Origin: Bacteroidia bacterium
GTDB lineage: Bacteria; Bacteroidota; Bacteroidia; CAILMK01; JBBDIG01
Assembly (NCBI GenBank): GCA_040880525.1
Contig: JBBDIG010000016.1
Coordinates: forward strand, 1 to 64,000
Reading direction: 5' to 3'
Length of the DNA: 64,000 bases
The translations under genes and the position numbers were made by a program. Shown here one piece after another: positions 1 through 64,000 of the stretch; position 1 is the first letter of the stretch, and every line of letters begins with the position of its first letter. The notes beneath the pieces are model-generated. The model searched no databases. It saw only the letters and a list, made by a program, of their open reading frames with translations, and was not told the origin of the DNA.

Positions 1-212
1 GAATTGCGATAGAATCCTTCCGCATGTCAATTTACAACCGCTGGGGCGAAAAGCTTTTTGAGAGCGCTGATATTACTATTGGTTGGGATGGGAATTACCG
101 CAATGTTTCGGCTCCGGTTAGCGTATATATTTATTTAATCGAATACAGCTATATTGAAAAAGGGCAGTTGGAGAGGAAGATTAAAAAGGGGACGGTGCAA
201 TTGGTAAGGTGA
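1..212 (+). CDS. C-terminal end of a T9SS type B sorting-domain protein (5' end outside window)
   Basis: This is the tail of a gene that starts before the window; the reading frame is open from base 3 and ends at a TGA at 210-212. The visible residues form the end of a gliding-motility-associated (type B) T9SS C-terminal domain, with the family landmarks SIYNRWGEKLFES, GWDGNYRN and VYIYLIEY. In this family the domain directs the protein through the type IX secretion system to the cell surface. The DNA is nearly identical to 2643-2854, the end of the next gene, so the two proteins are neighbouring paralogues that share or exchange their sorting domain. Nothing can be said about the N-terminal part. 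Confidence 0.85.
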   Translation, partial: IAIESFRMSIYNRWGEKLFESADITIGWDGNYRNVSAPVSVYIYLIEYSYIEKGQLERKIKKGTVQLVR

Positions 213-340
213 GGATAATTGTTCTCGGTACGCCTTATTAAATGCGTGTTCATTGCAGATTCCAAATTTAATAACCCATCCTCCTAATCGCAGCGGATAG
301 AATAATTGATGCTTGAATAACCGCGCGTACCGCACCCACC

Positions 341-365
341 AGATCCTTCGCTGGCGCTCAGGATG
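341..365. repeat. Short hairpin-forming intergenic repeat
   Basis: Between the two type B genes lies a sequence with ATCCT and AGGAT arms around a short GC-rich centre. Elements of this look are scattered between genes in many Bacteroidetes genomes. It may form a hairpin; no function is assigned. Confidence 0.3.
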
Positions 366-437
366 ACGTGGGTTGGGCTACGTAAGATATCTTGGCTTTG
401 TTTTCAAGCCCAAGACTTTAAGGTCCAATCTTCTTGG

Positions 438-445
438 TATCTTTG
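438..445 (+). promoter_or_regulatory. Candidate -7 promoter element (TATCTTTG)
   Basis: TATCTTTG matches the Bacteroidetes primary sigma factor -7 consensus TAnnTTTG and lies 29 bases before the chosen ATG at 475. A clear -33 TTG at the usual distance is not obvious. The surrounding phrase also resembles a common intergenic repeat of the phylum, so the match may be fortuitous. Confidence 0.35.
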
Positions 446-474
446 TGTCTTAAAGAGTGCCAATACCATACTCC

Positions 475-2703
475 ATGAGAATCATAGCCCTGAATTTATT
501 TGGAATTATCTTTAGCCATTTGCTCTCTGCACAGCCTGAACTGGTGTGGGCGAAACAGATGAAGGGCAGCAGCGACATCCTTTGTGATGGAACCGCAATC
601 ACCACTGACAAAAATGGGAATATATATAGCACAGGTTGGTTTACAGGGACAGTGGATTTTGATCCGGGTCCAGGCACATTCCAGCTTTCTACTTTGGGTA
701 ATCAGAATATGTTTGTATCAAAGTTGGACGCTGATGGAAATTTTTTATGGGCAGTTCAGGTGCAAAACATGGGCACTGCCGTAAGTTATGGCACCCAAAT
801 TTCGTTGGACACTGATGAAAATATAGTTATAGCAGGAGCATTTTTTAGACAGGTGGATTTTGATCCAGGGGCCACAACATTTTTGTTAAATACAACTTCG
901 GCTACAGGTGGCGATATTTTTATTGCAAAATTTAATAAGAACAGCAATTTCCTATGGGCTAAACAATTAGCAGGAACCAATGCCAACAATTATCCGTATT
1001 CTCTGGCTGTTGATTCTTTAGATAATATTTATGTTTCCGGAGAATTTAAGTATACCGTTGACTTTGATCCTGGTCCTGGCACCTTTAATTTAACTGCTAC
1101 TGATTATAGAAATGGCTTTGTGCTGAAACTGGATGGTAATGGCAATTTTCAATGGGCAGGGAATATTTTGGATGGGCCAGGGAGCAATGGGGCTACAGTT
1201 TCAATGAATATTGACACGAAGGGAGATATTTATGTCTCTGGCAGTTTTCACGACACGGTAGAGTTAGACCCTGGGCCCAATAGTTTAACTGTTTCGTCTG
1301 TAGGAAAGGATGATATGTTTATTTCAAAATTAAACAACAATGGGAACTTAATCTGGTCCAAAACAATAGGGGGCATTGAAAATATTTTAACTTACTCTTT
1401 AGCTGTAGATGGGAGTGATGAAGTTTATGTTTCGGGATATTTTTCAGGAACGGTTGATTTTGATCCTGGTCCAGGAATTTATAATCTCACCTCGCCCGGT
1501 GAATATTTTGTACTTAAATTGACTTCCGCTGGTGTTTTTGTATGGGCAAAAAAGTTTGCTGAAGGAGGTGGACTTTTCCTAGCAGGTAATTCTATATTTA
1601 CGGATTCCTCAAATGATGTTTTTATTACAGGCGTATTTCATAATACGGCTGATTTTGATCCTTCTATCGCAAGCTATAATCTGAGTGCTAAACATTCTAT
1701 GGATTATTTTATATTGAAACTAACGGGGGCCGGTGATTTTCAGTATGCCGGTCATTTAGCTACTCAGGTAGGGTTTCAGCGTTATGAGCCCCTTCCAATA
1801 TGCTTGCACAACGACTATATCTATGCATTGGGCGATATTCTGGGAACCGGAGATGTAGATCCGGAGTCGGATTCTTTTTTAATTTCATCCACTGGTTATT
1901 CAGATCTTTTCGTATTAAAACTTAGGCAGTATCGGGAATTTACGCTTGGCGAGGACACCACCACTTGTGCAGGTGACATATTTACTATTATTCCAAAAAG
2001 CATTTACCCTAACGATAAAATCCTCTGGAGCACCGGAGATACCACACCAACACTTTCCATCACAAAAACCGGCACCTATTTCGTTGAAGTAAAGGATCAG
2101 GATACAACTTACTACGACACCATTACCGTCACTTTTCTGCCCAAGCCAACGATTTACGTTGGCCCTGACACAGCCTTTTGCGATTTTGTGGATCATCTGC
2201 TACAGCCAACATCCAACGGCAGCCATTTCCTCTGGAATACGGGTGACACGACAAAGGATTTGCGTATTAATAAAGATGGCACCTATAGCCTTTTGGTAAA
2301 AAGCAGCCAGATGTGCGAAAATGCCGATACCGTGAAAGTTGATAAAATCAATTCCCCTTTTGGTTTTGCTTCAGATGATACCTCCGTGTGCGGTGACAGA
2401 GCCGTTTTGGATGCAAAAAATGGCGGAAATACTTATTTGTGGAATACCGGTGAAATAAGCCAAAAGATAGAAGTAATGCAGGACGGCTTGTACAGTGTCA
2501 CCATCAGCAATGGTTTTTGCACCACTGCCGATTCCATCCATGTCACCGCTTGTCCCGCTAATAGATTGTGCTCCACGTCTCTTCCTGCCCAACAGCTTCT
2601 CTCCCAATCAGGATGGTCTAAACGAAATTTTCCTGGCGTCAGGAATTGCGATAGAATCCTTCCGCATGTCAATTTACAACCGCTGGGGCGAAAAGCTCTT
2701 TGA
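475..2703 (+). CDS. T9SS type B cargo protein with seven DPGPG repeats, frameshifted before the sorting domain
   Basis: I chose the ATG at 475 rather than the GTG at 457 because it begins directly with a signal peptide ending near LLSAQ. Seven repeats of about 66 residues follow, each carrying a variant of VDFDPGPGTF (near bases 652, 854, 1060, 1258, 1456, 1651 and 1855), which suggests a seven-bladed beta-propeller of the SBBP type. Three Ig/PKD-like modules come next, each with one early cysteine and a WNTGDT-like motif. After about base 2560 the frame leaves the sorting domain and ends in unrelated residues; the true end lies one frame over (2560-2854). The protein is probably a secreted or surface-attached adhesin-like repeat protein, but its ligand is unknown. 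The frameshift is either a sequencing error or a real disruption that would prevent T9SS export. Confidence 0.8.
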   Translation: MRIIALNLFGIIFSHLLSAQPELVWAKQMKGSSDILCDGTAITTDKNGNIYSTGWFTGTVDFDPGPGTFQLSTLGNQNMFVSKLDADGNFLWAVQVQNMGTAVSYGTQISLDTDENIVIAGAFFRQVDFDPGATTFLLNTTSATGGDIFIAKFNKNSNFLWAKQLAGTNANNYPYSLAVDSLDNIYVSGEFKYTVDFDPGPGTFNLTATDYRNGFVLKLDGNGNFQWAGNILDGPGSNGATVSMNIDTKGDIYVSGSFHDTVELDPGPNSLTVSSVGKDDMFISKLNNNGNLIWSKTIGGIENILTYSLAVDGSDEVYVSGYFSGTVDFDPGPGIYNLTSPGEYFVLKLTSAGVFVWAKKFAEGGGLFLAGNSIFTDSSNDVFITGVFHNTADFDPSIASYNLSAKHSMDYFILKLTGAGDFQYAGHLATQVGFQRYEPLPICLHNDYIYALGDILGTGDVDPESDSFLISSTGYSDLFVLKLRQYREFTLGEDTTTCAGDIFTIIPKSIYPNDKILWSTGDTTPTLSITKTGTYFVEVKDQDTTYYDTITVTFLPKPTIYVGPDTAFCDFVDHLLQPTSNGSHFLWNTGDTTKDLRINKDGTYSLLVKSSQMCENADTVKVDKINSPFGFASDDTSVCGDRAVLDAKNGGNTYLWNTGEISQKIEVMQDGLYSVTISNGFCTTADSIHVTACPANRLCSTSLPAQQLLSQSGWSKRNFPGVRNCDRILPHVNLQPLGRKAL

Positions 2704-2854
2704 GAGCGCTGATATTGCTATTGGTTGGGATGGGAATTACCGCAATGTTTCGGCTCCGGTTGGCGTATATATTTATTTAATCGAATACAGCTATATTGAA
2801 AAAGGGCATTTGGAGAGGAAGATTAAAAAGGGGACGGTGCAATTGGTGAGGTGA
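2560..2854 (+). pseudogene. Out-of-frame type B T9SS sorting domain of the preceding gene
   Basis: Read in the second frame, this stretch gives the canonical start of a gliding-motility C-terminal domain (LFLPNSFSPNQDGLNE) and then SIYNRWGEKLFES and GWDGNYRN up to the TGA at 2852-2854. The preceding ORF reaches TACP and then loses the frame, so a single-base shift between about 2555 and 2580 separates the two parts. From 2643 onward the DNA is almost the same as bases 1-212. An internal ATG at 2495 opens this frame but is not a plausible start, because the upstream part encodes the preceding module in the other frame. Confidence 0.75.
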
Positions 2855-2879
2855 TTCTATCGGCCAAACCCTGAAAATT

Positions 2880-3155
2880 CTAAACCAGGAGATATAAAAC
2901 AAGCCCTGCTGCTACCAGACCTATGGCGTAGCTTGCGCAATATGCCATTATATTTTTGTACTGTGGAGAACTGGAATTTCGGGCTATCAAGGGCAACAAA
3001 GCAGCAGCTATCACAACTCCTGCGATATAAAACATACTAATTTGATCTTGACTCAAAATTCCTGTGGACACTATCGCCTTGGAGAATATCGCAAGGATAA
3101 CCAGGCATAAGGGAAAGGAAATTATTGCTGTCTTGCTAAGCTTTAGTACGGTCAT
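2880..3155 (-). CDS. Small membrane protein of unknown function
   Basis: The 91-residue product has three likely transmembrane helices (about residues 10-29, 41-58 and 72-90) joined by short polar loops, with almost no soluble part. I recognise no family. It is convergent with the T9SS gene upstream and divergent from the NAD(P)-binding protein downstream. The high hydrophobicity and clear helix pattern make it likely to be real. Confidence 0.55.
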   Translation of the reverse strand: MTVLKLSKTAIISFPLCLVILAIFSKAIVSTGILSQDQISMFYIAGVVIAAALLPLIARNSSSPQYKNIMAYCASYAIGLVAAGLVLYLLV

Positions 3156-3488
3156 CAGTAGTTTGCTTTTGTGAATGGTGCAGGCTTAATCTTCAGTGTT
3201 GAAGCAACATAAAAAAGATTGGCAGCAGCGTAAAACATATTTACAGTATTTGAGTTGCTCCTCAGAATTGAATTGGTATACAAATTTGAAAAAATAAAAA
3301 CCTAATCACGAAATCTCTTCCAAAAACTTTTATCATCGCGATTTCCCGGGTTGTGGCAATCCGGATTGCCGGGCGAACTGGTTGCTGGCTGACTTTGCTT
3401 TTCCCCGCCATTCAAACCAAAGCGCGATGAGCTACATCATGAATAAAAATTATAAATAAACCAGGCTCAACTTAATACATCAAAATCT
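3156..3488. other. Intergenic region with a 16-bp perfect palindrome
   Basis: This gap separates divergent genes and so should hold two promoters. GGCAATCCGGATTGCC at 3355-3370 is a perfect palindrome and could be a regulator binding site or part of a hairpin. No ORF is supported here. Confidence 0.35.
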
Positions 3489-4244
3489 ATGTCAACATTA
3501 ATAATTGGAGCAAGCGGTGCTACGGGCAGGCAACTCGCAGAGCAGTTGATGGAGAAAGGACAGAAAATCAGGATCATTATTCGTGAAACCAGCAAAATTC
3601 CTGACTATTGGAATAACAATTCCGGGATAACAATAATCAAAGCTAATTTATCGGAAATGAGCGTGGAAGAGATGACAAACCACCTTGCCGAATGTCATGC
3701 TGTTGCCTTTTGCCTGGGACACAATTTAACATGGAAGGGTATTTATGGAAAACCCAGGAAACTCGTTACAGATGCAGTCCGGCTGGTATCAGAAGCGATT
3801 CAGAACAGTACAAATAAAATTCCGGGCAAAATTGTATTAATGAATACTACAGGGAACAGAAACCGGGATATTTCCGAACCTGTTTCATTTGGAGAAAAAA
3901 TTGTGACAGGGTTAATTCGATTATTACTGCCGCCACATTCTGATAATGAAAAAGCTGCAGATTATTTAAGAATCAGTATCGGGCAAAATGATCCTTCAAT
4001 AGAATGGGTGGCGGTTCGTCCGGACAGTTTAATTAATGAGAGCAGCGTAACCGAATATACTTTGCATGTTTCGCCCACCAGAAGTGCCATTTTTAATCCC
4101 GGAAAAACGAGCAGAATCAATGTAGCTCACTTTATGGCAAGCCTGATTTTAGATGGCAGCTTGTGGAATAAATGGAAAGGGAAAATGCCAGTAATTTATA
4201 ATGTTGAAAACCAGAAATTAATAAATGAACCGACTACAACGTGA
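3489..4244 (+). CDS. NAD(P)-binding Rossmann protein (atypical SDR / NmrA-like)
   Basis: The N-terminus has the dinucleotide-binding glycine motif of atypical short-chain dehydrogenases (IIGASGATGRQ, residues 5-15), preceded by a short beta strand and followed by a helix and an RE pair typical of NADP binding. LMNTTGNRN and VAVRPDSL correspond to the later strands of NAD(P)H-binding epimerase-like proteins. The length of 251 residues is normal for a single-domain member. Substrate and pathway cannot be told from sequence; relatives include epimerase-like and redox-sensing proteins. It is a single gene, with tex convergent downstream. Confidence 0.75.
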   Translation: MSTLIIGASGATGRQLAEQLMEKGQKIRIIIRETSKIPDYWNNNSGITIIKANLSEMSVEEMTNHLAECHAVAFCLGHNLTWKGIYGKPRKLVTDAVRLVSEAIQNSTNKIPGKIVLMNTTGNRNRDISEPVSFGEKIVTGLIRLLLPPHSDNEKAADYLRISIGQNDPSIEWVAVRPDSLINESSVTEYTLHVSPTRSAIFNPGKTSRINVAHFMASLILDGSLWNKWKGKMPVIYNVENQKLINEPTTT

Positions 4245-4316
4245 TCTTTAAAATATGAATTTGTGCTTGTTGACTTTTCCGCCAATCGTGGTTATTCCAC
4301 TTGCTTTAATCCGCCC

Positions 4317-6449
4317 TTACACATCCTTCATGCTCAACTGAATTCGCTTTCTTGCTGCGTCCACTTCCAACACTTTTACCTGAACTTGCTGGTTCAGCTT
4401 TACCACATCTGCCGGATTGCTCACAAATTCATTTTTCAGGTTGCTGATGTGGACGAGGCCGTCCTGCTTTACGCCCACGTCAACGAAGGCACCAAAGGCT
4501 GTGATGTTGGTTACCAGCCCCGGCAAGATCATCCCCTCTTCCAGGTCGTCAATTTTTGTGATGCCTTTTGCGAATTCAAAGGTCTCCGCCCTTTTTCGCG
4601 GGTCACGGCCCGGCCTGGCGAGTTCGTCAAGAATATCCGATAGCGTGGGAAGGCCCGTTTCTTCCGTTACGTAGCGCTGCAGATCCACTTTGCTGCGGAT
4701 ATCCTTGTCGCCCACCAGCTCCTCCGGCTTCGCTTTCAGGTCCTTGGCCATTTGCTGCACCACCGCGTAGCTTTCCGGATGAACTGCGGTTTTATCCAGC
4801 GGGTTTTTCGCATCCGGTATCCGAAGAAAACCGGCTGCCTGCTCAAAGGCTTTGCCGCCAAGCCGGGGGACTTTCTTCAACTCCTGCCTGGAACCGAAGG
4901 CGCCATTTTCGCTGCGGTAATCCACAATGTTTTGCGCCAGCGCAGGGCCAAGCCCGGAAACGTAGGTGAGCAGGTGCTTACTGGCCGTATTAAGATTTAC
5001 GCCCACACTGTTCACGGCACTTTCCACCACCTTGTCCAGACCCTGCTTCAATTTGGCCTGGTCCACATCATGCTGGTATTGCCCTACCCCAATGCTCTTG
5101 GCGTCAATTTTCACAAGCTCAGCCAGCGGGTCCATCAGCCTTCTGCCTATGCTCACGGCACCACGCACGGTAACGTCATAGTTGGGAAATTCTTCCCGCG
5201 CCACAGGCGAAGCTGAATACACGGATGCTCCGGCCTCGCTCACCACGTACGCCTGGACATCGCGCTCAAAACGTACCTGCTTCACCAAATGCTCCGTTTC
5301 GCGACTGGCCGTGCCGTTGCCAATGGCGATCGCCTCGGTCTTAAACTGGTTGGCCAGCGTATGCAGCTTTTTAATGGCCGCTGTTTTTTCCTGTTGTGGC
5401 GGGTGCGGATATATGGTTTCGTTGTGAATCAGGTTTCCCTGCTCGTCAAGGCACACAAGCTTGCATCCGGTGCGGTAGCCGGGGTCCAGGGCCATCACGC
5501 GCTTCTGGCCCAAGGGCGCAGCAAGGAGCAACTGCCGCAGGTTCTCGGCAAATATCCTGATAGCTTCCTCGTCCGCGCGCTCCTTCAGGCTGCTCCTGAA
5601 TTCCGTTTCGATGCCCGGTTGCAGCAGCCGTTTGTAGCTGTCTTTCATGGCCAATTCCAGTTGAGAAGCCGTGGCTTCCGAACTGCCACGTTTTATGAAG
5701 ATCCGACCAAGCTGCTCAAGGGCCTCCTCTTCCGGTGGCGCTATGCTCACCCGCAAATACCCCTCATCCTCACCGCGCCTGATGGCCAGAATGCGATGCG
5801 AAGGCGCCCGCCACTGCGACTCTTCGTAGTTGAAGTAGTCCTTGTACTTTATGGCCTCCTCAGCCTTAGCTTTCACCACTTTAGCCTGAAGCGTTCCTTT
5901 TTTGCTGAATAACCAACGCACTTTGTTCCGGGCGGCCGGACTTTCGTTTATCCATTCAGCAATAATGTCGCGTGCCCCTTGCAGCGCCTCTTGTTCATCG
6001 GCTACTTCATCTGTAATAAACTGGCGGGCACGGGCTTCAATATCCCGTTCGTGCTGCGCCATGATAATTTTGGCCAGGGGCTCCAATCCCTTCTGGCGTG
6101 CTGCGCTGGCCCGTGTTTTACGCTTCGGCTTGTATGGCAGGTAAAGGTCTTCCAGTTCCGGCAGCGACCATGTATTCTCAATTTGCTGGCGCAATTCCTC
6201 TGTCAGGTTCCCTTGCTCGTCAATCGTTTTAAGGATTGTCTGTTTGCGCCTGGCCACTTCCTGCAGCTTTTGCAGCAACAAGTGGATATCACCTATCTGC
6301 ACTTCGTCAAGGCTGCCCGTCCGCTCCTTCCGGTATCGTGAAATAAACGGGATCGTAGCGCCTTCCTCCAGAAGCGCAACAGTATTCTCCACCTGCCTGT
6401 GCTGAATGGAGAGTTGAGCAGAAATCAGATCTATGAATTGCGTAGCCAT
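4317..6449 (-). CDS. tex: Tex-family RNA-binding transcription accessory protein
   Basis: The product is a cytoplasmic Tex protein. In order it shows the helical N-terminal Tex region with ATIPFISRYRKERTG, a YqgF/RNase H-like domain starting at MALDPGYRTGCK, a helix-hairpin-helix segment with YVSGLGPALAQNIV, and a C-terminal S1 domain with LPGLVTNITAFGAFVDVG. Tex proteins bind nucleic acid and affect transcription and stress tolerance. I place the start at 6449 (MATQFIDLI) instead of the longer ORF start at 6518, because residues before it are not Tex-like and the extra DNA overlaps an htpG remnant. About 710 residues is slightly short of the usual length but complete. It is transcribed alone, convergent with 3489-4244. 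Confidence 0.93.
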   Translation of the reverse strand: MATQFIDLISAQLSIQHRQVENTVALLEEGATIPFISRYRKERTGSLDEVQIGDIHLLLQKLQEVARRKQTILKTIDEQGNLTEELRQQIENTWSLPELEDLYLPYKPKRKTRASAARQKGLEPLAKIIMAQHERDIEARARQFITDEVADEQEALQGARDIIAEWINESPAARNKVRWLFSKKGTLQAKVVKAKAEEAIKYKDYFNYEESQWRAPSHRILAIRRGEDEGYLRVSIAPPEEEALEQLGRIFIKRGSSEATASQLELAMKDSYKRLLQPGIETEFRSSLKERADEEAIRIFAENLRQLLLAAPLGQKRVMALDPGYRTGCKLVCLDEQGNLIHNETIYPHPPQQEKTAAIKKLHTLANQFKTEAIAIGNGTASRETEHLVKQVRFERDVQAYVVSEAGASVYSASPVAREEFPNYDVTVRGAVSIGRRLMDPLAELVKIDAKSIGVGQYQHDVDQAKLKQGLDKVVESAVNSVGVNLNTASKHLLTYVSGLGPALAQNIVDYRSENGAFGSRQELKKVPRLGGKAFEQAAGFLRIPDAKNPLDKTAVHPESYAVVQQMAKDLKAKPEELVGDKDIRSKVDLQRYVTEETGLPTLSDILDELARPGRDPRKRAETFEFAKGITKIDDLEEGMILPGLVTNITAFGAFVDVGVKQDGLVHISNLKNEFVSNPADVVKLNQQVQVKVLEVDAARKRIQLSMKDV

Positions 6450-6509
6450 CCTGCAAAGTTCAGCAATGCGGGGTTTATAAACAGGATGGAAAATGATAAG
6501 AAACCCCTG

Positions 6510-6625
6510 GTGAAGCAAGTGTTTGATTTGGAGCGGCTGTCAAAGAATATGCTGAATGGGAAAGAGCTGACGGAGTAGATACAGCGGAGTTTGAATTATT
6601 TGTAGGTCTGGATTCTATTCGGAAA
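6510..6625 (+). pseudogene. Remnant of the 3' end of htpG, with its downstream hairpin
   Basis: Bases 6510-6605 align by eye with the last part of the intact htpG (about 37335-37432). They read VFDLERLSKNMLNGKELTE, then a stop where htpG has FVQ, then QRSLNYL and the TAG. The decayed copy of the palindrome that follows the intact htpG stop is also present (TGTAGGTCTGGATTC against TGTAGGTCCGAATTG). The piece therefore includes the original gene end. It lies on the + strand like every other htpG piece in the window. Confidence 0.8.
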
Positions 6626-6640
6626 CTTTTAGTCAAATTA

Positions 6641-6729
6641 AAGCCTTGTTCAGGAATGGATGGAGCGTTTTATATTTTAATCAAAAACGGAGGAAAATTA
6701 GCTGTTAATAAAATTTTTACTAAACTTTG
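6641..6729 (+). repeat. Copy 1 of an 89-bp direct repeat (second copy at 8758-8846)
   Basis: The two copies differ at one visible base and lie 2117 bp apart. Each follows an htpG remnant and precedes a beta-barrel gene, so they mark the left edge of a tandem duplication. A short ORF (MDGAFYILIKN) opens in both but diverges at once after the repeat, so I do not call it a gene. The repeat ends in an AT-rich stretch with ACTAAACTTTG, which may contain a promoter. Confidence 0.8.
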
Positions 6730-6894
6730 CTTTGTTCTTTATTTCTTACAACACAATCCAAAATTCAATTACCATGTATACCATGAAAATTACCCCTCTG
6801 GGTTGCAGAACGAAGATGAAAGAGCAAATTCTCCTGTTACAGAATGCAGTGACGGCTAAATAGTATTATTCCTAAACACTAAATTTATAAAGCC

Positions 6895-7473
6895 ATGAAA
6901 GCTTACAAATTTTTTTTAGGACTTCTGTTGTGTGTTTGCTTTGCAGCAGGTTGTAAGGACAAGAATAAAGATTCAAAACCGCATTTCCAATTAGACCCTG
7001 AGTTTAAATCCTACTTTGTAAATGGGTCCGTAGGCACCAAGTACATTTATGTAGATACGGGAGATAACAACCTTACTGAAATTGCCGAGATTATTGAGAT
7101 AAGGGAAATTATCGGTGAGTTGCATGAGGATTATACCAGTGAGAATTATGTTTATGAATGGAAGGATAATCTTCACAATTTAAATAGTCTGAGTTTTGAC
7201 ATTCGCAGGAATGAACATAGATCCTCTTTTATTATTCATGCCCCTCCTTTTGGTAGTGGCCAAGGCATTACTAAAACAGGCAATGATTGGGGGCCGGAAT
7301 GTTGTGTCCGGAAATTGGACAGTGTGGAAATATTTGGCACCACTTACTATGATGTGCTGGAAAGTAATCAACGAACATTAACTTATTATGATAAGTTATG
7401 GTTTGCCAAGGATGTAGGGATAATAGCTAAATTTTCGTCAAGCAATTCCATGTTATTAAAAGAGATCCAATGA
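6895..7473 (+). CDS. Hypothetical lipoprotein
   Basis: The 192-residue product begins with a lipoprotein signal (hydrophobic LLLCVCFAAGC, lipid-attachment cysteine at 20) followed by a charged linker KDKNKD, as in outer-membrane lipoproteins of Bacteroidetes. The mature part is mixed alpha/beta and I recognise no family. It sits only in the first unit of the 6.6-9.7 kb duplication; the second unit lacks it. Neighbours are a beta-barrel gene downstream and an htpG remnant upstream. Confidence 0.6.
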   Translation: MKAYKFFLGLLLCVCFAAGCKDKNKDSKPHFQLDPEFKSYFVNGSVGTKYIYVDTGDNNLTEIAEIIEIREIIGELHEDYTSENYVYEWKDNLHNLNSLSFDIRRNEHRSSFIIHAPPFGSGQGITKTGNDWGPECCVRKLDSVEIFGTTYYDVLESNQRTLTYYDKLWFAKDVGIIAKFSSSNSMLLKEIQ

Positions 7474-7584
7474 ACAGGGCAAACACGCTGCAGGCTTTTA
7501 TTTTGATTTTCATAAGATGCTTATTTAGCCGCGCCTTTAATACAGAATCAGATCGGCTGGGTTCTGATAACACACAAGTAGTCT

Positions 7585-7731
7585 GAGGAGCCACGGCTTT
7601 GCTTCAAATATCTTCGATAATAGATGGATATGAATTGGGCGCAAATGGCGGAGGACATTACAATTCGACTCAGACGATATATGCGGCTACTGTTTACTGT
7701 AAAAAATTCTTCTATGACAAACACTATTAGA
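7585..7731 (+). pseudogene. C-terminal remnant of an unidentified gene upstream of the first beta-barrel gene
   Basis: A frame open before the barrel start encodes DGYELGANGGGHYNST and ends FFYDKHY at a TAG inside the barrel gene's first codons. The end (KKFFYDKHY) recurs before the second barrel gene at about 9006-9035. I do not recognise the source protein. It looks like the end of a gene deleted from both units to different extents. Confidence 0.3.
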
Positions 7732-8433
7732 ATTTTAGTATTAGTATTTGTATTTTGTGTACATTGGTGCTGTATACATGCACAAAATGAAAAGTTCTAT
7801 GTCTCCCAGGAATTGGGCATTACCAATACCGGAGTGATACTAACCAAAATGGCTTTGACTGAGGCTAAAGCAAAGAACCAATTAAATTTGGCTCCCAGCA
7901 TAAGGTTGAAATTATACATTCCTCATTTCCTGGATTCAGCCTATTTCTTTGTAACCGGGATAGAATTATTAAATACGGATAACTCAATATTTATTCAGTC
8001 AAGATCGGCAAATTTTGGTTGCCTTATTAACAAAGATGATTTACTGCAAATTACCTATTCAACAGTTAGTATTCCTGTATATATTGCCCGCATGGTGCCC
8101 GTAAATGCAAGTACTGCCCTTATGTTTGCGACAGGTTTTGAGGTTCATTTTAACTATAATCATAACTATAATATATATTCATTCTTAAGATGTCCCATAG
8201 GGTTTCCTGATGCCGGGGAAGCACTAAGAAAAATTCAGGTTTTTGGTTCTTTATCATGGAACCTTGAACATCAGATCAACGAAAAGACAAATGTCTATGC
8301 CGGTGTAGACGGAGGCATATCCTTCAGGAGCATTCTAAATTATGAAAGTGGCAAAGCTCCGCTTTTGTACATATCCAACACGCATAGTTATGAATTGGGA
8401 ATTGTCTTTGGTTTTCGCTATGCCATTTATTAA
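7714..8433 (+). CDS. Outer-membrane beta-barrel protein, paralogue 1
   Basis: I start at 7714 (MTNTIRILV), where a signal peptide ending near CIHAQ begins; the longer ORF start at 7624 lies in the remnant of another gene. The 239-residue product has alternating hydrophobic strands and a terminal aromatic strand (VFGFRYAIY), typical of small PorT-like barrels. It pairs with 9018-9740: about 395 bases in the middle (roughly 7861-8255) look identical to the second copy, whereas both ends have diverged. That pattern points to gene conversion or recent recombination between the two. Its function is unknown. Confidence 0.65.
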   Translation: MTNTIRILVLVFVFCVHWCCIHAQNEKFYVSQELGITNTGVILTKMALTEAKAKNQLNLAPSIRLKLYIPHFLDSAYFFVTGIELLNTDNSIFIQSRSANFGCLINKDDLLQITYSTVSIPVYIARMVPVNASTALMFATGFEVHFNYNHNYNIYSFLRCPIGFPDAGEALRKIQVFGSLSWNLEHQINEKTNVYAGVDGGISFRSILNYESGKAPLLYISNTHSYELGIVFGFRYAIY

Positions 8434-8568
8434 GTCGCGAAACAGTGGGCTCGCTGATGGAAGTCGCCAATAATTTCCTTTATAATGAGTTTCAGATCAA
8501 ACATGTTTCCTTTGTATAAGGAAACAAATTTAGCATTTTTCCTTGAAGTTGGGAAATGGCGTCTATTG

Positions 8569-8760
8569 AGAACCGGCCCTGGTCATCACCCGTGATGAAT
8601 TCATGCACAGGATGCGCGATATGAGCAAGCTCGGAGGCGGAATGATGATGGGAGAAGTACAACCTGAAGATCAACACCAACCACCCGCTGGCCAGGAAGT
8701 TCAGCCAAGCAGGCTTGGTAGATGCGAAAGGCACAGAAACCGCCAATGGTTATAAGAAAG
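8569..8760 (+). pseudogene. Remnant of the htpG 3' region (about codons 540-605)
   Basis: From the PALVITRDEFM segment through DMSKLGGGMMMG, and then, after an 11-base deletion (CAACTTCCCCG missing), through the NLKINTNHPL region in another frame, the DNA aligns with the intact htpG near 37128-37330. It keeps the SKLGGG variant of the intact gene rather than the SKPGGG variant of several other pieces. It ends at GAAAG, where copy 2 of the 89-bp repeat begins. Confidence 0.8.
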
Positions 8761-8846
8761 CCTTGTTCAGGAATGGATGGAGCGTTTTATATTTTAATCA
8801 AAAACAGAGGAAAATTAGCTGTTAATAAAATTTTTACTAAACTTTG
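8758..8846 (+). repeat. Copy 2 of the 89-bp direct repeat
   Basis: Nearly identical to 6641-6729. It begins exactly where the htpG remnant loses its similarity, so the htpG piece appears to be part of the duplicated unit's edge. Confidence 0.8.
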
Positions 8847-8889
8847 TTTTATTATAGTTTTGATTCTGCTCATCCAAAATTCAATTGTA

Positions 8890-8985
8890 ATGAAAGATCC
8901 ACATAATAACACTTTAGCCAAACAATTCATACTATTCTTTTTAGTTTTACTGTTGATTCCGGGAATGGCTTATTCCCAGGGCTAA
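8890..8985 (+). pseudogene. N-terminal stub of a secreted protein
   Basis: A 31-residue ORF encodes a polar start (MKDPHNNTLAK), a hydrophobic core and a signal-peptidase-like end GMAYSQG, then stops. This is a signal peptide without a mature protein. With the unrelated C-terminal remnant at 7585-7731 it may represent the two ends of one lost gene, each kept in a different unit of the duplication. Confidence 0.35.
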
Positions 8986-9017
8986 TGAAATGAAAATGGT
9001 TCGTAAAAAATTCTTCT

Positions 9018-9740
9018 ATGACAAACACTATTAAACTTTCAGTTTTTGCATTTGTCTTTTGCTTACATTGGTGCTATACTCAAGCACAAAATGAAAAATT
9101 TTATGTGTCCCAGGAATTGGGCATTACCAATACCGGAATGATATTAACTAAAATGGCTTTGACTAAGGCTAAAGCAAAGAACCAATTAAATTTGGCTCCC
9201 AGCATAAGGTTGAAATTATACATTCCTCATTTCCTGGATTCAGCCTATTTCTTTGTAACCGGGATAGAATTATTAAATACGGATAACTCAATATTTATTC
9301 AGTCAAGATCGGCAAATTTTGGTTGCCTTATTAACAAAGATGATTTACTGCAAATTACCTATTCAACAGTTAGTATTCCTGTATATATTGCCCGCATGGT
9401 GCCCGTAAATGCAAGTACTGCCCTTATGTTTGCGACAGGTTTTGAGGTTCATTTTAACTATAATCATAACTATAATATATATTCATTCTTAAGATGTCCC
9501 ATAGGGTTTCCTGATGCCGGGGAAGCACTAAGAAAAATTCAGGTTTTTGGTTCTTTATCATTTACCCTTGAACGTCAGATCAACAATAGGGCATATATTT
9601 ATACTAGTGTTGACGGAGGTATATCTTTGAGAGAAACTCTTGTCCAAAACAGCGGTGATTATGCTCCCCTTTCTTACATATCCAACACGCATAGTTATGA
9701 ATCCGGAATTGTCTTTGGTTTTCGCTATGCCATTTATTAA
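9018..9740 (+). CDS. Outer-membrane beta-barrel protein, paralogue 2
   Basis: The 240-residue product has a signal peptide ending near YTQAQ and the same small-barrel layout as 7714-8433, with the same final strand VFGFRYAIY. The region around 9165-9559 appears identical to 7861-8255. The first 140 bases and the C-terminal 150 bases differ by many substitutions, including RAYIYTSVDG against KTNVYAGVDG. Selection or conversion therefore acts unevenly along the gene. Both copies are followed by the phrase AAGTCGCGAA. Its function is unknown. Confidence 0.65.
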   Translation: MTNTIKLSVFAFVFCLHWCYTQAQNEKFYVSQELGITNTGMILTKMALTKAKAKNQLNLAPSIRLKLYIPHFLDSAYFFVTGIELLNTDNSIFIQSRSANFGCLINKDDLLQITYSTVSIPVYIARMVPVNASTALMFATGFEVHFNYNHNYNIYSFLRCPIGFPDAGEALRKIQVFGSLSFTLERQINNRAYIYTSVDGGISLRETLVQNSGDYAPLSYISNTHSYESGIVFGFRYAIY

Positions 9741-10075
9741 GTCGCGAACAGCCATAAATTCTTATGCCTGTGCCTGCAAGCTCTAACGGGCAGCAGGTGG
9801 AATGCCAGACGGTGATCAAGATTACGATGCTTGAATCGAAGATCAATAAGGGAAAAATAAATATCGTCAAAAAGCTTCCCGTCATCTTATGAAAGCTTTT
9901 ATATAAACTCTTTGTGAAGCCCAGAGATGCGATCGGCACTGAACCTGTTCTTCCTCCATTTCTTCTATTAAAATTCCAGTAGAGCAATTAATTAAACCAA
10001 TATTTTTTACTATAAATAAATTTAAAAACCAATAAATTAAAATCTTACAATTATACTAATCCTTGCAGATATTAT
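9741..10075. other. Intergenic region with a 42-codon ORF (9764-9892)
   Basis: The + strand ORF at 9764-9892 starts MPVPASSNGQQV and ends KKLPVIL. It resembles the end of a degraded gene more than a start, and I recognise no family. The rest is AT-rich spacer before the convergent end of rdgB. Confidence 0.25.
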
Positions 10076-10666
10076 TCATTTTTTCCCGCCTAAAGAACTA
10101 AGGAAATCCAGCATTTTTTGCAATGCCCTGCCCCGGTGGCTGATCGCATTTTTTTCCTGCATTGTCATTTCTGAGAATGTGCGCTGCTGTCCTTTGGGAA
10201 TGAATACCGGGTCATAGCCAAAGCCCTTGCGACCCCTCCGGCTGGTGGTTATGTTGCCTGCAGTCATTCCCTCGAAAAGATGTTCCCTGCCTTCGAGAAT
10301 CAGCGCGAATACCGAACGAAAGCGGGCCGTACGGTCAGCATGAGGTTCCAGCCGGCTGAGCAGCAGCGATACATTGTCATCAAAAGTGGCTGCCGGGCCT
10401 GCATAGCGTGCGGAGTAAACGCCCGGATCTCCATTCAGGGCCGCTACTTCCAGCCCGGTATCATCAGCGAAGCAATCCATCCCGAATCTCGCATGGATGT
10501 ATTGCGCCTTTTGCAGGGCATTCTCCTCAAGCGTTTCATAGTCTTCAGGGATGGTTCCTTCAAAATCTACGTCTGCCAGGCTCAGCAGTTCAAAGCCGGC
10601 CGGGAATGCGTCTCTTACTTCCTGAAGCTTATGCGCATTATTGGTGGCAAAAAGCAGCTTTTTCAT
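10076..10666 (-). CDS. rdgB: XTP/dITP diphosphatase (RdgB/HAM1 family)
   Basis: This 196-residue cytosolic enzyme hydrolyses non-canonical purine nucleoside triphosphates (ITP, XTP, dITP) to monophosphates and so keeps them out of DNA and RNA. It has the family signature residues: LFATNNAHKLQEV at the N-terminus, ADDTGLEV, GVYSARYAG and GFGYDPVF. The start at 10666 (MKKLLFATNN) is set by the family and by the one-base overlap with the upstream gene's stop (TAATG), which suggests translational coupling. The longer ORF start at 10711 lies within the upstream gene. Confidence 0.95.
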   Translation of the reverse strand: MKKLLFATNNAHKLQEVRDAFPAGFELLSLADVDFEGTIPEDYETLEENALQKAQYIHARFGMDCFADDTGLEVAALNGDPGVYSARYAGPAATFDDNVSLLLSRLEPHADRTARFRSVFALILEGREHLFEGMTAGNITTSRRGRKGFGYDPVFIPKGQQRTFSEMTMQEKNAISHRGRALQKMLDFLSSLGGKK

Positions 10667-11214
10667 TATTTGCTTTTTTTGGCAGGAAACATTATCTGCA
10701 GCCATTCCCAAAGCAGCCGCTTCCGCTGCTTATCGTTAGCGGTTTTCGTGAGATCCCAAACGCAAAGCAACTGCAAGTCCGGCAAGTCATACAGACCGGG
10801 TTTGGCAATACCTTCCGGGAGGCGGTCTGCTTCCAGACCCAGGGTAATAACCTGCCGCGAATCTCCAATGGCTTCAGCAAAATCAAAATTGCTGCTCTCA
10901 GCGATATTGATCAGTTTCACTTGTTTCATATCAAGCTTAACTGCGGATAAAACCTTCATCAGAAAATTCTTGTCCTTTGCTGGCATTTGCTGCTGGCCTG
11001 GATACGTCATCAGCACACGGATGACAGGTGTTGCCACGGCAGACGGCATGAATGGTTTCTTTGCTAAACCAGGAGCGGAAGCCGGAGGTTTATCACTATC
11101 CGGTTCCTGTGAAGTAATTTTGGCGGGCACAGGCTGCACATGATAAATGTCTTCAGTAAAGAAACCGGCAAGAAATTCTGGTGAATCAGCGAGCAGTGAA
11201 AAATTCTTCTTCAT
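10666..11214 (-). CDS. Uncharacterised protein coupled to rdgB (weak resemblance to a HolD-like fold)
   Basis: The 182-residue product starts at 11214 (MKKNFSLLADSP); the longer ORF start is unlikely. It has a proline/alanine-rich low-complexity stretch (about residues 30-65) followed by a compact alpha/beta domain with VIRVLMTYPG, VKLINIAES, QVITLGLEADRLP and, at the end, a helix with KQRKRLLWEWLQ. The last pattern (LG then a helix with KR..LW) recalls the DNA polymerase III psi subunit/uracil-glycosylase-like fold, but this is only an impression. Its stop overlaps the rdgB start by one base, so the two are very likely co-translated. That pairing hints at a role near nucleotide or DNA quality control. 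Confidence 0.6.
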   Translation of the reverse strand: MKKNFSLLADSPEFLAGFFTEDIYHVQPVPAKITSQEPDSDKPPASAPGLAKKPFMPSAVATPVIRVLMTYPGQQQMPAKDKNFLMKVLSAVKLDMKQVKLINIAESSNFDFAEAIGDSRQVITLGLEADRLPEGIAKPGLYDLPDLQLLCVWDLTKTANDKQRKRLLWEWLQIMFPAKKSK

Positions 11215-11270
11215 AAAATTGATTATTTTTAATATCTTGAAACCCAAAAAAGGCATAAAATATTAACGAC

Positions 11271-12329
11271 ATGAGTTACCCAATCACAATCAAAAAGACA
11301 ACCCAATCCAAACATTCTGACGAAGTAATGCAGAATGTTGATTTTGGAAAAGTGTTCTCCGACCACATGCTTGTGGCGGACTATAATGAAAATGGCTGGC
11401 AAGGTATACATATTGTGCCTTACCAGGAAATCAGCCTTAGCCCGGCAGTTTCTGCCATTCATTACGGGCAATCGGTTTTCGAGGGAATGAAAGCTTATGC
11501 CGACAAAGACGGCCATCCCCTTCTGTTTCGCCCTGCAGAAAACTGGAAGCGCATGAACAGATCAGCCGAGCGCATGTGCATGCCGGAGGTGCCTAAAGAA
11601 ATATTCCTGGATGGGCTGCGGGAACTGATCCAAATAGACAAACATTGGGTTCCGCGCAACGAAGGCAGCTCGCTCTATATCAGGCCGTTCATGTTCGCCA
11701 CTGATGATTTCATTGGGATACGTCCTTCGCAGAATTACCGGTTCATGATATTCTGCTGCCCGGTAAACGCCTATTACCCGGAACCCATCAGGGTGAAGAT
11801 TGAAACTGAATACTCGCGGGCATGCCAGGGAGGAGGCGGCTACGCTAAGGCAGCCGGCAATTATGGCCAGGCACTCTATCCGGCTCATCTTGCCCAAAAG
11901 GAGGGATACCGCCAGTTGATATGGACAGATGCCTGCGATCATAAATATATTGAAGAATCCGGCACCATGAACATCTTCTTTCAGATCGGAAATTCAATTG
12001 TGACGCCTGAAGCCGGAGGTACCATCCTGGAAGGAATAACCCGCGACAGCGCTATTGCCCTTATGAAAGATCATGGAATTGATGTGCAGATCCGGAATGT
12101 GAGCGTTGATGAAATTACTGCTGCCTACAACCAGGGCGAACTTTTGGATGCCTTTGGCACCGGCACTGCCGCCACTATTGCCCAGATCTCTGCGATTGGT
12201 TATAATGACCATGATATGATTCTGCGGGATGCTAAAACCCGTGAGATCTCAAACTGGTTGCTCAAAACACTGGAGGAAATAAAACGGGGAACGGCTGAAG
12301 ATAAATGGGGCTGGATAGAACCGGTGTAA
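11271..12329 (+). CDS. ilvE: Branched-chain amino acid aminotransferase
   Basis: This PLP enzyme transfers the amino group between glutamate and the keto acids of leucine, isoleucine and valine. The 352 residues match the longer (eukaryote-like, class II) BCAT type. Visible motifs are AIHYGQSVFEGMKAY, the PLP lysine in GGGYAKAAGNYG (Lys193), and YIEESGTMNIFF near residues 224-235. It is divergent from the rdgB pair, with 56 bases between the starts that must hold both promoters. It is transcribed alone. Confidence 0.95.
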   Translation: MSYPITIKKTTQSKHSDEVMQNVDFGKVFSDHMLVADYNENGWQGIHIVPYQEISLSPAVSAIHYGQSVFEGMKAYADKDGHPLLFRPAENWKRMNRSAERMCMPEVPKEIFLDGLRELIQIDKHWVPRNEGSSLYIRPFMFATDDFIGIRPSQNYRFMIFCCPVNAYYPEPIRVKIETEYSRACQGGGGYAKAAGNYGQALYPAHLAQKEGYRQLIWTDACDHKYIEESGTMNIFFQIGNSIVTPEAGGTILEGITRDSAIALMKDHGIDVQIRNVSVDEITAAYNQGELLDAFGTGTAATIAQISAIGYNDHDMILRDAKTREISNWLLKTLEEIKRGTAEDKWGWIEPV

Positions 12330-12746
12330 CAGTATTTTCATAAAGTCCGGGTTCGCTCCTCAAGGCTTCATGGTTTGGGTTTCACAAGTTCCTAAGCCAC
12401 ATTGACATTTCCTGTATTAAATTAGGATTAAAAATGCTCAAAAACCACGTGTTCAATTTTAATGGTAAATGTATTTTAACTTTAACATTTATTAAACCAG
12501 ATGTGGCAGATTCTATTGAAGAATAATTTGTTCAATAAAAACGATCGTATATCCTCAAGCTAAGCCAAATTCATTGTTGACCAGCCAAATCAGAATTATT
12601 TCTATTCGCTCACTGATTCATTGTTTTGGATCCCTTCAAAAAATATTTTTGTTCCCAACCAAAGGTCAGCATTAAATTCAAACCATTCCCTACATTTACC
12701 TGACGATCAAAATGATCATTACATTTCAAAACCTAAATAATTTACC
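12330..12746. other. Intergenic region with a possible nucleoside diphosphate kinase remnant
   Basis: Most of this AT-rich gap shows nothing recognisable. At 12434-12526 a 30-codon ORF on the + strand reads LTLTFIKPDVADS before a stop. This recalls the conserved N-terminus of nucleoside diphosphate kinase (TFTMIKPDAV). It could be a truncated ndk remnant or chance. The promoter of the patatin gene should lie near 12690-12740. Confidence 0.3.
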
Positions 12747-14015
12747 ATGAAAGCGACACAATTCACGGAACATGCAGAAGTGCTGAAAGTCATAGACAGC
12801 TTAAAGAAAGCTGGCATCCGGCAGAAGAAATTTACAGACATCGCAGATGATGAGGGCCTTCAGTACGTAGACCTTGTAATGGAAGGCGGGGGTGTACTGG
12901 GCATCGCCCTGGTAGGATTTGTTTATGTGCTGGAGGAGATGGGGATCCGCTTCCTGAAGATGGGCGGAGCCTCAGCCGGGTCAATCAATGCGATGCTGAT
13001 GGCGGCTGCCGGCCCCATCAATGAGCGCAAATCTGCCTGGATCACTGAGAAGCTGGCCAACAAAAACCTGGGCGAATTGGTGGATGGCGACAATGACGCC
13101 AAAGACTTTGTAAAAGCCCTGCTTGAAAAGTCAAAGACCATAAAAATGATGTGGAAGGGATGGCAGGTAATTGATAATTTCAATGAAGATTTCGGGCTGA
13201 ACCCTGGCGATAATTTCCATGAATGGCTATCAGGAATGCTTAGGGAGAAAGGAGTCCATACGATGGCCGACCTCAACAGGATCCGGGAGGAAATGCCTGC
13301 CGGCCTTCGCAACATCCGGAATAACGAACCTTACAAAAATTATAAGAGGCTTGGATTTGTTTCCGCTGATATTACTACTTCCACAAAAACCACCTTTCCG
13401 GAAATGGCTGACCTCTATTGGGCAGATCCGGAGGCCGTAAACCCGGCAGATTTTATCCGTGCCTCAATGTCCATTCCGCTGTTCTTCCATCCGTTCCGTG
13501 TGAAGAATATTCCCACAGGCCCCGGCCAGCGGGATAAGTGGAAGGAAAAATCAGGCTTCCTTGGAAATATTCCTGAGGAGGTATTTTTTATTGATGGCGG
13601 TATGATGAGCAACTTTCCAATTGACTTATTCCACAATTTCAATTCTGTGCCTACCGCGCCAACTTTTGGTGTTAAGCTCGGAGTAGATCGCGTTTCTCCC
13701 AATAACATCAGCAAGTTTCCACAGATGGCGGGCGCCACTTTCGATTCGATCCGCAATGTACATGACTACACTTTCCTGCAAAAGAATCCTGACTACCGCC
13801 ACCTCATCGCCATCATCCGCTATGGAAACCACGACTGGCTGGACTTTTACCTTAGCGATGAAGCCAAAATTGACCTCTTTAAAAACGGAGCTATTTACGC
13901 AGGTGAGTTTTTGCAAACGTTCAACTGGGAAAATTATAAGGATGTCCGCAAGAGCCTGGCAGAAATGAACGTGAAATCTGACAGAATGAAAGGGCAGGCA
14001 GAGGCGAATTCATAA
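12747..14015 (+). CDS. Patatin-like phospholipase
   Basis: The 422-residue product carries the complete catalytic signature of patatin-like serine lipases: oxyanion loop EGGGVLG (residues 46-52), nucleophile elbow GASAG with Ser76, and the dyad aspartate in DGGMMSNFP (Asp283). It has no signal peptide and is probably cytoplasmic or peripheral. These enzymes deacylate phospholipids or other lipids; the precise substrate is unknown. About 40 residues precede the catalytic core. The gene is monocistronic and ends before a strong hairpin shared with the convergent TonB receptor gene. Confidence 0.88.
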   Translation: MKATQFTEHAEVLKVIDSLKKAGIRQKKFTDIADDEGLQYVDLVMEGGGVLGIALVGFVYVLEEMGIRFLKMGGASAGSINAMLMAAAGPINERKSAWITEKLANKNLGELVDGDNDAKDFVKALLEKSKTIKMMWKGWQVIDNFNEDFGLNPGDNFHEWLSGMLREKGVHTMADLNRIREEMPAGLRNIRNNEPYKNYKRLGFVSADITTSTKTTFPEMADLYWADPEAVNPADFIRASMSIPLFFHPFRVKNIPTGPGQRDKWKEKSGFLGNIPEEVFFIDGGMMSNFPIDLFHNFNSVPTAPTFGVKLGVDRVSPNNISKFPQMAGATFDSIRNVHDYTFLQKNPDYRHLIAIIRYGNHDWLDFYLSDEAKIDLFKNGAIYAGEFLQTFNWENYKDVRKSLAEMNVKSDRMKGQAEANS

Positions 14016-14181
14016 TTTTAGTGCTCTTTAATTTATAGCCGGATTATTATTTGTTTAATTAAAAATCATCTGGCCGGATTGGGTTTCAAATTAAGGTTCT
14101 GCTATAAAAATAGTGGAGTATATATCAATGGCTAAAAAGCAAATCCCGGCAGAACCAAATTTTAAATGAATAAAATAAACA

Positions 14182-14233
14182 GGAAAAGAACCGGCAGTTC
14201 CCGTATTATAATTTCCGTGGCCGGTTCTCTTCC
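14182..14233. terminator. Bidirectional hairpin terminator candidate
   Basis: GGAAAAGAACCGGC (14182-14195) is complementary to GCCGGTTCTCTTCC (14220-14233) with one mismatch. The hairpin lies between the convergent patatin and TonB receptor genes, with A/T runs nearby, and could stop transcription from both sides. Confidence 0.6.
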
Positions 14234-14245
14234 TGACTAAAAAAA

Positions 14246-14398
14246 CTAAAATTCAATCTTATAATACATCACCGGTAATAAAGGCAACTGATAAGCATAT
14301 TCTACCTCACCTTTGCGGGCATTATAATAATCATAAAGTTTCGCCTGGCTGTTGGTTACGTTCTGCACATCGAAGCGGAATTCATGGGTAGTGCGTTC
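14246..14398 (-). pseudogene. Out-of-frame C-terminal end of the TonB-dependent receptor
   Basis: On the minus strand, in a different frame from the main ORF, this stretch reads TTHEFRFDVQNVTNSQ and ends VMYYKIEF followed by TAG. That is a typical last pair of strands with the terminal phenylalanine of an outer-membrane barrel. The main ORF ends in NSASMCRT instead. One missing base near 14398 explains both. Confidence 0.8.
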
Positions 14399-16575
14399 CT
14401 TTCTTTCCGGTAGTACACCACGAGGTTAGCCATAAAGAGATCCTCTGCTTTTGCCCCTAAATAATTATTCTCATCCCTAACGGTTTCGCCTTTATGCACG
14501 GAGGCTTCCATATTTACCGGAGTATGATTTTTCCCACCTGCCGCAGTAATTTTCCCGGAGATACCAAGTGTGCGGTTCTTTGAGTGATCGCCCAGGCTGA
14601 ATTCTTTTCCAAAGAGAAGATTGCCTACATAGTTTCCGTTGAAAACCGATTGGCGCCATTTACCATCCAGGGCTTTGTATTCTGAATTGTAGAGAGAAGC
14701 TGTGGCAAGGAAAAAATAACGCTTGGTAAAATAACGCTCCAGCGTAAGTTCAAGGCCATAATTCCTTCCTCCGCCTTCATTTACAAGTGGGAAGTTGGTA
14801 AACCCTTCTGATGAATTTATTAATGAAAAGGGGTTGTCCAAACTATTAGCCACGGGAATATGATAAAGATGCTGATAATAAACTTCTGCTTTTGCCAGAA
14901 GATTCTTGTGCAAAAGATTTTCGTAACTGAGCACATAATGCGCGGCTTTCCCAAAGTCAATATCCCGGTTTGGTTTTCTTCCGAGGCTATCAATAGAAAA
15001 GTAGGTGGTAAGCGATTCCAATTTGCTATGAATACCAAAACCTGCATTTAATGACTGCTTTTCAGTTAACTGCCATTTCAATGCTGTCCGTGGTTCTATG
15101 GAGTTTGTGTTGTTCATCATGAACTGCATATAATGCACCCCGCTCACCAAAGTTAGTTGTTCGGCTATGCGGAATTTCCAGCTTGTAAATGCCTGAAGCT
15201 GCCCGGCATTTCCAGACTGATCCAGCAGGTTGGCCATTCCTCCTTTGTCTTCGTCAAAATATCGCGATCTGAAATCAAATTGATGCAGCGAGTAAATGGC
15301 TCCGATCTGCAATTTATGGCGTGCATTGAGTTTTGTATTAAAAGTAGAAGCCATCCGCCAGGTATACTTATTTAAATAATCGTCATATTTCAATTCTAAT
15401 TCTCCATCTTTCAGTTCCTTATAGTCAAAGCCGCTGCCATTGGTTGAGCCTGAAAAAGTGTTGCGTAAATATGAATTTTCATTAATAGGGAAAAAGTGAT
15501 TAATACCCGCCACGCCCATCCCGGCTTTGTAATTTGAATTGGCGTGTATCAGGTTCTCATTATCTTCATCCTGATCCTGCTGAAAAATATTGCTTTTGCC
15601 TCCGAGACCGAAAACAGAAAAAATACCGGCATTTTTAGTGGGAAACATAAGCTTAAACGAGCCATCCTGGTATTTCGGAATTCCCTGGAAATCTACCAGT
15701 CCGAGGTTGTCCAGAATTGCGAGCGAGGAATAGCGGTAGTTGGCCAGATATGAAGATTTGCCGCCCTTAGCAAAGGGTCCTTCTACCGTGGCATCAATCC
15801 CTATCACGCCTGCACTTACTGAATATTCCCGCTCCTCATTATTTCCGGTGCGCAATTTCATATCAAAAACCCCGGAATAGGCATTGCCATATTCGGGTGC
15901 AAAAGCCCCGGTATAAAAATCAGAATTGGCAAGCATTGCACTGTTCAGAGCATTGATTGGCCCACCGGTTTCGCCTTCGCTGGCAAAATGATTAGGATTG
16001 GGAATCTCCACGCCTTCCAGCCGCCACAAGATGCCCTTAGGCGAGTTTCCCCGGACGATGATATCATTATCGCCCTGAGCATCGCCCGTTACCCCGGCAT
16101 AGGATGAAACCATTCGTGCCGGATCGTTAAAGCTGCCGGCATATCGCTTTGTTTCCTCCACCGAAAATGTGCGGGCACTGATCAGCGCCATTTCATTCAG
16201 TACCTCCGATTTGTCTTTGGTGGCAGTTACTTCTGCAGCCTTCAGCATCACCAGCGATTCCCGGAGATCTATTTCCAGTACCACCTGCTTGCCGCCACCT
16301 ACCTGGATGTTGGGAATTACTTTTTCCTCGTATCCCAGATAGGTAACTCTTATATTGATCCTGCCCGCAGGCACCTCTTCAAGAACGAAATTTCCGTCAA
16401 GGTCAGTAATTGTCCCAATAAGGGGATCAGAATTCAGTACCTGCACATGTGCCCCGATCAAACCTGAGCGGGAATCCAGATCGCGCACGACACCGCGAAC
16501 GGTTTGGGTTACTTTCTGTGCTTGCGCCTGGAAAAAGAATAAACCCGTAAGAAATAAAATAGCAAAAGTTCTCAT
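14356..16575 (-). CDS. TonB-dependent receptor with carboxypeptidase-like domain, frameshifted at the last strands
   Basis: I start at 16575 (MRTFAILFL), where a signal peptide ending QAQAQ begins. A carboxypeptidase-regulatory-like domain follows (about residues 25-105, with GVVRDLDSRSGLIGA and LDGNFVLEEVPAG), then a plug domain with DIIVRGNSPKGILWRLEGV and a long beta-barrel with aromatic-ended strands. Such receptors import large substrates through the outer membrane using TonB energy; no SusD-like partner lies nearby and the substrate is unknown. A single-base loss near 14398 removes the last two strands from the frame. Barrels need the C-terminal strand for assembly, so the gene is either inactive or carries a sequencing error. 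Confidence 0.85.
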   Translation of the reverse strand: MRTFAILFLTGLFFFQAQAQKVTQTVRGVVRDLDSRSGLIGAHVQVLNSDPLIGTITDLDGNFVLEEVPAGRINIRVTYLGYEEKVIPNIQVGGGKQVVLEIDLRESLVMLKAAEVTATKDKSEVLNEMALISARTFSVEETKRYAGSFNDPARMVSSYAGVTGDAQGDNDIIVRGNSPKGILWRLEGVEIPNPNHFASEGETGGPINALNSAMLANSDFYTGAFAPEYGNAYSGVFDMKLRTGNNEEREYSVSAGVIGIDATVEGPFAKGGKSSYLANYRYSSLAILDNLGLVDFQGIPKYQDGSFKLMFPTKNAGIFSVFGLGGKSNIFQQDQDEDNENLIHANSNYKAGMGVAGINHFFPINENSYLRNTFSGSTNGSGFDYKELKDGELELKYDDYLNKYTWRMASTFNTKLNARHKLQIGAIYSLHQFDFRSRYFDEDKGGMANLLDQSGNAGQLQAFTSWKFRIAEQLTLVSGVHYMQFMMNNTNSIEPRTALKWQLTEKQSLNAGFGIHSKLESLTTYFSIDSLGRKPNRDIDFGKAAHYVLSYENLLHKNLLAKAEVYYQHLYHIPVANSLDNPFSLINSSEGFTNFPLVNEGGGRNYGLELTLERYFTKRYFFLATASLYNSEYKALDGKWRQSVFNGNYVGNLLFGKEFSLGDHSKNRTLGISGKITAAGGKNHTPVNMEASVHKGETVRDENNYLGAKAEDLFMANLVVYYRKERNALPMNSASMCRT

Positions 16576-16765
16576 GATTGTCCCGGCAATTATTTTGTTG
16601 ATTTTAATGCTGAGACAATTGAAGTTGAGGATACCCTCCAAGAAAATTCAGGTTTTAAAAGATCACTCTAAATAGACCTTGATATTCCGGTTTTCTGGTG
16701 GATAGTTCCCTTTTTCTGAAATATCGTATAGCTCCCACATTTCAATTTTAATGACGCTTCATATC

Positions 16766-16911
16766 AGTATCCCTGTCCTTCAGGGAAGGGTAAAAAAACG
16801 AACACTCCTTTGCTCAGGGCTTCAGCCCTTTTATATCATCACGGGAATACCGGAAAGGGCTAAAGCCCTGCAAGCGGTTTGGAGCATTTCATTTCCTCCG
16901 ACCTGAAGGAC
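16766..16911. repeat. Nested inverted-repeat element in a gene-free gap
   Basis: The 381-base gap upstream of the TonB receptor contains an inner 17-bp pair of arms (16815-16831 and 16854-16870; CAGGGCTTCAGCCCTTT against its near-perfect complement). An outer pair, TGTCCTTCAGG and CCTGAAGGACG, lies to each side. Repeats with 'GGGCTTCAGCCC' and 'CTGAAGGACGGAGCTCC' are typical scattered intergenic elements of Bacteroidetes. No protein gene is visible. It may act as a terminator or be a non-autonomous mobile repeat. Confidence 0.65.
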
Positions 16912-16956
16912 GGAGCTCCTGATGGAAAAACGGAATTGCTGAAAACACTTTTGTGT

Positions 16957-17865
16957 TTATGCCACAGCGATTGCCTTCTCACGCGCTTTAATGGCTTTCA
17001 CTGTTTTCGCCTTCACCTTGCTGTCGCCAAAGTGGCCCAGCATAGTGGAAAGATTATCCTTCAGATCCTTCCGGTCCACAATATAATCCAGGAATCCATG
17101 CTCCAGCAGGAACTCTGAGCTCTGGAAACCTTTGGGAAGATCACGTCCAATGGTTTCTTTAATTACACGCGGGCCTGCAAATCCAATTAGCGCTCCCGGC
17201 TCGGCAATGTTAATATCGCCCAGCATCGCAAAAGATGCCGTTACTCCGCCTGTAGTCGGATCCGTAAGAATGGAGATGTACGGAATCTTTTGACGGTCAA
17301 GCAGCGCAAGCTTAGCAGAGGTCTTGGCCATTTGCATCAGGCTATGAGCGGCTTCCATCATCCTGGCCCCACCCGACTTGGAGATCATGATAAAAGGAAA
17401 TTTCTTCTTTAGTGAAAAATCTATGGCCCGGGCAATTTTCTCTCCCACCACTGCGCCCATAGATCCACCGATAAATGAAAAGTCCATGGCACCCACCACA
17501 ATATCCACCCCGTTAAGTTTACCGTGCGCGGTGCGGATTGCATCCGTAAGATGCGACTTGGCCTGCGCCTCCTTCAGCCGTTCATTATATGGCTTCTTAT
17601 CGGTAAAATGCAGGGGATCGGCTGAAGCAAGATCCTTGTTCAACTCCCGGAATTCCTGATCGTCAAATAGTATCTGGAAATATTCAATGGAATTGATACG
17701 GAAGTGGTAGTTGCAGGCGCTGCATACGTAAAGGTTGTCTTTCAATTCCTTTGTGGTGATGCGGCTGTCGCAGGCAGGGCATTTTGACCACAAACCGTCA
17801 GGCGTCTCCTTTTTGTCTTTGGTGGCAGTTACAATACCTTCTTTTACTCGCTTAAACCAGCTCAT
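16957..17865 (-). CDS. accD: Acetyl-CoA carboxylase carboxyltransferase subunit beta
   Basis: AccD forms, with AccA, the carboxyltransferase that makes malonyl-CoA for fatty acid synthesis. The N-terminal zinc ribbon has four cysteines (C29, C32, C48, C51), followed by the crotonase-fold carboxyltransferase domain with [17 protein letters not shown] and [11 protein letters not shown]. The length of 302 residues is normal. It lies 109 bases downstream of the aldolase gene on the same strand, so the two may share transcription. accA is not in the window. Confidence 0.96.
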
Positions 17866-17974
17866 AGTATGATTTCGGTTGATGAAATAATATATTGCAG
17901 CCGGCCAGTTTTAGGAGTGCCTGTTTCTGCCCGGTTGCATTTTATGTGGGTGCTCGTGTTATCGTCTTCTGAGA

Positions 17975-19033
17975 TCAGGCAATGCTTATTTTTTTCTCCA
18001 GATATACATCCTGGATGGCATTGAGCAATTCCACGCCTTCCTTCATAGGGCGCTGAAAAGACTTGCGGCCGGAGATTAAACCACTGCCGCCTGCCCGTTT
18101 GTTCACCACGGCAGTAAACACCGCTTCAGCCATATCCGATGCGCCTGAGGAAGCTCCGCCTGAATTGATAAGCCCGATACGGCCCATATAGCAATTGGCC
18201 ACCTGATACCTGCAAAGGTCAATCGGATGGTCAGATGACAGCTCATCATAAACTTTCTTATGCGTTTTGCCAAACTTCAATGCATTGTACCCGCCATTTA
18301 ACTCAGGGAGTTTTTGCTTAATAATATCCGCCTGAATCGTAACTCCCAAATGGTTGGCCTGCCCGGTAAGGTCAGCCGAGGTATGATAATCCGTACCCTC
18401 TTTTTTAAAGGCATTGTTTCGGGTATAGCACCAGAGAATGGTGGGCAATCCTAACTCATGGGCACGTTCAAATGCCTGGGCCACCTCCACGATCTGGCGG
18501 GAGGACTCATCAGAGCCGAAATAAATAGTAGCCCCCACGGCTGCGGCTCCCAGGTTCCATGCATCATCTACCGATCCGAACATGATCTGATCGTATTTAT
18601 TCGGGTAGGTCATCAATTCATTGTGGTTCAGCTTCACGATGAAAGGGATTTTGTGGGCATATCTGCGGGCAGCATTGGCAAGAACGCCAAAAGTGGTAGC
18701 CACTGCATTGCAGCCGCCTTCTATTGCAAGCTTCACAATATTTTCAGGATCAAAATAAATGGGATTTGGCGCAAAAGACGCGCCTGCTGAATGCTCTATC
18801 CCCTGATCAACAGGAAGAATGGACAGATACCCTGTATTGCCCAGGCGGCCATGGCCATAAATGGCCTGCAGATTTCGCAATGTCTGTACGCTGCGGTTTG
18901 AATCCTTAAAGCGCTCTTCCACAACGTTGGGGGAAGGAAGGTGCAGCAAATCTTTGCTTATTGTGCTGCTCACATGGTTCAGCAGTTTTTCGGAATCCTT
19001 GCCCAGCAAACCTGCAATCTTATCGTAACTCAT
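17975..19033 (-). CDS. fbaB: Class I fructose-bisphosphate aldolase (DhnA/FbaB type)
   Basis: The 352-residue product is a Schiff-base aldolase of the bacterial/archaeal DhnA family, which cleaves fructose 1,6-bisphosphate in glycolysis and runs in reverse in gluconeogenesis. Family landmarks are [33 protein letters not shown], the segment [10 protein letters not shown] and, near the C-terminus, [13 protein letters not shown]. It is complete and cytosolic. It is divergent from 19192 and precedes accD on the same strand. Confidence 0.92.
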
Positions 19034-19191
19034 CTATTTTAGTAGTTTAAAAAAATGGAGTGCAAAGTAAATAAATTGACCAGTAAGACTGAACTGTAGT
19101 TATTACTGGTGGTTTTAGATCAAAAACCAGAATATTTGCTTTAGAATGAGTTGGAATCTTAGTTTCGCAGTAATAAGAAAACCGTCTCTCC

Positions 19192-19491
19192 ATGATCAAA
19201 TGGCTTAATGAGCATTTGTTTTCCTGCTTCTTTCTGAAGCATTTTCATCTCCCTTGCCCGGGATGTGGAATGCAGCGGTCATTTCTTGCGCTGATACAGG
19301 GTCAAATTACTGAGAGCATTATACTGTATCCTGCGCTCATTCCCACCATTATCATGTTGCTGCTTTTAATCACGCACATTTTAAGGCCCTTCCCGGGAAG
19401 CCTGAAGTACCTTGTCGCAAGTTTTCTCATCTCAACCACCATTTTAATGGCTGGCTACATATTGAAAATTATCCAACTCATAAACCTTTAA
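19192..19491 (+). CDS. DUF2752 membrane protein
   Basis: The 99-residue product has the DUF2752 signature CPGCGMQRSFLAL after the first helix and two further transmembrane helices (about residues 42-60 and 70-90). The family function is unknown. It begins a tight cluster: the next start lies five bases after this stop. DUF2752 genes often sit beside CCC-motif membrane proteins in this phylum, as here. Confidence 0.8.
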   Translation: MIKWLNEHLFSCFFLKHFHLPCPGCGMQRSFLALIQGQITESIILYPALIPTIIMLLLLITHILRPFPGSLKYLVASFLISTTILMAGYILKIIQLINL

Positions 19492-19496
19492 CTATT

Positions 19497-19853
19497 ATGG
19501 CTGACGAAACGATCCTTCGCCCTGAAGCTACATTTCCACAACAATCCACGCCCAATTCCACGGCTGTGCTGATATTGGGCATCGTGTCCATTGTCACCTG
19601 CTGGTGCTGGGGCATCGGGATCATTCCTGCTATCGCAGCCATTTTTATGGCCTCCCGTGGCAAAAAGGAATATGAAGCACATCCTGAAAGATTTACAGTC
19701 AGTTCCTACAACAACCTGAAGGCAGGAAAGGTGGTGGCTATTATTGGTCTTATCCTGTGCGTAATAGTTGTTCTACTATCCTTGATCAGCAATATTTTCT
19801 TCCATGATGAAATCAGGGAAATGATGGAGGAACTGCAGCAACAGGAATTCTGA
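19497..19853 (+). CDS. CCC-motif membrane protein
   Basis: The 118-residue product begins with a short polar segment, then NSTAVLILGIVSIVTCWCWG and a second helix containing GKVVAIIGLILCVIVVLLS. This layout (two helices around a charged loop with KKEYEAHPE) matches the small 'CCC motif membrane protein' family of Bacteroidetes, although the cysteines here are reduced to CWCWG. Its role is unknown. The stop overlaps the next start (TGATG), so it is co-translated with the ureohydrolase. Confidence 0.7.
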   Translation: MADETILRPEATFPQQSTPNSTAVLILGIVSIVTCWCWGIGIIPAIAAIFMASRGKKEYEAHPERFTVSSYNNLKAGKVVAIIGLILCVIVVLLSLISNIFFHDEIREMMEELQQQEF

Positions 19854-20914
19854 TGGCAAAAACGCCACGTGAGGAAAAACTTGCATCCTTCAATCCTGAT
19901 TTTAATGGACTGGAAGCAAAGGGCCTTTTCGGACTGCCCTTTACGCCTGCCGAATCTACGGTGGTGGTAGTGCCCGTTCCCTGGGAAGTAACAGTTTCTT
20001 ATGGTGCCGGTACTGCCCATGCGCCTGCCGCTATTCTGGAAGCCTCACAGCAAATTGACCTGCATGATTTTCACTTTGGCAAGGCATGGCAACATGGATT
20101 TGCGATGGATGCCATTCAACCGCTGTGGGAACAACGAAATGCTGAGTTGAGGCTTCTCGCTGAGCCGTACATTAAAACGCTGGAATCCGGAAAAATGCAG
20201 ACATCCGCGAGTGATTTTTCGCTGGAACTTGAGAAGATCAATGAAGGCTGCTCGGAGATGGTGGATGATGTTGAGGATGTGACGCGGCAATGGCTCAGCA
20301 AAGGGAAGCTTGTGGGCATTGCAGGCGGGGATCACAGTTCTCCGCTGGGATTGATGCGCACGCTGGCTATTCAGCATCCGGGATATTCTGTCCTGCAACT
20401 TGATGCGCACGCAGATCTGCGTCCGGCCTATGAGGGTTTTGAATTCTCTCACGCTTCTATTATGCACAATGCCCTGAAGATCTCAGCGATCGAAAACCTG
20501 GTTCAGGTAGGTATCCGGGATATTTCTCAGGGAGAATCAGACGTAATTAAAAAAGCGGAGGGCCGCATAAAGGTCTTTTATGATGCTGCGCAAAAGGAGC
20601 AATTATTCAGGGGGAAGTCCTGGGCCTATTGCTGCGATGAGATCGTTGAGAGCCTGGAGAAGAAAGTTTATATCAGCTTTGATATTGACGCGCTGGAACC
20701 CCATTTATGCCCCAATACCGGGACGCCCGTTCCGGGAGGACTTTCATTTGAACAAGCAGTTTTTCTGCTGGAAACGCTGGTAAAAAGCGGTCGCCAGATT
20801 ATTGGTTTTGACTTGTGCGAAGTTTCACCTGGCCAGAATGAGTGGGATGCTAATGTCGGAGCACGGATGCTCTATAAACTCTGCGGCTTTGCAGCTACTG
20901 CTTTAAAGGCATAA
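19853..20914 (+). CDS. Agmatinase/arginase-family ureohydrolase
   Basis: The 353-residue product has the binuclear manganese site of ureohydrolases: GGDHSSPLG, DAHADLRP (DxHxD) and SFDIDALEP (DxD). Agmatinase, arginase, guanidinobutyrase and related enzymes share these motifs. Agmatinase (putrescine plus urea from agmatine) is a common annotation, but residues alone do not fix the substrate. It has an insertion around residues 85-145 relative to short bacterial agmatinases, including a stretch rich in Glu/Asp. It is the last gene of the DUF2752/CCC cluster and overlaps the previous stop by one base. Confidence 0.85.
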   Translation: MAKTPREEKLASFNPDFNGLEAKGLFGLPFTPAESTVVVVPVPWEVTVSYGAGTAHAPAAILEASQQIDLHDFHFGKAWQHGFAMDAIQPLWEQRNAELRLLAEPYIKTLESGKMQTSASDFSLELEKINEGCSEMVDDVEDVTRQWLSKGKLVGIAGGDHSSPLGLMRTLAIQHPGYSVLQLDAHADLRPAYEGFEFSHASIMHNALKISAIENLVQVGIRDISQGESDVIKKAEGRIKVFYDAAQKEQLFRGKSWAYCCDEIVESLEKKVYISFDIDALEPHLCPNTGTPVPGGLSFEQAVFLLETLVKSGRQIIGFDLCEVSPGQNEWDANVGARMLYKLCGFAATALKA

Positions 20915-21163
20915 AGGTGCGCAATCTATGAAGCATGAAAAGGCAGCGTACTGCTTTCTGAGTCATATTTCTTACAAGATGTAAGTCAGGTATTTAGTAT
21001 TTAATTAAACAGAATGTAATCTATTATTATTTACTTATTATACTTTCATTTTCATGGTAACTTTGGCAAACATCCATCATTGGGTTTTGGCTGGGTGGAT
21101 CATGAAGAAAGGAATCAAAAAAAGAGGGCAGATTATTTGTTTCACCAAAAACAACCCTCTACT

Positions 21164-21445
21164 ATGTACATCCTGATTTATCACAAAATTCACAAGCCCG
21201 GGGAATTCTGGGAACGTGCAAGAAGTTCGGTTGCCGACCTTCCGGCTCATATCAAACTTCACAGCATTTTGCCGAATCAGGACGGCACTACTGCTACCTG
21301 CCTCTGGGAAGCTCCCTCAATTAAAGACGTGAGAGATTTCGTCACGCATCATGTGGGGGAATTGAATGAAATGGAGCTTTTCGAAGTTGATATGGATAAA
21401 GCTCCAAACAATATTCGCCCTCCTGCTGAACGTGCTGACAGCTAA
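21164..21445 (+). CDS. Small hypothetical protein (possible dimeric alpha/beta-barrel)
   Basis: I start at 21164 (MYILIYHKIHKPGEFW) because the residues upstream look like non-coding sequence. The 93-residue product has a beta-alpha-beta-beta-alpha-beta order, with TATCLWEAPSIKDVRDFV and LNEMELFEVD. This recalls small ferredoxin-like proteins that work as dimers. I cannot name the family with certainty. It overlaps the convergent transporter gene by four bases. Confidence 0.55.
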   Translation: MYILIYHKIHKPGEFWERARSSVADLPAHIKLHSILPNQDGTTATCLWEAPSIKDVRDFVTHHVGELNEMELFEVDMDKAPNNIRPPAERADS

Positions 21446-22362
21446 AGAATTTGCGGCCTTTTTCGCTTCATCAGACGCCCGCTCAGCACGTGGCCAAATA
21501 CCGCCAGGAGGATGATTGCAGTACCGAAGTAGAATTCCAGCGGCAGGTCCTTTCCCTCTTTCAATACCAGATAGGCCAGAATGATCCCATAGACCGGTTC
21601 CAGATTCAGCGCCAGATTGGAGATATAGGCTGAAAGATGTTTAAGCGCCTTCAGTCCCAGGTTGTAAGCGAGCGTAGTACAAACCAGGGACAGCACGAGC
21701 AGGTAAATCCAATCCACCTTCACAGGCATAAAGTCCGCTTCCGGAAAAACCTGCAGGTACCACGGCATCAGCAAACTCAGAAAGACGAAGCCAGAGAACA
21801 GCTCAATGAAAGTGATCATATTCGGGCCTGCCTCCCCCACCACCTTTTTATTAAAAATAGTAAACACGGCCGCCAGAAATGCCGCAATAATTCCCAGTAC
21901 AATACCGGTAACGTATTCTCCGCTCACCCTGAAGATCATGTAAATACCCACAATCACCAAGGCGCCAAGAAACACCTCCATCCGTTTTATTTTTTTCCGG
22001 AAAACAAGGGGTTCTAAAAAAGCCGTGAAAATGGTAATGGTGGAAAAGCAAATGAGCGCAATGGAGGCATTGGAATATTTTATTGATCCGTAAAAGGTGA
22101 GCCAGTGTATGGCTACCAGCACTCCTATTCCCGCCAATGACCAGAAGGTTTTTCGCTTCAGCAATTTCCATTCGCGCCAGATACGGGGCAGGAGGAGCAG
22201 GCTCAGGCACGTAAAAAGCAGTCGCCACCAAACCAGAGGCCCTTCAGCAAGCGAAATAAGCTTCCCCAGGATGGCGGTGAAGCCAACCAGGAAAACTGAA
22301 ATGTGCAACTGGAAATAAGCTTTGGTAACCGGTGTCAAAATCAGTAATGGCGTTTCCGGCAA
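21442..22362 (-). CDS. EamA/DMT-family transporter
   Basis: The 306-residue product shows about ten transmembrane helices arranged as two EamA repeats, with characteristic segments such as WWRLLFTCLSLLLLPRIWRE, FSTITIFTAFLEPLVF and LEPVYGIILAYLVLKE. Members of the drug/metabolite transporter superfamily move amino acids, nucleosides or other small metabolites across the inner membrane; the substrate is unknown. The start could lie a few codons downstream of 22362, because the first dozen residues are unremarkable. Confidence 0.85.
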   Translation of the reverse strand: MPETPLLILTPVTKAYFQLHISVFLVGFTAILGKLISLAEGPLVWWRLLFTCLSLLLLPRIWREWKLLKRKTFWSLAGIGVLVAIHWLTFYGSIKYSNASIALICFSTITIFTAFLEPLVFRKKIKRMEVFLGALVIVGIYMIFRVSGEYVTGIVLGIIAAFLAAVFTIFNKKVVGEAGPNMITFIELFSGFVFLSLLMPWYLQVFPEADFMPVKVDWIYLLVLSLVCTTLAYNLGLKALKHLSAYISNLALNLEPVYGIILAYLVLKEGKDLPLEFYFGTAIILLAVFGHVLSGRLMKRKRPQIL

Positions 22363-22535
22363 AAGTAGATCAAGGCCCTGTGATTAGGTGCCTGAGCAAA
22401 ATGGTTACTTGAAAATCAAATAATTGAACAGCAAACGCAACCCTTCGGACAACTTTTCAATCTGTGTAAGATAGAACCCGGAATTGGTGGGTTCAGATTT
22501 TGGAAATTAAATCACACCACAAAAAACACTACGAT

Positions 22536-22736
22536 ATGACAAGAAAACGACACACTGAACTTTCTGAAACTCCTAAAGTACATTCCGAGCTACAGGGGTT
22601 CGAACTGCGGCTCAATTCGCTTGGTGAAATTGAATGCACCGTTTCTGACAGTGAAATAAATGAATTTCTTTCACGGCATGTATTTGATAAAAAACTTCAG
22701 AACGAATTAGCACAAGCGCAAGATTATTCTGTTTAA
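22536..22736 (+). CDS. Small soluble hypothetical protein
   Basis: From the ATG at 22536 (MTRKRHTELSETP) the product is 66 residues; an upstream in-frame start at 22500 adds twelve. It is polar, with a central beta-like segment FELRLNSLGEIECTV and an amphipathic helix at the end. No family is recognised. A good intrinsic terminator follows 27 bases later, which supports a real transcript. Confidence 0.5.
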   Translation: MTRKRHTELSETPKVHSELQGFELRLNSLGEIECTVSDSEINEFLSRHVFDKKLQNELAQAQDYSV

Positions 22737-22761
22737 TCAATTGGTTTTGAGTATCTCATGG

Positions 22762-22799
22762 TAAACCCCGTTCCCTGAAAAGTGAGCGGGGTTTTTTTA
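22762..22799 (+). terminator. Rho-independent terminator
   Basis: AAACCCCG and CGGGGTTT form the stem around a loop of about 16 bases, followed by a run of seven T residues. It ends the transcript of the small protein at 22536-22736. Confidence 0.8.
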
Positions 22800-22947
22800 T
22801 TGATATTTTTGATAATCATGTATTCCGTATAAAATGCTGAAAATCATAGTGGTTTTAATGATCACAAATAAATTATAACAGCTTTTTCATGGAACGTAAA
22901 AGATATTGAACCTTTCGCATTTGTTCTCAACTATCTCTTTTTAAAAA

Positions 22948-22955
22948 TACCTTCG
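22948..22955 (+). promoter_or_regulatory. Candidate -7 element (TACCTTCG) upstream of the B12-binding gene
   Basis: TACCTTCG agrees with TAnnTTTG at seven of eight positions and lies 25 bases before the ATG at 22980. A TTG at 22921 could be the -33 element, though the spacing is slightly long. Confidence 0.35.
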
Positions 22956-22979
22956 CCCCTCATTTAAAGTATTCTGAGT

Positions 22980-23393
22980 ATGACAATGGACAGGCCCATC
23001 AGGGTATTGGTGGCTAAAGTGGGGCTGGATGGCCACGACCGCGGGGCTAAAGTAATTGCCATGGCGCTGCGTGATGCAGGCATGGAAGTGATCTATACCG
23101 GCCTTCGGCAAACGCCAGAAATGGTGGTGAATGCGGCCATTCAGGAAGACGTGGATGCCATTGGCGTTAGTATTTTATCCGGGGCGCACAATACGGTATT
23201 TCCCCGCATCATTAAGCTGATGAAAGAAAACGGGATGAACGATGTGCTGCTCACCGGGGGAGGCATTATTCCCGGAGCGGACAGTGAAAAATTGCACGAA
23301 ATGGGCGTTGGCAAACTCTTCCCGCCTGGCACTCCGATGGATCAGATCGTGCAGTATATCCGCAATTGGGTGGCATCCAACAGAACCCACTGA
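22980..23393 (+). CDS. Stand-alone cobalamin (B12)-binding domain protein, methylmalonyl-CoA mutase C-terminal type
   Basis: The 137-residue product is a complete B12-binding domain with the DxHxxG signature [13 protein letters not shown] (His19 would coordinate cobalt), followed by GVSILSGAH and [11 protein letters not shown]. This is the C-terminal domain of methylmalonyl-CoA mutase, or the small subunit of two-part mutases such as isobutyryl-CoA mutase. No catalytic large subunit is in the window. It is followed 84 bases later by an enoyl-CoA hydratase on the same strand, which suggests acyl-CoA metabolism. Confidence 0.88.
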
Positions 23394-23476
23394 GCCTTTC
23401 TTTAAAGTCGTTATGCTTTCCACTGCTACCTTTGGAGCGCATTTCAATTCTTAAAAATTAAAATCGAACACAATAG

Positions 23477-24250
23477 ATGTCTACACTGAAAACTGAGATC
23501 GTTAATGGTATTTTAACCATAACTATTAACCGCCCTGACAAATTGAATGCGCTGAACCGCCAGGTGATCAGCGATATTAAAGAAGCGGTTGAAAGCGGAC
23601 TAAACAATAAAGAGGTGCATGGAATGATCCTGACCGGGGAGGGCCCAAAAGCCTTTGCTGCAGGAGCAGACATTGCTGAATTCGCCAATTACTCGGAAGC
23701 GAAAGGAGAGGAATTGTCAGCCACCGGCCATCATGTTTTTGATAAAATTGAGCACGCCTCCAAACCCATTATTGCGGCTGTTAACGGTTTTGCTCTGGGC
23801 GGAGGCTGCGAACTGGCAATGGCCTGCCACCTGCGCGTGGCCAGCGAAAATGCCCGCTTTGGGCAACCGGAGGTAAACCTGGGCGTCATCCCCGGATATG
23901 GTGGCACCCAGCGTCTTACCCGCCTTATTGGCCGCACGAAAGCGCTGGAGTTCCTGATCACGGGAGACATGATAAAGGCGGATGAAGCCCTGCGGCTGGG
24001 CCTGGTAAACCATGTGGTGACACAGGATGAGTTAATGAACAAATGCAGGGAAATACTCGACAAGGCTGGCAGTAAATCGCCACTGGCCATCGGGCGCATC
24101 ATTGCCCTTGTAAACACTTGTGAAGAAGGTGGAAATACCGGTTTCCAGGACGAGATCCGGGAATTTGGCCGCTCCTTTGGCACTGCCGATTTTAAGGAAG
24201 GCACCACAGCATTCCTCGAAAAGCGTACTCCGGCATTTACAGGAAAATGA
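23477..24250 (+). CDS. Enoyl-CoA hydratase/isomerase (crotonase family)
   Basis: The 257-residue product has the oxyanion-hole segment AFAAGADIAEF and the catalytic region GFALGGGCELAMACHLR followed by FGQPEVNLGVIPGYGGTQR, containing both glutamates expected of an enoyl-CoA hydratase. The enzyme would hydrate trans-2-enoyl-CoA in beta-oxidation or a related pathway; exact chain length is unknown. It may be co-transcribed with the B12-binding protein before it and the PAP2 phosphatase seven bases after it. Confidence 0.9.
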   Translation: MSTLKTEIVNGILTITINRPDKLNALNRQVISDIKEAVESGLNNKEVHGMILTGEGPKAFAAGADIAEFANYSEAKGEELSATGHHVFDKIEHASKPIIAAVNGFALGGGCELAMACHLRVASENARFGQPEVNLGVIPGYGGTQRLTRLIGRTKALEFLITGDMIKADEALRLGLVNHVVTQDELMNKCREILDKAGSKSPLAIGRIIALVNTCEEGGNTGFQDEIREFGRSFGTADFKEGTTAFLEKRTPAFTGK

Positions 24251-24257
24251 AATTCCA

Positions 24258-24950
24258 ATGGCTGACAATCCTGAAAACATCCGGCTTCCCCGCCTTCGGG
24301 ATGTGATCCATGATCATCCTTTTTTCTTTTATCCCTACTTTTTGCTGTTGCTCTTTACGGCCATTGCGATGGGATTTTATGATTACAAGGAAATGTTTTT
24401 CAGCATCCACGGCCTGAACGCGCCTTTTTGGGATGACTTTTTTTACTACGGAACTTATCTTGGGGATGGCCTCTTGTCGTTCTTTGTGGCGGCAATGCTG
24501 TTGTTTGTGCGGTACCGGCTCGCCATTGCTGCCGGGATTACATTTATTATCACGGGAATTGTTGCACAACTGCTCAAGAATTTCGTATTTGAAGGTCGCC
24601 ACCGCCCGTTCCGGGTGCTCACTGAAGCGCCTGATTTTAACGTCATTGAGGGCCTGGAACTTCACAGCTATCACAGTTTTCCTTCCGGCCACACAGCCAC
24701 CGGGTTTGCGATATTTGCTTTCTTGGCGCTGGTTATTAAGCGGCCGCCCGTAAGCATCCTTTGTTTTTTAATTGCTGTGATGGTAGGTTATTCGCGAATT
24801 TACCTCGGCCAGCATTTTTTTGTGGATGTATATGCCGGTTCCGTGGTAGGTGTTACCTGTGCCATCCTTGGCTATTGGTTCCTGGAGGTTAAGAAACCGG
24901 GAAAACTGCTGCGGAAGAATTGGATGGAGAAGTCGCTGCTCAGAAATTGA
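24258..24950 (+). CDS. Membrane-bound PAP2-family phosphatase
   Basis: I start at 24258 (MADNPENIRLPR), because the longer ORF start lies inside the enoyl-CoA hydratase. The 230-residue product has about six transmembrane helices and the three PAP2 motifs: KNFVFEGRHRPFR, YHSFPSGHTATGF and SRIYLGQHFFVDV. Such enzymes dephosphorylate lipid phosphates, for instance undecaprenyl pyrophosphate or phosphatidylglycerol phosphate, at the periplasmic face. The first motif is K-x6-R-x-R-P-like and intact. Confidence 0.9.
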   Translation: MADNPENIRLPRLRDVIHDHPFFFYPYFLLLLFTAIAMGFYDYKEMFFSIHGLNAPFWDDFFYYGTYLGDGLLSFFVAAMLLFVRYRLAIAAGITFIITGIVAQLLKNFVFEGRHRPFRVLTEAPDFNVIEGLELHSYHSFPSGHTATGFAIFAFLALVIKRPPVSILCFLIAVMVGYSRIYLGQHFFVDVYAGSVVGVTCAILGYWFLEVKKPGKLLRKNWMEKSLLRN

Positions 24951-25023
24951 GTTATGAATTTGAAAAAGAATAAAGCCCTATACGTGTTTACGATTCCTTT
25001 GTAATAAATTGGTTTATCAATAA

Positions 25024-25067
25024 CCTGCTCAATAGCGTAGTGTTTAAACCTTACGCTATTGAGCAGG
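25024..25067. terminator. Strong hairpin between convergent genes
   Basis: CCTGCTCAATAGCGTA (25024-25039) and its perfect complement (25052-25067) enclose a 12-base loop. It lies between the PAP2 gene (+) and the OstA-like gene (-). It lacks a clean T run, but the 16-bp perfect stem could terminate transcription from both directions or be a scattered palindromic repeat. Confidence 0.5.
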
Positions 25068-25232
25068 GCGGGCTTGGCTAAAAAGCAAATGCCAGAAAAT
25101 TTGAGCGTCTTTATATTAAATTAACAATAAAAACCTTTAATTTTAATAATAAAGAATTCAGCAAGATTTAATTGGTATTTTAATTTTCAGATAAAACATA
25201 ATTAAGGAATGAAAATTTGAAATTCCACGCGG

Positions 25233-26990
25233 CTATTCCTCCTTCACCTCTTCCTCTGAAGCATTCTCTTCTTCTTCTTCAGTTTTTTCTAAGGATTCTC
25301 TCTGCATTTTTCTGCCTTTCCTGAATTTCAACAGAGGGTTAGCATTTTGAGTGGATGGCTGCTCCAATTTTTCTTCCTTTTCTTTTAATTCTTTTTCTTT
25401 AGTCTCCGGAGGGATGGATCCCATAGTACTATCTTCTCTGTAATCTTCACCGACCAGTGATCTTACGGAAAGAGGCCGAAGTTCCTCCCGCCAGTCAAAT
25501 CCCTTCAGCTTCAGGTCTGCGGCTGCCACCTGCATTAAGGGGTTCATGTCTCCTGACGGTTTTTTAAGAAAAGTGATCTGGCTCACCTGATTGCTGTCAA
25601 TACCTATCCGGATATCGCTGCTCTCGATTTTATTTACACCAATGTATTTATCCTTTTCATCTTTCACAAAATAGATGCTCTGGCCATTGCCATATACGTC
25701 TACCTGATACATTTCATTGTTGCGAAACCAGGCCGTCATGTCCTTGCCTTTTATCTGGTTGTAGCGGATGGAATCTTCGGGCGAAATGATGAAGGCATCT
25801 TTGGTCATTTCCAGGCGCTGCACGTTGTTGTTTCTCGTAAATATTTTGATGTGTTCCGCAGTCACCTGGAATTTGTCGAACCACAACACAGGCAGGTGGT
25901 AGAGGTCAATCACCGAATCGCGGAATGAGTAGACGAGCGAATCGCAGGCAGTCTGGAAATCTGTGCTGAAGGACCGGGCATCATAATATCCGCGCAGTAC
26001 GCGGTAGCGCACCAGGCTGTCAGGCACAGCAAGTGAATCCACCGTTTTTACAGAATCGGTTTCATAAGCGGCCCACAGCGTATCGCTGGTCATAAAAAAA
26101 GTGTCCTTTTCAAATGGCTTCACCACCAGAACTTTTTTTGTAATGAATGTTTCTTCGGAATACTCAAAATGCTTGGCATAGTTTCCTTTGATCCTGAATT
26201 TCTCCACCGTATCCAAAAGCGTGATGTTTCCTTCGGCCCGGCCCAGGCCGCGATTTCTATCATAGAACAGGCTGTCGCCATATAGTTCCTGTGCTCCGCT
26301 CTTGAGACTGGCGTTCTGCCCAAAGCGCGCTCTGTCAGTTTCGGTATTATACCATCCGTTTTCGCAGTAGAGTGCATTGCTATCGCTGAGGATATGGGTA
26401 GGCCCGTAGAAATAAGCTACTTTGGTGGGAATGTGATATCGCAATGTATCGCAGTTCATGGTATACCGCGGATTGACCAGCTTCACATTGTGCCGGAAAT
26501 AGAGGTCCTGCGAGGTTGAATAATAATATCCGCGGTCGCTGGTGAGCGTATTTTCATCACTGTAAATAATACCGCTGTCGAGGTAATAGCCCTGGCTCAG
26601 TCCTACATCGTAGTAAAGCTTTTCGGTTCGCAATTCCATTTCACGATCCATGAGCCGTACATCGTCAGAGATCACGGCAAACTTCCGTGTAGCGTCATAG
26701 TCCAGCCGCTTACCGTAGAGGTCAATGCTGTCGCCTTGTTCGATGTGAATGTTTCCGTAAGCCTCAATGGTATTGGCCGTAATGTTTTGGTAAGCGCTGT
26801 CGCAATGGAGGATCATGTCCTTCTGCTTCAGCACCACGTTACCAGTCAGCATCCGCACCTCCTTGCCACCGCGCGAAACATACTCCAGCACCTTAGCGCT
26901 TTTAATCTCCATCACATCTCTGGTTTGGGAAAAAAGCGAAAGACTAATTAAAATAAAAAACAGAAGAGAAAGCTGGAATTTGCCAGTCAT
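25233..26990 (-). CDS. OstA-like (LptA/LptD N-terminal domain) protein
   Basis: The start at 26990 (MTGKFQLSLLFF) gives a clear signal peptide ending LSLFSQ. Successive short beta repeats follow, such as GNVVLKQKDMILHCDSA, AYGNIHIEQGDSIDLYG and AEGNITLLDTVEKFRI; these are the beta-jellyroll/taco repeats of the OstA family, which carry lipopolysaccharide across the periplasm. The family is frequent in Bacteroidetes, where it is usually annotated 'OstA-like'. The last 70 residues are highly charged (runs of Glu and Lys) and are probably disordered. A role in LPS transport is inferred from the family. Confidence 0.82.
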   Translation of the reverse strand: MTGKFQLSLLFFILISLSLFSQTRDVMEIKSAKVLEYVSRGGKEVRMLTGNVVLKQKDMILHCDSAYQNITANTIEAYGNIHIEQGDSIDLYGKRLDYDATRKFAVISDDVRLMDREMELRTEKLYYDVGLSQGYYLDSGIIYSDENTLTSDRGYYYSTSQDLYFRHNVKLVNPRYTMNCDTLRYHIPTKVAYFYGPTHILSDSNALYCENGWYNTETDRARFGQNASLKSGAQELYGDSLFYDRNRGLGRAEGNITLLDTVEKFRIKGNYAKHFEYSEETFITKKVLVVKPFEKDTFFMTSDTLWAAYETDSVKTVDSLAVPDSLVRYRVLRGYYDARSFSTDFQTACDSLVYSFRDSVIDLYHLPVLWFDKFQVTAEHIKIFTRNNNVQRLEMTKDAFIISPEDSIRYNQIKGKDMTAWFRNNEMYQVDVYGNGQSIYFVKDEKDKYIGVNKIESSDIRIGIDSNQVSQITFLKKPSGDMNPLMQVAAADLKLKGFDWREELRPLSVRSLVGEDYREDSTMGSIPPETKEKELKEKEEKLEQPSTQNANPLLKFRKGRKMQRESLEKTEEEEENASEEEVKEE

Positions 26991-27023
26991 AGCGGGGATT
27001 AGGTACACGTGAAGGGCCGCTGG

Positions 27024-27644
27024 TCAAAAATCAAGCAGCTTTACCTCCGCCAGCGGGCTGAATAAATAGAGCCGTTTGGTTTCCACTTCCATGCAGCGAT
27101 ACCGCTTTCGCAGCTTTTCTTTTTTCTGGAAAATGCGACCATCATGCCACTCAAAATGGCAGGAGCCCGGCAACTCTTCCAGCGTGGGGAGGCGCTTTAT
27201 GGCTCCGTCATAATTGCGGAGGAGGCGGTGTAGCTTCACGTCAGTGCAACTGGCCGCTGCCGGGTTCAGCATATACGCCTGTAGTTGGCGGGTTACGTCC
27301 TGGGGGAATACTTCGGCCTGGAAAAATGGCTGCATCAGTACCTTAAACTGCTCCTTCCATTCCGTGCCATGAGGTTTGGCCTTTTGTCCGTGAAGTTTCC
27401 AGGTAGCCAGGTGCGCATATTCATGGATGTATGTAATGAGGAAGAGGAAAGGGTTGAGGTTGTGGTTCACGGAAATGCGATGCGGCTGCCCCCGGAAGGA
27501 TGGCCGGAAATCGCCATACTTGCTCTTGCGTGCCCGGCTGATCTTAAACTGGCAGGAATGCTCGTAAAATAACCTGAAGGCGGGGGATAACCCTGCCTCA
27601 GGCATATACTTGCGCATAATGTTGCTAAACTGCTCTTCCGTCAT
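27024..27644 (-). CDS. SprT-like zinc-metalloprotease-domain protein
   Basis: The 206-residue product, starting at 27644 (MTEEQFSNIMRKY), contains the zinc signature HEYAH in ITYIHEYAHLATWKLHG, with a later PHGTEWKEQF that fits the SprT-like pattern. The C-terminal part includes a cysteine-rich stretch and a CHFEWHDGRIF motif, as in SprT proteins with a second small domain. SprT-like proteins include proteases acting on DNA-protein crosslinks; bacterial members are poorly known. It lies 33 bases downstream of the OstA-like gene start, on the same strand. Confidence 0.8.
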   Translation of the reverse strand: MTEEQFSNIMRKYMPEAGLSPAFRLFYEHSCQFKISRARKSKYGDFRPSFRGQPHRISVNHNLNPFLFLITYIHEYAHLATWKLHGQKAKPHGTEWKEQFKVLMQPFFQAEVFPQDVTRQLQAYMLNPAAASCTDVKLHRLLRNYDGAIKRLPTLEELPGSCHFEWHDGRIFQKKEKLRKRYRCMEVETKRLYLFSPLAEVKLLDF

Positions 27645-27859
27645 TTTCCTTGTACGTTGCAGATGCGAAGGTAAATGCAATGGCCCGTGCAATCATCTCA
27701 AACAATTCACAGATGGTGGAAAAAGCAACGAAGTCTACAGAGACCAACAGCAAACGAGTGGCAAAATCCATTGCAAAAAGAAGTGCATAATCCAGGATAT
27801 TCCTTTTTAATTTTACACTGCTAATTTTAATTAATAATTTAAACGAAAACAATAGAAAA

Positions 27860-28342
27860 ATGGACGAAAACACGGAAACATTGCTGCGGAAACAATTGGC
27901 AAAGCATATTGAAGGCGGGGATGCTTTTATGCCCATGGAAGAAATGCTGAAGGAGATTTCCTTTGAGAAAACGGGTATCATTCCTCAAGGTGTCCCTTAT
28001 TCCTTTTACCAGCTTTTTTATCATACCTGGTTTGCACAAAATGACATTCTTGAATTTTGCCGAAACCCGGATTATAAAGCACCCAAATGGCCGGAAGGCT
28101 ACTGGCCTGGCAAAAAAGCACCCGACAACGAGGCCGACTGGAACAACCTGAAAGCGCAATATTTTAATGACCGAAAGGCTTTTTGCGATTATTTATTAAA
28201 TTCTGAAAACAATCTTTTTTCTCCGATTCCTCATGGTTCCGGGCAGACGTTGCTGCGGGAAGCAATATTAATTACAGAGCATTCCGCCTACCATTCGGGG
28301 CAGCTTCTCATTATTTTGCGGTTGCTGGGTTTACACTTTTGA
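27860..28342 (+). CDS. DinB-family protein
   Basis: The 160-residue product is predicted to be a four-helix bundle with the DinB metal-ligand pattern: LFYHTWFAQNDIL near the middle and ITEHSAYHSGQLLIILR near the end, giving three histidines. Bacterial DinB-like proteins are often thiol-dependent transferases (bacillithiol or mycothiol type); no direct function can be assigned. The start codon at 27860 follows an AT-rich leader. It is a single gene. Confidence 0.82.
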   Translation: MDENTETLLRKQLAKHIEGGDAFMPMEEMLKEISFEKTGIIPQGVPYSFYQLFYHTWFAQNDILEFCRNPDYKAPKWPEGYWPGKKAPDNEADWNNLKAQYFNDRKAFCDYLLNSENNLFSPIPHGSGQTLLREAILITEHSAYHSGQLLIILRLLGLHF

Positions 28343-28672
28343 ATTAAGAATTTTGAATTAGGAATTTTGAATTAAAAAAAGAAGCACTTTTTGAGAGGTG
28401 AAGAAAATAGCCGGGGTAAGATGAATTTAAGCTTTTTGAAACCCATTTCGGCTTTACCCGTTTTCAGGTAATGAAAAATTCCTCGATTCTCTTTTTGCTG
28501 ATGGCGATTTGCTCCACTGCCAATCTGAGCGCACAGACTGATAAATTAAGAATTTTGAATTAGGAATTTTGAATTAAAAAAAGAAGCACTTTTTGGGAGG
28601 TGAAGAAAATAGCCGGGGTAAGATGAATTTAAGCTTTTTGAAACCGATTAGGGCTTTGCTCGTTTTCAGGTA
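28343..28672 (+). repeat. Tandem ~202-bp duplication of a promoter, leader and signal peptide
   Basis: The sequence from about 28343 recurs 202 bases later with few changes. It includes an AT-rich run, the leader GAAGCACTTTTTG and the start ATG with the first 24 codons of the TonB receptor. Copy 1 begins an ORF at 28471 (MKNSSILFLLM) that runs into copy 2's leader and stops at 28563 after 30 codons. Copy 2 is the real receptor start at 28673. One possible hairpin (GGGTAAG with CTTTACCC) is intact in copy 1 and broken in copy 2. Confidence 0.88.
28471..28563 (+). pseudogene. Truncated duplicate signal peptide of the downstream TonB receptor
   Basis: A 30-codon ORF starts with the same signal peptide as the receptor at 28673 (TANLSAQTD here against TVNLSAQTD) and stops in the second copy of the leader. 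It would make a secreted peptide of only a few residues or act as an upstream ORF. It looks like a by-product of the tandem duplication. Confidence 0.6.
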
Positions 28673-30811
28673 ATGAAAAATTCCTCGATTCTCTTTTTGC
28701 TGATGGCGATTTGCTCAACTGTCAATCTGAGTGCCCAGACGGACGTTGTGGACACCCTGAAGCTTGCCCCCGCTGAGATCAGGGCCACGCGCGAAGAAAT
28801 GATGGCGAATGAAGTTCCGGCTTCGCTGAGTTTGGTGAATCAGGACGAGATACAGCTCCTGAAACCCACACTGGCGCTGGAAGAGTCGCTGCGGAGGGTG
28901 CCGGGCGTATTTGTGAGCAACCGCCACAATTTATCGCAGGGCGAGCGCATCAGCATCCGCGGAATGGGCAGCCGCGCGCAGTTTGGCGTGCGCAGCATAA
29001 AGATGGTGCTGGACGGCATCCCGCTCACTTTTCCGGATGGCACTACGCAGCTCAACAACGTGGACCCAAGCTGGATTGGCCGCATGGAGGTATTGCGCGG
29101 ACCGTCATCCACGCTCTATGGCAATGCTGCCGGTGGCGTTATTTACATGGAATCTGAAACCCCCGCTGCCGATGAGGTTGTGCTTACTCCCAGGCTGACG
29201 GCTGGCTCCTACGGTTTTTACAAAGGGCAGTTGCAGCTTGCCGGGAATACGGGCAAGACCAGCTATCTCATCAGTGCGGATGGCACAAACTACAACGGAT
29301 ACCGCGATTTTTCGGAGGCGCGGCTCTACCATCTCAATAGTGTGGTGAACTATCGTCCCAGCAATTCCACACGGCTGACGTTCATCCTCAACATGATGCA
29401 CGCGCCTTACATGTACAACCCCAGCAGCCTTTCGCGCCAGGAAGTGGGGTTGAACCGCAGGCAGGCGCGTGGCATTGTGCAGCGTCAAGTTTCCGGTAAA
29501 GCAGTAATGCAGGGCCAAAGCGGCATCGCCCTCAAACAGGATTTTGGGAAATGGGGAAGCCTCAACTCCACGGTTTATGGCATTGCCCGCGAGCTGGATA
29601 ACCCGATTTTCGGGCGCATCATTGATCTGAGCCGCTGGTCGGGGGGTACGCACAATGTGTATGAGAAAAGCTTCGCCACCGGCAGGCGCTCTTCGTTGAA
29701 ATGGCTGGCCGGTTTCGATATGGAATTTCAGGCGGATGACCGGCAGGAATTTGAGAATCCTGGAATTACTGACGCGGAACTGGCCACTGCAAGCCTGGCA
29801 GACCGGATGGATATTTTAGAGAAAGGACCAATGGTTCTGTCGCAACGCGAAAATGTGAATAATGCCGGATTATTTTCTTTATTAAAATATCGCTATAATA
29901 ACAGACTGACCCTTTCCGCTGGCATTCGCCAGGATTGGTTTGTATTTAAAATAAACAATGAAACATCTCAGCTCAATTCTCCGGCTATTAATTTTAATCA
30001 ATTAAGTCCCTCTGCTGGGGCGCTGTATCAGTTCAGCAAAGGCTGGGAGAGCTTTGCCAATTATTCCACGGCATTTCAAACGCCCACCGCCAACGAATTT
30101 AGCAATGATCCGCAAGGAGCAGGATTTAACCAAAACCTGCTGCCCGAAACGGTTTGGGGATTTGAAGCGGGCCTTCGCAAAAGCAGCGGCAGATTTAAGG
30201 GCGGGCTTACGGCCTTTTATTTAAAAATTCAAAATCAGCTTATTCCCTACCAAGCCAGTACGCAGAGCGATGTAACCTTTTACCGCAATGCAGGCGAAAC
30301 CTCCAACCGTGGCCTCGAAGGCTGGCTGGCGGTGAGTCCCTTTAAAATGGTTGAATTTTTTGCGAGCTATACATATATGAATTATTTATTTGATAATTAT
30401 AATGTAGAAACCGGTTCTGAATTCGTGCAGTTGGCCGGAAATAAAGTTCCGGGCGTCCCGGCCCACCACCTTTTTACCGGCATTGACTATAAGCATCCCA
30501 AAGGACTACTTGCCACGCTGGAGGCGCAGTGGATAGGAGAATATTTCGCCAACGACTTCAACGGCCCAGTTCCGGGAGCGACAGACCCATTGCATAATTA
30601 TATAAATGAAGAATATTTTCTTTTAGATTTAAGATTGGGTTATAAAAAGCAATTCAAAAAATTTGGCTTCACAATTTTTGGTGGGATCAATAATATTTTG
30701 GATGCAAAGTATAATGGCTCAGTAGTTCCCAATGCCGCAGGAGCACGTTTCTTTGAACCTGCACCGGGAAGGAACTATTATGTGGGCGTGGAAGTGCCGT
30801 TGAAAATATAA
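28673..30811 (+). CDS. TonB-dependent receptor (siderophore/FecA-like)
   Basis: The 712-residue outer-membrane receptor has a signal peptide ending LSAQ, a plug domain (about residues 40-160, with SLRRVPGVFV, ISIRGMGSRAQFG and MEVLRGPSSTLYGNAAGG) and a 22-strand barrel ending in YYVGVEVPLKI. It lacks the carboxypeptidase-like extension seen in the receptor at 14356. The plug signature resembles iron-siderophore and vitamin receptors, so import of a metal chelate is likely but not proven. A duplicated leader precedes it. Confidence 0.9.
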   Translation: MKNSSILFLLMAICSTVNLSAQTDVVDTLKLAPAEIRATREEMMANEVPASLSLVNQDEIQLLKPTLALEESLRRVPGVFVSNRHNLSQGERISIRGMGSRAQFGVRSIKMVLDGIPLTFPDGTTQLNNVDPSWIGRMEVLRGPSSTLYGNAAGGVIYMESETPAADEVVLTPRLTAGSYGFYKGQLQLAGNTGKTSYLISADGTNYNGYRDFSEARLYHLNSVVNYRPSNSTRLTFILNMMHAPYMYNPSSLSRQEVGLNRRQARGIVQRQVSGKAVMQGQSGIALKQDFGKWGSLNSTVYGIARELDNPIFGRIIDLSRWSGGTHNVYEKSFATGRRSSLKWLAGFDMEFQADDRQEFENPGITDAELATASLADRMDILEKGPMVLSQRENVNNAGLFSLLKYRYNNRLTLSAGIRQDWFVFKINNETSQLNSPAINFNQLSPSAGALYQFSKGWESFANYSTAFQTPTANEFSNDPQGAGFNQNLLPETVWGFEAGLRKSSGRFKGGLTAFYLKIQNQLIPYQASTQSDVTFYRNAGETSNRGLEGWLAVSPFKMVEFFASYTYMNYLFDNYNVETGSEFVQLAGNKVPGVPAHHLFTGIDYKHPKGLLATLEAQWIGEYFANDFNGPVPGATDPLHNYINEEYFLLDLRLGYKKQFKKFGFTIFGGINNILDAKYNGSVVPNAAGARFFEPAPGRNYYVGVEVPLKI

Positions 30812-30964
30812 GGGCAAATGGAACGAGGATAGAACTGATTTAACGAATTTGAATTGCGTTTTTAGTTTTTAACTGGTTCTGCCGATGAATTTAATATTAA
30901 TGCCGGGAAGCCACTTTTTCCAGCCAGATTGCTTTCCTTTGAGTAGAAGAAACAAGCCACAATT
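30812..30964. repeat. Partial intergenic repeat
   Basis: The start of this short gap contains GGAACGAGGATAGAACTGA, related to the repeat at 33891-33978. Otherwise it is spacer before the T9SS protein gene. Confidence 0.35.
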
Positions 30965-33760
30965 ATGAAAGCAGCCCCGTCCCTATCCGTTTTCCTATTG
31001 GTCACCATCCTTTGCTCAGCACAGGTACAACCATTCCGTCAGCCTGAACTCCTTTGGCAACAAATGATTAGCAATACCGGAGGGCAGCAAAGCTCCGGGT
31101 TTATGGATGCGTCTGCTGACCCGAATGGTAATAGGGTTTCGCTTGTTGGTTATTGTGATAATGAAGTAGCCGGGAGCGACATCATGGCAGTTCTTTTAGA
31201 TGACGATAGCCGTATCATTTATAAGATTCAATTGGAAAGTGAAGTACCCGCCCTGAACATCGGATACAAAGCAGCACTGGACCAAAATGGCTATGCAACC
31301 GTGGCCGGGAAATATTATGTGCCGGAGGAAGGGTACAAACTGCTGCTGGCCCACATCTCGCCTACCGGCAATATTATGTGGAAGCGTCTTTATGACCAGG
31401 CACTTTTGGAGCGCAATCCTGAAGATTACATCTCATTGCACGTAGACAAGGCAGGAAACATCTATTTTTTCTTCAGCCAGTTTTCAGCGCCAAATGAGGG
31501 TAAATTAATGGTGGAGAAAATCCATCCAAACGGTAATGTGCTCTTCACCAAAAACGTGAAACATGAAAGCAACTCCATAAATAGACTTCTAAAAGCCAGG
31601 GTGGCTACTACTGGTAATTTTTTCGTATTGATCCAAACTTCTGATTCACTTCCTCAGGCATTCAATGGGTACAGCCTCAAACAATTTGATACCGATGGGA
31701 AGTTGGTTTATGACATTCAGTATCCCAACGTATGGAATTATGTGCCGGTTGACTTCGCCCTGAAAGAGTCAGACGCTTTTCTTTTGAGCACCAATGGTCC
31801 CCTGGCAGAAATACTCGTAGAGAAATTTGATGATCAGGGCACTAAAGTTTTTGCCAGGAACCTACAGGACACGGCTTATAATTTCTGGCCACTGGCCATC
31901 AAGGAAAACAAAGGAGTATTGTCCATTGGCCTTCGCGGTTATATAGATCAACCCAGGACTTTTTTCTACCGGATACTGGGAATGGATGCGAGCGGGCCGA
32001 TTGTATTAGATACGATCTGGACTGGAAATTCATTAATTGACTTTGATGTGGTTCCTTACAATTCCTATCATTTAGATTCGAATGTTTGGCTAATGTTCAC
32101 GCACTCGTTTGGCAGGGATTACAGCACTACTGTGGATCACCTAAATGGGTATCGTTATACTTCGGAGCTTGCTTTGCCAAATGGGTATTCAGTAAGCAAC
32201 CCGATGATAAAATTAATTGGGCAACAAATCTTTGATATAAATGGGGATAAAGCAATTCTCGTTTTCAATATCTATAAAAGTTATCAGTATCAGGCAGCCA
32301 GTATTGCTACGTTTCACAAGACAAAACTTCTTTACCCGGAAAATTTTTATAGTGAATCCACCTCTGACCTTAAACTTGATCGTTTACTCATACATCCGGA
32401 TGAGCCAAACCAGGTATATATCACAGGACCATCACTTAGCGTGAGTGGCAAGCTCTACACAAGAAAACTCAACAGAAACGGAGAAACGGTTTGGGACCGG
32501 GAAGATGTATCGGATATAGCATTTGCACGTTCGAGCTATAAGGATCGTCAAACCCATGCCCAGATCACCGACAAGGGAGAGCTACTTATGGCAACCTCAG
32601 GAGAGGACCACATCTCCATTTTCCGGTATAGAAAAGATGGGGAATTGCTGGAATCTTTTAACAGCAAGGGAACCACGCCTATTTTGCTTGAAGAAAACGA
32701 AGCTGGTTATTTTATTTGGCGAGGCCATGCATGGAAGCAGATTGACCATGCAGGCCACACTATATGGGGCTGGGGCGTTTCAGGCGGAGGAGGATATTGG
32801 TCTCGCCCGGCAAGGTTCGCAGGTTGTTATTTTGACACACGCTTTTATTTGTTTTCAGAAAACGTGATTGGACCATCGTTCACAATATATGGCCCGGATG
32901 GAAAAGTGGAGTTTGAGAAGGAAATTCCGGAATGGCGCTCAATAGCGGCATTTGACAAAGAGGCCAATCTTTTTGTAATGAACCATGATACGATGAGAAT
33001 TTATAACCGTTTTGGCGATATGCAATCAGTAAGGGTATATGATGATACGCTTCTTCAGCATTATTATAGGGGAGCCATGTATTTTGACCTTGAAGAAAAA
33101 CCCGTAGTTGCAATTAATAATTATCCATCAGGACAAATATCAAAATTTGAGAGAAACGGGAATTTAATTTGGACTCACCGCTTCCATAGCATTGCGCCTA
33201 ATCATCTAAAGTTTAACAATGACAATGATGTTTTTACCATTGCGGAAAATGGCCTCACCAAGATTGATGAATTAGGGGAAATAATGTGGCAAAAGGAATT
33301 ACCTTTCCATCCTGCCAGTTCAGTGCATTATGAAGTAAGAGACATAGCCCTAAAAAATCAACTGATTTATGTATTAATGTCGGTTTCCGCCTCAGGAGGT
33401 GGGTCTCTAAATAATACTGAAAACAGAATAAACAACTCGGGTAACCTCCTCCTGAAATTCTTCGACTTCGGCACTTATTGCGTACCCATGGATGACGAAC
33501 TGGAACTGATGACAGGATATCCAAATCCATTTTCGTCTGCTACTACTTTTTGCTATGACCTCAAGGAAACGGCAGACGTACAGTTCAGGATTTATGACTT
33601 GCAGGGGCGGCTGCTCTCCACCCATCCTGTCGGCCAAGTGGAACCCGGCCCGCATCACTTTCATTATACGGCACCACCCAGCCTGGCAAATGGTGAATAT
33701 TTGGTAAGGCTCTCTGCCGCAGGCAAAGAGACCGTGACAAAAATCCAGCATATAAAATAA
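30965..33760 (+). CDS. Large T9SS type A cargo protein with beta-propeller-like body
   Basis: The 931-residue product has a signal peptide (ending near LCSAQ) and a long beta-rich body of loosely repeated segments of the form 'ISPTGNIMWKRLY', 'IHPNGNVLFTKN', 'FDTDGKLVYDI' and 'LNRNGETVWDRE', typical of a WD/PQQ-like propeller. The last 80 residues form a type A T9SS sorting domain (YPNPFSSATTFCYDL, FRIYDLQGRLL, GEYLVRLSAAGKE). It is probably displayed on or released from the cell surface. Ligand or enzymatic activity is unknown; no catalytic motif is seen. Confidence 0.82.
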   Translation: MKAAPSLSVFLLVTILCSAQVQPFRQPELLWQQMISNTGGQQSSGFMDASADPNGNRVSLVGYCDNEVAGSDIMAVLLDDDSRIIYKIQLESEVPALNIGYKAALDQNGYATVAGKYYVPEEGYKLLLAHISPTGNIMWKRLYDQALLERNPEDYISLHVDKAGNIYFFFSQFSAPNEGKLMVEKIHPNGNVLFTKNVKHESNSINRLLKARVATTGNFFVLIQTSDSLPQAFNGYSLKQFDTDGKLVYDIQYPNVWNYVPVDFALKESDAFLLSTNGPLAEILVEKFDDQGTKVFARNLQDTAYNFWPLAIKENKGVLSIGLRGYIDQPRTFFYRILGMDASGPIVLDTIWTGNSLIDFDVVPYNSYHLDSNVWLMFTHSFGRDYSTTVDHLNGYRYTSELALPNGYSVSNPMIKLIGQQIFDINGDKAILVFNIYKSYQYQAASIATFHKTKLLYPENFYSESTSDLKLDRLLIHPDEPNQVYITGPSLSVSGKLYTRKLNRNGETVWDREDVSDIAFARSSYKDRQTHAQITDKGELLMATSGEDHISIFRYRKDGELLESFNSKGTTPILLEENEAGYFIWRGHAWKQIDHAGHTIWGWGVSGGGGYWSRPARFAGCYFDTRFYLFSENVIGPSFTIYGPDGKVEFEKEIPEWRSIAAFDKEANLFVMNHDTMRIYNRFGDMQSVRVYDDTLLQHYYRGAMYFDLEEKPVVAINNYPSGQISKFERNGNLIWTHRFHSIAPNHLKFNNDNDVFTIAENGLTKIDELGEIMWQKELPFHPASSVHYEVRDIALKNQLIYVLMSVSASGGGSLNNTENRINNSGNLLLKFFDFGTYCVPMDDELELMTGYPNPFSSATTFCYDLKETADVQFRIYDLQGRLLSTHPVGQVEPGPHHFHYTAPPSLANGEYLVRLSAAGKETVTKIQHIK

Positions 33761-33890
33761 GGAGTATATCGCCCCACAATTTATTAGCGTCCCCCAGCCC
33801 TTTTCTTTTTGGCAATCAAAATATTAACTCAAATTTTCGTGCTAATTAGTGAAATTAGTGTCAAATGAAGGTCACCTCAAAAACCTGATT

Positions 33891-33978
33891 GGAACACGGG
33901 ATCGAACTGATTTAACCGATAAGCACGGATAAAAAGAAAATCCGCGAAAACCCGTTTGATCTGTCCAATCCGCGTTCC
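33891..33978. repeat. 88-bp intergenic element with inverted ends
   Basis: The element begins GGAACACGGGAT and ends ATCCGCGTTCC, so its ends are imperfect inverted repeats. Its interior (GAACTGATTTAACCGATAAG) recurs in part at 30819-30850. Related sequence ending GCGTTCCCATTT occurs at 35365-35477 before htpG. Such elements are scattered between genes in Bacteroidetes and may be non-autonomous mobile repeats. Confidence 0.55.
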
Positions 33979-33996
33979 CATTTTTGGCAGTTTATC

Positions 33997-35193
33997 TCAT
34001 CGCAAAAACCCAAATAGCCAGAGCGGTATTTTATTCCCATACCCCACCTCTATATCATCGGCAGCGACAAAGCCCTTCTCAGCATCTTTTAGCTGCGTAC
34101 CTTTTTTCGACCTCCCGCCAATCTCGAAGATCATGGAATTATCCACTAAAAAGTTGCCAATGTCGGTGTGGTTCACGGTATGCCGGCTGGACAGTTGGTT
34201 CAGGAAAAACGTTTCGCGCAAAGTGCCCTTGTCCGGAATTTGGGGCGCGATGGCATACGCAAGGTTGGTATTGTGCAGGTAGATTTTGGCAGGCTTGGCC
34301 AATTGCGAATAGCCCTTCCCAGCGCTTCTCAGCAGGTTCACCAATTGTGCATCGTGCAGATAATCAAAATACAACGGCAGCGTTTTCCGGGCCACTTCCA
34401 CGCCCGCGCTGATCTTGGAAACATTGGGCGTCATCGGGGCAGTTGTCGCAATCATGTAAAGGAGGCGTTTGAGCTTGCGGCTGCTGTTCACGTCCACCGC
34501 ACGGCATAGCGGTAGGTCCACGTCCAGCACCAGGTTGATGGTGGCCATCAATTGGTCAGGGTAAGAAGGCAAATCTTCCAGGTAGAATGGATAATAGCCA
34601 TGTTGCAGGTAAGCCTGGAAATGTGCCAGCGGCTTCACCTGTGCTGTGATTTCCCCGGCAATGGAAACGTGGTTCCCGGTTATATCGCTGAGCGAATAGT
34701 GCGGCAGGCTGAGCTTGGTTTCCGCGTTGACAAATTCCCGGAACGACAGTCCTTCCATTCGGTAAATCCTTGCCCGCCTGCTCAAATCTGCCTGCCCCTG
34801 GATGAGGTGTAGGATGGAAGAGCCGGTGAACACGATCTTCATAGCAGGAAAGGAATCATACAGGTTCTTGATTTCCTGCGACCAATTCTGGTATCGGTGT
34901 ACTTCATCGAGAAACAAGTACTTGCCACCCGAATTGTAAAAATCGCTGGCCGTATCGAAAAGCGGGTTGGAGTTGAAATAAATATTGTCCAGGCTCACGT
35001 AGAGTGCGCTGGGATCACGGCCGTGCGTTTCCTTTAAGTGGTTCAGCATAAGCGTGGTTTTCCCCACGCCCCTGGTGCCGAGAATTCCACTCAGGCGCAG
35101 GCCCCAGTTCAGTTCCAGGCCCAGCGGCCGTTGCAGCACGGAAGGCGTAGCAGTATCAATCAATCGGTTGTGGTGGGCACGAAGCGTTTCCAT
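33997..35193 (-). CDS. AAA+ ATPase with DUF4143
   Basis: Starting at 35193 (METLRAHHNRLID), the 398-residue product has Walker A GTRGVGKTT, Walker B KYLFLDEVHR, a sensor-like FTGSS and the C-terminal DUF4143 region with VARKTLPLYFDYLHDAQLV. These ATPases are common, often horizontally moved genes in Bacteroidetes and archaea, of unknown physiological role. Four copies of the hexamer TGTTAC/GTAACA lie just upstream (35197-35280), suggesting repeat-based autoregulation. It is divergent from htpG. Confidence 0.87.
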   Translation of the reverse strand: METLRAHHNRLIDTATPSVLQRPLGLELNWGLRLSGILGTRGVGKTTLMLNHLKETHGRDPSALYVSLDNIYFNSNPLFDTASDFYNSGGKYLFLDEVHRYQNWSQEIKNLYDSFPAMKIVFTGSSILHLIQGQADLSRRARIYRMEGLSFREFVNAETKLSLPHYSLSDITGNHVSIAGEITAQVKPLAHFQAYLQHGYYPFYLEDLPSYPDQLMATINLVLDVDLPLCRAVDVNSSRKLKRLLYMIATTAPMTPNVSKISAGVEVARKTLPLYFDYLHDAQLVNLLRSAGKGYSQLAKPAKIYLHNTNLAYAIAPQIPDKGTLRETFFLNQLSSRHTVNHTDIGNFLVDNSMIFEIGGRSKKGTQLKDAEKGFVAADDIEVGYGNKIPLWLFGFLR

Positions 35194-35280
35194 AAGTGTT
35201 ACATTAAGGTAGCAAATGTAAGCAAATAATGTTACATGCAAGTAACACTTATAGGCATTTTATGATACATATGGGTAACA
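35192..35280. promoter_or_regulatory. Cluster of TGTTAC/GTAACA sites, candidate operator
   Basis: TGTTAC occurs at 35197-35202 and 35230-35235, and its complement GTAACA at 35242-35247 and 35275-35280. The first and third belong to an 11-bp perfect inverted repeat (35192-35202 and 35242-35252; ATAAGTGTTAC). The cluster overlaps the start codon of the AAA/DUF4143 gene. It could bind a dimeric regulator or the product itself. Confidence 0.5.
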
Positions 35281-35364
35281 ATAAAGTCTGGCCAATAATC
35301 CCTTCCAACTGCCAAAATTTCACCCCGCATCCCACTGGCAAAGTCATTGACAACCGAGGCTCCT

Positions 35365-35477
35365 GAACGCAGATCGTCATGATCTTTAACAATAATTCAG
35401 AACGCAGATCTTCATGATCCTTATGAAAATAAATCATGATTAATTTCATGAGAATCATAAAAACCAGCGTTCCCATT
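35365..35477. repeat. Intergenic repeat with GAACGC direct copies and GCGTTC end
   Basis: GAACGCAGATCGTCATGATC at 35365 is followed by a close copy at 35400, then further CATGATT/CATGAGAATCAT phrases, ending with CAGCGTTCCCAT. The ends are GAACGC and GCGTTC. It is part of the gene-free stretch between the ATPase and htpG and looks like a scattered palindromic repeat of the phylum. Confidence 0.5.
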
Positions 35478-35512
35478 TAAAATTCAACACTCAAAATTTA
35501 AAATTAAAAGAA

Positions 35513-37432
35513 GTGAAAACCGGAACATTAAACGTACATACCGAGAACATTTTCCCGATTATTAAGAAATTCCTTTACAGCGATGAGGAGATTTTTCTGC
35601 GGGAACTGGTGAGCAACGCGCAGGATGCCACCAAGAAAGTGGAGACCATAGCACGCAAAGGCGACCTGACGGAAGAGCTGGGCGAGCTGAAACTGAAAGT
35701 GACCATTGACAAGGAAAACCGCACCATCACCGTGAGCGACCGCGGCATAGGGATGACAGAAGAAGAACTGGACAAATACCTGAACCAGATCGCGCTGAGC
35801 AGTGCGGAGGAGTTCGTGGAGAAATACAAGGACGTGGAGGACAGGAAGCAGATCATCGGCAAGTTTGGCCTGGGCTTCTACTCTGCGTTTATGGTGTCTG
35901 ACAAAGTGGAGGTGCAGACCAAAAGCTGGCAGAAGGATGCCAAGCCTGCCGTTTGGGAATGCGAGGGTGATACCAACTTCAAGATAAAGCGCGGAACGAG
36001 GAAGGAGCGCGGTACGGACGTGATACTGCACATCAACAAGGATTCTGACGAATACCTGGAGCCCGCACGCATCAAGACGCTGCTGGAGAAATACTGCCGC
36101 TTCATGCCGTTCGAGATCGAGTTTGAGGGCGAGGTGATCAATAACCCCAACCCCATCTGGCTGAAGCAGCCTGCCGACCTCACCGCGCAGGACTATCAGG
36201 ACTTCTACAAAGAGCTGTACCCGTTCAGCCAGCCGCCCCTGTTCTGGATCCACCTCAATGTAGACTACCCCTTCCGCCTCACCGGCATTTTGTACTTCCC
36301 CAAAATCACCAACCAGATAGAGCTACAGCAGAACAAAATACAGCTTTACCAGAACCAGGTGTTCGTAACCGATGAGGTGAAGGACATCGTGCCCGAGTTC
36401 CTCACGCTGCTGCATGGCGTCATTGATTCGCCCGACATCCCGCTGAACGTGAGCCGCAGCTACCTACAGGCTGACCGCAGTGTGAAGCAGATCAGCAACT
36501 ACATCGTGAAGAAAGTGGCCGAAAAGCTGGAGGAGCAGTTCAAGAACGAGCGCGAGGCATACGAGAGCAAGTGGCAGGACATCAACATGTTTGTGAAATA
36601 CGGCATGCTCAGCGATGACAAGTTCCGCGAGCGGGCCGAGAAGTTTATGCTGGTGGAGAATACCGATGGCAAGCGCTTCACCATAGAGGAATACAACGAA
36701 AAGGTGAAGCCGCTGCAAACCGACAAGGAAGGCAACACCGTGTGGCTCTACACCAACAACCCTGACGAACAGCACGGCTACATTGATGCCGCCCAAAAGA
36801 AAGACTTCGATGTGCTGGTGCTGCGCGAAATGATTGACAACCACGGGGTGCAGATGCTGGAAAGCAACCAGGAGAAGCTGAATATCAAGCGCGTGGATGC
36901 CGACACGCCCGACAAGCTCATTGACAAGGGCGAAGAAAAGCAAAGCGTCCTGAGCGAAGAGCAGATCAGCAAGGTGAAGGCGCTGTTTGAGGAGGTGGTG
37001 AATGGCAGCCCCTCCCCGGCCCTCCCCCTGGGGGAGGGAGAAAAGGCGGGTGAAGAGAAAGTCTCACCCCAGCGGGGAGATTTAGAGGGGGGCATGTTTG
37101 CGGTAGAGACCGAAGCCATGAGCCCCGAAGAACCGCCCCTGGTCATCACCCGCGATGAATTCATGCGCAGGATGAGCGACATGAGCAAGCTCGGTGGCGG
37201 AATGATGATGGGCAACTTCCCCGAAAAGTACAACCTGAAGATTAACACCAACCACCCGCTGGCCAAGAAGCTCAGCGAAGCCGGCCTGGTAGATGCCAAA
37301 GGCTCCGAAACCGCCAGTGCAGACAAGAAAGCCCTGGCCAAGCAGGCATTTGACCTGGCGCGGCTAAGCCAGAATATGCTGAAAGGGAAAGAGCTGACAG
37401 AGTTTGTGCAGCGGAGTATTAACAGCTTGTAG
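35513..37432 (+). CDS. htpG: HtpG, Hsp90-family chaperone, with an in-frame repeat insertion
   Basis: The GTG at 35513 begins MKTGTLNVHTENIFPI. The GHKL ATPase domain shows ELVSNAQDATKK, VSDRGIGMTEEEL and GKFGLGFYSAFMV. The middle domain and C-terminal dimerisation domain follow, ending FVQRSINSL (639 residues, normal length). HtpG is an ATP-driven cytosolic chaperone dimer. Residues about 499-527 are unusual: they are encoded by an 86-bp GC-rich palindromic repeat (37008-37093) and read SPSPALPLGEGEKAG and so on. The gene is visibly richer in GC than its AT-rich surroundings. Many broken pieces of htpG follow downstream on the same strand, but this copy looks complete and functional. Confidence 0.95.
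   Translation: MKTGTLNVHTENIFPIIKKFLYSDEEIFLRELVSNAQDATKKVETIARKGDLTEELGELKLKVTIDKENRTITVSDRGIGMTEEELDKYLNQIALSSAEEFVEKYKDVEDRKQIIGKFGLGFYSAFMVSDKVEVQTKSWQKDAKPAVWECEGDTNFKIKRGTRKERGTDVILHINKDSDEYLEPARIKTLLEKYCRFMPFEIEFEGEVINNPNPIWLKQPADLTAQDYQDFYKELYPFSQPPLFWIHLNVDYPFRLTGILYFPKITNQIELQQNKIQLYQNQVFVTDEVKDIVPEFLTLLHGVIDSPDIPLNVSRSYLQADRSVKQISNYIVKKVAEKLEEQFKNEREAYESKWQDINMFVKYGMLSDDKFRERAEKFMLVENTDGKRFTIEEYNEKVKPLQTDKEGNTVWLYTNNPDEQHGYIDAAQKKDFDVLVLREMIDNHGVQMLESNQEKLNIKRVDADTPDKLIDKGEEKQSVLSEEQISKVKALFEEVVNGSPSPALPLGEGEKAGEEKVSPQRGDLEGGMFAVETEAMSPEEPPLVITRDEFMRRMSDMSKLGGGMMMGNFPEKYNLKINTNHPLAKKLSEAGLVDAKGSETASADKKALAKQAFDLARLSQNMLKGKELTEFVQRSINSL
37008..37093 (+). repeat. GC-rich palindromic repeat inserted in frame within htpG
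   Basis: The stretch begins GCCCCTCCCCGGCCC, contains CCTCCCCCTGGGGGAGG and ends GGGGAGATTTAGAGGGGGGC; its ends are rough inverted complements. This type of sequence is normally intergenic. Here it keeps the htpG frame and adds about 29 residues in the linker before the C-terminal domain. Right-half copies lie at 45267-45300 and 46548-46580 at another position of htpG-derived DNA. Confidence 0.75.
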
Positions 37433-37452
37433 GTCCGAATTGCATTCGGACG
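37430..37452. repeat. Palindrome overlapping the htpG stop codon
   Basis: TGTAGGTCCGAATTGCATTCGGAC contains GTCCGAAT and ATTCGGAC around a three-base loop; its TAG is the htpG stop. The left end of the element at 47353 (ATGTAGGTCGGATTTGCAATC) has the same design, and a decayed form follows the htpG remnant at 6605. Confidence 0.6.
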
Positions 37453-37466
37453 AATTCATCACAGTA

Positions 37467-37512
37467 ATAAATAAAGGGGACAATGGTTCTGATCCATTTC
37501 CCCTTTATTTAT
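37467..37512. terminator. Bidirectional terminator after htpG
   Basis: ATAAATAAAGGGGACAATGG and CCATTTCCCCTTTATTTAT pair over almost their whole length with a seven-base loop. The A and T tracts at either end give a T run for both directions. It separates convergent htpG and the T9SS gene. Confidence 0.8.
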
Positions 37513-37535
37513 ACTCCACTAAAATTAATTTCTAC

Positions 37536-40532
37536 TCAATTCTTAATCAACTTAATAACTTTAATACTGCCTGCCCAATGAATACGTAAGTAGTAAATAC
37601 CTGTCGTTAGATGCGAACCATGAATGACAACAGAATTATTCACATTGTAGCTTACACTGTTAATGATGACCCTACCCAAACCATCAAGTAAGTCCATTCC
37701 TTTAACTCCATCTTCTTCAAGGCTAAGGTTCCAGTTTTCAGACGTGGGATTTGGATAAATAAGCAATGGCATCTCCTTGTTTTCTGTCGTATTGATTGAG
37801 GTATTCCAATCTTTTTTCCACATACAGCCCGAAGGTGCTGTTTGTACTGTGAAGTTCTTTTGGTAAGTAGAAACACCACAGGCATTAGTAATCTTTAGCC
37901 AAACTGGAACATTTGAACCAGTCATAGGAATAAATTCTCCGTAAGTGTGGTTCCCGTTGGTGTAGTTGGTTCCATTTTCACTCCACGAATAAACATAGTT
38001 GGAATTCACCGGTGATGCCACTGCTTCAAACCAGCATGTACTACCCACCTGAACAAAATTAAAAGTAGCATTAGGTTGACCTGAACCGACAATACGGGTT
38101 ATTACCGTATTGGCACCACATGGATTTACGAGTGTAGCTGTAATAACGGCCGAAGGATTATAACCGTTTGAAGTTATTGTAACCGAACTGCTATTGGAGG
38201 AAACCAAGGAAAGGCCAGAAGACAGTGACCATTGTACCGTAACAGCAGATGGAACGGCAACATCTAATGAAAATGTATAATTAGAACCAGAACATACCCA
38301 TTGAGAACCACCGGTCAATAAATGGGTACAAATATTATCGCATCCAGGAAGACCTTTTGTAATCTCCTGTTCTAGCCAATCTGCATTTGCTTTTGTCAAA
38401 AATACGTGAGCCTCATTCAAATTCGTTGCTGCGAAGAAATAATTATCGAAGGGTATTTCACTGTTGCAAACCAGATTCCTATCATCAATGCGGGTACTCC
38501 AGTTAAAATTCGGATTAATAAATGCCAGTGAGCTGACGCTTGGTATAAAAGTATGATTTTTCCGGTAAGTATCCCATGTATAGTCAACACCTTCCTCATC
38601 CATAAATTCTGAGAATTGAACTTTCAAATCTTCCTGGGAATTGTAAGTTCCCCCTGGAACTATATCCATTATACCTCGTGGATTAGAATTAGTCAAGGAT
38701 ATTTCCTCAGTAATCATTGTAAAACCTAAAAAATGTGGAATGGTAATCCGCGCCTTCATGGTGCGCTGCAAGGCCCCATAATTATTCAAATAGTTGGTAT
38801 GAAGCTCAACCACCTTAATATTGGCAAACGTTTTCCTTCCTTCCATGCTTAGATATTCAGCCCCGGCAAAAGAGGTATTCGTTCCTGTTCCAGAACCATT
38901 GGCGAGCGCAACCTTGCGCAAATTAACTGGGAAACCATTGGAACCGCTGAGTCCGTTCGAGGTGAGATTACTAATATAACTCTGCCGGAATGCTGATTGA
39001 TTATTTAGCCCATCTAACTGCTCAATGAGCATCTGGCGTGCGGCAGGTGAAAGTATCTTAGTTTCTAAAGCTTTTGCAGCTTCTTGCTTTCCTCCAGTGT
39101 ATCCAAAAAATTCCAATGTCTGTTGTGAGCCTATTGGGATGTTTGCTCCCAAATGCGGGCTGTCAAAACTTACCCATAACCGGGTGTTGTGGTCAAAGTC
39201 CGGATTGGTGGTAGCCGCAAACTCTTGTTCCATATAAGCCAGCGCATAGCGACTTACCTGCCCGCCCATGCTTGGTCCAACTACCACAAGTTCCTCAGTG
39301 CTGCCGTTAGTCGTTAATGAATCATTGATCTGCTGGATGAGCTTTACCAGCAAGAAAGCATTGCGCTCAATATAATCTGAACCGCCATCACGGCCTAACC
39401 GGCTCACATAACCATTGTAAGTGCTACCGGTATAAGATTTTACCTCAGTTTTATGTTCTGTTTCTGCGCTGCCGATGACAGGAAAATTCAGGATTATCAC
39501 GTCATAGCCTAACGAACGCAGAGTTTCACCCAAATACACGGTGGAGCCATTATCTGTGTATTGAAGTTCATTCTTATATAATTTTTCAATACTACGTATG
39601 TCCAAAAAATCAATCCCATCCAGAATAATTATGGGCTTTTCCAGTTTATCCTCACATTCCTCTGTGCTGCCTGCTTTGTAGCGGTAATAAATGGCATAAT
39701 TGCCAATACTTGTAGTCGCCACTGTTTCATTATAGCCCTGGAAAGGGATGTCGGATTCAACAAGATGGCCAGCCGGATTAGAACAGTCATCAATAGTACG
39801 CTTCATCATCACATGCATTTGCTGATAAGAGGTAAAGGTTTGTCCGCCACTAAGCTTTGCTTCAATTTTTAGTAAGTGCCATCCGGTGTCATTTAAGGTT
39901 ATGGGAACCATGTCATTCAGTCCCAGGGAATAAGTAGGTTGGTTTTCATCCGTGAGGTCAGTGACCTTTACTTCTGCAAATTCATCTGTGGTGTTGTTCA
40001 GTATCCATGCTTCGTCAAAAACCAGCTTGTATTCCGTATCTTCAAATATGCTATCAACAGGCAGTGCGGCAAAGGTTACCTGATGACTGTCATAGGGATG
40101 CTGTGTAAGATTATTATCTGTAAGGATACCGTTGACCAATGAGAGCCTTCCATCATTCAAGGCATTGGTGTCAATGGTAGCAAAATTGTAACGGACCATC
40201 GGAATGAGTATCCTGTTCCTAAGGGCATTATTGTACATGCTATCGCGCATAGCCGGATAGGTTTCACTAAACGTACCCACATGGCTGTTCTCCAGGTCCC
40301 ACCATGCCTGCCTTGCCCTCATTGAAGAAATAGTGTCGCCATCGCTCCATTCCGTCAGGTTGCTCCAGGGGAACACCCGGTCATAAAGCACTCCATAAGG
40401 AATGCGTTCTTCAATTAAGCCTGTACTGAGGCTGTCAAAAATTTCAGGATATGCCCTTCCATTTGAGGCAATTGAAACAGTGTCTTGTGCTTTTGCTACA
40501 AAGCCAACAAAAATAATTATAGCGGGTGGCAA
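37536..40532 (-). CDS. T9SS type A cargo protein with alpha/beta-hydrolase (lipase-like) domain
   Basis: The product has an N-terminal hydrophobic signal (IIIFVGFVAKAQ), a region with PIIILDGIDF and a nucleophile elbow GPSMGG in VVVGPSMGGQVSRYALAYM, which suggests an alpha/beta-hydrolase fold with a catalytic serine. Ig-like modules with PSAVTVQWSLSSG follow, then a type A sorting domain (LLIYPNPTSENWNLSL, GIYYLRIHWAGS). The only in-frame start is a TTG at 40532. An ATG at 40545 (MKRV) is one base out of frame and would give a better signal peptide, so a one-base insertion is likely. The enzyme is probably secreted; its substrate is unknown. Confidence 0.8.
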   Translation of the reverse strand: MPPAIIIFVGFVAKAQDTVSIASNGRAYPEIFDSLSTGLIEERIPYGVLYDRVFPWSNLTEWSDGDTISSMRARQAWWDLENSHVGTFSETYPAMRDSMYNNALRNRILIPMVRYNFATIDTNALNDGRLSLVNGILTDNNLTQHPYDSHQVTFAALPVDSIFEDTEYKLVFDEAWILNNTTDEFAEVKVTDLTDENQPTYSLGLNDMVPITLNDTGWHLLKIEAKLSGGQTFTSYQQMHVMMKRTIDDCSNPAGHLVESDIPFQGYNETVATTSIGNYAIYYRYKAGSTEECEDKLEKPIIILDGIDFLDIRSIEKLYKNELQYTDNGSTVYLGETLRSLGYDVIILNFPVIGSAETEHKTEVKSYTGSTYNGYVSRLGRDGGSDYIERNAFLLVKLIQQINDSLTTNGSTEELVVVGPSMGGQVSRYALAYMEQEFAATTNPDFDHNTRLWVSFDSPHLGANIPIGSQQTLEFFGYTGGKQEAAKALETKILSPAARQMLIEQLDGLNNQSAFRQSYISNLTSNGLSGSNGFPVNLRKVALANGSGTGTNTSFAGAEYLSMEGRKTFANIKVVELHTNYLNNYGALQRTMKARITIPHFLGFTMITEEISLTNSNPRGIMDIVPGGTYNSQEDLKVQFSEFMDEEGVDYTWDTYRKNHTFIPSVSSLAFINPNFNWSTRIDDRNLVCNSEIPFDNYFFAATNLNEAHVFLTKANADWLEQEITKGLPGCDNICTHLLTGGSQWVCSGSNYTFSLDVAVPSAVTVQWSLSSGLSLVSSNSSSVTITSNGYNPSAVITATLVNPCGANTVITRIVGSGQPNATFNFVQVGSTCWFEAVASPVNSNYVYSWSENGTNYTNGNHTYGEFIPMTGSNVPVWLKITNACGVSTYQKNFTVQTAPSGCMWKKDWNTSINTTENKEMPLLIYPNPTSENWNLSLEEDGVKGMDLLDGLGRVIINSVSYNVNNSVVIHGSHLTTGIYYLRIHWAGSIKVIKLIKN

Positions 40533-40564
40533 TTACTCTTTTCATTTTTGATTGATTTTATTGA

Positions 40565-41092
40565 TTATTTGGATTTTTTTAAGTCAAAACGGCCATCAGT
40601 TACATGGACTAATTCTCCCCTTGAATCCACAGCCTCAAACTCGAAAGTACCAGCTATAATGTCAGCCTGAAAATAAGTCACGGTTACCGTACCCGTATGC
40701 TCCTCATTGGTATTGAACTCCGACTCTGCTAACACATACTCGTCAACTGGCAGGATGACTGTACCATGACGCTTCTCATATTGTAGTAGCTTAAACACAT
40801 TCGCAGCTTTGCTATAGATAAAGCTCAACGATAGATAGGCTTTTAATGGTTTCTCCTCTTCTTGGCCACTTAAATAAATGGCACTATCTTTCGTAAAACG
40901 GTAAATCACCCCATCTTGCGACCAGCCACCGCCAGGTTCTCCTTCTGCAATAAAAATCTCCCCGTTGATTTTACAGGCTAAAATATTCTTTCCTTCATGG
41001 GTTAGAGGAGGCAGTTTCAGTTCGGGTTCTTGCTTTTTACAGCCAGAGCCCGCTAGTAAAAGGGCTGCGGTTATGATCATTAGTGTTCTCAT
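40565..41092 (-). CDS. Lipoprotein (DUF6252-like)
   Basis: The 175-residue product has a lipoprotein signal (LLLAGSGC, cysteine at 18) and a beta-rich mature part opening with ILACKINGEIFIAEG and ending GTFEFEAVDSRGELVHVTDGRFDL. That ending is typical of a Bacteroidetes lipoprotein family annotated DUF6252. Its start overlaps the stop of the upstream gene (ATGA), so the two are co-translated. Its role is unknown. Confidence 0.7.
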   Translation of the reverse strand: MRTLMIITAALLLAGSGCKKQEPELKLPPLTHEGKNILACKINGEIFIAEGEPGGGWSQDGVIYRFTKDSAIYLSGQEEEKPLKAYLSLSFIYSKAANVFKLLQYEKRHGTVILPVDEYVLAESEFNTNEEHTGTVTVTYFQADIIAGTFEFEAVDSRGELVHVTDGRFDLKKSK

Positions 41093-41688
41093 GGTTGTTT
41101 ATCTTTAGAAAAGCTATATCTCACTCCTCCGGTCAGTCCTAATAAAAGAATCTTCTCCCCAAGCAATGGGTTTCTCTGGAAGTGTGTAGTGGAACCTAAT
41201 ATTATTCCTGGAACAACACCTGCATGAAAGGAAAACCGGCAAGAACCGACCTTATTAAGTGAAAAAAGCAATGGAAGGCTTAACTCAAATCGGTGAAAAG
41301 GATCTCCTTCAAATAATTTATCAGGTTTAGGTTCTAGGAACGCTAAGTATTGAACCTGAGGCCCAAATCTTACATCCAGTTCGTTCTGGATTAATGCCTG
41401 ACGATAAAGAACAGCAACTCCCGGATAAACTGATTTTCTTATTTTGGTGGTTGTGGAAACACCACCAATGGCATCATGACTGATGATTTCTTCTTTAAAT
41501 CTTAAGAAACCCAGGGAAGGTTCCAGGATTAAGTTGGGGTTCAAGCGAAAGTCAGCCAAGAGAGCAAAACCATACCCGTTCCCCAAGGTAGAGTTATTAC
41601 TAAACTTATAGTAGAAAGCTCCACCTACCTCCTGTCCAGACAGGGAAGTTGAAACCACGATAAGTATTATTGCCATGAGGGGCTTCAT
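41089..41688 (-). CDS. Outer-membrane beta-barrel-like protein
   Basis: From the ATG at 41688 (MKPLMAIILIVVS) the 199-residue product has a signal peptide ending SLSGQ and alternating amphipathic strands, for example FYYKFSNNSTLGNGYGFAL, LILEPSLGFLRF and LLGLTGGVRYSFS. The last strand ends in aromatic residues, as barrels require. The longer ORF start at 41790 lies in htpG-derived sequence. It forms a three-gene minus-strand group with the lipoprotein and the T9SS hydrolase. Confidence 0.65.
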   Translation of the reverse strand: MKPLMAIILIVVSTSLSGQEVGGAFYYKFSNNSTLGNGYGFALLADFRLNPNLILEPSLGFLRFKEEIISHDAIGGVSTTTKIRKSVYPGVAVLYRQALIQNELDVRFGPQVQYLAFLEPKPDKLFEGDPFHRFELSLPLLFSLNKVGSCRFSFHAGVVPGIILGSTTHFQRNPLLGEKILLLGLTGGVRYSFSKDKQP

Positions 41689-41787
41689 GGTATCAAATGT
41701 AGCATGTAAAACAATACAAGATTCCACTGCACAAAAATAATTTTGATGGAATTTTACAACCTTTTGGTTAGACAACAAACGTCTATT

Positions 41788-41947
41788 CAAGCCGACCGCA
41801 GTGTGAAGCAGATCAGCAACTACATCGTGAAGAAGGTGGCCGAGAAGCTGGACGAGCAGTTCAAGAACGAGCGAGAGGCATACGAGACGAAGTGGCAGGA
41901 CATCAACAAGTTCGTAAAATACGGCATGCTCAACACCAACAACCCTT
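41788..41947 (+). pseudogene. htpG fragment A1 (codons about 320-367)
   Basis: The sequence encodes ADRSVKQISNYIVKKVAEKL through FVKYGML as in intact htpG near 36470-36612, with small differences such as DEQ for EEQ. It then jumps to ACACCAACAACCCT, which matches 36749-36763. The left edge lies at about the same htpG codon as fragments B and C. The reading frame ends in NPSRV. Confidence 0.85.
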
Positions 41948-41960
41948 CAAGGGTTTAGCC

Positions 41961-42097
41961 GCAGGTTGAGCGACATGAGCAAACCCGGTGGCGGAATGAT
42001 GATGGGCAACTTCCCCGAGAAGTACAACCTGAAGATTAACACCAACCACCCGCTGGCCAAGAAGTTCAGCGAAGCCGGACAGGTAGACGCCAAAGGC
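41961..42097 (+). pseudogene. htpG fragment A2 (codons about 552-597)
   Basis: It encodes MSDMSKPGGGMMMGNFPEKY through VDAKG, matching htpG 37167-37300, and runs without break into the DUF433 cassette. SKPGGG instead of SKLGGG separates it from the resident htpG. Confidence 0.85.
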
Positions 42098-42146
42098 ATT
42101 CTTTTGGCAGCATTATTACCACTAAATTTGTTGAAAGAGCATAGAT

Positions 42147-42383
42147 ATGGATCAGTCCCTTCAAAATCGTATTACCGTAAATCCTGACATTTGCCACGGC
42201 AAACCAACCATCCGCAACACCCGCATGATGGTGGAAAGCCTGCTTGAGTATTTAGCTGCCGGTGACACCATTGAGGATATCCTGGCCGAATTTCCTAACC
42301 TTGAGCGGGAGGACATTTTAGCCGCAATAGCGTACGCTAACCGGATTCTCCAATTTAAAAACATCTCCTTCAAAGTAGCTTAA
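42147..42383 (+). CDS. DUF433 antitoxin
   Basis: The 78-residue product is a DUF433 protein, a winged-helix antitoxin usually paired with a DUF5615 PIN-like toxin. It shows ITVNPDICHGKPTIRNTR and VESLLEYLAAGDTIEDIL, followed by a helix with LEREDILAAIAYA. It overlaps the toxin start by one base (TAATG). Upstream lies htpG fragment A2. It is the first intact module of the toxin-antitoxin array. Confidence 0.92.
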   Translation: MDQSLQNRITVNPDICHGKPTIRNTRMMVESLLEYLAAGDTIEDILAEFPNLEREDILAAIAYANRILQFKNISFKVA

Positions 42384-42736
42384 TGCGGTTCATTGTAGAT
42401 GCACAACTACCGCCTTCCTGGGCTAACATCTTAAAGGAGGCCGGGCATGAGGCTATGCATACCAGAGAACTTCCTGATGGAAATGATACTTCGGACAGCT
42501 TTATCATAGAAATGGCAACCACCCAAGGATGGGTAGTAATAACTAAGGACACTGATTTTCTCTACTCTTTCTTAACTACCGGACGTCCACCAAGACTTGT
42601 TCTGGTGCGCCTTGGAAATATGAGGTTACGGAATATTAATATGGCTTTAAGCAATAATGTGAACTTGCTAATAGACTGCCTTAATGAAGGTTCCTTAATT
42701 GAACTCTGGCCTGACGAGATTAGGATAGTTTATTAA
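42383..42736 (+). CDS. DUF5615 PIN-like toxin
   Basis: The 117-residue product has the PIN-like core of DUF5615: FIVDAQLPP at the start (conserved aspartate), then HEAMHTRELPDGNDTSD and GWVVITKDTDF with the further acidic residues expected of a metal-dependent RNase. It is coupled to the DUF433 antitoxin. The pair looks intact and could be a working addiction module. htpG fragment B follows 47 bases later. Confidence 0.92.
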   Translation: MRFIVDAQLPPSWANILKEAGHEAMHTRELPDGNDTSDSFIIEMATTQGWVVITKDTDFLYSFLTTGRPPRLVLVRLGNMRLRNINMALSNNVNLLIDCLNEGSLIELWPDEIRIVY

Positions 42737-42783
42737 AGGAACTGGGTGTCGCAAATTGCGATACCCAAATTGATTACGTAGCA

Positions 42784-42876
42784 TGAACCAGATAAGCAAC
42801 TACATCGTAAAGCAGGTGGCCGAGAAGCTGGAGGAGCAGTTCAAGAACGAGCGCGAGGCGTACGAGAGCAAGTGGG
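42784..42876 (+). pseudogene. htpG fragment B (codons about 323-354)
   Basis: It matches htpG 36485-36575 from CAGATAAGCAACTACATCG to GAGAGCAAGTG. The right edge is at the same base as that of fragment C (44347-44449). The 3' end of the hepT gene runs through it on the other strand. Confidence 0.85.
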
Positions 42877-43213
42877 AGCTGCAAATTATTCCCTCAGCCT
42901 TTCCATCCCTCAACTTCGGAAGGTGCCTTTTCAAAATAGCCCAAACTGTGGTGTTATCAATTGCATCATAAGCATGTATGAGCCAGTTCCTGAAACCGAT
43001 TATTTTCGCGGCATTGTCAATCTGGTTATTTGGGTGGGCTTTGAGAAACCTGTTAACCGCCTCCCCTATAATGGCCAACTGCCTTTCTACGGCACTCCGG
43101 GTTTTTGCATCAGCTTCATAGTCTGCCAAAGTTTTTATGTCTGCAGTAAACTCTTCCACCTTTTGGGCAGCAATTAGAATGTCAGACAAGTACTTTTTCT
43201 CCTTCCCGGTCAT
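42800..43213 (-). CDS. hepT: HepT-like ribonuclease toxin (DUF86) with an antisense-htpG tail
   Basis: The product begins with a HEPN-type helical domain, and its active-site motif is visible in FRNWLIHAYDAID (R-x4-6-H). HepT is an RNase kept in check when its partner MntA AMPylates it. The normal C-terminus seems to end near the LKRHLPKLRDGKAEGII segment. The last 24 or so residues (SSHLLSYASRSFLNCSSSF and on) are simply the opposite strand of htpG fragment B. The gene has therefore lost its own stop and is a junction chimera. Activity may survive, because the catalytic motif is intact. It overlaps mntA by 32 bases. Confidence 0.85.
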   Translation of the reverse strand: MTGKEKKYLSDILIAAQKVEEFTADIKTLADYEADAKTRSAVERQLAIIGEAVNRFLKAHPNNQIDNAAKIIGFRNWLIHAYDAIDNTTVWAILKRHLPKLRDGKAEGIICSSHLLSYASRSFLNCSSSFSATCFTM

Positions 43214-43523
43214 AGATGAGTACTTTGGTGGATTCTACATTTTCACGCAAGTAAGCGTTTTCTATTGGCTGGTCGGTCAGCAAATCCACCTTTCTATTGA
43301 AGAAGTCCTGAAGTGCCATATAAAAATCCAGGAGCAACTCCCCTTTCTCAATGGGATCGGTTTCATCAATCTCAACCATCAAATCAATGTCACTGGAATT
43401 ATCGGAAAAATTAGCTGAAACACTTGAGCCAAATGCAAAAAGATATTTTACATGATGCGCCTGACAGAGCGTGCGCAATTCATTTTCCCTTCCGTGGAGG
43501 ATCTTACTTAGTGGCAAGTTCAT
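43182..43523 (-). CDS. mntA: MntA-like nucleotidyltransferase antitoxin
   Basis: The start at 43523 (MNLPLSKILHG) gives 113 residues with the minimal nucleotidyltransferase signature FGSSVSANFSDNSSDIDL (GS then DxD) and a later FNRKVDLLTD. In MntA/HepT pairs this enzyme adds AMP to a tyrosine next to the HepT active site. It precedes and overlaps hepT, the standard order. Confidence 0.92.
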   Translation of the reverse strand: MNLPLSKILHGRENELRTLCQAHHVKYLFAFGSSVSANFSDNSSDIDLMVEIDETDPIEKGELLLDFYMALQDFFNRKVDLLTDQPIENAYLRENVESTKVLIYDREGEKVLV

Positions 43524-43654
43524 ATTCAAAACTAACTGATTTTTCGCTGATCCTGTTGCATTGCTAATCACAACCCTGCTGGCGCAAGTATTTCATGAGC
43601 TTTCCCTGGGACAGGGCTGGATTTTTTGGTAGCATTTGTTCTTAAATTGCAGGT

Positions 43655-43846
43655 ATGAAATCAATTGTCGTCACACCTCGAAATGCCAGGGAAATGGAGT
43701 TTCTTCTGAAATTGCTGGAGAAGCTCGGAATCAAGAACAAGTCACTGTCAGAAGAGGAAATGGAAGATGCCGGACTGGCCTTGCTCATGCGGGAAGGAAA
43801 TCGTAATGATAAAGTTTCGGAACACGAAATCTTGGCAAAGTTGTAG
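43655..43846 (+). CDS. Small antitoxin-like protein
   Basis: The 63-residue product MKSIVVTPRNAREMEF continues with LLKLLEKLGIKNKSLSEEEM and resembles the next ORF (helix, acidic turn, helix). Both look like the short antitoxins found before RelE-type toxins. This copy has no adjacent toxin of its own, so it may be a duplicate. No DNA-binding domain is obvious. Confidence 0.55.
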   Translation: MKSIVVTPRNAREMEFLLKLLEKLGIKNKSLSEEEMEDAGLALLMREGNRNDKVSEHEILAKL

Positions 43847-43873
43847 TCGCCTTTGAGAAATAAACAGCAAATC

Positions 43874-44071
43874 ATGAAAACAGCGTTAATATCATCTGAA
43901 TCTGGAAAGGACCTGAAGCTTATTCTCGAAATTGCAAAACGAATGGGGCTCAATTTCAAGCAACTCTCTGATGAGGAAATTGAGGATTTTGGTCTCATTG
44001 AAGCCATAAGATCAGGAAAAACGGGAGAAACGGTTAACACTGAAGAATTCCTGAAGGAACTGGAGCCTTGA
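43874..44071 (+). CDS. Antitoxin of a RelE-type module
   Basis: From the ATG at 43874 (MKTALISSESGKDLK) the product is 65 residues, with LEIAKRMGLNFKQLSDEEIED and an acidic C-terminus. It overlaps the toxin start (TTGA). It is similar in layout to 43655-43846, with shared phrases around L.EEE/DEE.ED. Confidence 0.72.
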   Translation: MKTALISSESGKDLKLILEIAKRMGLNFKQLSDEEIEDFGLIEAIRSGKTGETVNTEEFLKELEP

Positions 44072-44337
44072 TAGTCCTGATTGATAAAAAATTCAAGAAA
44101 GACCTAAGCGAAAAACGAGATGTCCAGTTAAACAAGAAAGTTGCTGCTGCTATTCGTGACGTACAGGTTGCTGGGACATTGCAGGAAATTCAGCACCTAA
44201 AAAAGCTTAAGGCTACAGGTGAATTCTACAGGATCAGGATTGGCGACTACAGAATTGGCATTGAGAAAACCGGATCAACCACCCTTTTATTTGTTCGATT
44301 TATTCATAGAAAAGACATCTATCGCTATTTCCCTTGA
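44068..44337 (+). CDS. RelE/ParE-type toxin (TTG start)
   Basis: The 89-residue product starts at TTG 44068, overlapping the antitoxin stop. It has the RelE-like order: IDKKFKKDLSEKRD, a helix with LNKKVAAAI, HLKKLKATGEFYRIRIGDYRIGI and a final strand LFVRFIHRKDIYRYFP. RelE toxins cut mRNA on the ribosome. It appears intact. htpG fragment C follows within ten bases. Confidence 0.88.
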   Translation: MIVLIDKKFKKDLSEKRDVQLNKKVAAAIRDVQVAGTLQEIQHLKKLKATGEFYRIRIGDYRIGIEKTGSTTLLFVRFIHRKDIYRYFP

Positions 44338-44346
44338 TCAGGTGAC

Positions 44347-44449
44347 CCGACCGTAGTTCAAAGCAGATCAGCAACTACATCGTGAAGAAGGTGGCCGGGA
44401 AGCTGGACGAACAGTTCAAGAACGAGCGCGAGTCATACGAGAGCAAGTG
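44347..44449 (+). pseudogene. htpG fragment C (codons about 320-354)
   Basis: It matches htpG 36471-36574 (GACCG..AAGCAGATCAGCAAC to GAGAGCAAGTG). The left edge is that of A1 and the right edge is that of B. The next bases belong to a PIN-domain remnant. Confidence 0.85.
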
Positions 44450-44602
44450 ATTAACAGGATTGACTACCTGGTAAGCTGGAATTACAAACATTCGGCAAAC
44501 GTTAACCGTGAAAGAAGAATAAAAGCAATAAACGAAGCAAATAATTATTTACATCCCATAAGGATATTAACACCCATTGAATTGATTCACTATGAAAACT
44601 GA
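44450..44602 (+). pseudogene. C-terminal remnant of a PIN-domain toxin
   Basis: The open frame reads INRIDYLVSWNYKHSANVN and ends ILTPIELIHYEN. This is the usual last third of a VapC-like PIN toxin (the phrase IDYLVSWN.KH is typical). The N-terminal catalytic part is missing and replaced by htpG fragment C. It overlaps the downstream small protein by 11 bases, as in an intact toxin/partner pair. Confidence 0.7.
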
Positions 44603-44768
44603 TGACCTAAAATCAATACAGGAAGTGTGGGAGTGGAAGGAAAGGGCAAACGCAAAAATCAAAGACCTTCCTACGGCTGAGCAACTTAATGCTATCCGTG
44701 AAAGTACCCGGAAAATCAGGGAATGGGTAGAAGCCCAAAAGGCTAAGAAGAAAGGCCAAGTTGCTTGA
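44592..44768 (+). CDS. Small partner (antitoxin-like) of the truncated PIN toxin
   Basis: The 58-residue ORF MKTDDLKSIQEVWEWKERAN has an all-helical, charged sequence. Proteins with the phrase SIQEVWEWKE commonly follow PIN toxins in Bacteroidetes and cyanobacteria and are presumed antitoxins. Here it is complete but its toxin is truncated. Confidence 0.55.
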   Translation: MKTDDLKSIQEVWEWKERANAKIKDLPTAEQLNAIRESTRKIREWVEAQKAKKKGQVA

Positions 44769-44773
44769 TAACA

Positions 44774-44851
44774 TTAAAATACTTTACGCTTGGCAAACTG
44801 TAACTCACAGCCATTTTCCCTCAGGTGTTTAATAAGTTTATGACGCTTCTT
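44774..44851 (-). pseudogene. HicA toxin remnant
   Basis: On the minus strand one frame reads KKRHKLIKHLRENGCELQF and then a stop. This is the N-terminal half of a HicA mRNA interferase (normally continuing through the catalytic histidine). A stop codon immediately precedes it, so it has no start. The catalytic part is absent. Confidence 0.65.
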
Positions 44852-45063
44852 TCACAGTCGATCACTTCAATAGTATATTGCTTCCCGGCAAATTCTTTCT
44901 TTAATTCATCCCGGTTTGCTTCCATTAACAACTTAAGTGCATCCTTTAAATTAGCTTTTAGTTCCTCAATTGTCTTCCCCTGTGAAAGTGCAGCCGGGAA
45001 TTCTTCCAGTTGGCCAACATACCAGCCATCTTCTGACTTTTCAATAATTGCTGTTAATTTCAT
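44821..45063 (-). CDS. hicB: HicB-family antitoxin
   Basis: The 80-residue product from 45063 (MKLTAIIEKSEDGWYVG) has the partial RNase H-like HicB fold with YVGQLEEFPAALSQGKTIEEL. Its final residues CERSVINLLNT come from reading into the HicA remnant in the wrong frame, so a small shift has altered its end. With no functional HicA it is an orphan or decaying antitoxin. Confidence 0.8.
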   Translation of the reverse strand: MKLTAIIEKSEDGWYVGQLEEFPAALSQGKTIEELKANLKDALKLLMEANRDELKKEFAGKQYTIEVIDCERSVINLLNT

Positions 45064-45110
45064 AAGTGTAAAGTTAAAAGGATTTAGACGCAAATAATGC
45101 ACCTGTTGTT

Positions 45111-45376
45111 GAATTTATGCGCAGATCAGCGACATGAGCAAACCCCGGTGGTGGCGGTATGATGATGGCCAACTTCCCCGAAAAGCACAACCTGAAGATC
45201 AACACAAACCACCCGCTGGCCCAAAAAACTCAGCAAAGCCGGACTGGTAGATGCCAAAGGAAAAGAAGTCTCCCCAAAGGGGGGAGATTTAGAGGGGGCC
45301 GCCAGTGCCAATAAGAAAGCACTTGCCAAGCAGGCGTTTTACCTGGCGCGGCTGTCAAAGGTTATTCAGCGGAAGG
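45111..45376 (+). pseudogene. htpG fragment D (codons about 550-635, with internal losses)
   Basis: From GAATTTATGCGCAGATCAGCG through SKPRWWR-like frameshifted sequence to GCGCGGCTGTCAAAG it follows htpG 37155-37374, then skips to CAGCGGA. It includes a half palindromic repeat (45267-45300) between VDAKG and ASANKK. Several one-base changes break the frame. Confidence 0.8.
45267..45300 (+). repeat. Half copy of the palindromic repeat in htpG fragment D
   Basis: AGTCTCCCCAAAGGGGGGAG and ATTTAGAGGGGGCC match the right half of 37054-37093 but sit about 70 codons further along the htpG coding sequence. Confidence 0.7.
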
Positions 45377-45465
45377 AATTTATTCAAGGGGGCTGTGTTG
45401 AAGAGGCTAAACGATTTTTGATTAGCGAGGTGAACATTTAGAATTCGTATAATTGTAATAAAGCG

Positions 45466-46407
45466 ATGATCATGAAAAATACCTCACCAACCTTTTTGTT
45501 ATTGGTAGCTCTAATGGGCTGCTTAATAAATGCGAATGCGCAGAATATGGTGCCAAATCCAGGTTTTGAAGAATTGAACACTTGTCCTTCGGAGCAAAGC
45601 CAACTCAATGCTACCAAAAACTGGCATAGTTTACGTGAAACCCCGGACTACTTTAATACCTGCGCAAAACCCGGCATGTCACCTACACAGTTCAATGCCG
45701 GGATACCTCGTAATACCTGGGGATATCAACCGGCTGCGTATGGAGAGGGGTATGCCGGTATTATGCTGTATTATTCACCTCAGGTTGACTTCCGTGAATT
45801 TTTAACGGTCAAGCTAAAGGAACCACTCATTTCAGGAAGGCGCTATCAAATAAGTTTTGTAGTAAGCCTGGCTAACCACGGTGGAAGAAATCCCCCCCAT
45901 ATGAGCTGCAACAACTTGGGCATTCTATTTAATTTTGGAAGCATCGAAGGGATCCCCAACTTTGCGCATGCGTTTATTGATACTTTGATTGAAGATACGC
46001 TTCAGTGGGTAGAAGTTAAATTCAACTACCTGGCAGATCAGGCTTATACCCACCTTGCCATCGGCAACTTCTTTGATGATGCTAATACAATAAAAAATAA
46101 AACCTCGTTCTTCTCGCAATATGCCTTTTATTATATTGACGAAGTAAAGGTTATAGCAAACAGGCCACAAATAGTTATTCATCCCAATCCAGTAACCGAG
46201 CAAGTCTTTATCACCAGTTCAGAAGACTTTAGTCCGGATGTTTCATGCAAGATGTACAGCGTTAATGGGCAGAGAATAAACATCGAAGCTATTTTGCATT
46301 CCAGCAATCAGCTCAGTATATATTTCGAAGCATATCGCCCCGGTATCTATATTTTAAGATTAAGGGATAAGGCCGAAGTTTGGCAGGAAAAAATCCTCAA
46401 GATTTAA
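45466..46407 (+). CDS. T9SS type A cargo protein with N-terminal carbohydrate-binding-like domain
   Basis: The 313-residue product has a signal peptide (ending LINANAQ) and begins the mature part with NMVPNPGFEELNTCPSEQS, a common opening of Bacteroidetes surface proteins with a CBM-like jelly-roll. Segments PLISGRRYQISFVVSLA and AYTHLAIGNFFDD fit such a fold. It ends with a type A sorting domain (IVIHPNPVTEQVFIT, GIYILRLRDKAEV). It lies between htpG fragments D and E, so it is one of the cassettes. A possible second start is at 45472. Confidence 0.78.
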   Translation: MIMKNTSPTFLLLVALMGCLINANAQNMVPNPGFEELNTCPSEQSQLNATKNWHSLRETPDYFNTCAKPGMSPTQFNAGIPRNTWGYQPAAYGEGYAGIMLYYSPQVDFREFLTVKLKEPLISGRRYQISFVVSLANHGGRNPPHMSCNNLGILFNFGSIEGIPNFAHAFIDTLIEDTLQWVEVKFNYLADQAYTHLAIGNFFDDANTIKNKTSFFSQYAFYYIDEVKVIANRPQIVIHPNPVTEQVFITSSEDFSPDVSCKMYSVNGQRINIEAILHSSNQLSIYFEAYRPGIYILRLRDKAEVWQEKILKI

Positions 46408-46433
46408 GTTCTTTCAGATTGATGAGACTACTG

Positions 46434-46664
46434 AGTCGGAATGATGATGGGCAACTTCCCCGAGAAGTACAATCTGAAGATCAACACCAACCACCCGTTG
46501 GCGCAGAAGCTCAGCGAAGCCGGACTGGTAGATGCCAAAGGAAAAGAAGTCTCCCCTTTGGGGGAGATTTAGAGGGGGCCTTTGACCTGGCGCGGCTAAG
46601 CCAGAATATGCTGAAAGGGAAGGAACTGACGGAGTTTGTGCAGCGTAGCATCAACAGGCTGTAA
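46434..46664 (+). pseudogene. htpG fragment E (codons about 563-639, includes the stop)
   Basis: It begins at CGGAATGATGATGGGC (htpG 37198), carries the half palindromic repeat after VDAKGKE (46548-46580), then skips to FDLARLSQNMLKGKELTEFV and ends QRSINRL with TAA. The absence of the SADKKALAKQ segment shows a deletion at the repeat. Confidence 0.85.
46548..46580 (+). repeat. Half copy of the palindromic repeat in htpG fragment E
   Basis: AGTCTCCCCTTTGGGGGAGA followed by TTTAGAGGGGGCC, at the same place as in fragment D, so these two fragments descend from one htpG lineage. Confidence 0.7.
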
Positions 46665-46726
46665 GTCAAAGGAACTAACCTCAGGTTGAAATGTTGCGTA
46701 TATTTACACCCATAAAATTTTGTTGT

Positions 46727-46957
46727 ATGAACATTCAGCTTATTTCTGACAGTAACGGAAAAACCACTGGCATTTTCATTCCCATAGAAGAATGGAATGA
46801 ACTTAAAATGAAATTCAAAGGGCTTGAAGATGAGGAGATGGATATACCAGCTTGGCAGAAGCTCAAAATTGAACAACGGCTAAAGGATTATAGAAAAAAG
46901 CCAAAAGAAGCTTTGGATTTTGATAACACAATTGATGAAGTAGATAATTCCATATAA
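46727..46957 (+). CDS. Phd/YefM-like antitoxin
   Basis: From the ATG at 46727 (MNIQLISDSNGKTTG) the 76-residue product has IFIPIEEWNELKMKFKG and an acidic tail with LDFDNTIDEV. This matches short antitoxins that precede RelE/ParE toxins. It overlaps the toxin start by one base (TAATG). Confidence 0.7.
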   Translation: MNIQLISDSNGKTTGIFIPIEEWNELKMKFKGLEDEEMDIPAWQKLKIEQRLKDYRKKPKEALDFDNTIDEVDNSI

Positions 46958-47252
46958 TGTTTAAGGTAATTATATTACCCAAAGCCGCTGAGGACATTCT
47001 AGCAGCGGCCAAATGGTATAATTCCAGGCAAAAAGGCCTCGGTAAAAGATTTACGGCCAAGGTTAGAGAAAAAGTTCACTTTATAAAGCAGAACCCAACA
47101 GCAGTACCCATACGGTATAACGAAGTAAGAACTGCGCTATTGGATACTTTTCCATACATGGTTTATTTGTTGTGGAAGATATTAGTCAACAGGTCGTGAT
47201 CCTGGCTGTTTTTCACACTTCCTTAGACCCGGAAAAGTGGAAGAAAAAATAA
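46957..47252 (+). pseudogene. RelE/ParE-family toxin broken by a one-base frameshift
   Basis: The frame opens MFKVIILPKAAEDILAAA and continues with WYNSRQKGLGKRFTAKV and VRTALLDTFPYMVY, a classic ParE pattern, then stops after ILVNRS at 47199. One frame over, the expected ending VVEDISQQVVILAVFHTSLD leads to EKWKKK and TAA at 47250-47252. One T is missing in the run near 47168. The toxin is therefore probably inactive, while its antitoxin is intact. Confidence 0.82.
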
Positions 47253-47257
47253 TAATC

Positions 47258-47347
47258 GAACCCGAAGAACCACCGCTGGTCATCCCCCGCGATGAATTTA
47301 TACGTAGGATGGCCTACATGAGCAAACCTGATGGCGGAATGATGCCG
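47258..47347 (+). pseudogene. htpG fragment F (codons about 537-567)
   Basis: EPEEPPLVIPRDEFIRRMAY then SKPDGGMM matches htpG 37123-37210, with the SKP variant. It begins right after the original toxin stop and ends where the inverted-repeat element at 47353 starts. Confidence 0.8.
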
Positions 47348-47352
47348 CCTAA

Positions 47353-47490
47353 ATGTAGGTCGGATTTGCAATCCGACAATTTCGCGGTAGCGAAATACCT
47401 GCGATGCCTGAAGCTACCAGAGGTGAATTTCTATTGGTTCCGTGTAGCCCATGCGGGCTTGTCGTAACACAACTAACTACCGACCTACAT
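47353..47490. mobile_element. MITE-like element with 11-bp terminal inverted repeats
   Basis: ATGTAGGTCGG (47353-47363) and CCGACCTACAT (47480-47490) are perfect inverted ends of a 138-bp non-coding element. Inside are three small hairpins: GTCGGATT/AATCCGAC, TTCGC/GCGAA and AGCCC/GGGCT. It replaced about 95 bases of htpG-like sequence between fragments F and F2. No transposase is encoded. Confidence 0.65.
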
Positions 47491-47502
47491 GAACTGACCA
47501 GT

Positions 47503-47558
47503 GGCACTGAAACCACTAATGCTGACGAGAAGGTGCTCGCCAGGCAGAGGTGGGGTAT
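47503..47558 (+). pseudogene. htpG fragment F2 (codons about 597-612)
   Basis: GTETTNADEKVLARQR resembles GSETASADKKALAKQA of htpG. It follows the MITE-like element and completes the alignment begun by fragment F. Confidence 0.6.
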
Positions 47559-47694
47559 AAAAAAATTGTAAAGACGTAATTTCCTTTTAGATCTTTGCTC
47601 ATCTGGCTCATTAAGAAATCATGTGCAGAAGTAGCCGGAATCAGAAGCAGTTAATTATGTTTAATAAAAAAAGGTTAAAATAACAAAACTCAAA
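47559..47694. other. AT-rich spacer
   Basis: No gene or repeat is visible. It separates the accessory array from the convergent T9SS gene. Confidence 0.4.
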
Positions 47695-48789
47695 TTACTT
47701 TATTACACTAACCCTGGCCTGCCTTGTCCCTTTTTTATCCTGAACAAGGAGCAGATAGTTTCCAGCGCTCAGGCCACTCACATTCAGTTTTGCTATTTTA
47801 CTACCAGCAAATATTTGCTTTTCAATTACCAATTTACCGTTTAAATTAAAAAGCATGATCCGTGTATTAAAATTAAAATTGTATTGAATATTTAATTGGG
47901 AAAAAGCAGGCGATGGGAAGATTTTCATATCCTCTGGTTTTTCAGCTATCGGTTCGGTTAAGGTAGGGTTGCTTTGTGCCGGCTTTCCTATGAAAAATCC
48001 GGAGATGGGAAGGAAATTGCCGGCTACCATTCTTCCGGAAACGGACATAACGGGAATCCCTTCATTACGAGCCAGCCACTCATACGTTACCTCCTGCTCT
48101 GGCGGGGTGCGAATTCCCTGACCCAGCGTATCCATGTATATGGAGTCCTCCCGGAGGATCAGCGTTCGTACGCGAAGCACCTCGAACGTATCGGCAGGTG
48201 TAATGAGCGTGCCGTGGCCGTCCACGTGCACTTTTCTTATCAGGGCCTGCTCATAATAACCAAGCCCCGGCAACTGAATATTAAAGAAAGCGGTGGAAGA
48301 ATCCCTGTCAGTAAATTCCAGCGGAAACTTATAAATTTCATCGGGATCAGCATATTTCACCGGGAAAGGAAAGCCACTGAATTCGAAAGTGAAACCTGTA
48401 TGTATAAATGCAGAAGAGGTTTTGTTGATGATGAGCGTTCCGCTGTTGGGGATGGGTATAGGCAGCGGAAGTGAATCCAGCCCCGGTACAGCAGTGTTAA
48501 TAGCCAGGTTGCCGCTGTTGAAGAATGCCAGCCGGACAGGAAGCGGCAAACTTGAGAAACTCAGGAAGCTGTCAGTTTCCTGCGACCCGGCTGTGAGATT
48601 GCTGAAATTCCAGGTTTGGTTGGCGCCTGTCTGCTGCACATCAAGTTGAAGGACGTTCAGGATATTGGTAAACTCATAGCCAACATTGGCCTGTGGCATA
48701 TCGCTGCTCCCAATTACGATTTGGGCCATTGAACGGGCAGGCGAAAAAACGAAGAACAGGGGCAGAAAAATCAGCGTCAGGATTTTCAT
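47695..48789 (-). CDS. T9SS type A cargo protein
   Basis: Starting at 48789 (MKILTLIFLPLFF), the 364-residue product has a signal peptide ending RSMAQ and a beta-rich body of unknown fold, with NQTWNFSNLTAGSQETDSF and FEFSGFPFPVKYADPDE. It ends with a type A sorting domain (FPSPAFSQLNIQYNFN, MLFNLNGKLVIEKQ, GNYLLLVQDKKG). No catalytic motif is seen. It is divergent from dnaG with only 56 bases between. Confidence 0.78.
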   Translation of the reverse strand: MKILTLIFLPLFFVFSPARSMAQIVIGSSDMPQANVGYEFTNILNVLQLDVQQTGANQTWNFSNLTAGSQETDSFLSFSSLPLPVRLAFFNSGNLAINTAVPGLDSLPLPIPIPNSGTLIINKTSSAFIHTGFTFEFSGFPFPVKYADPDEIYKFPLEFTDRDSSTAFFNIQLPGLGYYEQALIRKVHVDGHGTLITPADTFEVLRVRTLILREDSIYMDTLGQGIRTPPEQEVTYEWLARNEGIPVMSVSGRMVAGNFLPISGFFIGKPAQSNPTLTEPIAEKPEDMKIFPSPAFSQLNIQYNFNFNTRIMLFNLNGKLVIEKQIFAGSKIAKLNVSGLSAGNYLLLVQDKKGTRQARVSVIK

Positions 48790-48845
48790 AATTGTAATTT
48801 TGAAACCATCCAAAATTAAGGAATTTGAAGCGGTAGTCCATATTT

Positions 48846-50765
48846 ATGATTAAACAGGAAACAATTGATCAGGTAATTGCCACCGCTCCGGTAGAGGAAG
48901 TGATTGGTGAATACGTACACCTGAAAAAGAGGGGAGTCAATTTCATTGGCCTCTGCCCGTTTCATGATGAAAAAACACCTTCCTTCAATGTTTCTCCGGT
49001 AAAAAATATTTACAAATGCTTTGGCTGCGGCAAGGGTGGGGACGTGATCCGTTTTATGATGGAGCACGAAAAGTACAGCTACCCGGAGGCGATACGCTTC
49101 CTGGCGCAGAAGTATAACATACCGGTGCTGGAAGATGGGCAACAATATTCTGAGGAGGAAAAGGACGAGCGCGAGAGTCTTTATATCGTAATGAACTTCG
49201 CGAAGCAGTATTATCATAACCTTCTTCTCGAAAGCGATGAAGGGAAATCCATCGGGCTATCCTATTTCTACGAACGAGGGTTTAAGGACAGCACAGTGCA
49301 GGCGTATGAACTGGGCTGGAGTCCTTCCGGCAGAAGTACGTTCTCTGACCATGCGCTGAAAAGCAGCTACTCCAAAGAAGTGCTGCTAAAGGCCGGCCTC
49401 AGCTTCGAGACTAAGGATGGCAGCCTGATGGATCGTTTCCGGGAGCGGGTTATGTTCCCGATCCACAGCATCTCAGGCCGGGCGATAGGTTTTGGAGGAC
49501 GCACGCTCAAAACCAAGAGTAAAGAGGCGAAGTACATCAATACGCCTGAAACGGATATTTACCACAAGAGCCGCATTTTGTATGGCATTTCGCAGGCCCG
49601 GAAAGCCATACGGGAGCAGGATGGCTGTTTGCTGGTGGAAGGTTACACCGATGTGCTGTCGCTTTTCCAGAAAGGAATACTCAATGTGGTGGCTTCTTCA
49701 GGAACCAGCCTCACCGAGGAACAGGTAAGGCTGATAAAGCGATATACTGAAAACGTAACGCTGCTCTTTGATGGAGATGCAGCGGGTACGAAAGCCGCGC
49801 TGCGGGGCATTGACATCGTGCTCCAGGGTGGGTTGAACGTGAAAACCGTGATTTTACCTGAAGGTGAAGACCCCGATTCTTTTGCCAGGGCGCACAAACA
49901 AGAGGAGATCGAAAAGTTTGTTTCCGAAAAGGCAGAAGACTTTGTGCTCTTCAAAGCAAAATTGCTCCTGGGCGAAAAAACGAATGACCCGTTACACAAA
50001 GCTCAGGTTACGAAGGATATAGTGACAAGCATTGCCCAGATCCCCGACCAGTTGAAGAGAAGTATTTTCGTGAAGGAAGCCGGACGGCTGCTGGAAATTG
50101 ATGAACAGGTGCTGTATGCTGAGCTGAATAAAACCATAGCACAGAAATACAGGAAAGGCTGGCAAAAACCTGCTGATGAGGAGGCGGCACCTCCGCCTGA
50201 GCCGGATGAAAAGGAAGCTGCCGGCACAGCGGCTTCTGTAAGCATTGATCTTTCTGAACGCACCATCATTAGCCTCGTCCTTAAATTTGGTACAGAAGTG
50301 CTGAAAGATGATGTGAAAGTGGCGGATTATGTATTTCAGGAAATAGGCACCACGGAATGGAGCAACACCAATTACCAGGAAATGGTAGAGGAATATCTGC
50401 AGATGCAGGAAAAGAATGAGGCAGTTACCCTCAATCAGTTTCTGCATCACAAAAACCAGGAACTGCAACAACTATCTGTTGACCTGCTGGGCCAGAAATA
50501 TACATTGAGCCCTCGCTGGAAGGAAATTGCAGGAAAGGACATGGAGGCGCAGCTCCAGTTTTATTATCCGCAGGTAATGGGCTGCATGCGCCATCTCAAG
50601 ATGAAGAAGCTGCTGAACCTGATCATTGAGAACCAGGAAGAAATAAAGAAGGCAGAAAAGGAAGGCGATGAGGAAGAACTGACAGAGCTGCTGGAAGTGC
50701 AGAAACACCTGAATGATCTGAAAAAGGAAATTGGGAAAGAACTCGGTATGGTGGTAGTGCGCTGA
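48846..50765 (+). CDS. dnaG: DNA primase
   Basis: DnaG makes RNA primers at the replication fork. The 639-residue product has the CHC2 zinc finger (FIGLCPFHDEKTPSFNV and YKCFGCGKGGDVI), the catalytic core with GRAIGFGGRTL, the TOPRIM motifs LLVEGYTDVLS and TLLFDGDAAGTKAA, and a C-terminal helicase-binding region. All key residues (EGYxD, DxD-type acidic residues) are present. A Glu/Pro/Ala-rich linker lies around residues 445-470. Confidence 0.97.
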   Translation: MIKQETIDQVIATAPVEEVIGEYVHLKKRGVNFIGLCPFHDEKTPSFNVSPVKNIYKCFGCGKGGDVIRFMMEHEKYSYPEAIRFLAQKYNIPVLEDGQQYSEEEKDERESLYIVMNFAKQYYHNLLLESDEGKSIGLSYFYERGFKDSTVQAYELGWSPSGRSTFSDHALKSSYSKEVLLKAGLSFETKDGSLMDRFRERVMFPIHSISGRAIGFGGRTLKTKSKEAKYINTPETDIYHKSRILYGISQARKAIREQDGCLLVEGYTDVLSLFQKGILNVVASSGTSLTEEQVRLIKRYTENVTLLFDGDAAGTKAALRGIDIVLQGGLNVKTVILPEGEDPDSFARAHKQEEIEKFVSEKAEDFVLFKAKLLLGEKTNDPLHKAQVTKDIVTSIAQIPDQLKRSIFVKEAGRLLEIDEQVLYAELNKTIAQKYRKGWQKPADEEAAPPPEPDEKEAAGTAASVSIDLSERTIISLVLKFGTEVLKDDVKVADYVFQEIGTTEWSNTNYQEMVEEYLQMQEKNEAVTLNQFLHHKNQELQQLSVDLLGQKYTLSPRWKEIAGKDMEAQLQFYYPQVMGCMRHLKMKKLLNLIIENQEEIKKAEKEGDEEELTELLEVQKHLNDLKKEIGKELGMVVVR

Positions 50766-50778
50766 TTAAGAAACCCGG

Positions 50779-51768
50779 TTATTGGCTGCGTTCCATCAGC
50801 CTCATGCCCAGTTTCCGCAGTGGTTGCTTCTTTTCATCCGGAACTGATATCGCATCCAGGTTGCGGAGGGCTTCGCTGTAGTGGCGTTCTACTTCCTGCT
50901 CCACAAGCTCCGGAAGGCCCAGTTTCCGGTAAATCTCCGTTACGCCCCGCACCTTTTCTGAGTTCTCCTTGTCAGTCGCAAGCCAGGAACCCAACTCCTT
51001 TTTTTCTGCATTTCCGGCAAGTTCCATTGCCTGCAGCAGCATATAGGTTTTTTTATTGGCCACAATGTCTCCCCCCGGTTTTTTACCGAATTTCTCCGGG
51101 GCGCCAAATACATCCAGGTAATCATCACGAAGCTGGAAAGCCAGGCCCAGGTGCGTTCCAAGTTGCGACAAGTGGTGGCGATCTTCCACGCTTGCCCGTG
51201 CCAGCAGGCCGCCCATGCGCAGGCTGGCCGCCAGAAGCGAGGCCGTTTTCAGCCCTATCATTTTCATGTAGTCGGCAATCGAAACATCATCCTTTGTTTC
51301 GAAGATCATATCCCATTGCTGCCCTTCGCACACCTGTATCGCAGTCTGGTTAAAAAGATGCATCACCGGCTTGAAAAGATCATCCGGTACCTGAGACAGC
51401 AGTTCATTCGCCATAATCAGCATCACGTCTCCGGAGAGGATGGCGGTGCTGCTGCTCCAGGTTTCATGTACCGTGGCTTTTCCCCTGCGGAGGCTGGCTT
51501 TGTCCATAATGTCGTCATGCATCAGCGTGAAATTGTGAAACACTTCCATTGCCAAAGCCGGGCTCAGCGCCTGCTCCACCTGCTCTTCAAAAAGATGGAA
51601 GGCCATCAACAACAACACGGGCCGGATGCGCTTGCCGCCAAAAGAAAGCATATACACCACCGGTTCATACAGCTCTTTTGGCTGCCGGTCCAGCCGGATG
51701 TGCTCAAGCCTGTTTTCTATTAACTGTTGGAAATCTTCGTACTCCTTCACTTTTACATCTGTTTTCAC
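50779..51768 (-). CDS. Polyprenyl (geranylgeranyl/farnesyl-type) diphosphate synthase
   Basis: The 329-residue product is an all-helical trans-prenyltransferase with both aspartate-rich motifs: LMHDDIMDKASLRRGK (first DDxxD) and FQLRDDYLDVFGAPEKFGKK (second DDxxD), plus GGKRIRPVL. It would elongate isoprenoid chains for quinones, carotenoids or undecaprenyl precursors; chain length is not certain. It is convergent with dnaG, 13 bases apart. Confidence 0.92.
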   Translation of the reverse strand: MKTDVKVKEYEDFQQLIENRLEHIRLDRQPKELYEPVVYMLSFGGKRIRPVLLLMAFHLFEEQVEQALSPALAMEVFHNFTLMHDDIMDKASLRRGKATVHETWSSSTAILSGDVMLIMANELLSQVPDDLFKPVMHLFNQTAIQVCEGQQWDMIFETKDDVSIADYMKMIGLKTASLLAASLRMGGLLARASVEDRHHLSQLGTHLGLAFQLRDDYLDVFGAPEKFGKKPGGDIVANKKTYMLLQAMELAGNAEKKELGSWLATDKENSEKVRGVTEIYRKLGLPELVEQEVERHYSEALRNLDAISVPDEKKQPLRKLGMRLMERSQ

Positions 51769-52163
51769 GGCATTATTTACGTGAAAAACCGGCTAAGGTT
51801 TCCTTGCGGCAAAAATAAAGGATGATATGCCTCTGGTGATGGGCGCACAGATTTTATACTTCAGTGAGAAAATTGCGGCTGAGCTACATATAAAAAAGTT
51901 TAGCACCTGATCAGGTATTAGAAAATGATCAAAATAATTAATACCAGAACCAATATTTATTGTCAGGGGTTAAAAATTTTAACGGAAGAAGTTTTATCAA
52001 AAAATTCAAATTTCAATGTAATATCCCGGTCCCGATTCCGTCAAATCTCTTTATGAAATTTCCCGAAGGTTAGCTGCTGAATTAATGTGGAAATTTCGAT
52101 CTTTGAGAGAGACCAGGAGCAGACCGAAGGCGATAATAATTTGAAACCAATAATTTTGAAAAT
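51769..52163. other. Intergenic region with a 12-bp palindrome
   Basis: ACCTGATCAGGT at 51905-51916 is a perfect palindrome and may be an operator. GATCTTTG near 52098 is close to the -7 consensus and may belong to the promoter of the next gene. No ORF is supported. Confidence 0.35.
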
Positions 52164-52667
52164 ATGAAAAAGTTAATCCTTGTATCGTTTGTACTGCTAT
52201 TTGCAGTTTCTACAGCCGGAGCGCAATCACAGGAGTATATCTCCATCCGCATTGACTATCAGGAGAAATTAGGCCACATTAATCAGAAAATTTTTGATGC
52301 CGTAATGGAAGGCCGTATTAAGGCGTTCCGGGACGATATGGAGACAACCTACTCCAAAGAAGAAGTGGCAGAAAGAAGCCGGAGAGAAACGATAATCCAG
52401 ATATATCCTGATGCTAATGATCCCCATTTTTATATTGATTCCATTGCGCTTATGCCTTTTCAGGATCAGGTAACAGGATATGCCGTAGACTATGGCGAAA
52501 ACCAGGAAATCACCTCCATTGCTTTCGTCCGGAACGAAGAGGAGACGACTGGTGATGCAGCCAGCCTGGTTCCCCAAAATATGTTCAGGGTCCGGTGGAA
52601 ACACCTGGTGAACTTTTTAAATGAAAGGGAACTCCATTTTCTAGAAAAATTTATTAATGTAAAATGA
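52164..52667 (+). CDS. Secreted hypothetical protein (weakly GldN-like)
   Basis: The 167-residue product has a signal peptide (ending STAGAQ) and a helix-rich body: LGHINQKIFDAVMEGRIKAF, then IIQIYPDANDPHFYIDSIAL. The combination of 'NQKIFDAVMEG' with 'IYPDxxDP' recalls GldN/PorN of the gliding and T9SS machinery, but the length is shorter and the match is by eye only. It stands alone with spacer on both sides. Confidence 0.5.
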   Translation: MKKLILVSFVLLFAVSTAGAQSQEYISIRIDYQEKLGHINQKIFDAVMEGRIKAFRDDMETTYSKEEVAERSRRETIIQIYPDANDPHFYIDSIALMPFQDQVTGYAVDYGENQEITSIAFVRNEEETTGDAASLVPQNMFRVRWKHLVNFLNERELHFLEKFINVK

Positions 52668-52804
52668 TCGTCATTCTCTGGCTGCTGTAAGTGTTGTTAC
52701 ATTTCTTCAAGATGGGTACTGAATTTCCCGGTCTCAAATAATCTGCGATTTAATTTAATAATGAAGCCGCCATAAGATGCACGTAACCTGGGGCCACCAA
52801 ATTT

Positions 52805-53668
52805 GTGGCAATAAAAAAAGTGCATTTGAAAAACAGGAAGTTTTACAAGACAATCGTTATCTCGGACCTCCATCTTGGCACCAATGGCAGCAAAGCGGAA
52901 GAGTTGGTGGCATTCCTCAGAAAATTCCGGTGTTCTAATCTTATTCTTAATGGCGACATCATTGACGGCTGGCAGTTGAAGAAATATGGCGCATGGAAGA
53001 AAAAACACACAGCATTCTTCCGTCAGGTGTTAAAAATGATTGAGAAAGACAACACACGCGTAATTTACCTTCGCGGAAATCATGACGACTTTCTGGATCA
53101 GGTAATTCCATTCCAGGTGGGCAACTTCAGCATTCAACGGGAATTCATTTACGAATCGTGCGGAAATAAATATCTTGTAGTGCATGGCGATGTATTTGAC
53201 GCGGTTATGAACAACCTGAAATGGATCGCAAAGCTTGGCGACATTGGCTACACTTTCCTGTTATGGCTGAACAAGCTGTACAACCAATACCGCAGCTACC
53301 GCGGACTTCCCTACTATTCCTTATCTCAGCAAATTAAATTGCGCGTAAAATCTGCTGTGAATTTTATTTCCGATTATGAGAAGCAGCTTGCTGAAGTGGC
53401 GAAAGCGCAGCGATGCAACGGGATCATCTGCGGGCATATTCATCAGCCGGCTATTAAGCAATTTCCCGGGGTGTTATATCTCAATTCAGGAGATTGGGTG
53501 GAATCGCTCACGGCCCTGGTAGAAACCGAACAGGGCAAATGGGAGATCCTTCATTACAAAGCTGACGAAGTAGAATTGAATGAAGAGGAAACAGAACTGA
53601 CACAGGAATCAGCGATGCAAGGCATATTTTGGGCGGATGCACTATTATCGAAACAAGCAGTGAAATAA
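52805..53668 (+). CDS. Metallophosphoesterase, LpxH-like UDP-2,3-diacylglucosamine hydrolase
   Basis: The GTG at 52805 begins the 287-residue product. It has the calcineurin-like motifs VISDLHLGTNGS (DxH), LNGDIIDGW (GDxxD), YLRGNHDDFLD (GNHD), LVVHGDVFD (HGD) and GIICGHIHQPA (GHxH), all intact. LpxH-type enzymes release lipid X in lipid A synthesis; other bacterial members act on other pyrophosphates. It overlaps the glycosyltransferase start by one base (TAATG), which suggests an envelope-related pair. Confidence 0.88.
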   Translation: MAIKKVHLKNRKFYKTIVISDLHLGTNGSKAEELVAFLRKFRCSNLILNGDIIDGWQLKKYGAWKKKHTAFFRQVLKMIEKDNTRVIYLRGNHDDFLDQVIPFQVGNFSIQREFIYESCGNKYLVVHGDVFDAVMNNLKWIAKLGDIGYTFLLWLNKLYNQYRSYRGLPYYSLSQQIKLRVKSAVNFISDYEKQLAEVAKAQRCNGIICGHIHQPAIKQFPGVLYLNSGDWVESLTALVETEQGKWEILHYKADEVELNEEETELTQESAMQGIFWADALLSKQAVK

Positions 53669-54822
53669 TGGAAGAGGGAAAGCTGAGGGTATTATTTGCA
53701 GTACAGGGAGAGGGCCGCGGCCACATGACGCAATCGCTTGCTTTGGCAACTATTCTCAGAAATGCCGGACATGAGGTGGTATGCGCTATGTTGGGAACCA
53801 GCAGCAGGCGGGAAATTCCGGGTTTCTATTACCGGAAAATTGATTGCCCGGTCCAGCTTTATGAAAGCCCTAATTTTATTACTGATAAAAATGGTAAAGG
53901 AATCCGGGTGCTGCCTTCCGTGGTTCGCAGCCTACGCAGGAGCCGTGCGTATTTTCGGAATCTCGCAATACTAAGAAAAACCATTGATCATTATGAACCG
54001 GATCTGATCGTGAATTTTTACGAGCCGCTGATGGGGATCTTGTACCTACTGCATAAACCGCCTGTGCCTATGGTAACCGTAGCCCATCAATACCTGCTTC
54101 ATCACCCCGATTTTCCATTTCCTGACAGCAAAAAGCTGGATCAATGGATGCTGAAGGCATTTAATCATCTTACTGCTTCGCGCTCCGTGCTGCGGCTGGC
54201 GCTTTCTTTTTCGCCATTGAAGCAGCCGAAAGACAAGAGCCTGATTATCCTGCCACCGCTGCTCCGGCAGGAGGTGTTGGAATATCCGGATGTGAGAAAG
54301 GGAGACTCGTATCTGGTTTATCTTCTCAACAGTGGCTATAGTGAAGAGATCATGGATTGGCACCGGCAACACCCCGATGTGGTAATAGATTGCTTCTGGG
54401 ATAAAAGCGGGGCCGGGGAAGAATTTCGCCCTCATCCAAACCTCACCTTCCACCGCATAGATGACGAGAAGTTTCTTCGGCTTATGGCGTCTTGCCGGGC
54501 ATTTATCAGCACTGCCGGTTTTGAATCAGTGTGCGAAGCGATGTACTTTCAGAAGCCGGTGATGATGGTGCCCGTGGCAGGCCACATTGAGCAGCTTTGC
54601 AACGCAATGGATGCCAGGAGAGTGGGCGCAGGTATCCATTCTTCGGTATTTGACCTGAATAAATTCCTGCACTATTTGCCCGGCCATAAAACCAACTATA
54701 CAAGCTACCGGAACTGGGTGCAGGTTGCTCCTCAAAAGTTCATGGATGTGCTATCAGCCTTTGAACCGCGAAAGCCACAGAAAGCAAGGCAACCGGAGGA
54801 AGCAGGAGCGCTTGTTTCTTAA
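53668..54822 (+). CDS. GT-B-type glycosyltransferase family protein
   Basis: From 53668 (MEEGKLRVLFAVQGEG) the 384-residue product has the MurG-like opening VQGEGRGHMTQSLALATIL and the C-terminal nucleotide-sugar motif ISTAGFESVCEAMYFQKPVM. This is the two-Rossmann layout of GT-B enzymes; the sugar and acceptor are unknown. The residues before 53668 in the longer ORF are the tail of the preceding gene in another frame. It ends four bases into the convergent topoisomerase gene. Confidence 0.85.
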   Translation: MEEGKLRVLFAVQGEGRGHMTQSLALATILRNAGHEVVCAMLGTSSRREIPGFYYRKIDCPVQLYESPNFITDKNGKGIRVLPSVVRSLRRSRAYFRNLAILRKTIDHYEPDLIVNFYEPLMGILYLLHKPPVPMVTVAHQYLLHHPDFPFPDSKKLDQWMLKAFNHLTASRSVLRLALSFSPLKQPKDKSLIILPPLLRQEVLEYPDVRKGDSYLVYLLNSGYSEEIMDWHRQHPDVVIDCFWDKSGAGEEFRPHPNLTFHRIDDEKFLRLMASCRAFISTAGFESVCEAMYFQKPVMMVPVAGHIEQLCNAMDARRVGAGIHSSVFDLNKFLHYLPGHKTNYTSYRNWVQVAPQKFMDVLSAFEPRKPQKARQPEEAGALVS

Positions 54823-55877
54823 GTTTTCGCCTGAAATTTTTGCAGCACTTTCATCACTGCCTGCTCCTCGCGGGTAAGTCCGGTAGCAGCAGCAGCCTGG
54901 CGCGAAGAGCGGTACAATGCTTCTAATTCGCCTTTTCTGTAAGCCTCCACCACGGATGGATGCACATAATATTTACGGCAAATAGCAGTGGTATTCCGCA
55001 GATGGCTGGCCACCATCTTTATCACCTGAACCGTATTTTTCTCTGCTGACTTTTCATCCTCACATGGCCCTATTTCGCAGTAGCATTTGGTGGCCCATAC
55101 GGTTCCGCCCCACGTTCGGAAATCTTTGGCGGTGAAGTCATGGCCGGATATTTCACGGATATATTCATTCACCTCCCCTGAATCTATTGCGTGCTTTTTC
55201 CCTTTGTCATCATAATATTGAAAAAGCTCATACCCCGGAATATCCTTGCACATCTTTACCAGCCTTGCGAGCCGTGGATTATCAAGTGAAATATGATTCT
55301 GCTTCCCGCTTTTGCCTTTAAATTCAAATGTTATTTTATCCCTTCCCTGCTCTTTTACGTGTTTATCCCGAAGTGTTGTGAGGCCATAAGATTCGTTCTT
55401 CTGAGCATATTCCTGATTGCCCACCCGGACCTGCGTATGCTCCAGCAACTGCACTACGCAGGCCAGGACTTTTTCGCGTGGCAATCCTCTTTTTCGCAGA
55501 TGCTCCTCTGTCGTTTGCCTGATCTTTGGCAAGGCCTTTCCGAATTCTCTCATGCGGCCAAATTTTGACTTGTTCCGGAATTCATTCCACAGTTCATGAT
55601 ACAGGTACTGCTTCCGCCCCTTTGCATCAAAGCCGGTGGCCTGAAGATGACCATGCGGCAGCGGGCTTATCCAAACCCTTTCCCAGGCAGGGGGGATCGC
55701 CAGCTTTTTGATCCGCTGTTTTTCCGCCTGATCCGCTACTCTGTTCCCTTCCCTGTCATATATAATGAACCCCCGTCCGTGGCGGGTACGGGAGTAGCCG
55801 TGACGGTCATCGCTATAGTAACGAAGCCCGGCTTTACGGGTTGTTAGCTTAATATCCTGCGTGGGTTTCCAGGGCAT
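54819..55877 (-). CDS. Type IB DNA topoisomerase (poxvirus-like)
   Basis: The 352-residue product contains the topoisomerase IB N-terminal domain (GRGFIIYDREGNRV, LAIPPAWERVWISP) and catalytic domain with KGRKQYLYHELW, VRVGNQEYAQKNESYGLTTL, DFRTWGGTVWAT and the tyrosine-bearing end CRKYYVHPSVVEAYRKG. These correspond to the Arg/Lys/Arg/His-Tyr catalytic set. It relaxes DNA supercoils without ATP. Confidence 0.92.
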   Translation of the reverse strand: MPWKPTQDIKLTTRKAGLRYYSDDRHGYSRTRHGRGFIIYDREGNRVADQAEKQRIKKLAIPPAWERVWISPLPHGHLQATGFDAKGRKQYLYHELWNEFRNKSKFGRMREFGKALPKIRQTTEEHLRKRGLPREKVLACVVQLLEHTQVRVGNQEYAQKNESYGLTTLRDKHVKEQGRDKITFEFKGKSGKQNHISLDNPRLARLVKMCKDIPGYELFQYYDDKGKKHAIDSGEVNEYIREISGHDFTAKDFRTWGGTVWATKCYCEIGPCEDEKSAEKNTVQVIKMVASHLRNTTAICRKYYVHPSVVEAYRKGELEALYRSSRQAAAATGLTREEQAVMKVLQKFQAKT

Positions 55878-55973
55878 ATTATTTCAGATATTTCATAAAA
55901 ACAGCCAAAAGTATTCTTTGATCAATTCAAAAACTTAATTTAGTCCACTCATTGATCATCAGCAAATTTACCC

Positions 55974-56465
55974 GTGAAAACTCTCTACCTCGTTCGCCAT
56001 GCGGAGGCTCAATACCCGAGTGCTGTCATTAAGGACCGAAACCGAACCCTAACTCATACCGGTGTTTCTGAAGCGCATGAACTCGCAAGGCGGTTTTTGT
56101 TGCTTTCCTCTCTGCCTCAAAAAATCTTTTATTCCGAAGCAAAACGCACCATTGCAACGGCTGAAATAATTTCAACGCTGCTGAATATCCCTGATGGCTG
56201 CTGCATTCCGCTACCGGGCTTATATGAAGCGGATGCAGAAAAGCTTCTTGAGATGATCGGGGAAAATTCTATAGATATTGAATCAGTGATGGTGGTGGGC
56301 CATAATCCCGCGGTAACCGATTTGGCCGTACATCTCTGCAAGGGTTTTGTGAACGTTTTCCCGCCATCAGGGCTGGCCTGTATTTCCCTGTCTGCCGCCT
56401 GCTGGCTAGAGGTTTCCCGAAACTGCGGCAGGATGAATTATTTCATTAACGGCAGGAAATATTAG
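55974..56465 (+). CDS. SixA-type histidine phosphatase
   Basis: The GTG at 55974 starts MKTLYLVRHAEAQYP, with the phosphohistidine motif RHAEA. The second histidine is in VMVVGHNPAVTDLAVH. The length (163) fits the single-domain SixA branch, whose members remove phosphate from phosphohistidine or small substrates. It is divergent from topoisomerase IB. Confidence 0.87.
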   Translation: MKTLYLVRHAEAQYPSAVIKDRNRTLTHTGVSEAHELARRFLLLSSLPQKIFYSEAKRTIATAEIISTLLNIPDGCCIPLPGLYEADAEKLLEMIGENSIDIESVMVVGHNPAVTDLAVHLCKGFVNVFPPSGLACISLSAACWLEVSRNCGRMNYFINGRKY

Positions 56466-56593
56466 GCGGCTCGCCCTGAAGGCTCTGTCTTTTATATTTA
56501 AATATGGATAAAATACATGGGCAGCCAATACATCCGAAATGCTATGTTTAGCAACAAGTCAGGTAAATCTTGAATCGTCAATACCTTTGCCTG

Positions 56594-58057
56594 ATGCAAA
56601 ATGACCTCTTAATTTACAATACGCTTAGCCGCACCAAAGAAAAGTTCAACCCGCTGAACCCGCCTTTTGTGGGTCTCTACGTTTGTGGCCCCACCGTTTA
56701 TGGCGATGCTCATTTGGGCCATGCCAGGCCATATATCATTTTTGATGTGCTGTACCGCTACCTGCGCCACAATGGATACAAAGTGCGTTATGTGCGGAAT
56801 ATTACGGATGTGGGCCACCTTGAGAATGATGCCGATGAGGGCGAAGACAAAATAGCAAAGAAGGCGCGCCTGGAACAACTGGAGCCGATGGAGGTAGTGA
56901 AGTATTATACTGACCGTTTTCATGATAATATGGATCGGCTCAATACACTGCGGCCCAGCATTGAACCTACCGCAAGCGGCCACATCATTGAGCAGATACG
57001 GATGATTAAGGAAATACTGGAAAACGGGTTTGCTTATGAGGTAGACGGCTCCGTTTATTTTGATGTCCCCAGATATAATGAAACGGAAAATTATGGCAAG
57101 TTATCCGGCAGAAAAGTGGAGGATCTTTTTGCCAATACACGGGAACTGGAAGGTCAGCAGGAAAAACGCAGCCCTCTTGATTTTGCGCTATGGAAAAGGG
57201 CACAGCCGCAGCACATCATGCGCTGGCCTTCGCCCTGGGGGGATGGCTTCCCGGGCTGGCATCTGGAATGCTCGGCAATGAGCACCAAATACCTTGGCGA
57301 TGAGTTCGACATACACGGTGGCGGCATGGACCTGTTGTTTCCCCACCATGAATGCGAAATAGCCCAAAGCCGCGGCAGCAAAGGCCACGATGCCGTTCGT
57401 TATTGGATGCACAACAATATGATCACGATCAACGGCCAGAAGATGGGCAAGTCGCTGGGCAATTTCATCACGCTGGAAGAACTCTTCAGCGGTACGCATA
57501 AATTGCTTGCACAACCCTATTCTCCAATGACCATTCGCTTTTTTATTCTACAGGCACATTATCGCAGCACGCTGGATTTTAGCAACGAAGCACTGCAGGC
57601 TGCAGAAAAAGGATTGCAACGGCTGATGCACGCTCACAAAATGGCGGGCCAGCTTAGGCCATCCAAAAAATCTGACTGGAATGTGGCGGAATGGAAAGAG
57701 CGGACTTACGAAATGATGAACGATGACCTGAATACTCCCCGGCTCATCGCAGAATTATTTGATGCCGCCTCCGTGATCCATAAAATAAAGAATGGTCAGC
57801 TTTCGCTCGATGAAGCCGCATTGGAGGATTTCCGCGCGCACTTCTACACTTGCACAGAGGAGATCCTGGGCCTGCAGCGCGAAGAAGAATCTGCGGACGA
57901 TAAATTAAATGGTGTACTTGAATTGCTGCTGTCCATCCGGAATGAAGCTCGCGCGAGAAAGGATTTTGCAACGTCAGATAAGATCAGGGATGAACTGCAA
58001 AATGTGGGAATTAAAATAATGGACGCCAAAGAAGGAGCCCGCTGGGAAATTGAATAA
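56594..58057 (+). CDS. cysS: Cysteinyl-tRNA synthetase
   Basis: From the ATG at 56594 ([16 protein letters not shown]) the 487-residue enzyme has the HIGH motif in [13 protein letters not shown], zinc ligands (the cysteine in YVCGPTVYG and the set in WHLECSAMS and HHECEIAQS) and KMSKS as [12 protein letters not shown]. It charges tRNA(Cys). The TTG at 56570 is an unlikely earlier start. Two further genes follow closely: the next begins two bases after the stop. Confidence 0.96.
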
Positions 58058-58058
58058 T

Positions 58059-58523
58059 ATGAAAGATACAAATGGCAGCCATAAAGAAATACGAGCCGTA
58101 AACAATCCCTGGCGCAGATTCCTCAGAATATTCCTTTTCAGCACCTTTATATATTTTCTAATTTCGGTTGTTGTAGACCTGGTAAAAAGCGGACTTGCGC
58201 TCACGGAAGCATTAACCGCTAACATTTCCTCTTCTCTTTTCCTGGGCATTTTCTTCGGAGCTTTTTATTCCTGGTGGTTTCGCAATCATTCCTTTTTTAT
58301 ATTAAAAGAGGAATATGAACGGGATTTCGTTAAAGTGGAATCTGCGATTGCGCGCACAGGATGTACTCACAAGAAAAAGAAAGGGGATGCGCTCCTTTAT
58401 ACTCCCATGCCCCGGAAGCCGTACCTGCTGGGTGCCATAACAATTTACCCCGAAGAAAACGGGTATAAAATAGTGGGGCCTCATTTTTACATAGATAAAA
58501 TAAAGAAAAACCTGGAGCTGTAA
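58059..58523 (+). CDS. Hypothetical membrane protein downstream of cysS
   Basis: From the ATG at 58059 (MKDTNGSHKEIRAVNN) the 154-residue product has two transmembrane helices (about residues 24-44 and 58-75) and a charged C-terminal part with GDALLYTPMPRKPYLLGAIT. I recognise no family. It is tightly spaced between cysS and the M28 lipoprotein (3 bases), so it is very likely part of that operon. Confidence 0.6.
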   Translation: MKDTNGSHKEIRAVNNPWRRFLRIFLFSTFIYFLISVVVDLVKSGLALTEALTANISSSLFLGIFFGAFYSWWFRNHSFFILKEEYERDFVKVESAIARTGCTHKKKKGDALLYTPMPRKPYLLGAITIYPEENGYKIVGPHFYIDKIKKNLEL

Positions 58524-58526
58524 AAA

Positions 58527-59531
58527 ATGAGATTTTTCCCGATAATACTTCTTTTATCACTGCTTACCCTTGCAGGCTGCGGTGGGTGCGATGATAAAAA
58601 GCCTTCGTCAACTAAAGTCCCAAAGCCGGCCCGCCATGTGGAAGTGCCGGATTTTAATGCTGATACCGCCTTCGCCTATATTGAAAAGCAGTTGAGTTTC
58701 GGCCCGCGTGTCCCGAATTCACCTGAACATGCCCGTGCAGCACAATATCTTTCAAGCGAGCTGGGCCGCTATGCTGATACCACTTATATGCAAACCGGCA
58801 GCGTCAGAGCGTTTAACGGTAAATCCCTGAATCTGAAAAACATTATCGGAATATTTGGCCCGGAGAAAAAGCGCAAGATCTTGCTTTGCGCGCATTGGGA
58901 TACGAGGCCTTTCGCTGACCAGGATGCAGACTCTTTGTTCAATGAACCCATACCGGGTGCGAATGACGGAGCCAGCGGTGTGGCAGTCCTCCTCGAAATG
59001 GCGCGTCACTTCCACGAAAAGCAGCCTGACGTGGGCGTGGTCATGATATTTTTCGATGCAGAAGATTACGGAAAGCCCGACCAGATACCGGGTCCCCAAA
59101 CCAATAGCTATGCACTTGGCTCTCAATACTGGGCCAGGAGTGTAGACAAATCGCGATACATAGCCGATTACGGAATATTGCTCGACATGGTGGGCGGCAG
59201 TGATGCCCGTTTCTTTCGGGAAAAATACTCAATGGATTATGCCCCTTCCATCGTAAAAAAAGTGTGGCGCACCGCTTCTCAGCTCGGCCACAACGGCTAC
59301 TTTATTTCCCTGAATGGAGGAGGCGTGGTTGATGATCATTATTATATTAATACGCTTGCACAAATACCTACTATTAATATCGTGGATTTCGATAATTCCC
59401 GCGATAAAGGTTTCAATGATCATTGGCATACGCTGGATGACGACATTGAAAATATAGACCGGAATACGCTGAAGGCTGTGGGCCAAACCGTAATAAAAGT
59501 GGTGTATGAGGAGGAGGGACTGGGAGTTTAA
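58527..59531 (+). CDS. M28-family lipoprotein (glutaminyl-peptide cyclotransferase-like)
   Basis: The 334-residue product has a lipobox (LLTLAGCGGC, cysteine at 18) and an M28 zinc-hydrolase domain with CAHWDTRPFADQD, PGANDGASGVAVLLEMAR, FFDAEDYG and a C-terminal DFDNSRDKGFNDHWHTLDD. The pattern matches bacterial glutaminyl cyclases rather than aminopeptidases, because only one zinc-like set is full. It would cyclise N-terminal glutamine of exported proteins; many T9SS and SPI-exported Bacteroidetes proteins begin with Gln after signal cleavage. That fits the '...AQ' signal ends seen throughout this window. Confidence 0.88.
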   Translation: MRFFPIILLLSLLTLAGCGGCDDKKPSSTKVPKPARHVEVPDFNADTAFAYIEKQLSFGPRVPNSPEHARAAQYLSSELGRYADTTYMQTGSVRAFNGKSLNLKNIIGIFGPEKKRKILLCAHWDTRPFADQDADSLFNEPIPGANDGASGVAVLLEMARHFHEKQPDVGVVMIFFDAEDYGKPDQIPGPQTNSYALGSQYWARSVDKSRYIADYGILLDMVGGSDARFFREKYSMDYAPSIVKKVWRTASQLGHNGYFISLNGGGVVDDHYYINTLAQIPTINIVDFDNSRDKGFNDHWHTLDDDIENIDRNTLKAVGQTVIKVVYEEEGLGV

Positions 59532-59589
59532 TTTTTAACCGGAAATCCACCTATAACCATTTGCAATACCAGGCAACTCACCTGAGAAG

Positions 59590-59620
59590 TTTAACCTGAA
59601 GATCAACACCAACCACCCTG
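59590..59620 (+). pseudogene. Short htpG remnant (about 30 bases)
   Basis: TTAACCTGAAGATCAACACC followed by AACCACCC matches htpG 37232-37259 with few changes. It is a relic 22 kb from the intact gene and 12 kb from the array, again on the + strand. Confidence 0.55.
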
Positions 59621-59679
59621 AACCGTTTTCCCTATCTTATTCATTACCTGATTAAAGAGCAAGTTAGATATTCACAGAA

Positions 59680-59832
59680 ATGAAACCACTTCAGGCGTCA
59701 GGGTTTTTCTTACTTCTGACATTACTCACTATATTAGTAAAATTGATGGTTATTGGGAAATATGAACACAAATATATTTTTGATCTTATTTTATTGATAT
59801 TTTATAATTGCTTTTTAGAGCTCTTTTCCTGA
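59680..59832 (+). CDS. Possible small membrane protein
   Basis: A 50-codon ORF begins MKPLQASGFFLLLTLLTI and contains two hydrophobic segments. It lies alone in a 437-base gap with a short htpG relic before it. There is no clear start signal; it may be chance. Confidence 0.3.
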   Translation: MKPLQASGFFLLLTLLTILVKLMVIGKYEHKYIFDLILLIFYNCFLELFS

Positions 59833-59968
59833 AAAGACGGAGATGTTATTCTAATCTAAATTCAGAAAAAATTGCAGCCGGAATTAGTGCCACAATTCAT
59901 TATCATGGCGGCAATTTGCAGGGATAAACCGAAGTTTGCCGGACAGAGATATTTCTTCCGGCTTGGCT

Positions 59969-60961
59969 ATGAATAATAAGATCACCTTCATCAGAGGCAT
60001 TTTGCCCGGACTGTTGCTGGCAGCGGGCCTCGCAGCTTTGGCTATTGGCCTGGCGCGGTATCTTCCGTTTGCCGGGTCTGCAACGCTGGCGTTGTTGCTG
60101 GGCATTGTGCTCGGCAATGCCGGCCCGCCATTCAGCCGGCTGGTTCCTGGCCTTAGCTATGCTGAGAAAAAAGTGCTGGAAATATCCATAGTGCTCATTG
60201 GCTTTGGGCTCAATATCCGCATCTTTTCGCAGCTTGGATTTTCCATTTGGGTTTTTATTGGGGCATCCGTGGTTGTGGTAATGGGTGTAGCATTTCTGAT
60301 CGGAAAGGCGGTGGGCCTGACCTCGCGCCTCAGCGCACTGTTAGGTGCAGGCAGTGCCATTTGCGGATCGGCAGCTATTGGTGCTGTTGCTCCACTTATT
60401 CAAAGCACAAAGGAAGAAACCGGCCTGGCGATCGGAATTATTAATGCACTGGGAACTGTTGGCCTGCTCCTGTTGCCGGCTGTCATTACGTTGATGGATT
60501 ACAGCGATGACGCTGCGGGCCTGATGATTGGCGGTGTGCTGCAATCTATGGGGCACGTGGCGGGCGCGGCTTTCGCAGTGAACGATAATATCGGAACGTT
60601 GGCCACCGTCATCAAAATGGGCAGGATAGTTTTAATTATTCCGCTTCTCATCATTCTTTATTTTGCAGGCAGAGGTAAGTCCACAGAAAAGAAACGTGGA
60701 TTAAAGGGGTTCCCTTTGTTTATTTTATTTTTTCTGGCAAGTATTGGAATTGCACAGATCGGGGCATTTCCGCAGGCTCTTGCCACCCAACTTTCGCAGG
60801 CAGGCAATTATCTGCTCATCGTGGCAATGGTGGGCATTGGGTTTAAGATCCGCATCAGGCCTTTATTTAATATAGCCGGGAGAGCGCTGGCTTCCGGAGC
60901 GCTGATATTTGTTTTCCAGATTTTACTTTATCTGGTGTATTTAAATTTTAAACAGTTTTAA
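59969..60961 (+). CDS. YeiH/UPF0324-family membrane transporter
   Basis: From the ATG at 59969 (MNNKITFIRGILPG) the 330-residue product has about ten transmembrane helices. It shows the family phrases LALLLGIVLGNAGPP, VLIGFGLNIRIF, LLGAGSAICGSAAIGAVAP and GGVLQSMGHVAGAAF. YeiH-like proteins are annotated as putative sulfate exporters, but substrate evidence is limited. It is a single gene, followed by a terminator. Confidence 0.88.
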   Translation: MNNKITFIRGILPGLLLAAGLAALAIGLARYLPFAGSATLALLLGIVLGNAGPPFSRLVPGLSYAEKKVLEISIVLIGFGLNIRIFSQLGFSIWVFIGASVVVVMGVAFLIGKAVGLTSRLSALLGAGSAICGSAAIGAVAPLIQSTKEETGLAIGIINALGTVGLLLLPAVITLMDYSDDAAGLMIGGVLQSMGHVAGAAFAVNDNIGTLATVIKMGRIVLIIPLLIILYFAGRGKSTEKKRGLKGFPLFILFFLASIGIAQIGAFPQALATQLSQAGNYLLIVAMVGIGFKIRIRPLFNIAGRALASGALIFVFQILLYLVYLNFKQF

Positions 60962-61118
60962 AACCAGATGTTCAAATTTATTGTTTGCCTTGCGATAATA
61001 AAGAAATCATTGAAACCTGAAATCATAATTTCTGAATGCTTTGTGAAATAGAATTTAATTATCCCGAATTCAGGGTAATTAAATAATTCATTTTGAGATG
61101 AGTAACAACCCCAATTAT

Positions 61119-61143
61119 AAAGGGGTCGAATTCGACTCCTTTT
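61119..61143 (+). terminator. Intrinsic terminator after the transporter gene
   Basis: AAAGGGGTCGAA and TTCGACTCCTTT pair directly (one G-T pair) and are followed by T residues (CCTTTTTG). It lies 158 bases beyond the YeiH-like stop and before DUF6157. Confidence 0.55.
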
Positions 61144-61250
61144 TGTTTGAGACGGCCAGCAATGGTTTTAAACTATCATTTCCACTAAAATGGCGATGAA
61201 CCTTAGTCTTGGCTTTTTTGCTCAAAAAATTAAAAACACGCTCGCTAAAA

Positions 61251-61661
61251 ATGAAGACGACCAATTACCATAACACATTTATAAAAGTGGCCGAAGATTG
61301 TCCGGTAACCGCTGCTGAAGTTCCGCCACAAAAAAGCGATAAGAAGACGATTGCCAATCTTCAGTTTGAGATGATCAATGACGCTCCCTACCAATACACC
61401 TCGGATGACGTGATCTTTGAAATACACGCAAAGAGAAAAGGGGTGAGCAAAGCAGCGTTGGCGTCCGCCCGGCAGGAATTCTTTTCCTGTGGTCAGGCAT
61501 GCCTTCGCACTTCGCCTCTTGCAAGGCGATACGGATGGGGCATTCACAGCGATGCAAGCGGAAAGGTGGCGCTTTACCCGCTCGGGTCCGCGGAATACAA
61601 TCGTTTCGCAAATGATGAAACACTGAAGCAAGTAATGGCAATGCGCTCCACGAGAGGTTGA
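61251..61661 (+). CDS. DUF6157-family protein
   Basis: From the ATG at 61251 (MKTTNYHNTFIKVAED) the 136-residue product shows CPVTAAEVPPQKSDKKTIA, YQYTSDDVIFEIHAKRKG and LARRYGWGIHSDASGKVALY, the pattern of DUF6157, a cytosolic family of unknown function in many bacteria. It is a complete single gene; the TTG at 61209 is an unlikely start. Confidence 0.85.
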   Translation: MKTTNYHNTFIKVAEDCPVTAAEVPPQKSDKKTIANLQFEMINDAPYQYTSDDVIFEIHAKRKGVSKAALASARQEFFSCGQACLRTSPLARRYGWGIHSDASGKVALYPLGSAEYNRFANDETLKQVMAMRSTRG

Positions 61662-61874
61662 GATTGTATAGGCTCCGCCCCTCCCGCAAGCTTTGGAAAT
61701 CTTTCCTGAAACAATAAAACCTTTGGATTTGCGCTGGCTTGCAGGCTGGTGAGCCGCAATCTGCTGAATCAAGCCTTCGGGTATTGTCCGCATTTTGCCT
61801 GACTTTTGCACCCTTGCGAAGCAAATTCGTGTCTATACAACAATTCATTTTTCGTTTCTGAAAATCAACATATT

Positions 61875-62471
61875 ATGACGACTGCTCAAACCGCGATTCC
61901 ACTTACCATTTACGCTGAAGCAACGCCCAATCCTGAGACCCTCAAGTTTGTGCTCAACAAGCCTTTGGTAAAGAAAGGGATCTTTGAATTTGATAATAGT
62001 ACCGAAGCCAAAAACTCTCCTTTGGCTGAAATGCTTTTCGGATTTTCATTCGTGAAAGGCGTTTTCATTATGAATAACTTCATCTCCGTTACCAAGGATC
62101 CCGCATATAAATGGGTGGACCTGATCCATACGCTGCGTCAAAGCATCAAAGATTTCGTGGAGGAAGGAACTGAGATCATCAGCCAGGAATATTTAGATGC
62201 GCAGGAAGCGACTGGCGAAGATGGAGCGGCAGACGAAGACAATGCTGTAGTTATGATCAAGCAAATCCTGAACAGCCAGGTTAAGCCCGCAGTGGAGATG
62301 GATGGGGGATTCATTGAATTTAAATCATTTGAAGAGGGAAAAGTGACGCTCATCCTGCGGGGTGCCTGTAGCGGCTGTCCGTCTTCTACCGTTACCCTGA
62401 AAGCAGGAATTGAAGGATTGCTGAAAAGATTTGTTCCCGAGGTAAAAGAAGTAGTGGCCGAGGCGATGTAA
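61875..62471 (+). CDS. NifU-domain iron-sulfur scaffold/carrier protein
   Basis: The 198-residue product from 61875 (MTTAQTAIPLTIYAEA) has the Nfu N-terminal domain (EATPNPETLKFVLNKPL) followed by the NifU C-terminal domain with the CxxC motif in LRGACSGCPSSTVTLK (two cysteines for a 4Fe-4S cluster). Between them lies an acidic linker. Nfu proteins carry clusters to target enzymes. It is the only iron-sulfur gene seen here. Confidence 0.92.
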   Translation: MTTAQTAIPLTIYAEATPNPETLKFVLNKPLVKKGIFEFDNSTEAKNSPLAEMLFGFSFVKGVFIMNNFISVTKDPAYKWVDLIHTLRQSIKDFVEEGTEIISQEYLDAQEATGEDGAADEDNAVVMIKQILNSQVKPAVEMDGGFIEFKSFEEGKVTLILRGACSGCPSSTVTLKAGIEGLLKRFVPEVKEVVAEAM

Positions 62472-62575
62472 TTGCCAAAAAAGTTCAGGTTCAGCTTTTC
62501 GTTGTATATTTCTGCGGTTTTAATGATCAGGGATTAGGCCCTCTTAGATAGTATTCATTTTAACAAATCATAATC

Positions 62576-64000
62576 ATGAAGAAGATTAACCGCCTGCTGA
62601 TGGCAGGGCTCCTGTTGCCTTTCGCACTTATGGCGAGCAACCTGCCGGAACATCATCATTCCCACGAAAACGAAAAGCCCCTGGCGGCTGAAGCTAGGGC
62701 CAATCCTGCAACCCAGGCGCTGCTGAGAAATGCTGCTCCCTGGCAAAAATTTGAGCAGCAGCATGGAAACTGGAATGTTGTGTTCAATGAAACGACCGGC
62801 ATCCCTTCCCGTGCTTTTGGCAGCCCTATAGCCGTGCCCCTGAATGCTGACAATGTAAGCCGTGCGCGCTACTTCCTCCGCAATGCTCTTTCTGATTATC
62901 CTGTTCCGGCAGATGATCTTGAACTGCGGAGCAATGTCAGCACATCAAAATATACGTATACCAAATTCTCCCAATATCATAAGGGATTGAAAATACTGAA
63001 TAGCAACGCGCAGGTCAGATTCAATGCTGAAGGAAATGTTACGCTTTTCCAGCTTTCGGTTTATCCTGATGCTGATGCCGCAACCTCACCGGAGATATTG
63101 AAAGAAGCGGTTTCCGGCCACCTCGAAAAGTTCTTTGATCACCCGGTGAAACGCATTGAGGCGGATGATGAACTTGCATTTCTGGCAGTTCCGGGTAGCG
63201 AAGGAAACGATCTGAAATTGGTATACCAGCTAAAAGTGTATACGCAGGAATCAGGAAGGCCCGAGGGAGAATTCAAGGTTTTCCTGGATGCACAATCCGG
63301 AGCGGTACTTTACAGCCAGAGCCTGGTGCATAACGCGAATTCGTCAATGAACCTGACAGCAACGGTTCACGAAACGAATCCATTGCAGGCAGCGGCAGAA
63401 TTCCCGGTTCCGCATGCAGAAGTGGAGATTAATGGAACCACATACCATACGGATGAGAATGGAAATCTGGATATTGACCTTTTCTCAGCTACACAAGCCA
63501 CTATCAAGCTTTCGGGAAAATGGAGTACGGTTTACACCGGCAACAGCAGCAACACAGTTTCTTCCTTTACAACTACACTGCAACCAGGAACCAACGCTAT
63601 TTCTTTTGACAGCGATGCCTCTCTGAGAGAGCTTTCTGCTTATTACCACGTCAATAAGATCCATGATTTTCTGAAGCTAAGCATTCCTGCTTTTGACGGT
63701 ATGGATTTCTCGCTCGCAACCAGGGTAGACCGTACAGATGGAAGTTGCAATGCATTTTATAACGGAAGTTCTATCAATTTCTACACTCCGGGAAATGGCT
63801 GTCAGGCATTTTCGCTGCTGGCAGATGTAGTTTATCATGAATATGGTCATGCCATTAATTACGAGTTTTACGACTGGTTAGGCGAAGACTTTGAGAACAG
63901 GGCATTGGGAGAAGGATATTCTGATATCTGGGCCCTGGCGATTACCGGGGAAGCGGTTCTGGGCCTTGGCCGCAGCCTCACCAATAATAATTCCTATGTC
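62576..64000 (+). CDS. Secreted zinc metallopeptidase (M36/M4-like), cut by the window end
   Basis: An ORF from the ATG at 62576 stays open to base 64000. It begins with a signal peptide (MKKINRLLMAGLLLPFALMA) and has an FTP/PepSY-like propeptide (about residues 60-240, with YTKFSQYHKGLKILN and EFKVFLDAQSGAVLY). The catalytic region follows, with zinc motif HEYGH in VVYHEYGHAINYEF and NRALGEGYSDIWALAI providing the third ligand. This is the gluzincin layout of thermolysin/fungalysin peptidases. The C-terminus, where a T9SS domain might be, is outside the window. Confidence 0.85.
   Translation, partial: MKKINRLLMAGLLLPFALMASNLPEHHHSHENEKPLAAEARANPATQALLRNAAPWQKFEQQHGNWNVVFNETTGIPSRAFGSPIAVPLNADNVSRARYFLRNALSDYPVPADDLELRSNVSTSKYTYTKFSQYHKGLKILNSNAQVRFNAEGNVTLFQLSVYPDADAATSPEILKEAVSGHLEKFFDHPVKRIEADDELAFLAVPGSEGNDLKLVYQLKVYTQESGRPEGEFKVFLDAQSGAVLYSQSLVHNANSSMNLTATVHETNPLQAAAEFPVPHAEVEINGTTYHTDENGNLDIDLFSATQATIKLSGKWSTVYTGNSSNTVSSFTTTLQPGTNAISFDSDASLRELSAYYHVNKIHDFLKLSIPAFDGMDFSLATRVDRTDGSCNAFYNGSSINFYTPGNGCQAFSLLADVVYHEYGHAINYEFYDWLGEDFENRALGEGYSDIWALAITGEAVLGLGRSLTNNNSYV

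Follow-up and report, generated by a model that had tools for sequence, protein, structure and literature searches.

An in-frame composite palindromic element in htpG of a Bacteroidia bacterium and its relatives in other Bacteroidota and viral contigs

The window, a stretch of 64,000 nucleotides from contig JBBDIG010000016.1 of a Bacteroidia bacterium, harbours an intact gene for the Hsp90 chaperone HtpG (Table 1), the product of which matches the NCBIfam HtpG model over residues 3–637 (624 bits). As the original prediction had it, the frame is kept and the protein is otherwise complete, and the 29-residue block at 499–527 (SPSPALPLGEGEKAGEEKVSPQRGDLEGG) is missing from all 80 other HtpG sequences in an alignment with Bacteroidota proteins, the longest few of which have about three extra residues at this place. 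Alignments to the HtpG of relatives in whole-genome searches mostly end near residues 494–499 and restart near 522–531. The nearest relatives are about 55–66% identical, and the empty site is thus seen at the protein level only. The insert comprises a whole number of codons with no stop, leaving htpG as a single intact frame. No clear target-site duplication was seen at its ends, both of which carry GGC, possibly by chance. Rfam gave no match in the window, and the window holds no tRNA genes, so that integration of the tRNA type was rejected.

To place the insert in the protein we turned to an AlphaFold2 model (built from 25 sequences, mean pLDDT 75), in which residues 499–526 have pLDDT below 50 and lie between a helix (482–497) and a strand (529–534). 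In a comparison with PDB structures, the helix preceding the insert aligns with its E. coli HtpG counterpart as far as residue ~522. The modelled site is therefore the loop that joins the first helix of the C-terminal domain to its first strand, at the beginning of that domain, rather than the linker before it as had been predicted. An insert in whole codons without a stop, in such a loop, would leave the HtpG product to survive with a longer, disordered loop.

The insert contains two adjacent hairpins. CCCTCCCCCTGGGGGAGGG forms a separate hairpin, while GGGGAGATTTAGAGGGG pairs with CTCACCCC and supplies the 3' half of another; the two GC-rich sequences that the original prediction had quoted as arms of one inverted repeat are both present in htpG but are divided between these hairpins. 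A type II hairpin precedes a type I hairpin, with about 19 nt between them. For type I the consensus is AAAGTCTCCCC-N4-GGGGGAGATTTAGAGGGGGCT, 36 bp or twelve codons long and open as KVSPxxGDLEGA, and the type II consensus, AGCCCCACCCAACCCTCCCC-N4-GGGAGGGCTT, often forms a hairpin just upstream of type I. We gathered 47 composites of type II and type I elsewhere, with spacers of 4–53 nt (mostly 15–26), and the htpG insert matches them in how its parts are ordered and resembles them in spacing. Judged by its sequence, the insert is a composite member of a family known from other Bacteroidota and from viral contigs. Allowing up to three mismatches, CCTCCCCNNNGGGGGAGG has 10 matches against 1.26 expected, and the 17-mer GGGGAGATTTAGAGGGG occurs exactly three times in the window against an average of 0.12 in shuffles (up to three mismatches). 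An inverted-repeat finder at default settings reported nothing, probably because the arms are short, and the RNA folding energy of the region is near that of shuffles (z of −1.65) and ordinary for its composition.

Table 1. Features of the htpG region in the window, and type I elements inserted in frame in genes of other Bacteroidota
Feature	Position	Strand	Remarks
htpG (Hsp90 chaperone)	35513..37432	+	intact, 639 aa; GC 54%, GC3 77%; GTG start
Composite palindromic element	37007..37093	+	87 nt = 29 codons, residues 499–527; absent from 80/80 other HtpG; matches composite in other genomes
Type II half	37007..37038	+	AGCCCC...CCCTCCCCC-T-GGGGGAGGG hairpin; aligns with AGCCCCACCCAACCCTCCCC-N4-GGGAGGGCTT of other genomes
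Type I half	37058..37093	+	AAAGTCTCACCCCAGCGGGGAGATTTAGAGGGGGGC; matches consensus AAAGTCTCCCC-N4-GGGGGAGATTTAGAGGGGGCT
htpG relic	6447..6623	+	aa 581–640 and a little past the stop
htpG relic	8569..8813	+	aa 540–624; empty type I site
htpG relic	41776..42109	+	aa 315–369 fused to aa 546–601
Toxin-antitoxin-like genes between relics	42147..47199		Pfam: DUF433/DUF5615, HepT/nucleotidyltransferase, RelB/ParE, UPF0150, Unstab_antitox (match below curated cut-off) with small partner ORF
htpG relic	42777..42878	+	aa 322–355; antisense overlap with 3' end of HepT-like ORF
htpG relic	44349..44449	+	aa 321–353; 11 bp after ParE-like gene
htpG relic f45	45110..45387	+	aa 549–633; carries type I
Type I element in f45	45266..45299	+	3' relic, codon ~597; net +30 nt versus empty site
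htpG relic f46	46437..46664	+	aa 563–640; reaches stop codon; carries type I
Type I element in f46	46547..46579	+	3' relic; site as in f45
htpG relic	47261..47344	+	aa 543–565
htpG relic	59572..59637	+	aa 567–588
ArgB-type amino-acid kinase	locus L146		in-frame type I
Alpha-2-macroglobulin-like (A2M-like) protein	locus L147		in-frame type I
T9SS sorting-tail proteins	loci L148, L150		in-frame type I
IspG	locus L199		in-frame type I
N-succinyl/acetylornithine-type carbamoyltransferase	locus L208		in-frame type I
SMC hinge	locus L210		in-frame type I
LeuRS, two genomes	loci L273, L288		in-frame type I
Fused mutase IcmF	locus L286		in-frame type I

The organism's own 3.8 Mb genome has three type I copies, all of them in htpG sequence, one in the gene itself and one in each of two decayed 3' fragments of it (f45 and f46). 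The pattern CTCCCC-N1-8-GGGGAG is found in four places, three of which are htpG or its fragments; the fourth, on another contig, lies in sequence that looks unrelated. Searching the genome with the DNA of the whole insert likewise ties the copies to htpG. The whole-genome searches thereby rule out a dispersed repeat in this genome, and the confinement of the copies to htpG sequence implies that the element has not spread here; the expectation of finding it inside other open reading frames of the genome was not borne out, the two htpG fragments being the only further places. In both fragments the element follows codon ~597, a site that is empty in htpG and in the relic at 8569–8813. Since this site differs from that at residues 499–527, there appear from sequence to have been two separate insertions in htpG alleles of the lineage, the independence of which is unprovable with all copies tied to htpG. 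An assembly artefact or chimera might be suspected in a 60-contig draft genome with local repeats, but it is highly improbable given that the three copies differ in loop and flank, that they occupy unique contexts on one 159-kb contig, and that htpG is one intact frame.

The wider family was found by searching other genomes and viral contigs with the right-hand hairpin of the htpG insert. Type I is present in 7 of 297 genomes of a phylum-wide sample and in 16 of 151 genomes of one family, where it reaches 46 copies per genome and is at zero in many sister genomes; its distribution through Bacteroidota is patchy. Sixty of the 73 distinct type I copies from other genomes have no open reading frame spanning them and 13 lie inside one, while a type II-like palindrome occurs within 75 bp of 41. 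The original description of the htpG block as an intergenic-type palindromic repeat is supported. Viral contigs also carry type I, in 31 stretches and mostly at intergenic positions, and we observed types I and II in intergenic gaps of several such contigs (L156, L171, L174, L180 and others), sometimes more than once per contig. These contigs are probably phages of Bacteroidota, and the element may be passed from host to host by phages. A literature search covering part of the literature returned no mention of the core sequences or peptide in the context of bacterial repeats. Ordinary lineage-specific lengthening of the loop, the palindromes having arisen incidentally from Pro, Gly and Glu codons in a GC-rich gene, is a scarcely credible account of the block: htpG is GC-rich, and some relatives do show loops at this place that differ by a few residues, but the near-identity is to a DNA element in intergenic and other-frame contexts of other genomes and viral contigs, and the exact 17-mer recurs at a different codon in the htpG relics.

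About ten of the 13 copies inside open reading frames are in recognisable genes (Table 1). In the carbamoyltransferase the insert amounts to 34 residues, compared with 2 in the related enzyme of PDB 2fg6. With 73% identity between them, the two LeuRS proteins have the element inserted at different places and oppositely oriented; where L288 carries it, the L273 protein shows a clean 12-residue gap, representing the empty site. Peptides predicted from the family's inserts in LeuRS, IspG and SMC would be of the form KVSPTGGDLEGA. The ArgB, IspG, carbamoyltransferase, SMC, IcmF and LeuRS cases together indicate that the family inserts in frame in housekeeping genes.

We compared the family with known repeat systems. 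Rickettsia palindromic elements (RPE), including the CGTC-tagged RPE-4 and RPE-6, are short palindromic repeats that occur both between genes and in frame within unrelated protein genes (PMC3733652). The htpG insert resembles them in being an in-frame palindromic repeat absent from orthologues, as judged from the 80 HtpG sequences and the LeuRS empty site. The likeness to Rickettsia elements that had been predicted thus stands across the phylum, where the family occurs in many unrelated genes of other Bacteroidota genomes, but fails within this genome, where type I is seen in htpG and two relics and not in many unrelated genes. The family further differs from RPE in that neither its type I nor its type II consensus has a CGTC tag, in the consensus itself and in belonging to another phylum. 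REPs form GTAG and CGTC superfamilies, and their intragenic dimers or groups encode 20–30 residues (PMC3733652). With REPs and paired, BIME-like REPs the family has in common hairpins of 20–40 bp that are multicopy (up to 46) and mostly extragenic in other genomes, though not in this one, an arrangement in pairs with a short spacer, a patchy presence among related genomes, and an occasional location inside repair and housekeeping genes. It differs in that neither consensus is tagged at an end with GTAG or CGTC, and in that we found no cognate RAYT gene beside the element or flanked by it at 30 loci in 9 genomes.

In other systems, the movement of REPs is attributed to Y1 transposases, and TnpA_REP subclass 2.6 of Bacteroidetes is described with 'atypical secondary structures' (PMC6006769). 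This subclass is a candidate mobiliser, being likewise from Bacteroidetes and associated with short structured repeats that have genomic copies. Matches to Y1 transposases were present in 9 of the 10 genomes searched, and no type I or II element lies within about 1.5 kb on either side of the transposase domains at any of the 30 loci in these 9 genomes.

Taken together, the htpG case is a real in-frame insertion of a REP-like composite from a Bacteroidota-wide family, and residues 499–527 are very probably the translation of such an element, inserted into htpG in this organism's lineage. The element would have entered a loop of the C-terminal domain in whole codons, having moved as DNA with a transposase acting in trans, perhaps a Y1/HUH enzyme recognising the hairpin. 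In-frame cases would then be what selection on essential genes leaves, and the translated loop would have no function. Alternatively, the element may have been put to use, with the loop (through contact with a client or cochaperone) or a hairpin in htpG mRNA (through control of translation or decay) now functional and hence kept. The hairpin sequence is indeed well preserved and the block sits within an intact gene, but we think this unlikely in view of the predicted disorder of the loop, the ordinary folding energy and the presence of the same element in many unrelated proteins. Palindromic repeats that are translated as part of proteins have mainly been described in Rickettsia and in some REP-rich genomes. 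The present family is a separate one, common to Bacteroidota and viral contigs, that adds 12 to about 34 residues to enzymes that are essential and conserved (HtpG, LeuRS, IspG, SMC and ArgB). With the empty site visible in a sister protein, it offers a tractable case for studying the conversion of selfish DNA into protein and the protein sites at which insertion is tolerated.

The most unusual part of the htpG insertion case is the scatter of fragments of the gene itself. About ten further htpG pieces lie in the window (6.4–59.6 kb), all on the + strand, on both sides of htpG and within about 30 kb of it, and none was found elsewhere in the genome; the survey of relics and GC3 outside the window covered ~0.79 Mb of stretches, a part of the genome. 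They repeatedly cover two regions of the gene (codons ~318–367 and 540–640) and are 76–94% identical to it. Several are located between toxin-antitoxin-like genes, sometimes 11–50 bp away, and a HepT-like open reading frame (42800–43213, − strand) takes its last ~30 codons from an htpG relic read antisense. Separately, a 0.74-kb gene of unknown family occurs twice (7699–8441 and 9003–9748, 92% identity), each time downstream of an htpG relic. Apart from this unit the DNA between relics is not duplicated, which led us to discount a simple tandem duplication of a larger htpG block. At 98 other htpG loci (1.11 Mb of flanks) no relics were detected, the two short matches on the opposite strand being chance-like, and relics are thus ruled out as a normal feature of Bacteroidota. 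Compared with htpG by codon, four relic pieces show 21 silent and 16 replacing differences, against an expectation of ~79% replacing changes without constraint, and three relics have third-codon differences from the present gene in common. Part of the divergence of the relics therefore arose in a still-working gene.

That no copy of the element lies outside htpG sequence implies either that its activity here is past or that htpG alleles were imported from element-rich relatives. We regard as evenly balanced a refinement of, and one compatible with, the insertion reading, in which homologous recombination with a close element-rich relative delivered an htpG allele already carrying the element, earlier imports having left the relics behind. 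Besides the lack of other copies, the relics are consistent with such an import, in their common third-position differences from htpG, in their mostly silent divergence and in the two that have the element at another site. So is composition: the GC content of htpG is 9 points above that of its surroundings, against −0.1 ± 1.8 at 56 other loci, relatives showing no such excess, and its GC3 of 0.77 (0.75 for the stop-to-stop reading frame) is among the top three of 466 open reading frames (mean 0.49, sd 0.07), although a high GC3 could equally stem from codon bias or biased gene conversion. In a tree, HtpG groups with its own order (support 100/97), which rules out the import from outside the order that GC had hinted at and leaves only import within the order or family.

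Similar patterns were noted at other genes of this genome. The gene mutS has the highest GC3 of the 466 open reading frames (0.76), and past a RelE-like gene and an open reading frame of unknown kind lie two further same-strand copies of its 3' end, next to an AbiEii-like gene (contig C18, L260 9391–11255). A Snf2-type helicase gene has its 3' end present again ~3 kb downstream (contig C37, L319 2898–6465), with a REP-associated tyrosine transposase and a T9SS-type gene in between. On contig C32 (L314), a 177-bp piece present at 16667–16843 and 18377–18553 (93% identical) flanks a duplicated lipoprotein-like gene, next to genes for a GyrB/ParE-type topoisomerase and a GxxExxY protein. From the part of the genome that was sampled, we take such patterns as a lead, rather than a result, towards additive recombination that may recur beside conserved genes. 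It is conceivable, though we lean somewhat against it, that htpG, mutS, the Snf2-type helicase and the neighbour of a type II topoisomerase B gene are sites at which each event adds accessory genes (toxin-antitoxin, RAYT, GxxExxY) and a partial copy of the neighbouring gene. Same-strand relics would then be left between the newcomers, GC3 of htpG and mutS would perhaps be raised, and the palindromic elements in htpG and its relics would be traces of different htpG alleles passing through. At L260 we also observed another intergenic repeat, with CATTCTGAGCGCAGCGAA-like palindromes, at 13800–13952, 14830–14907 and 19846–19984, near PIN-domain genes.
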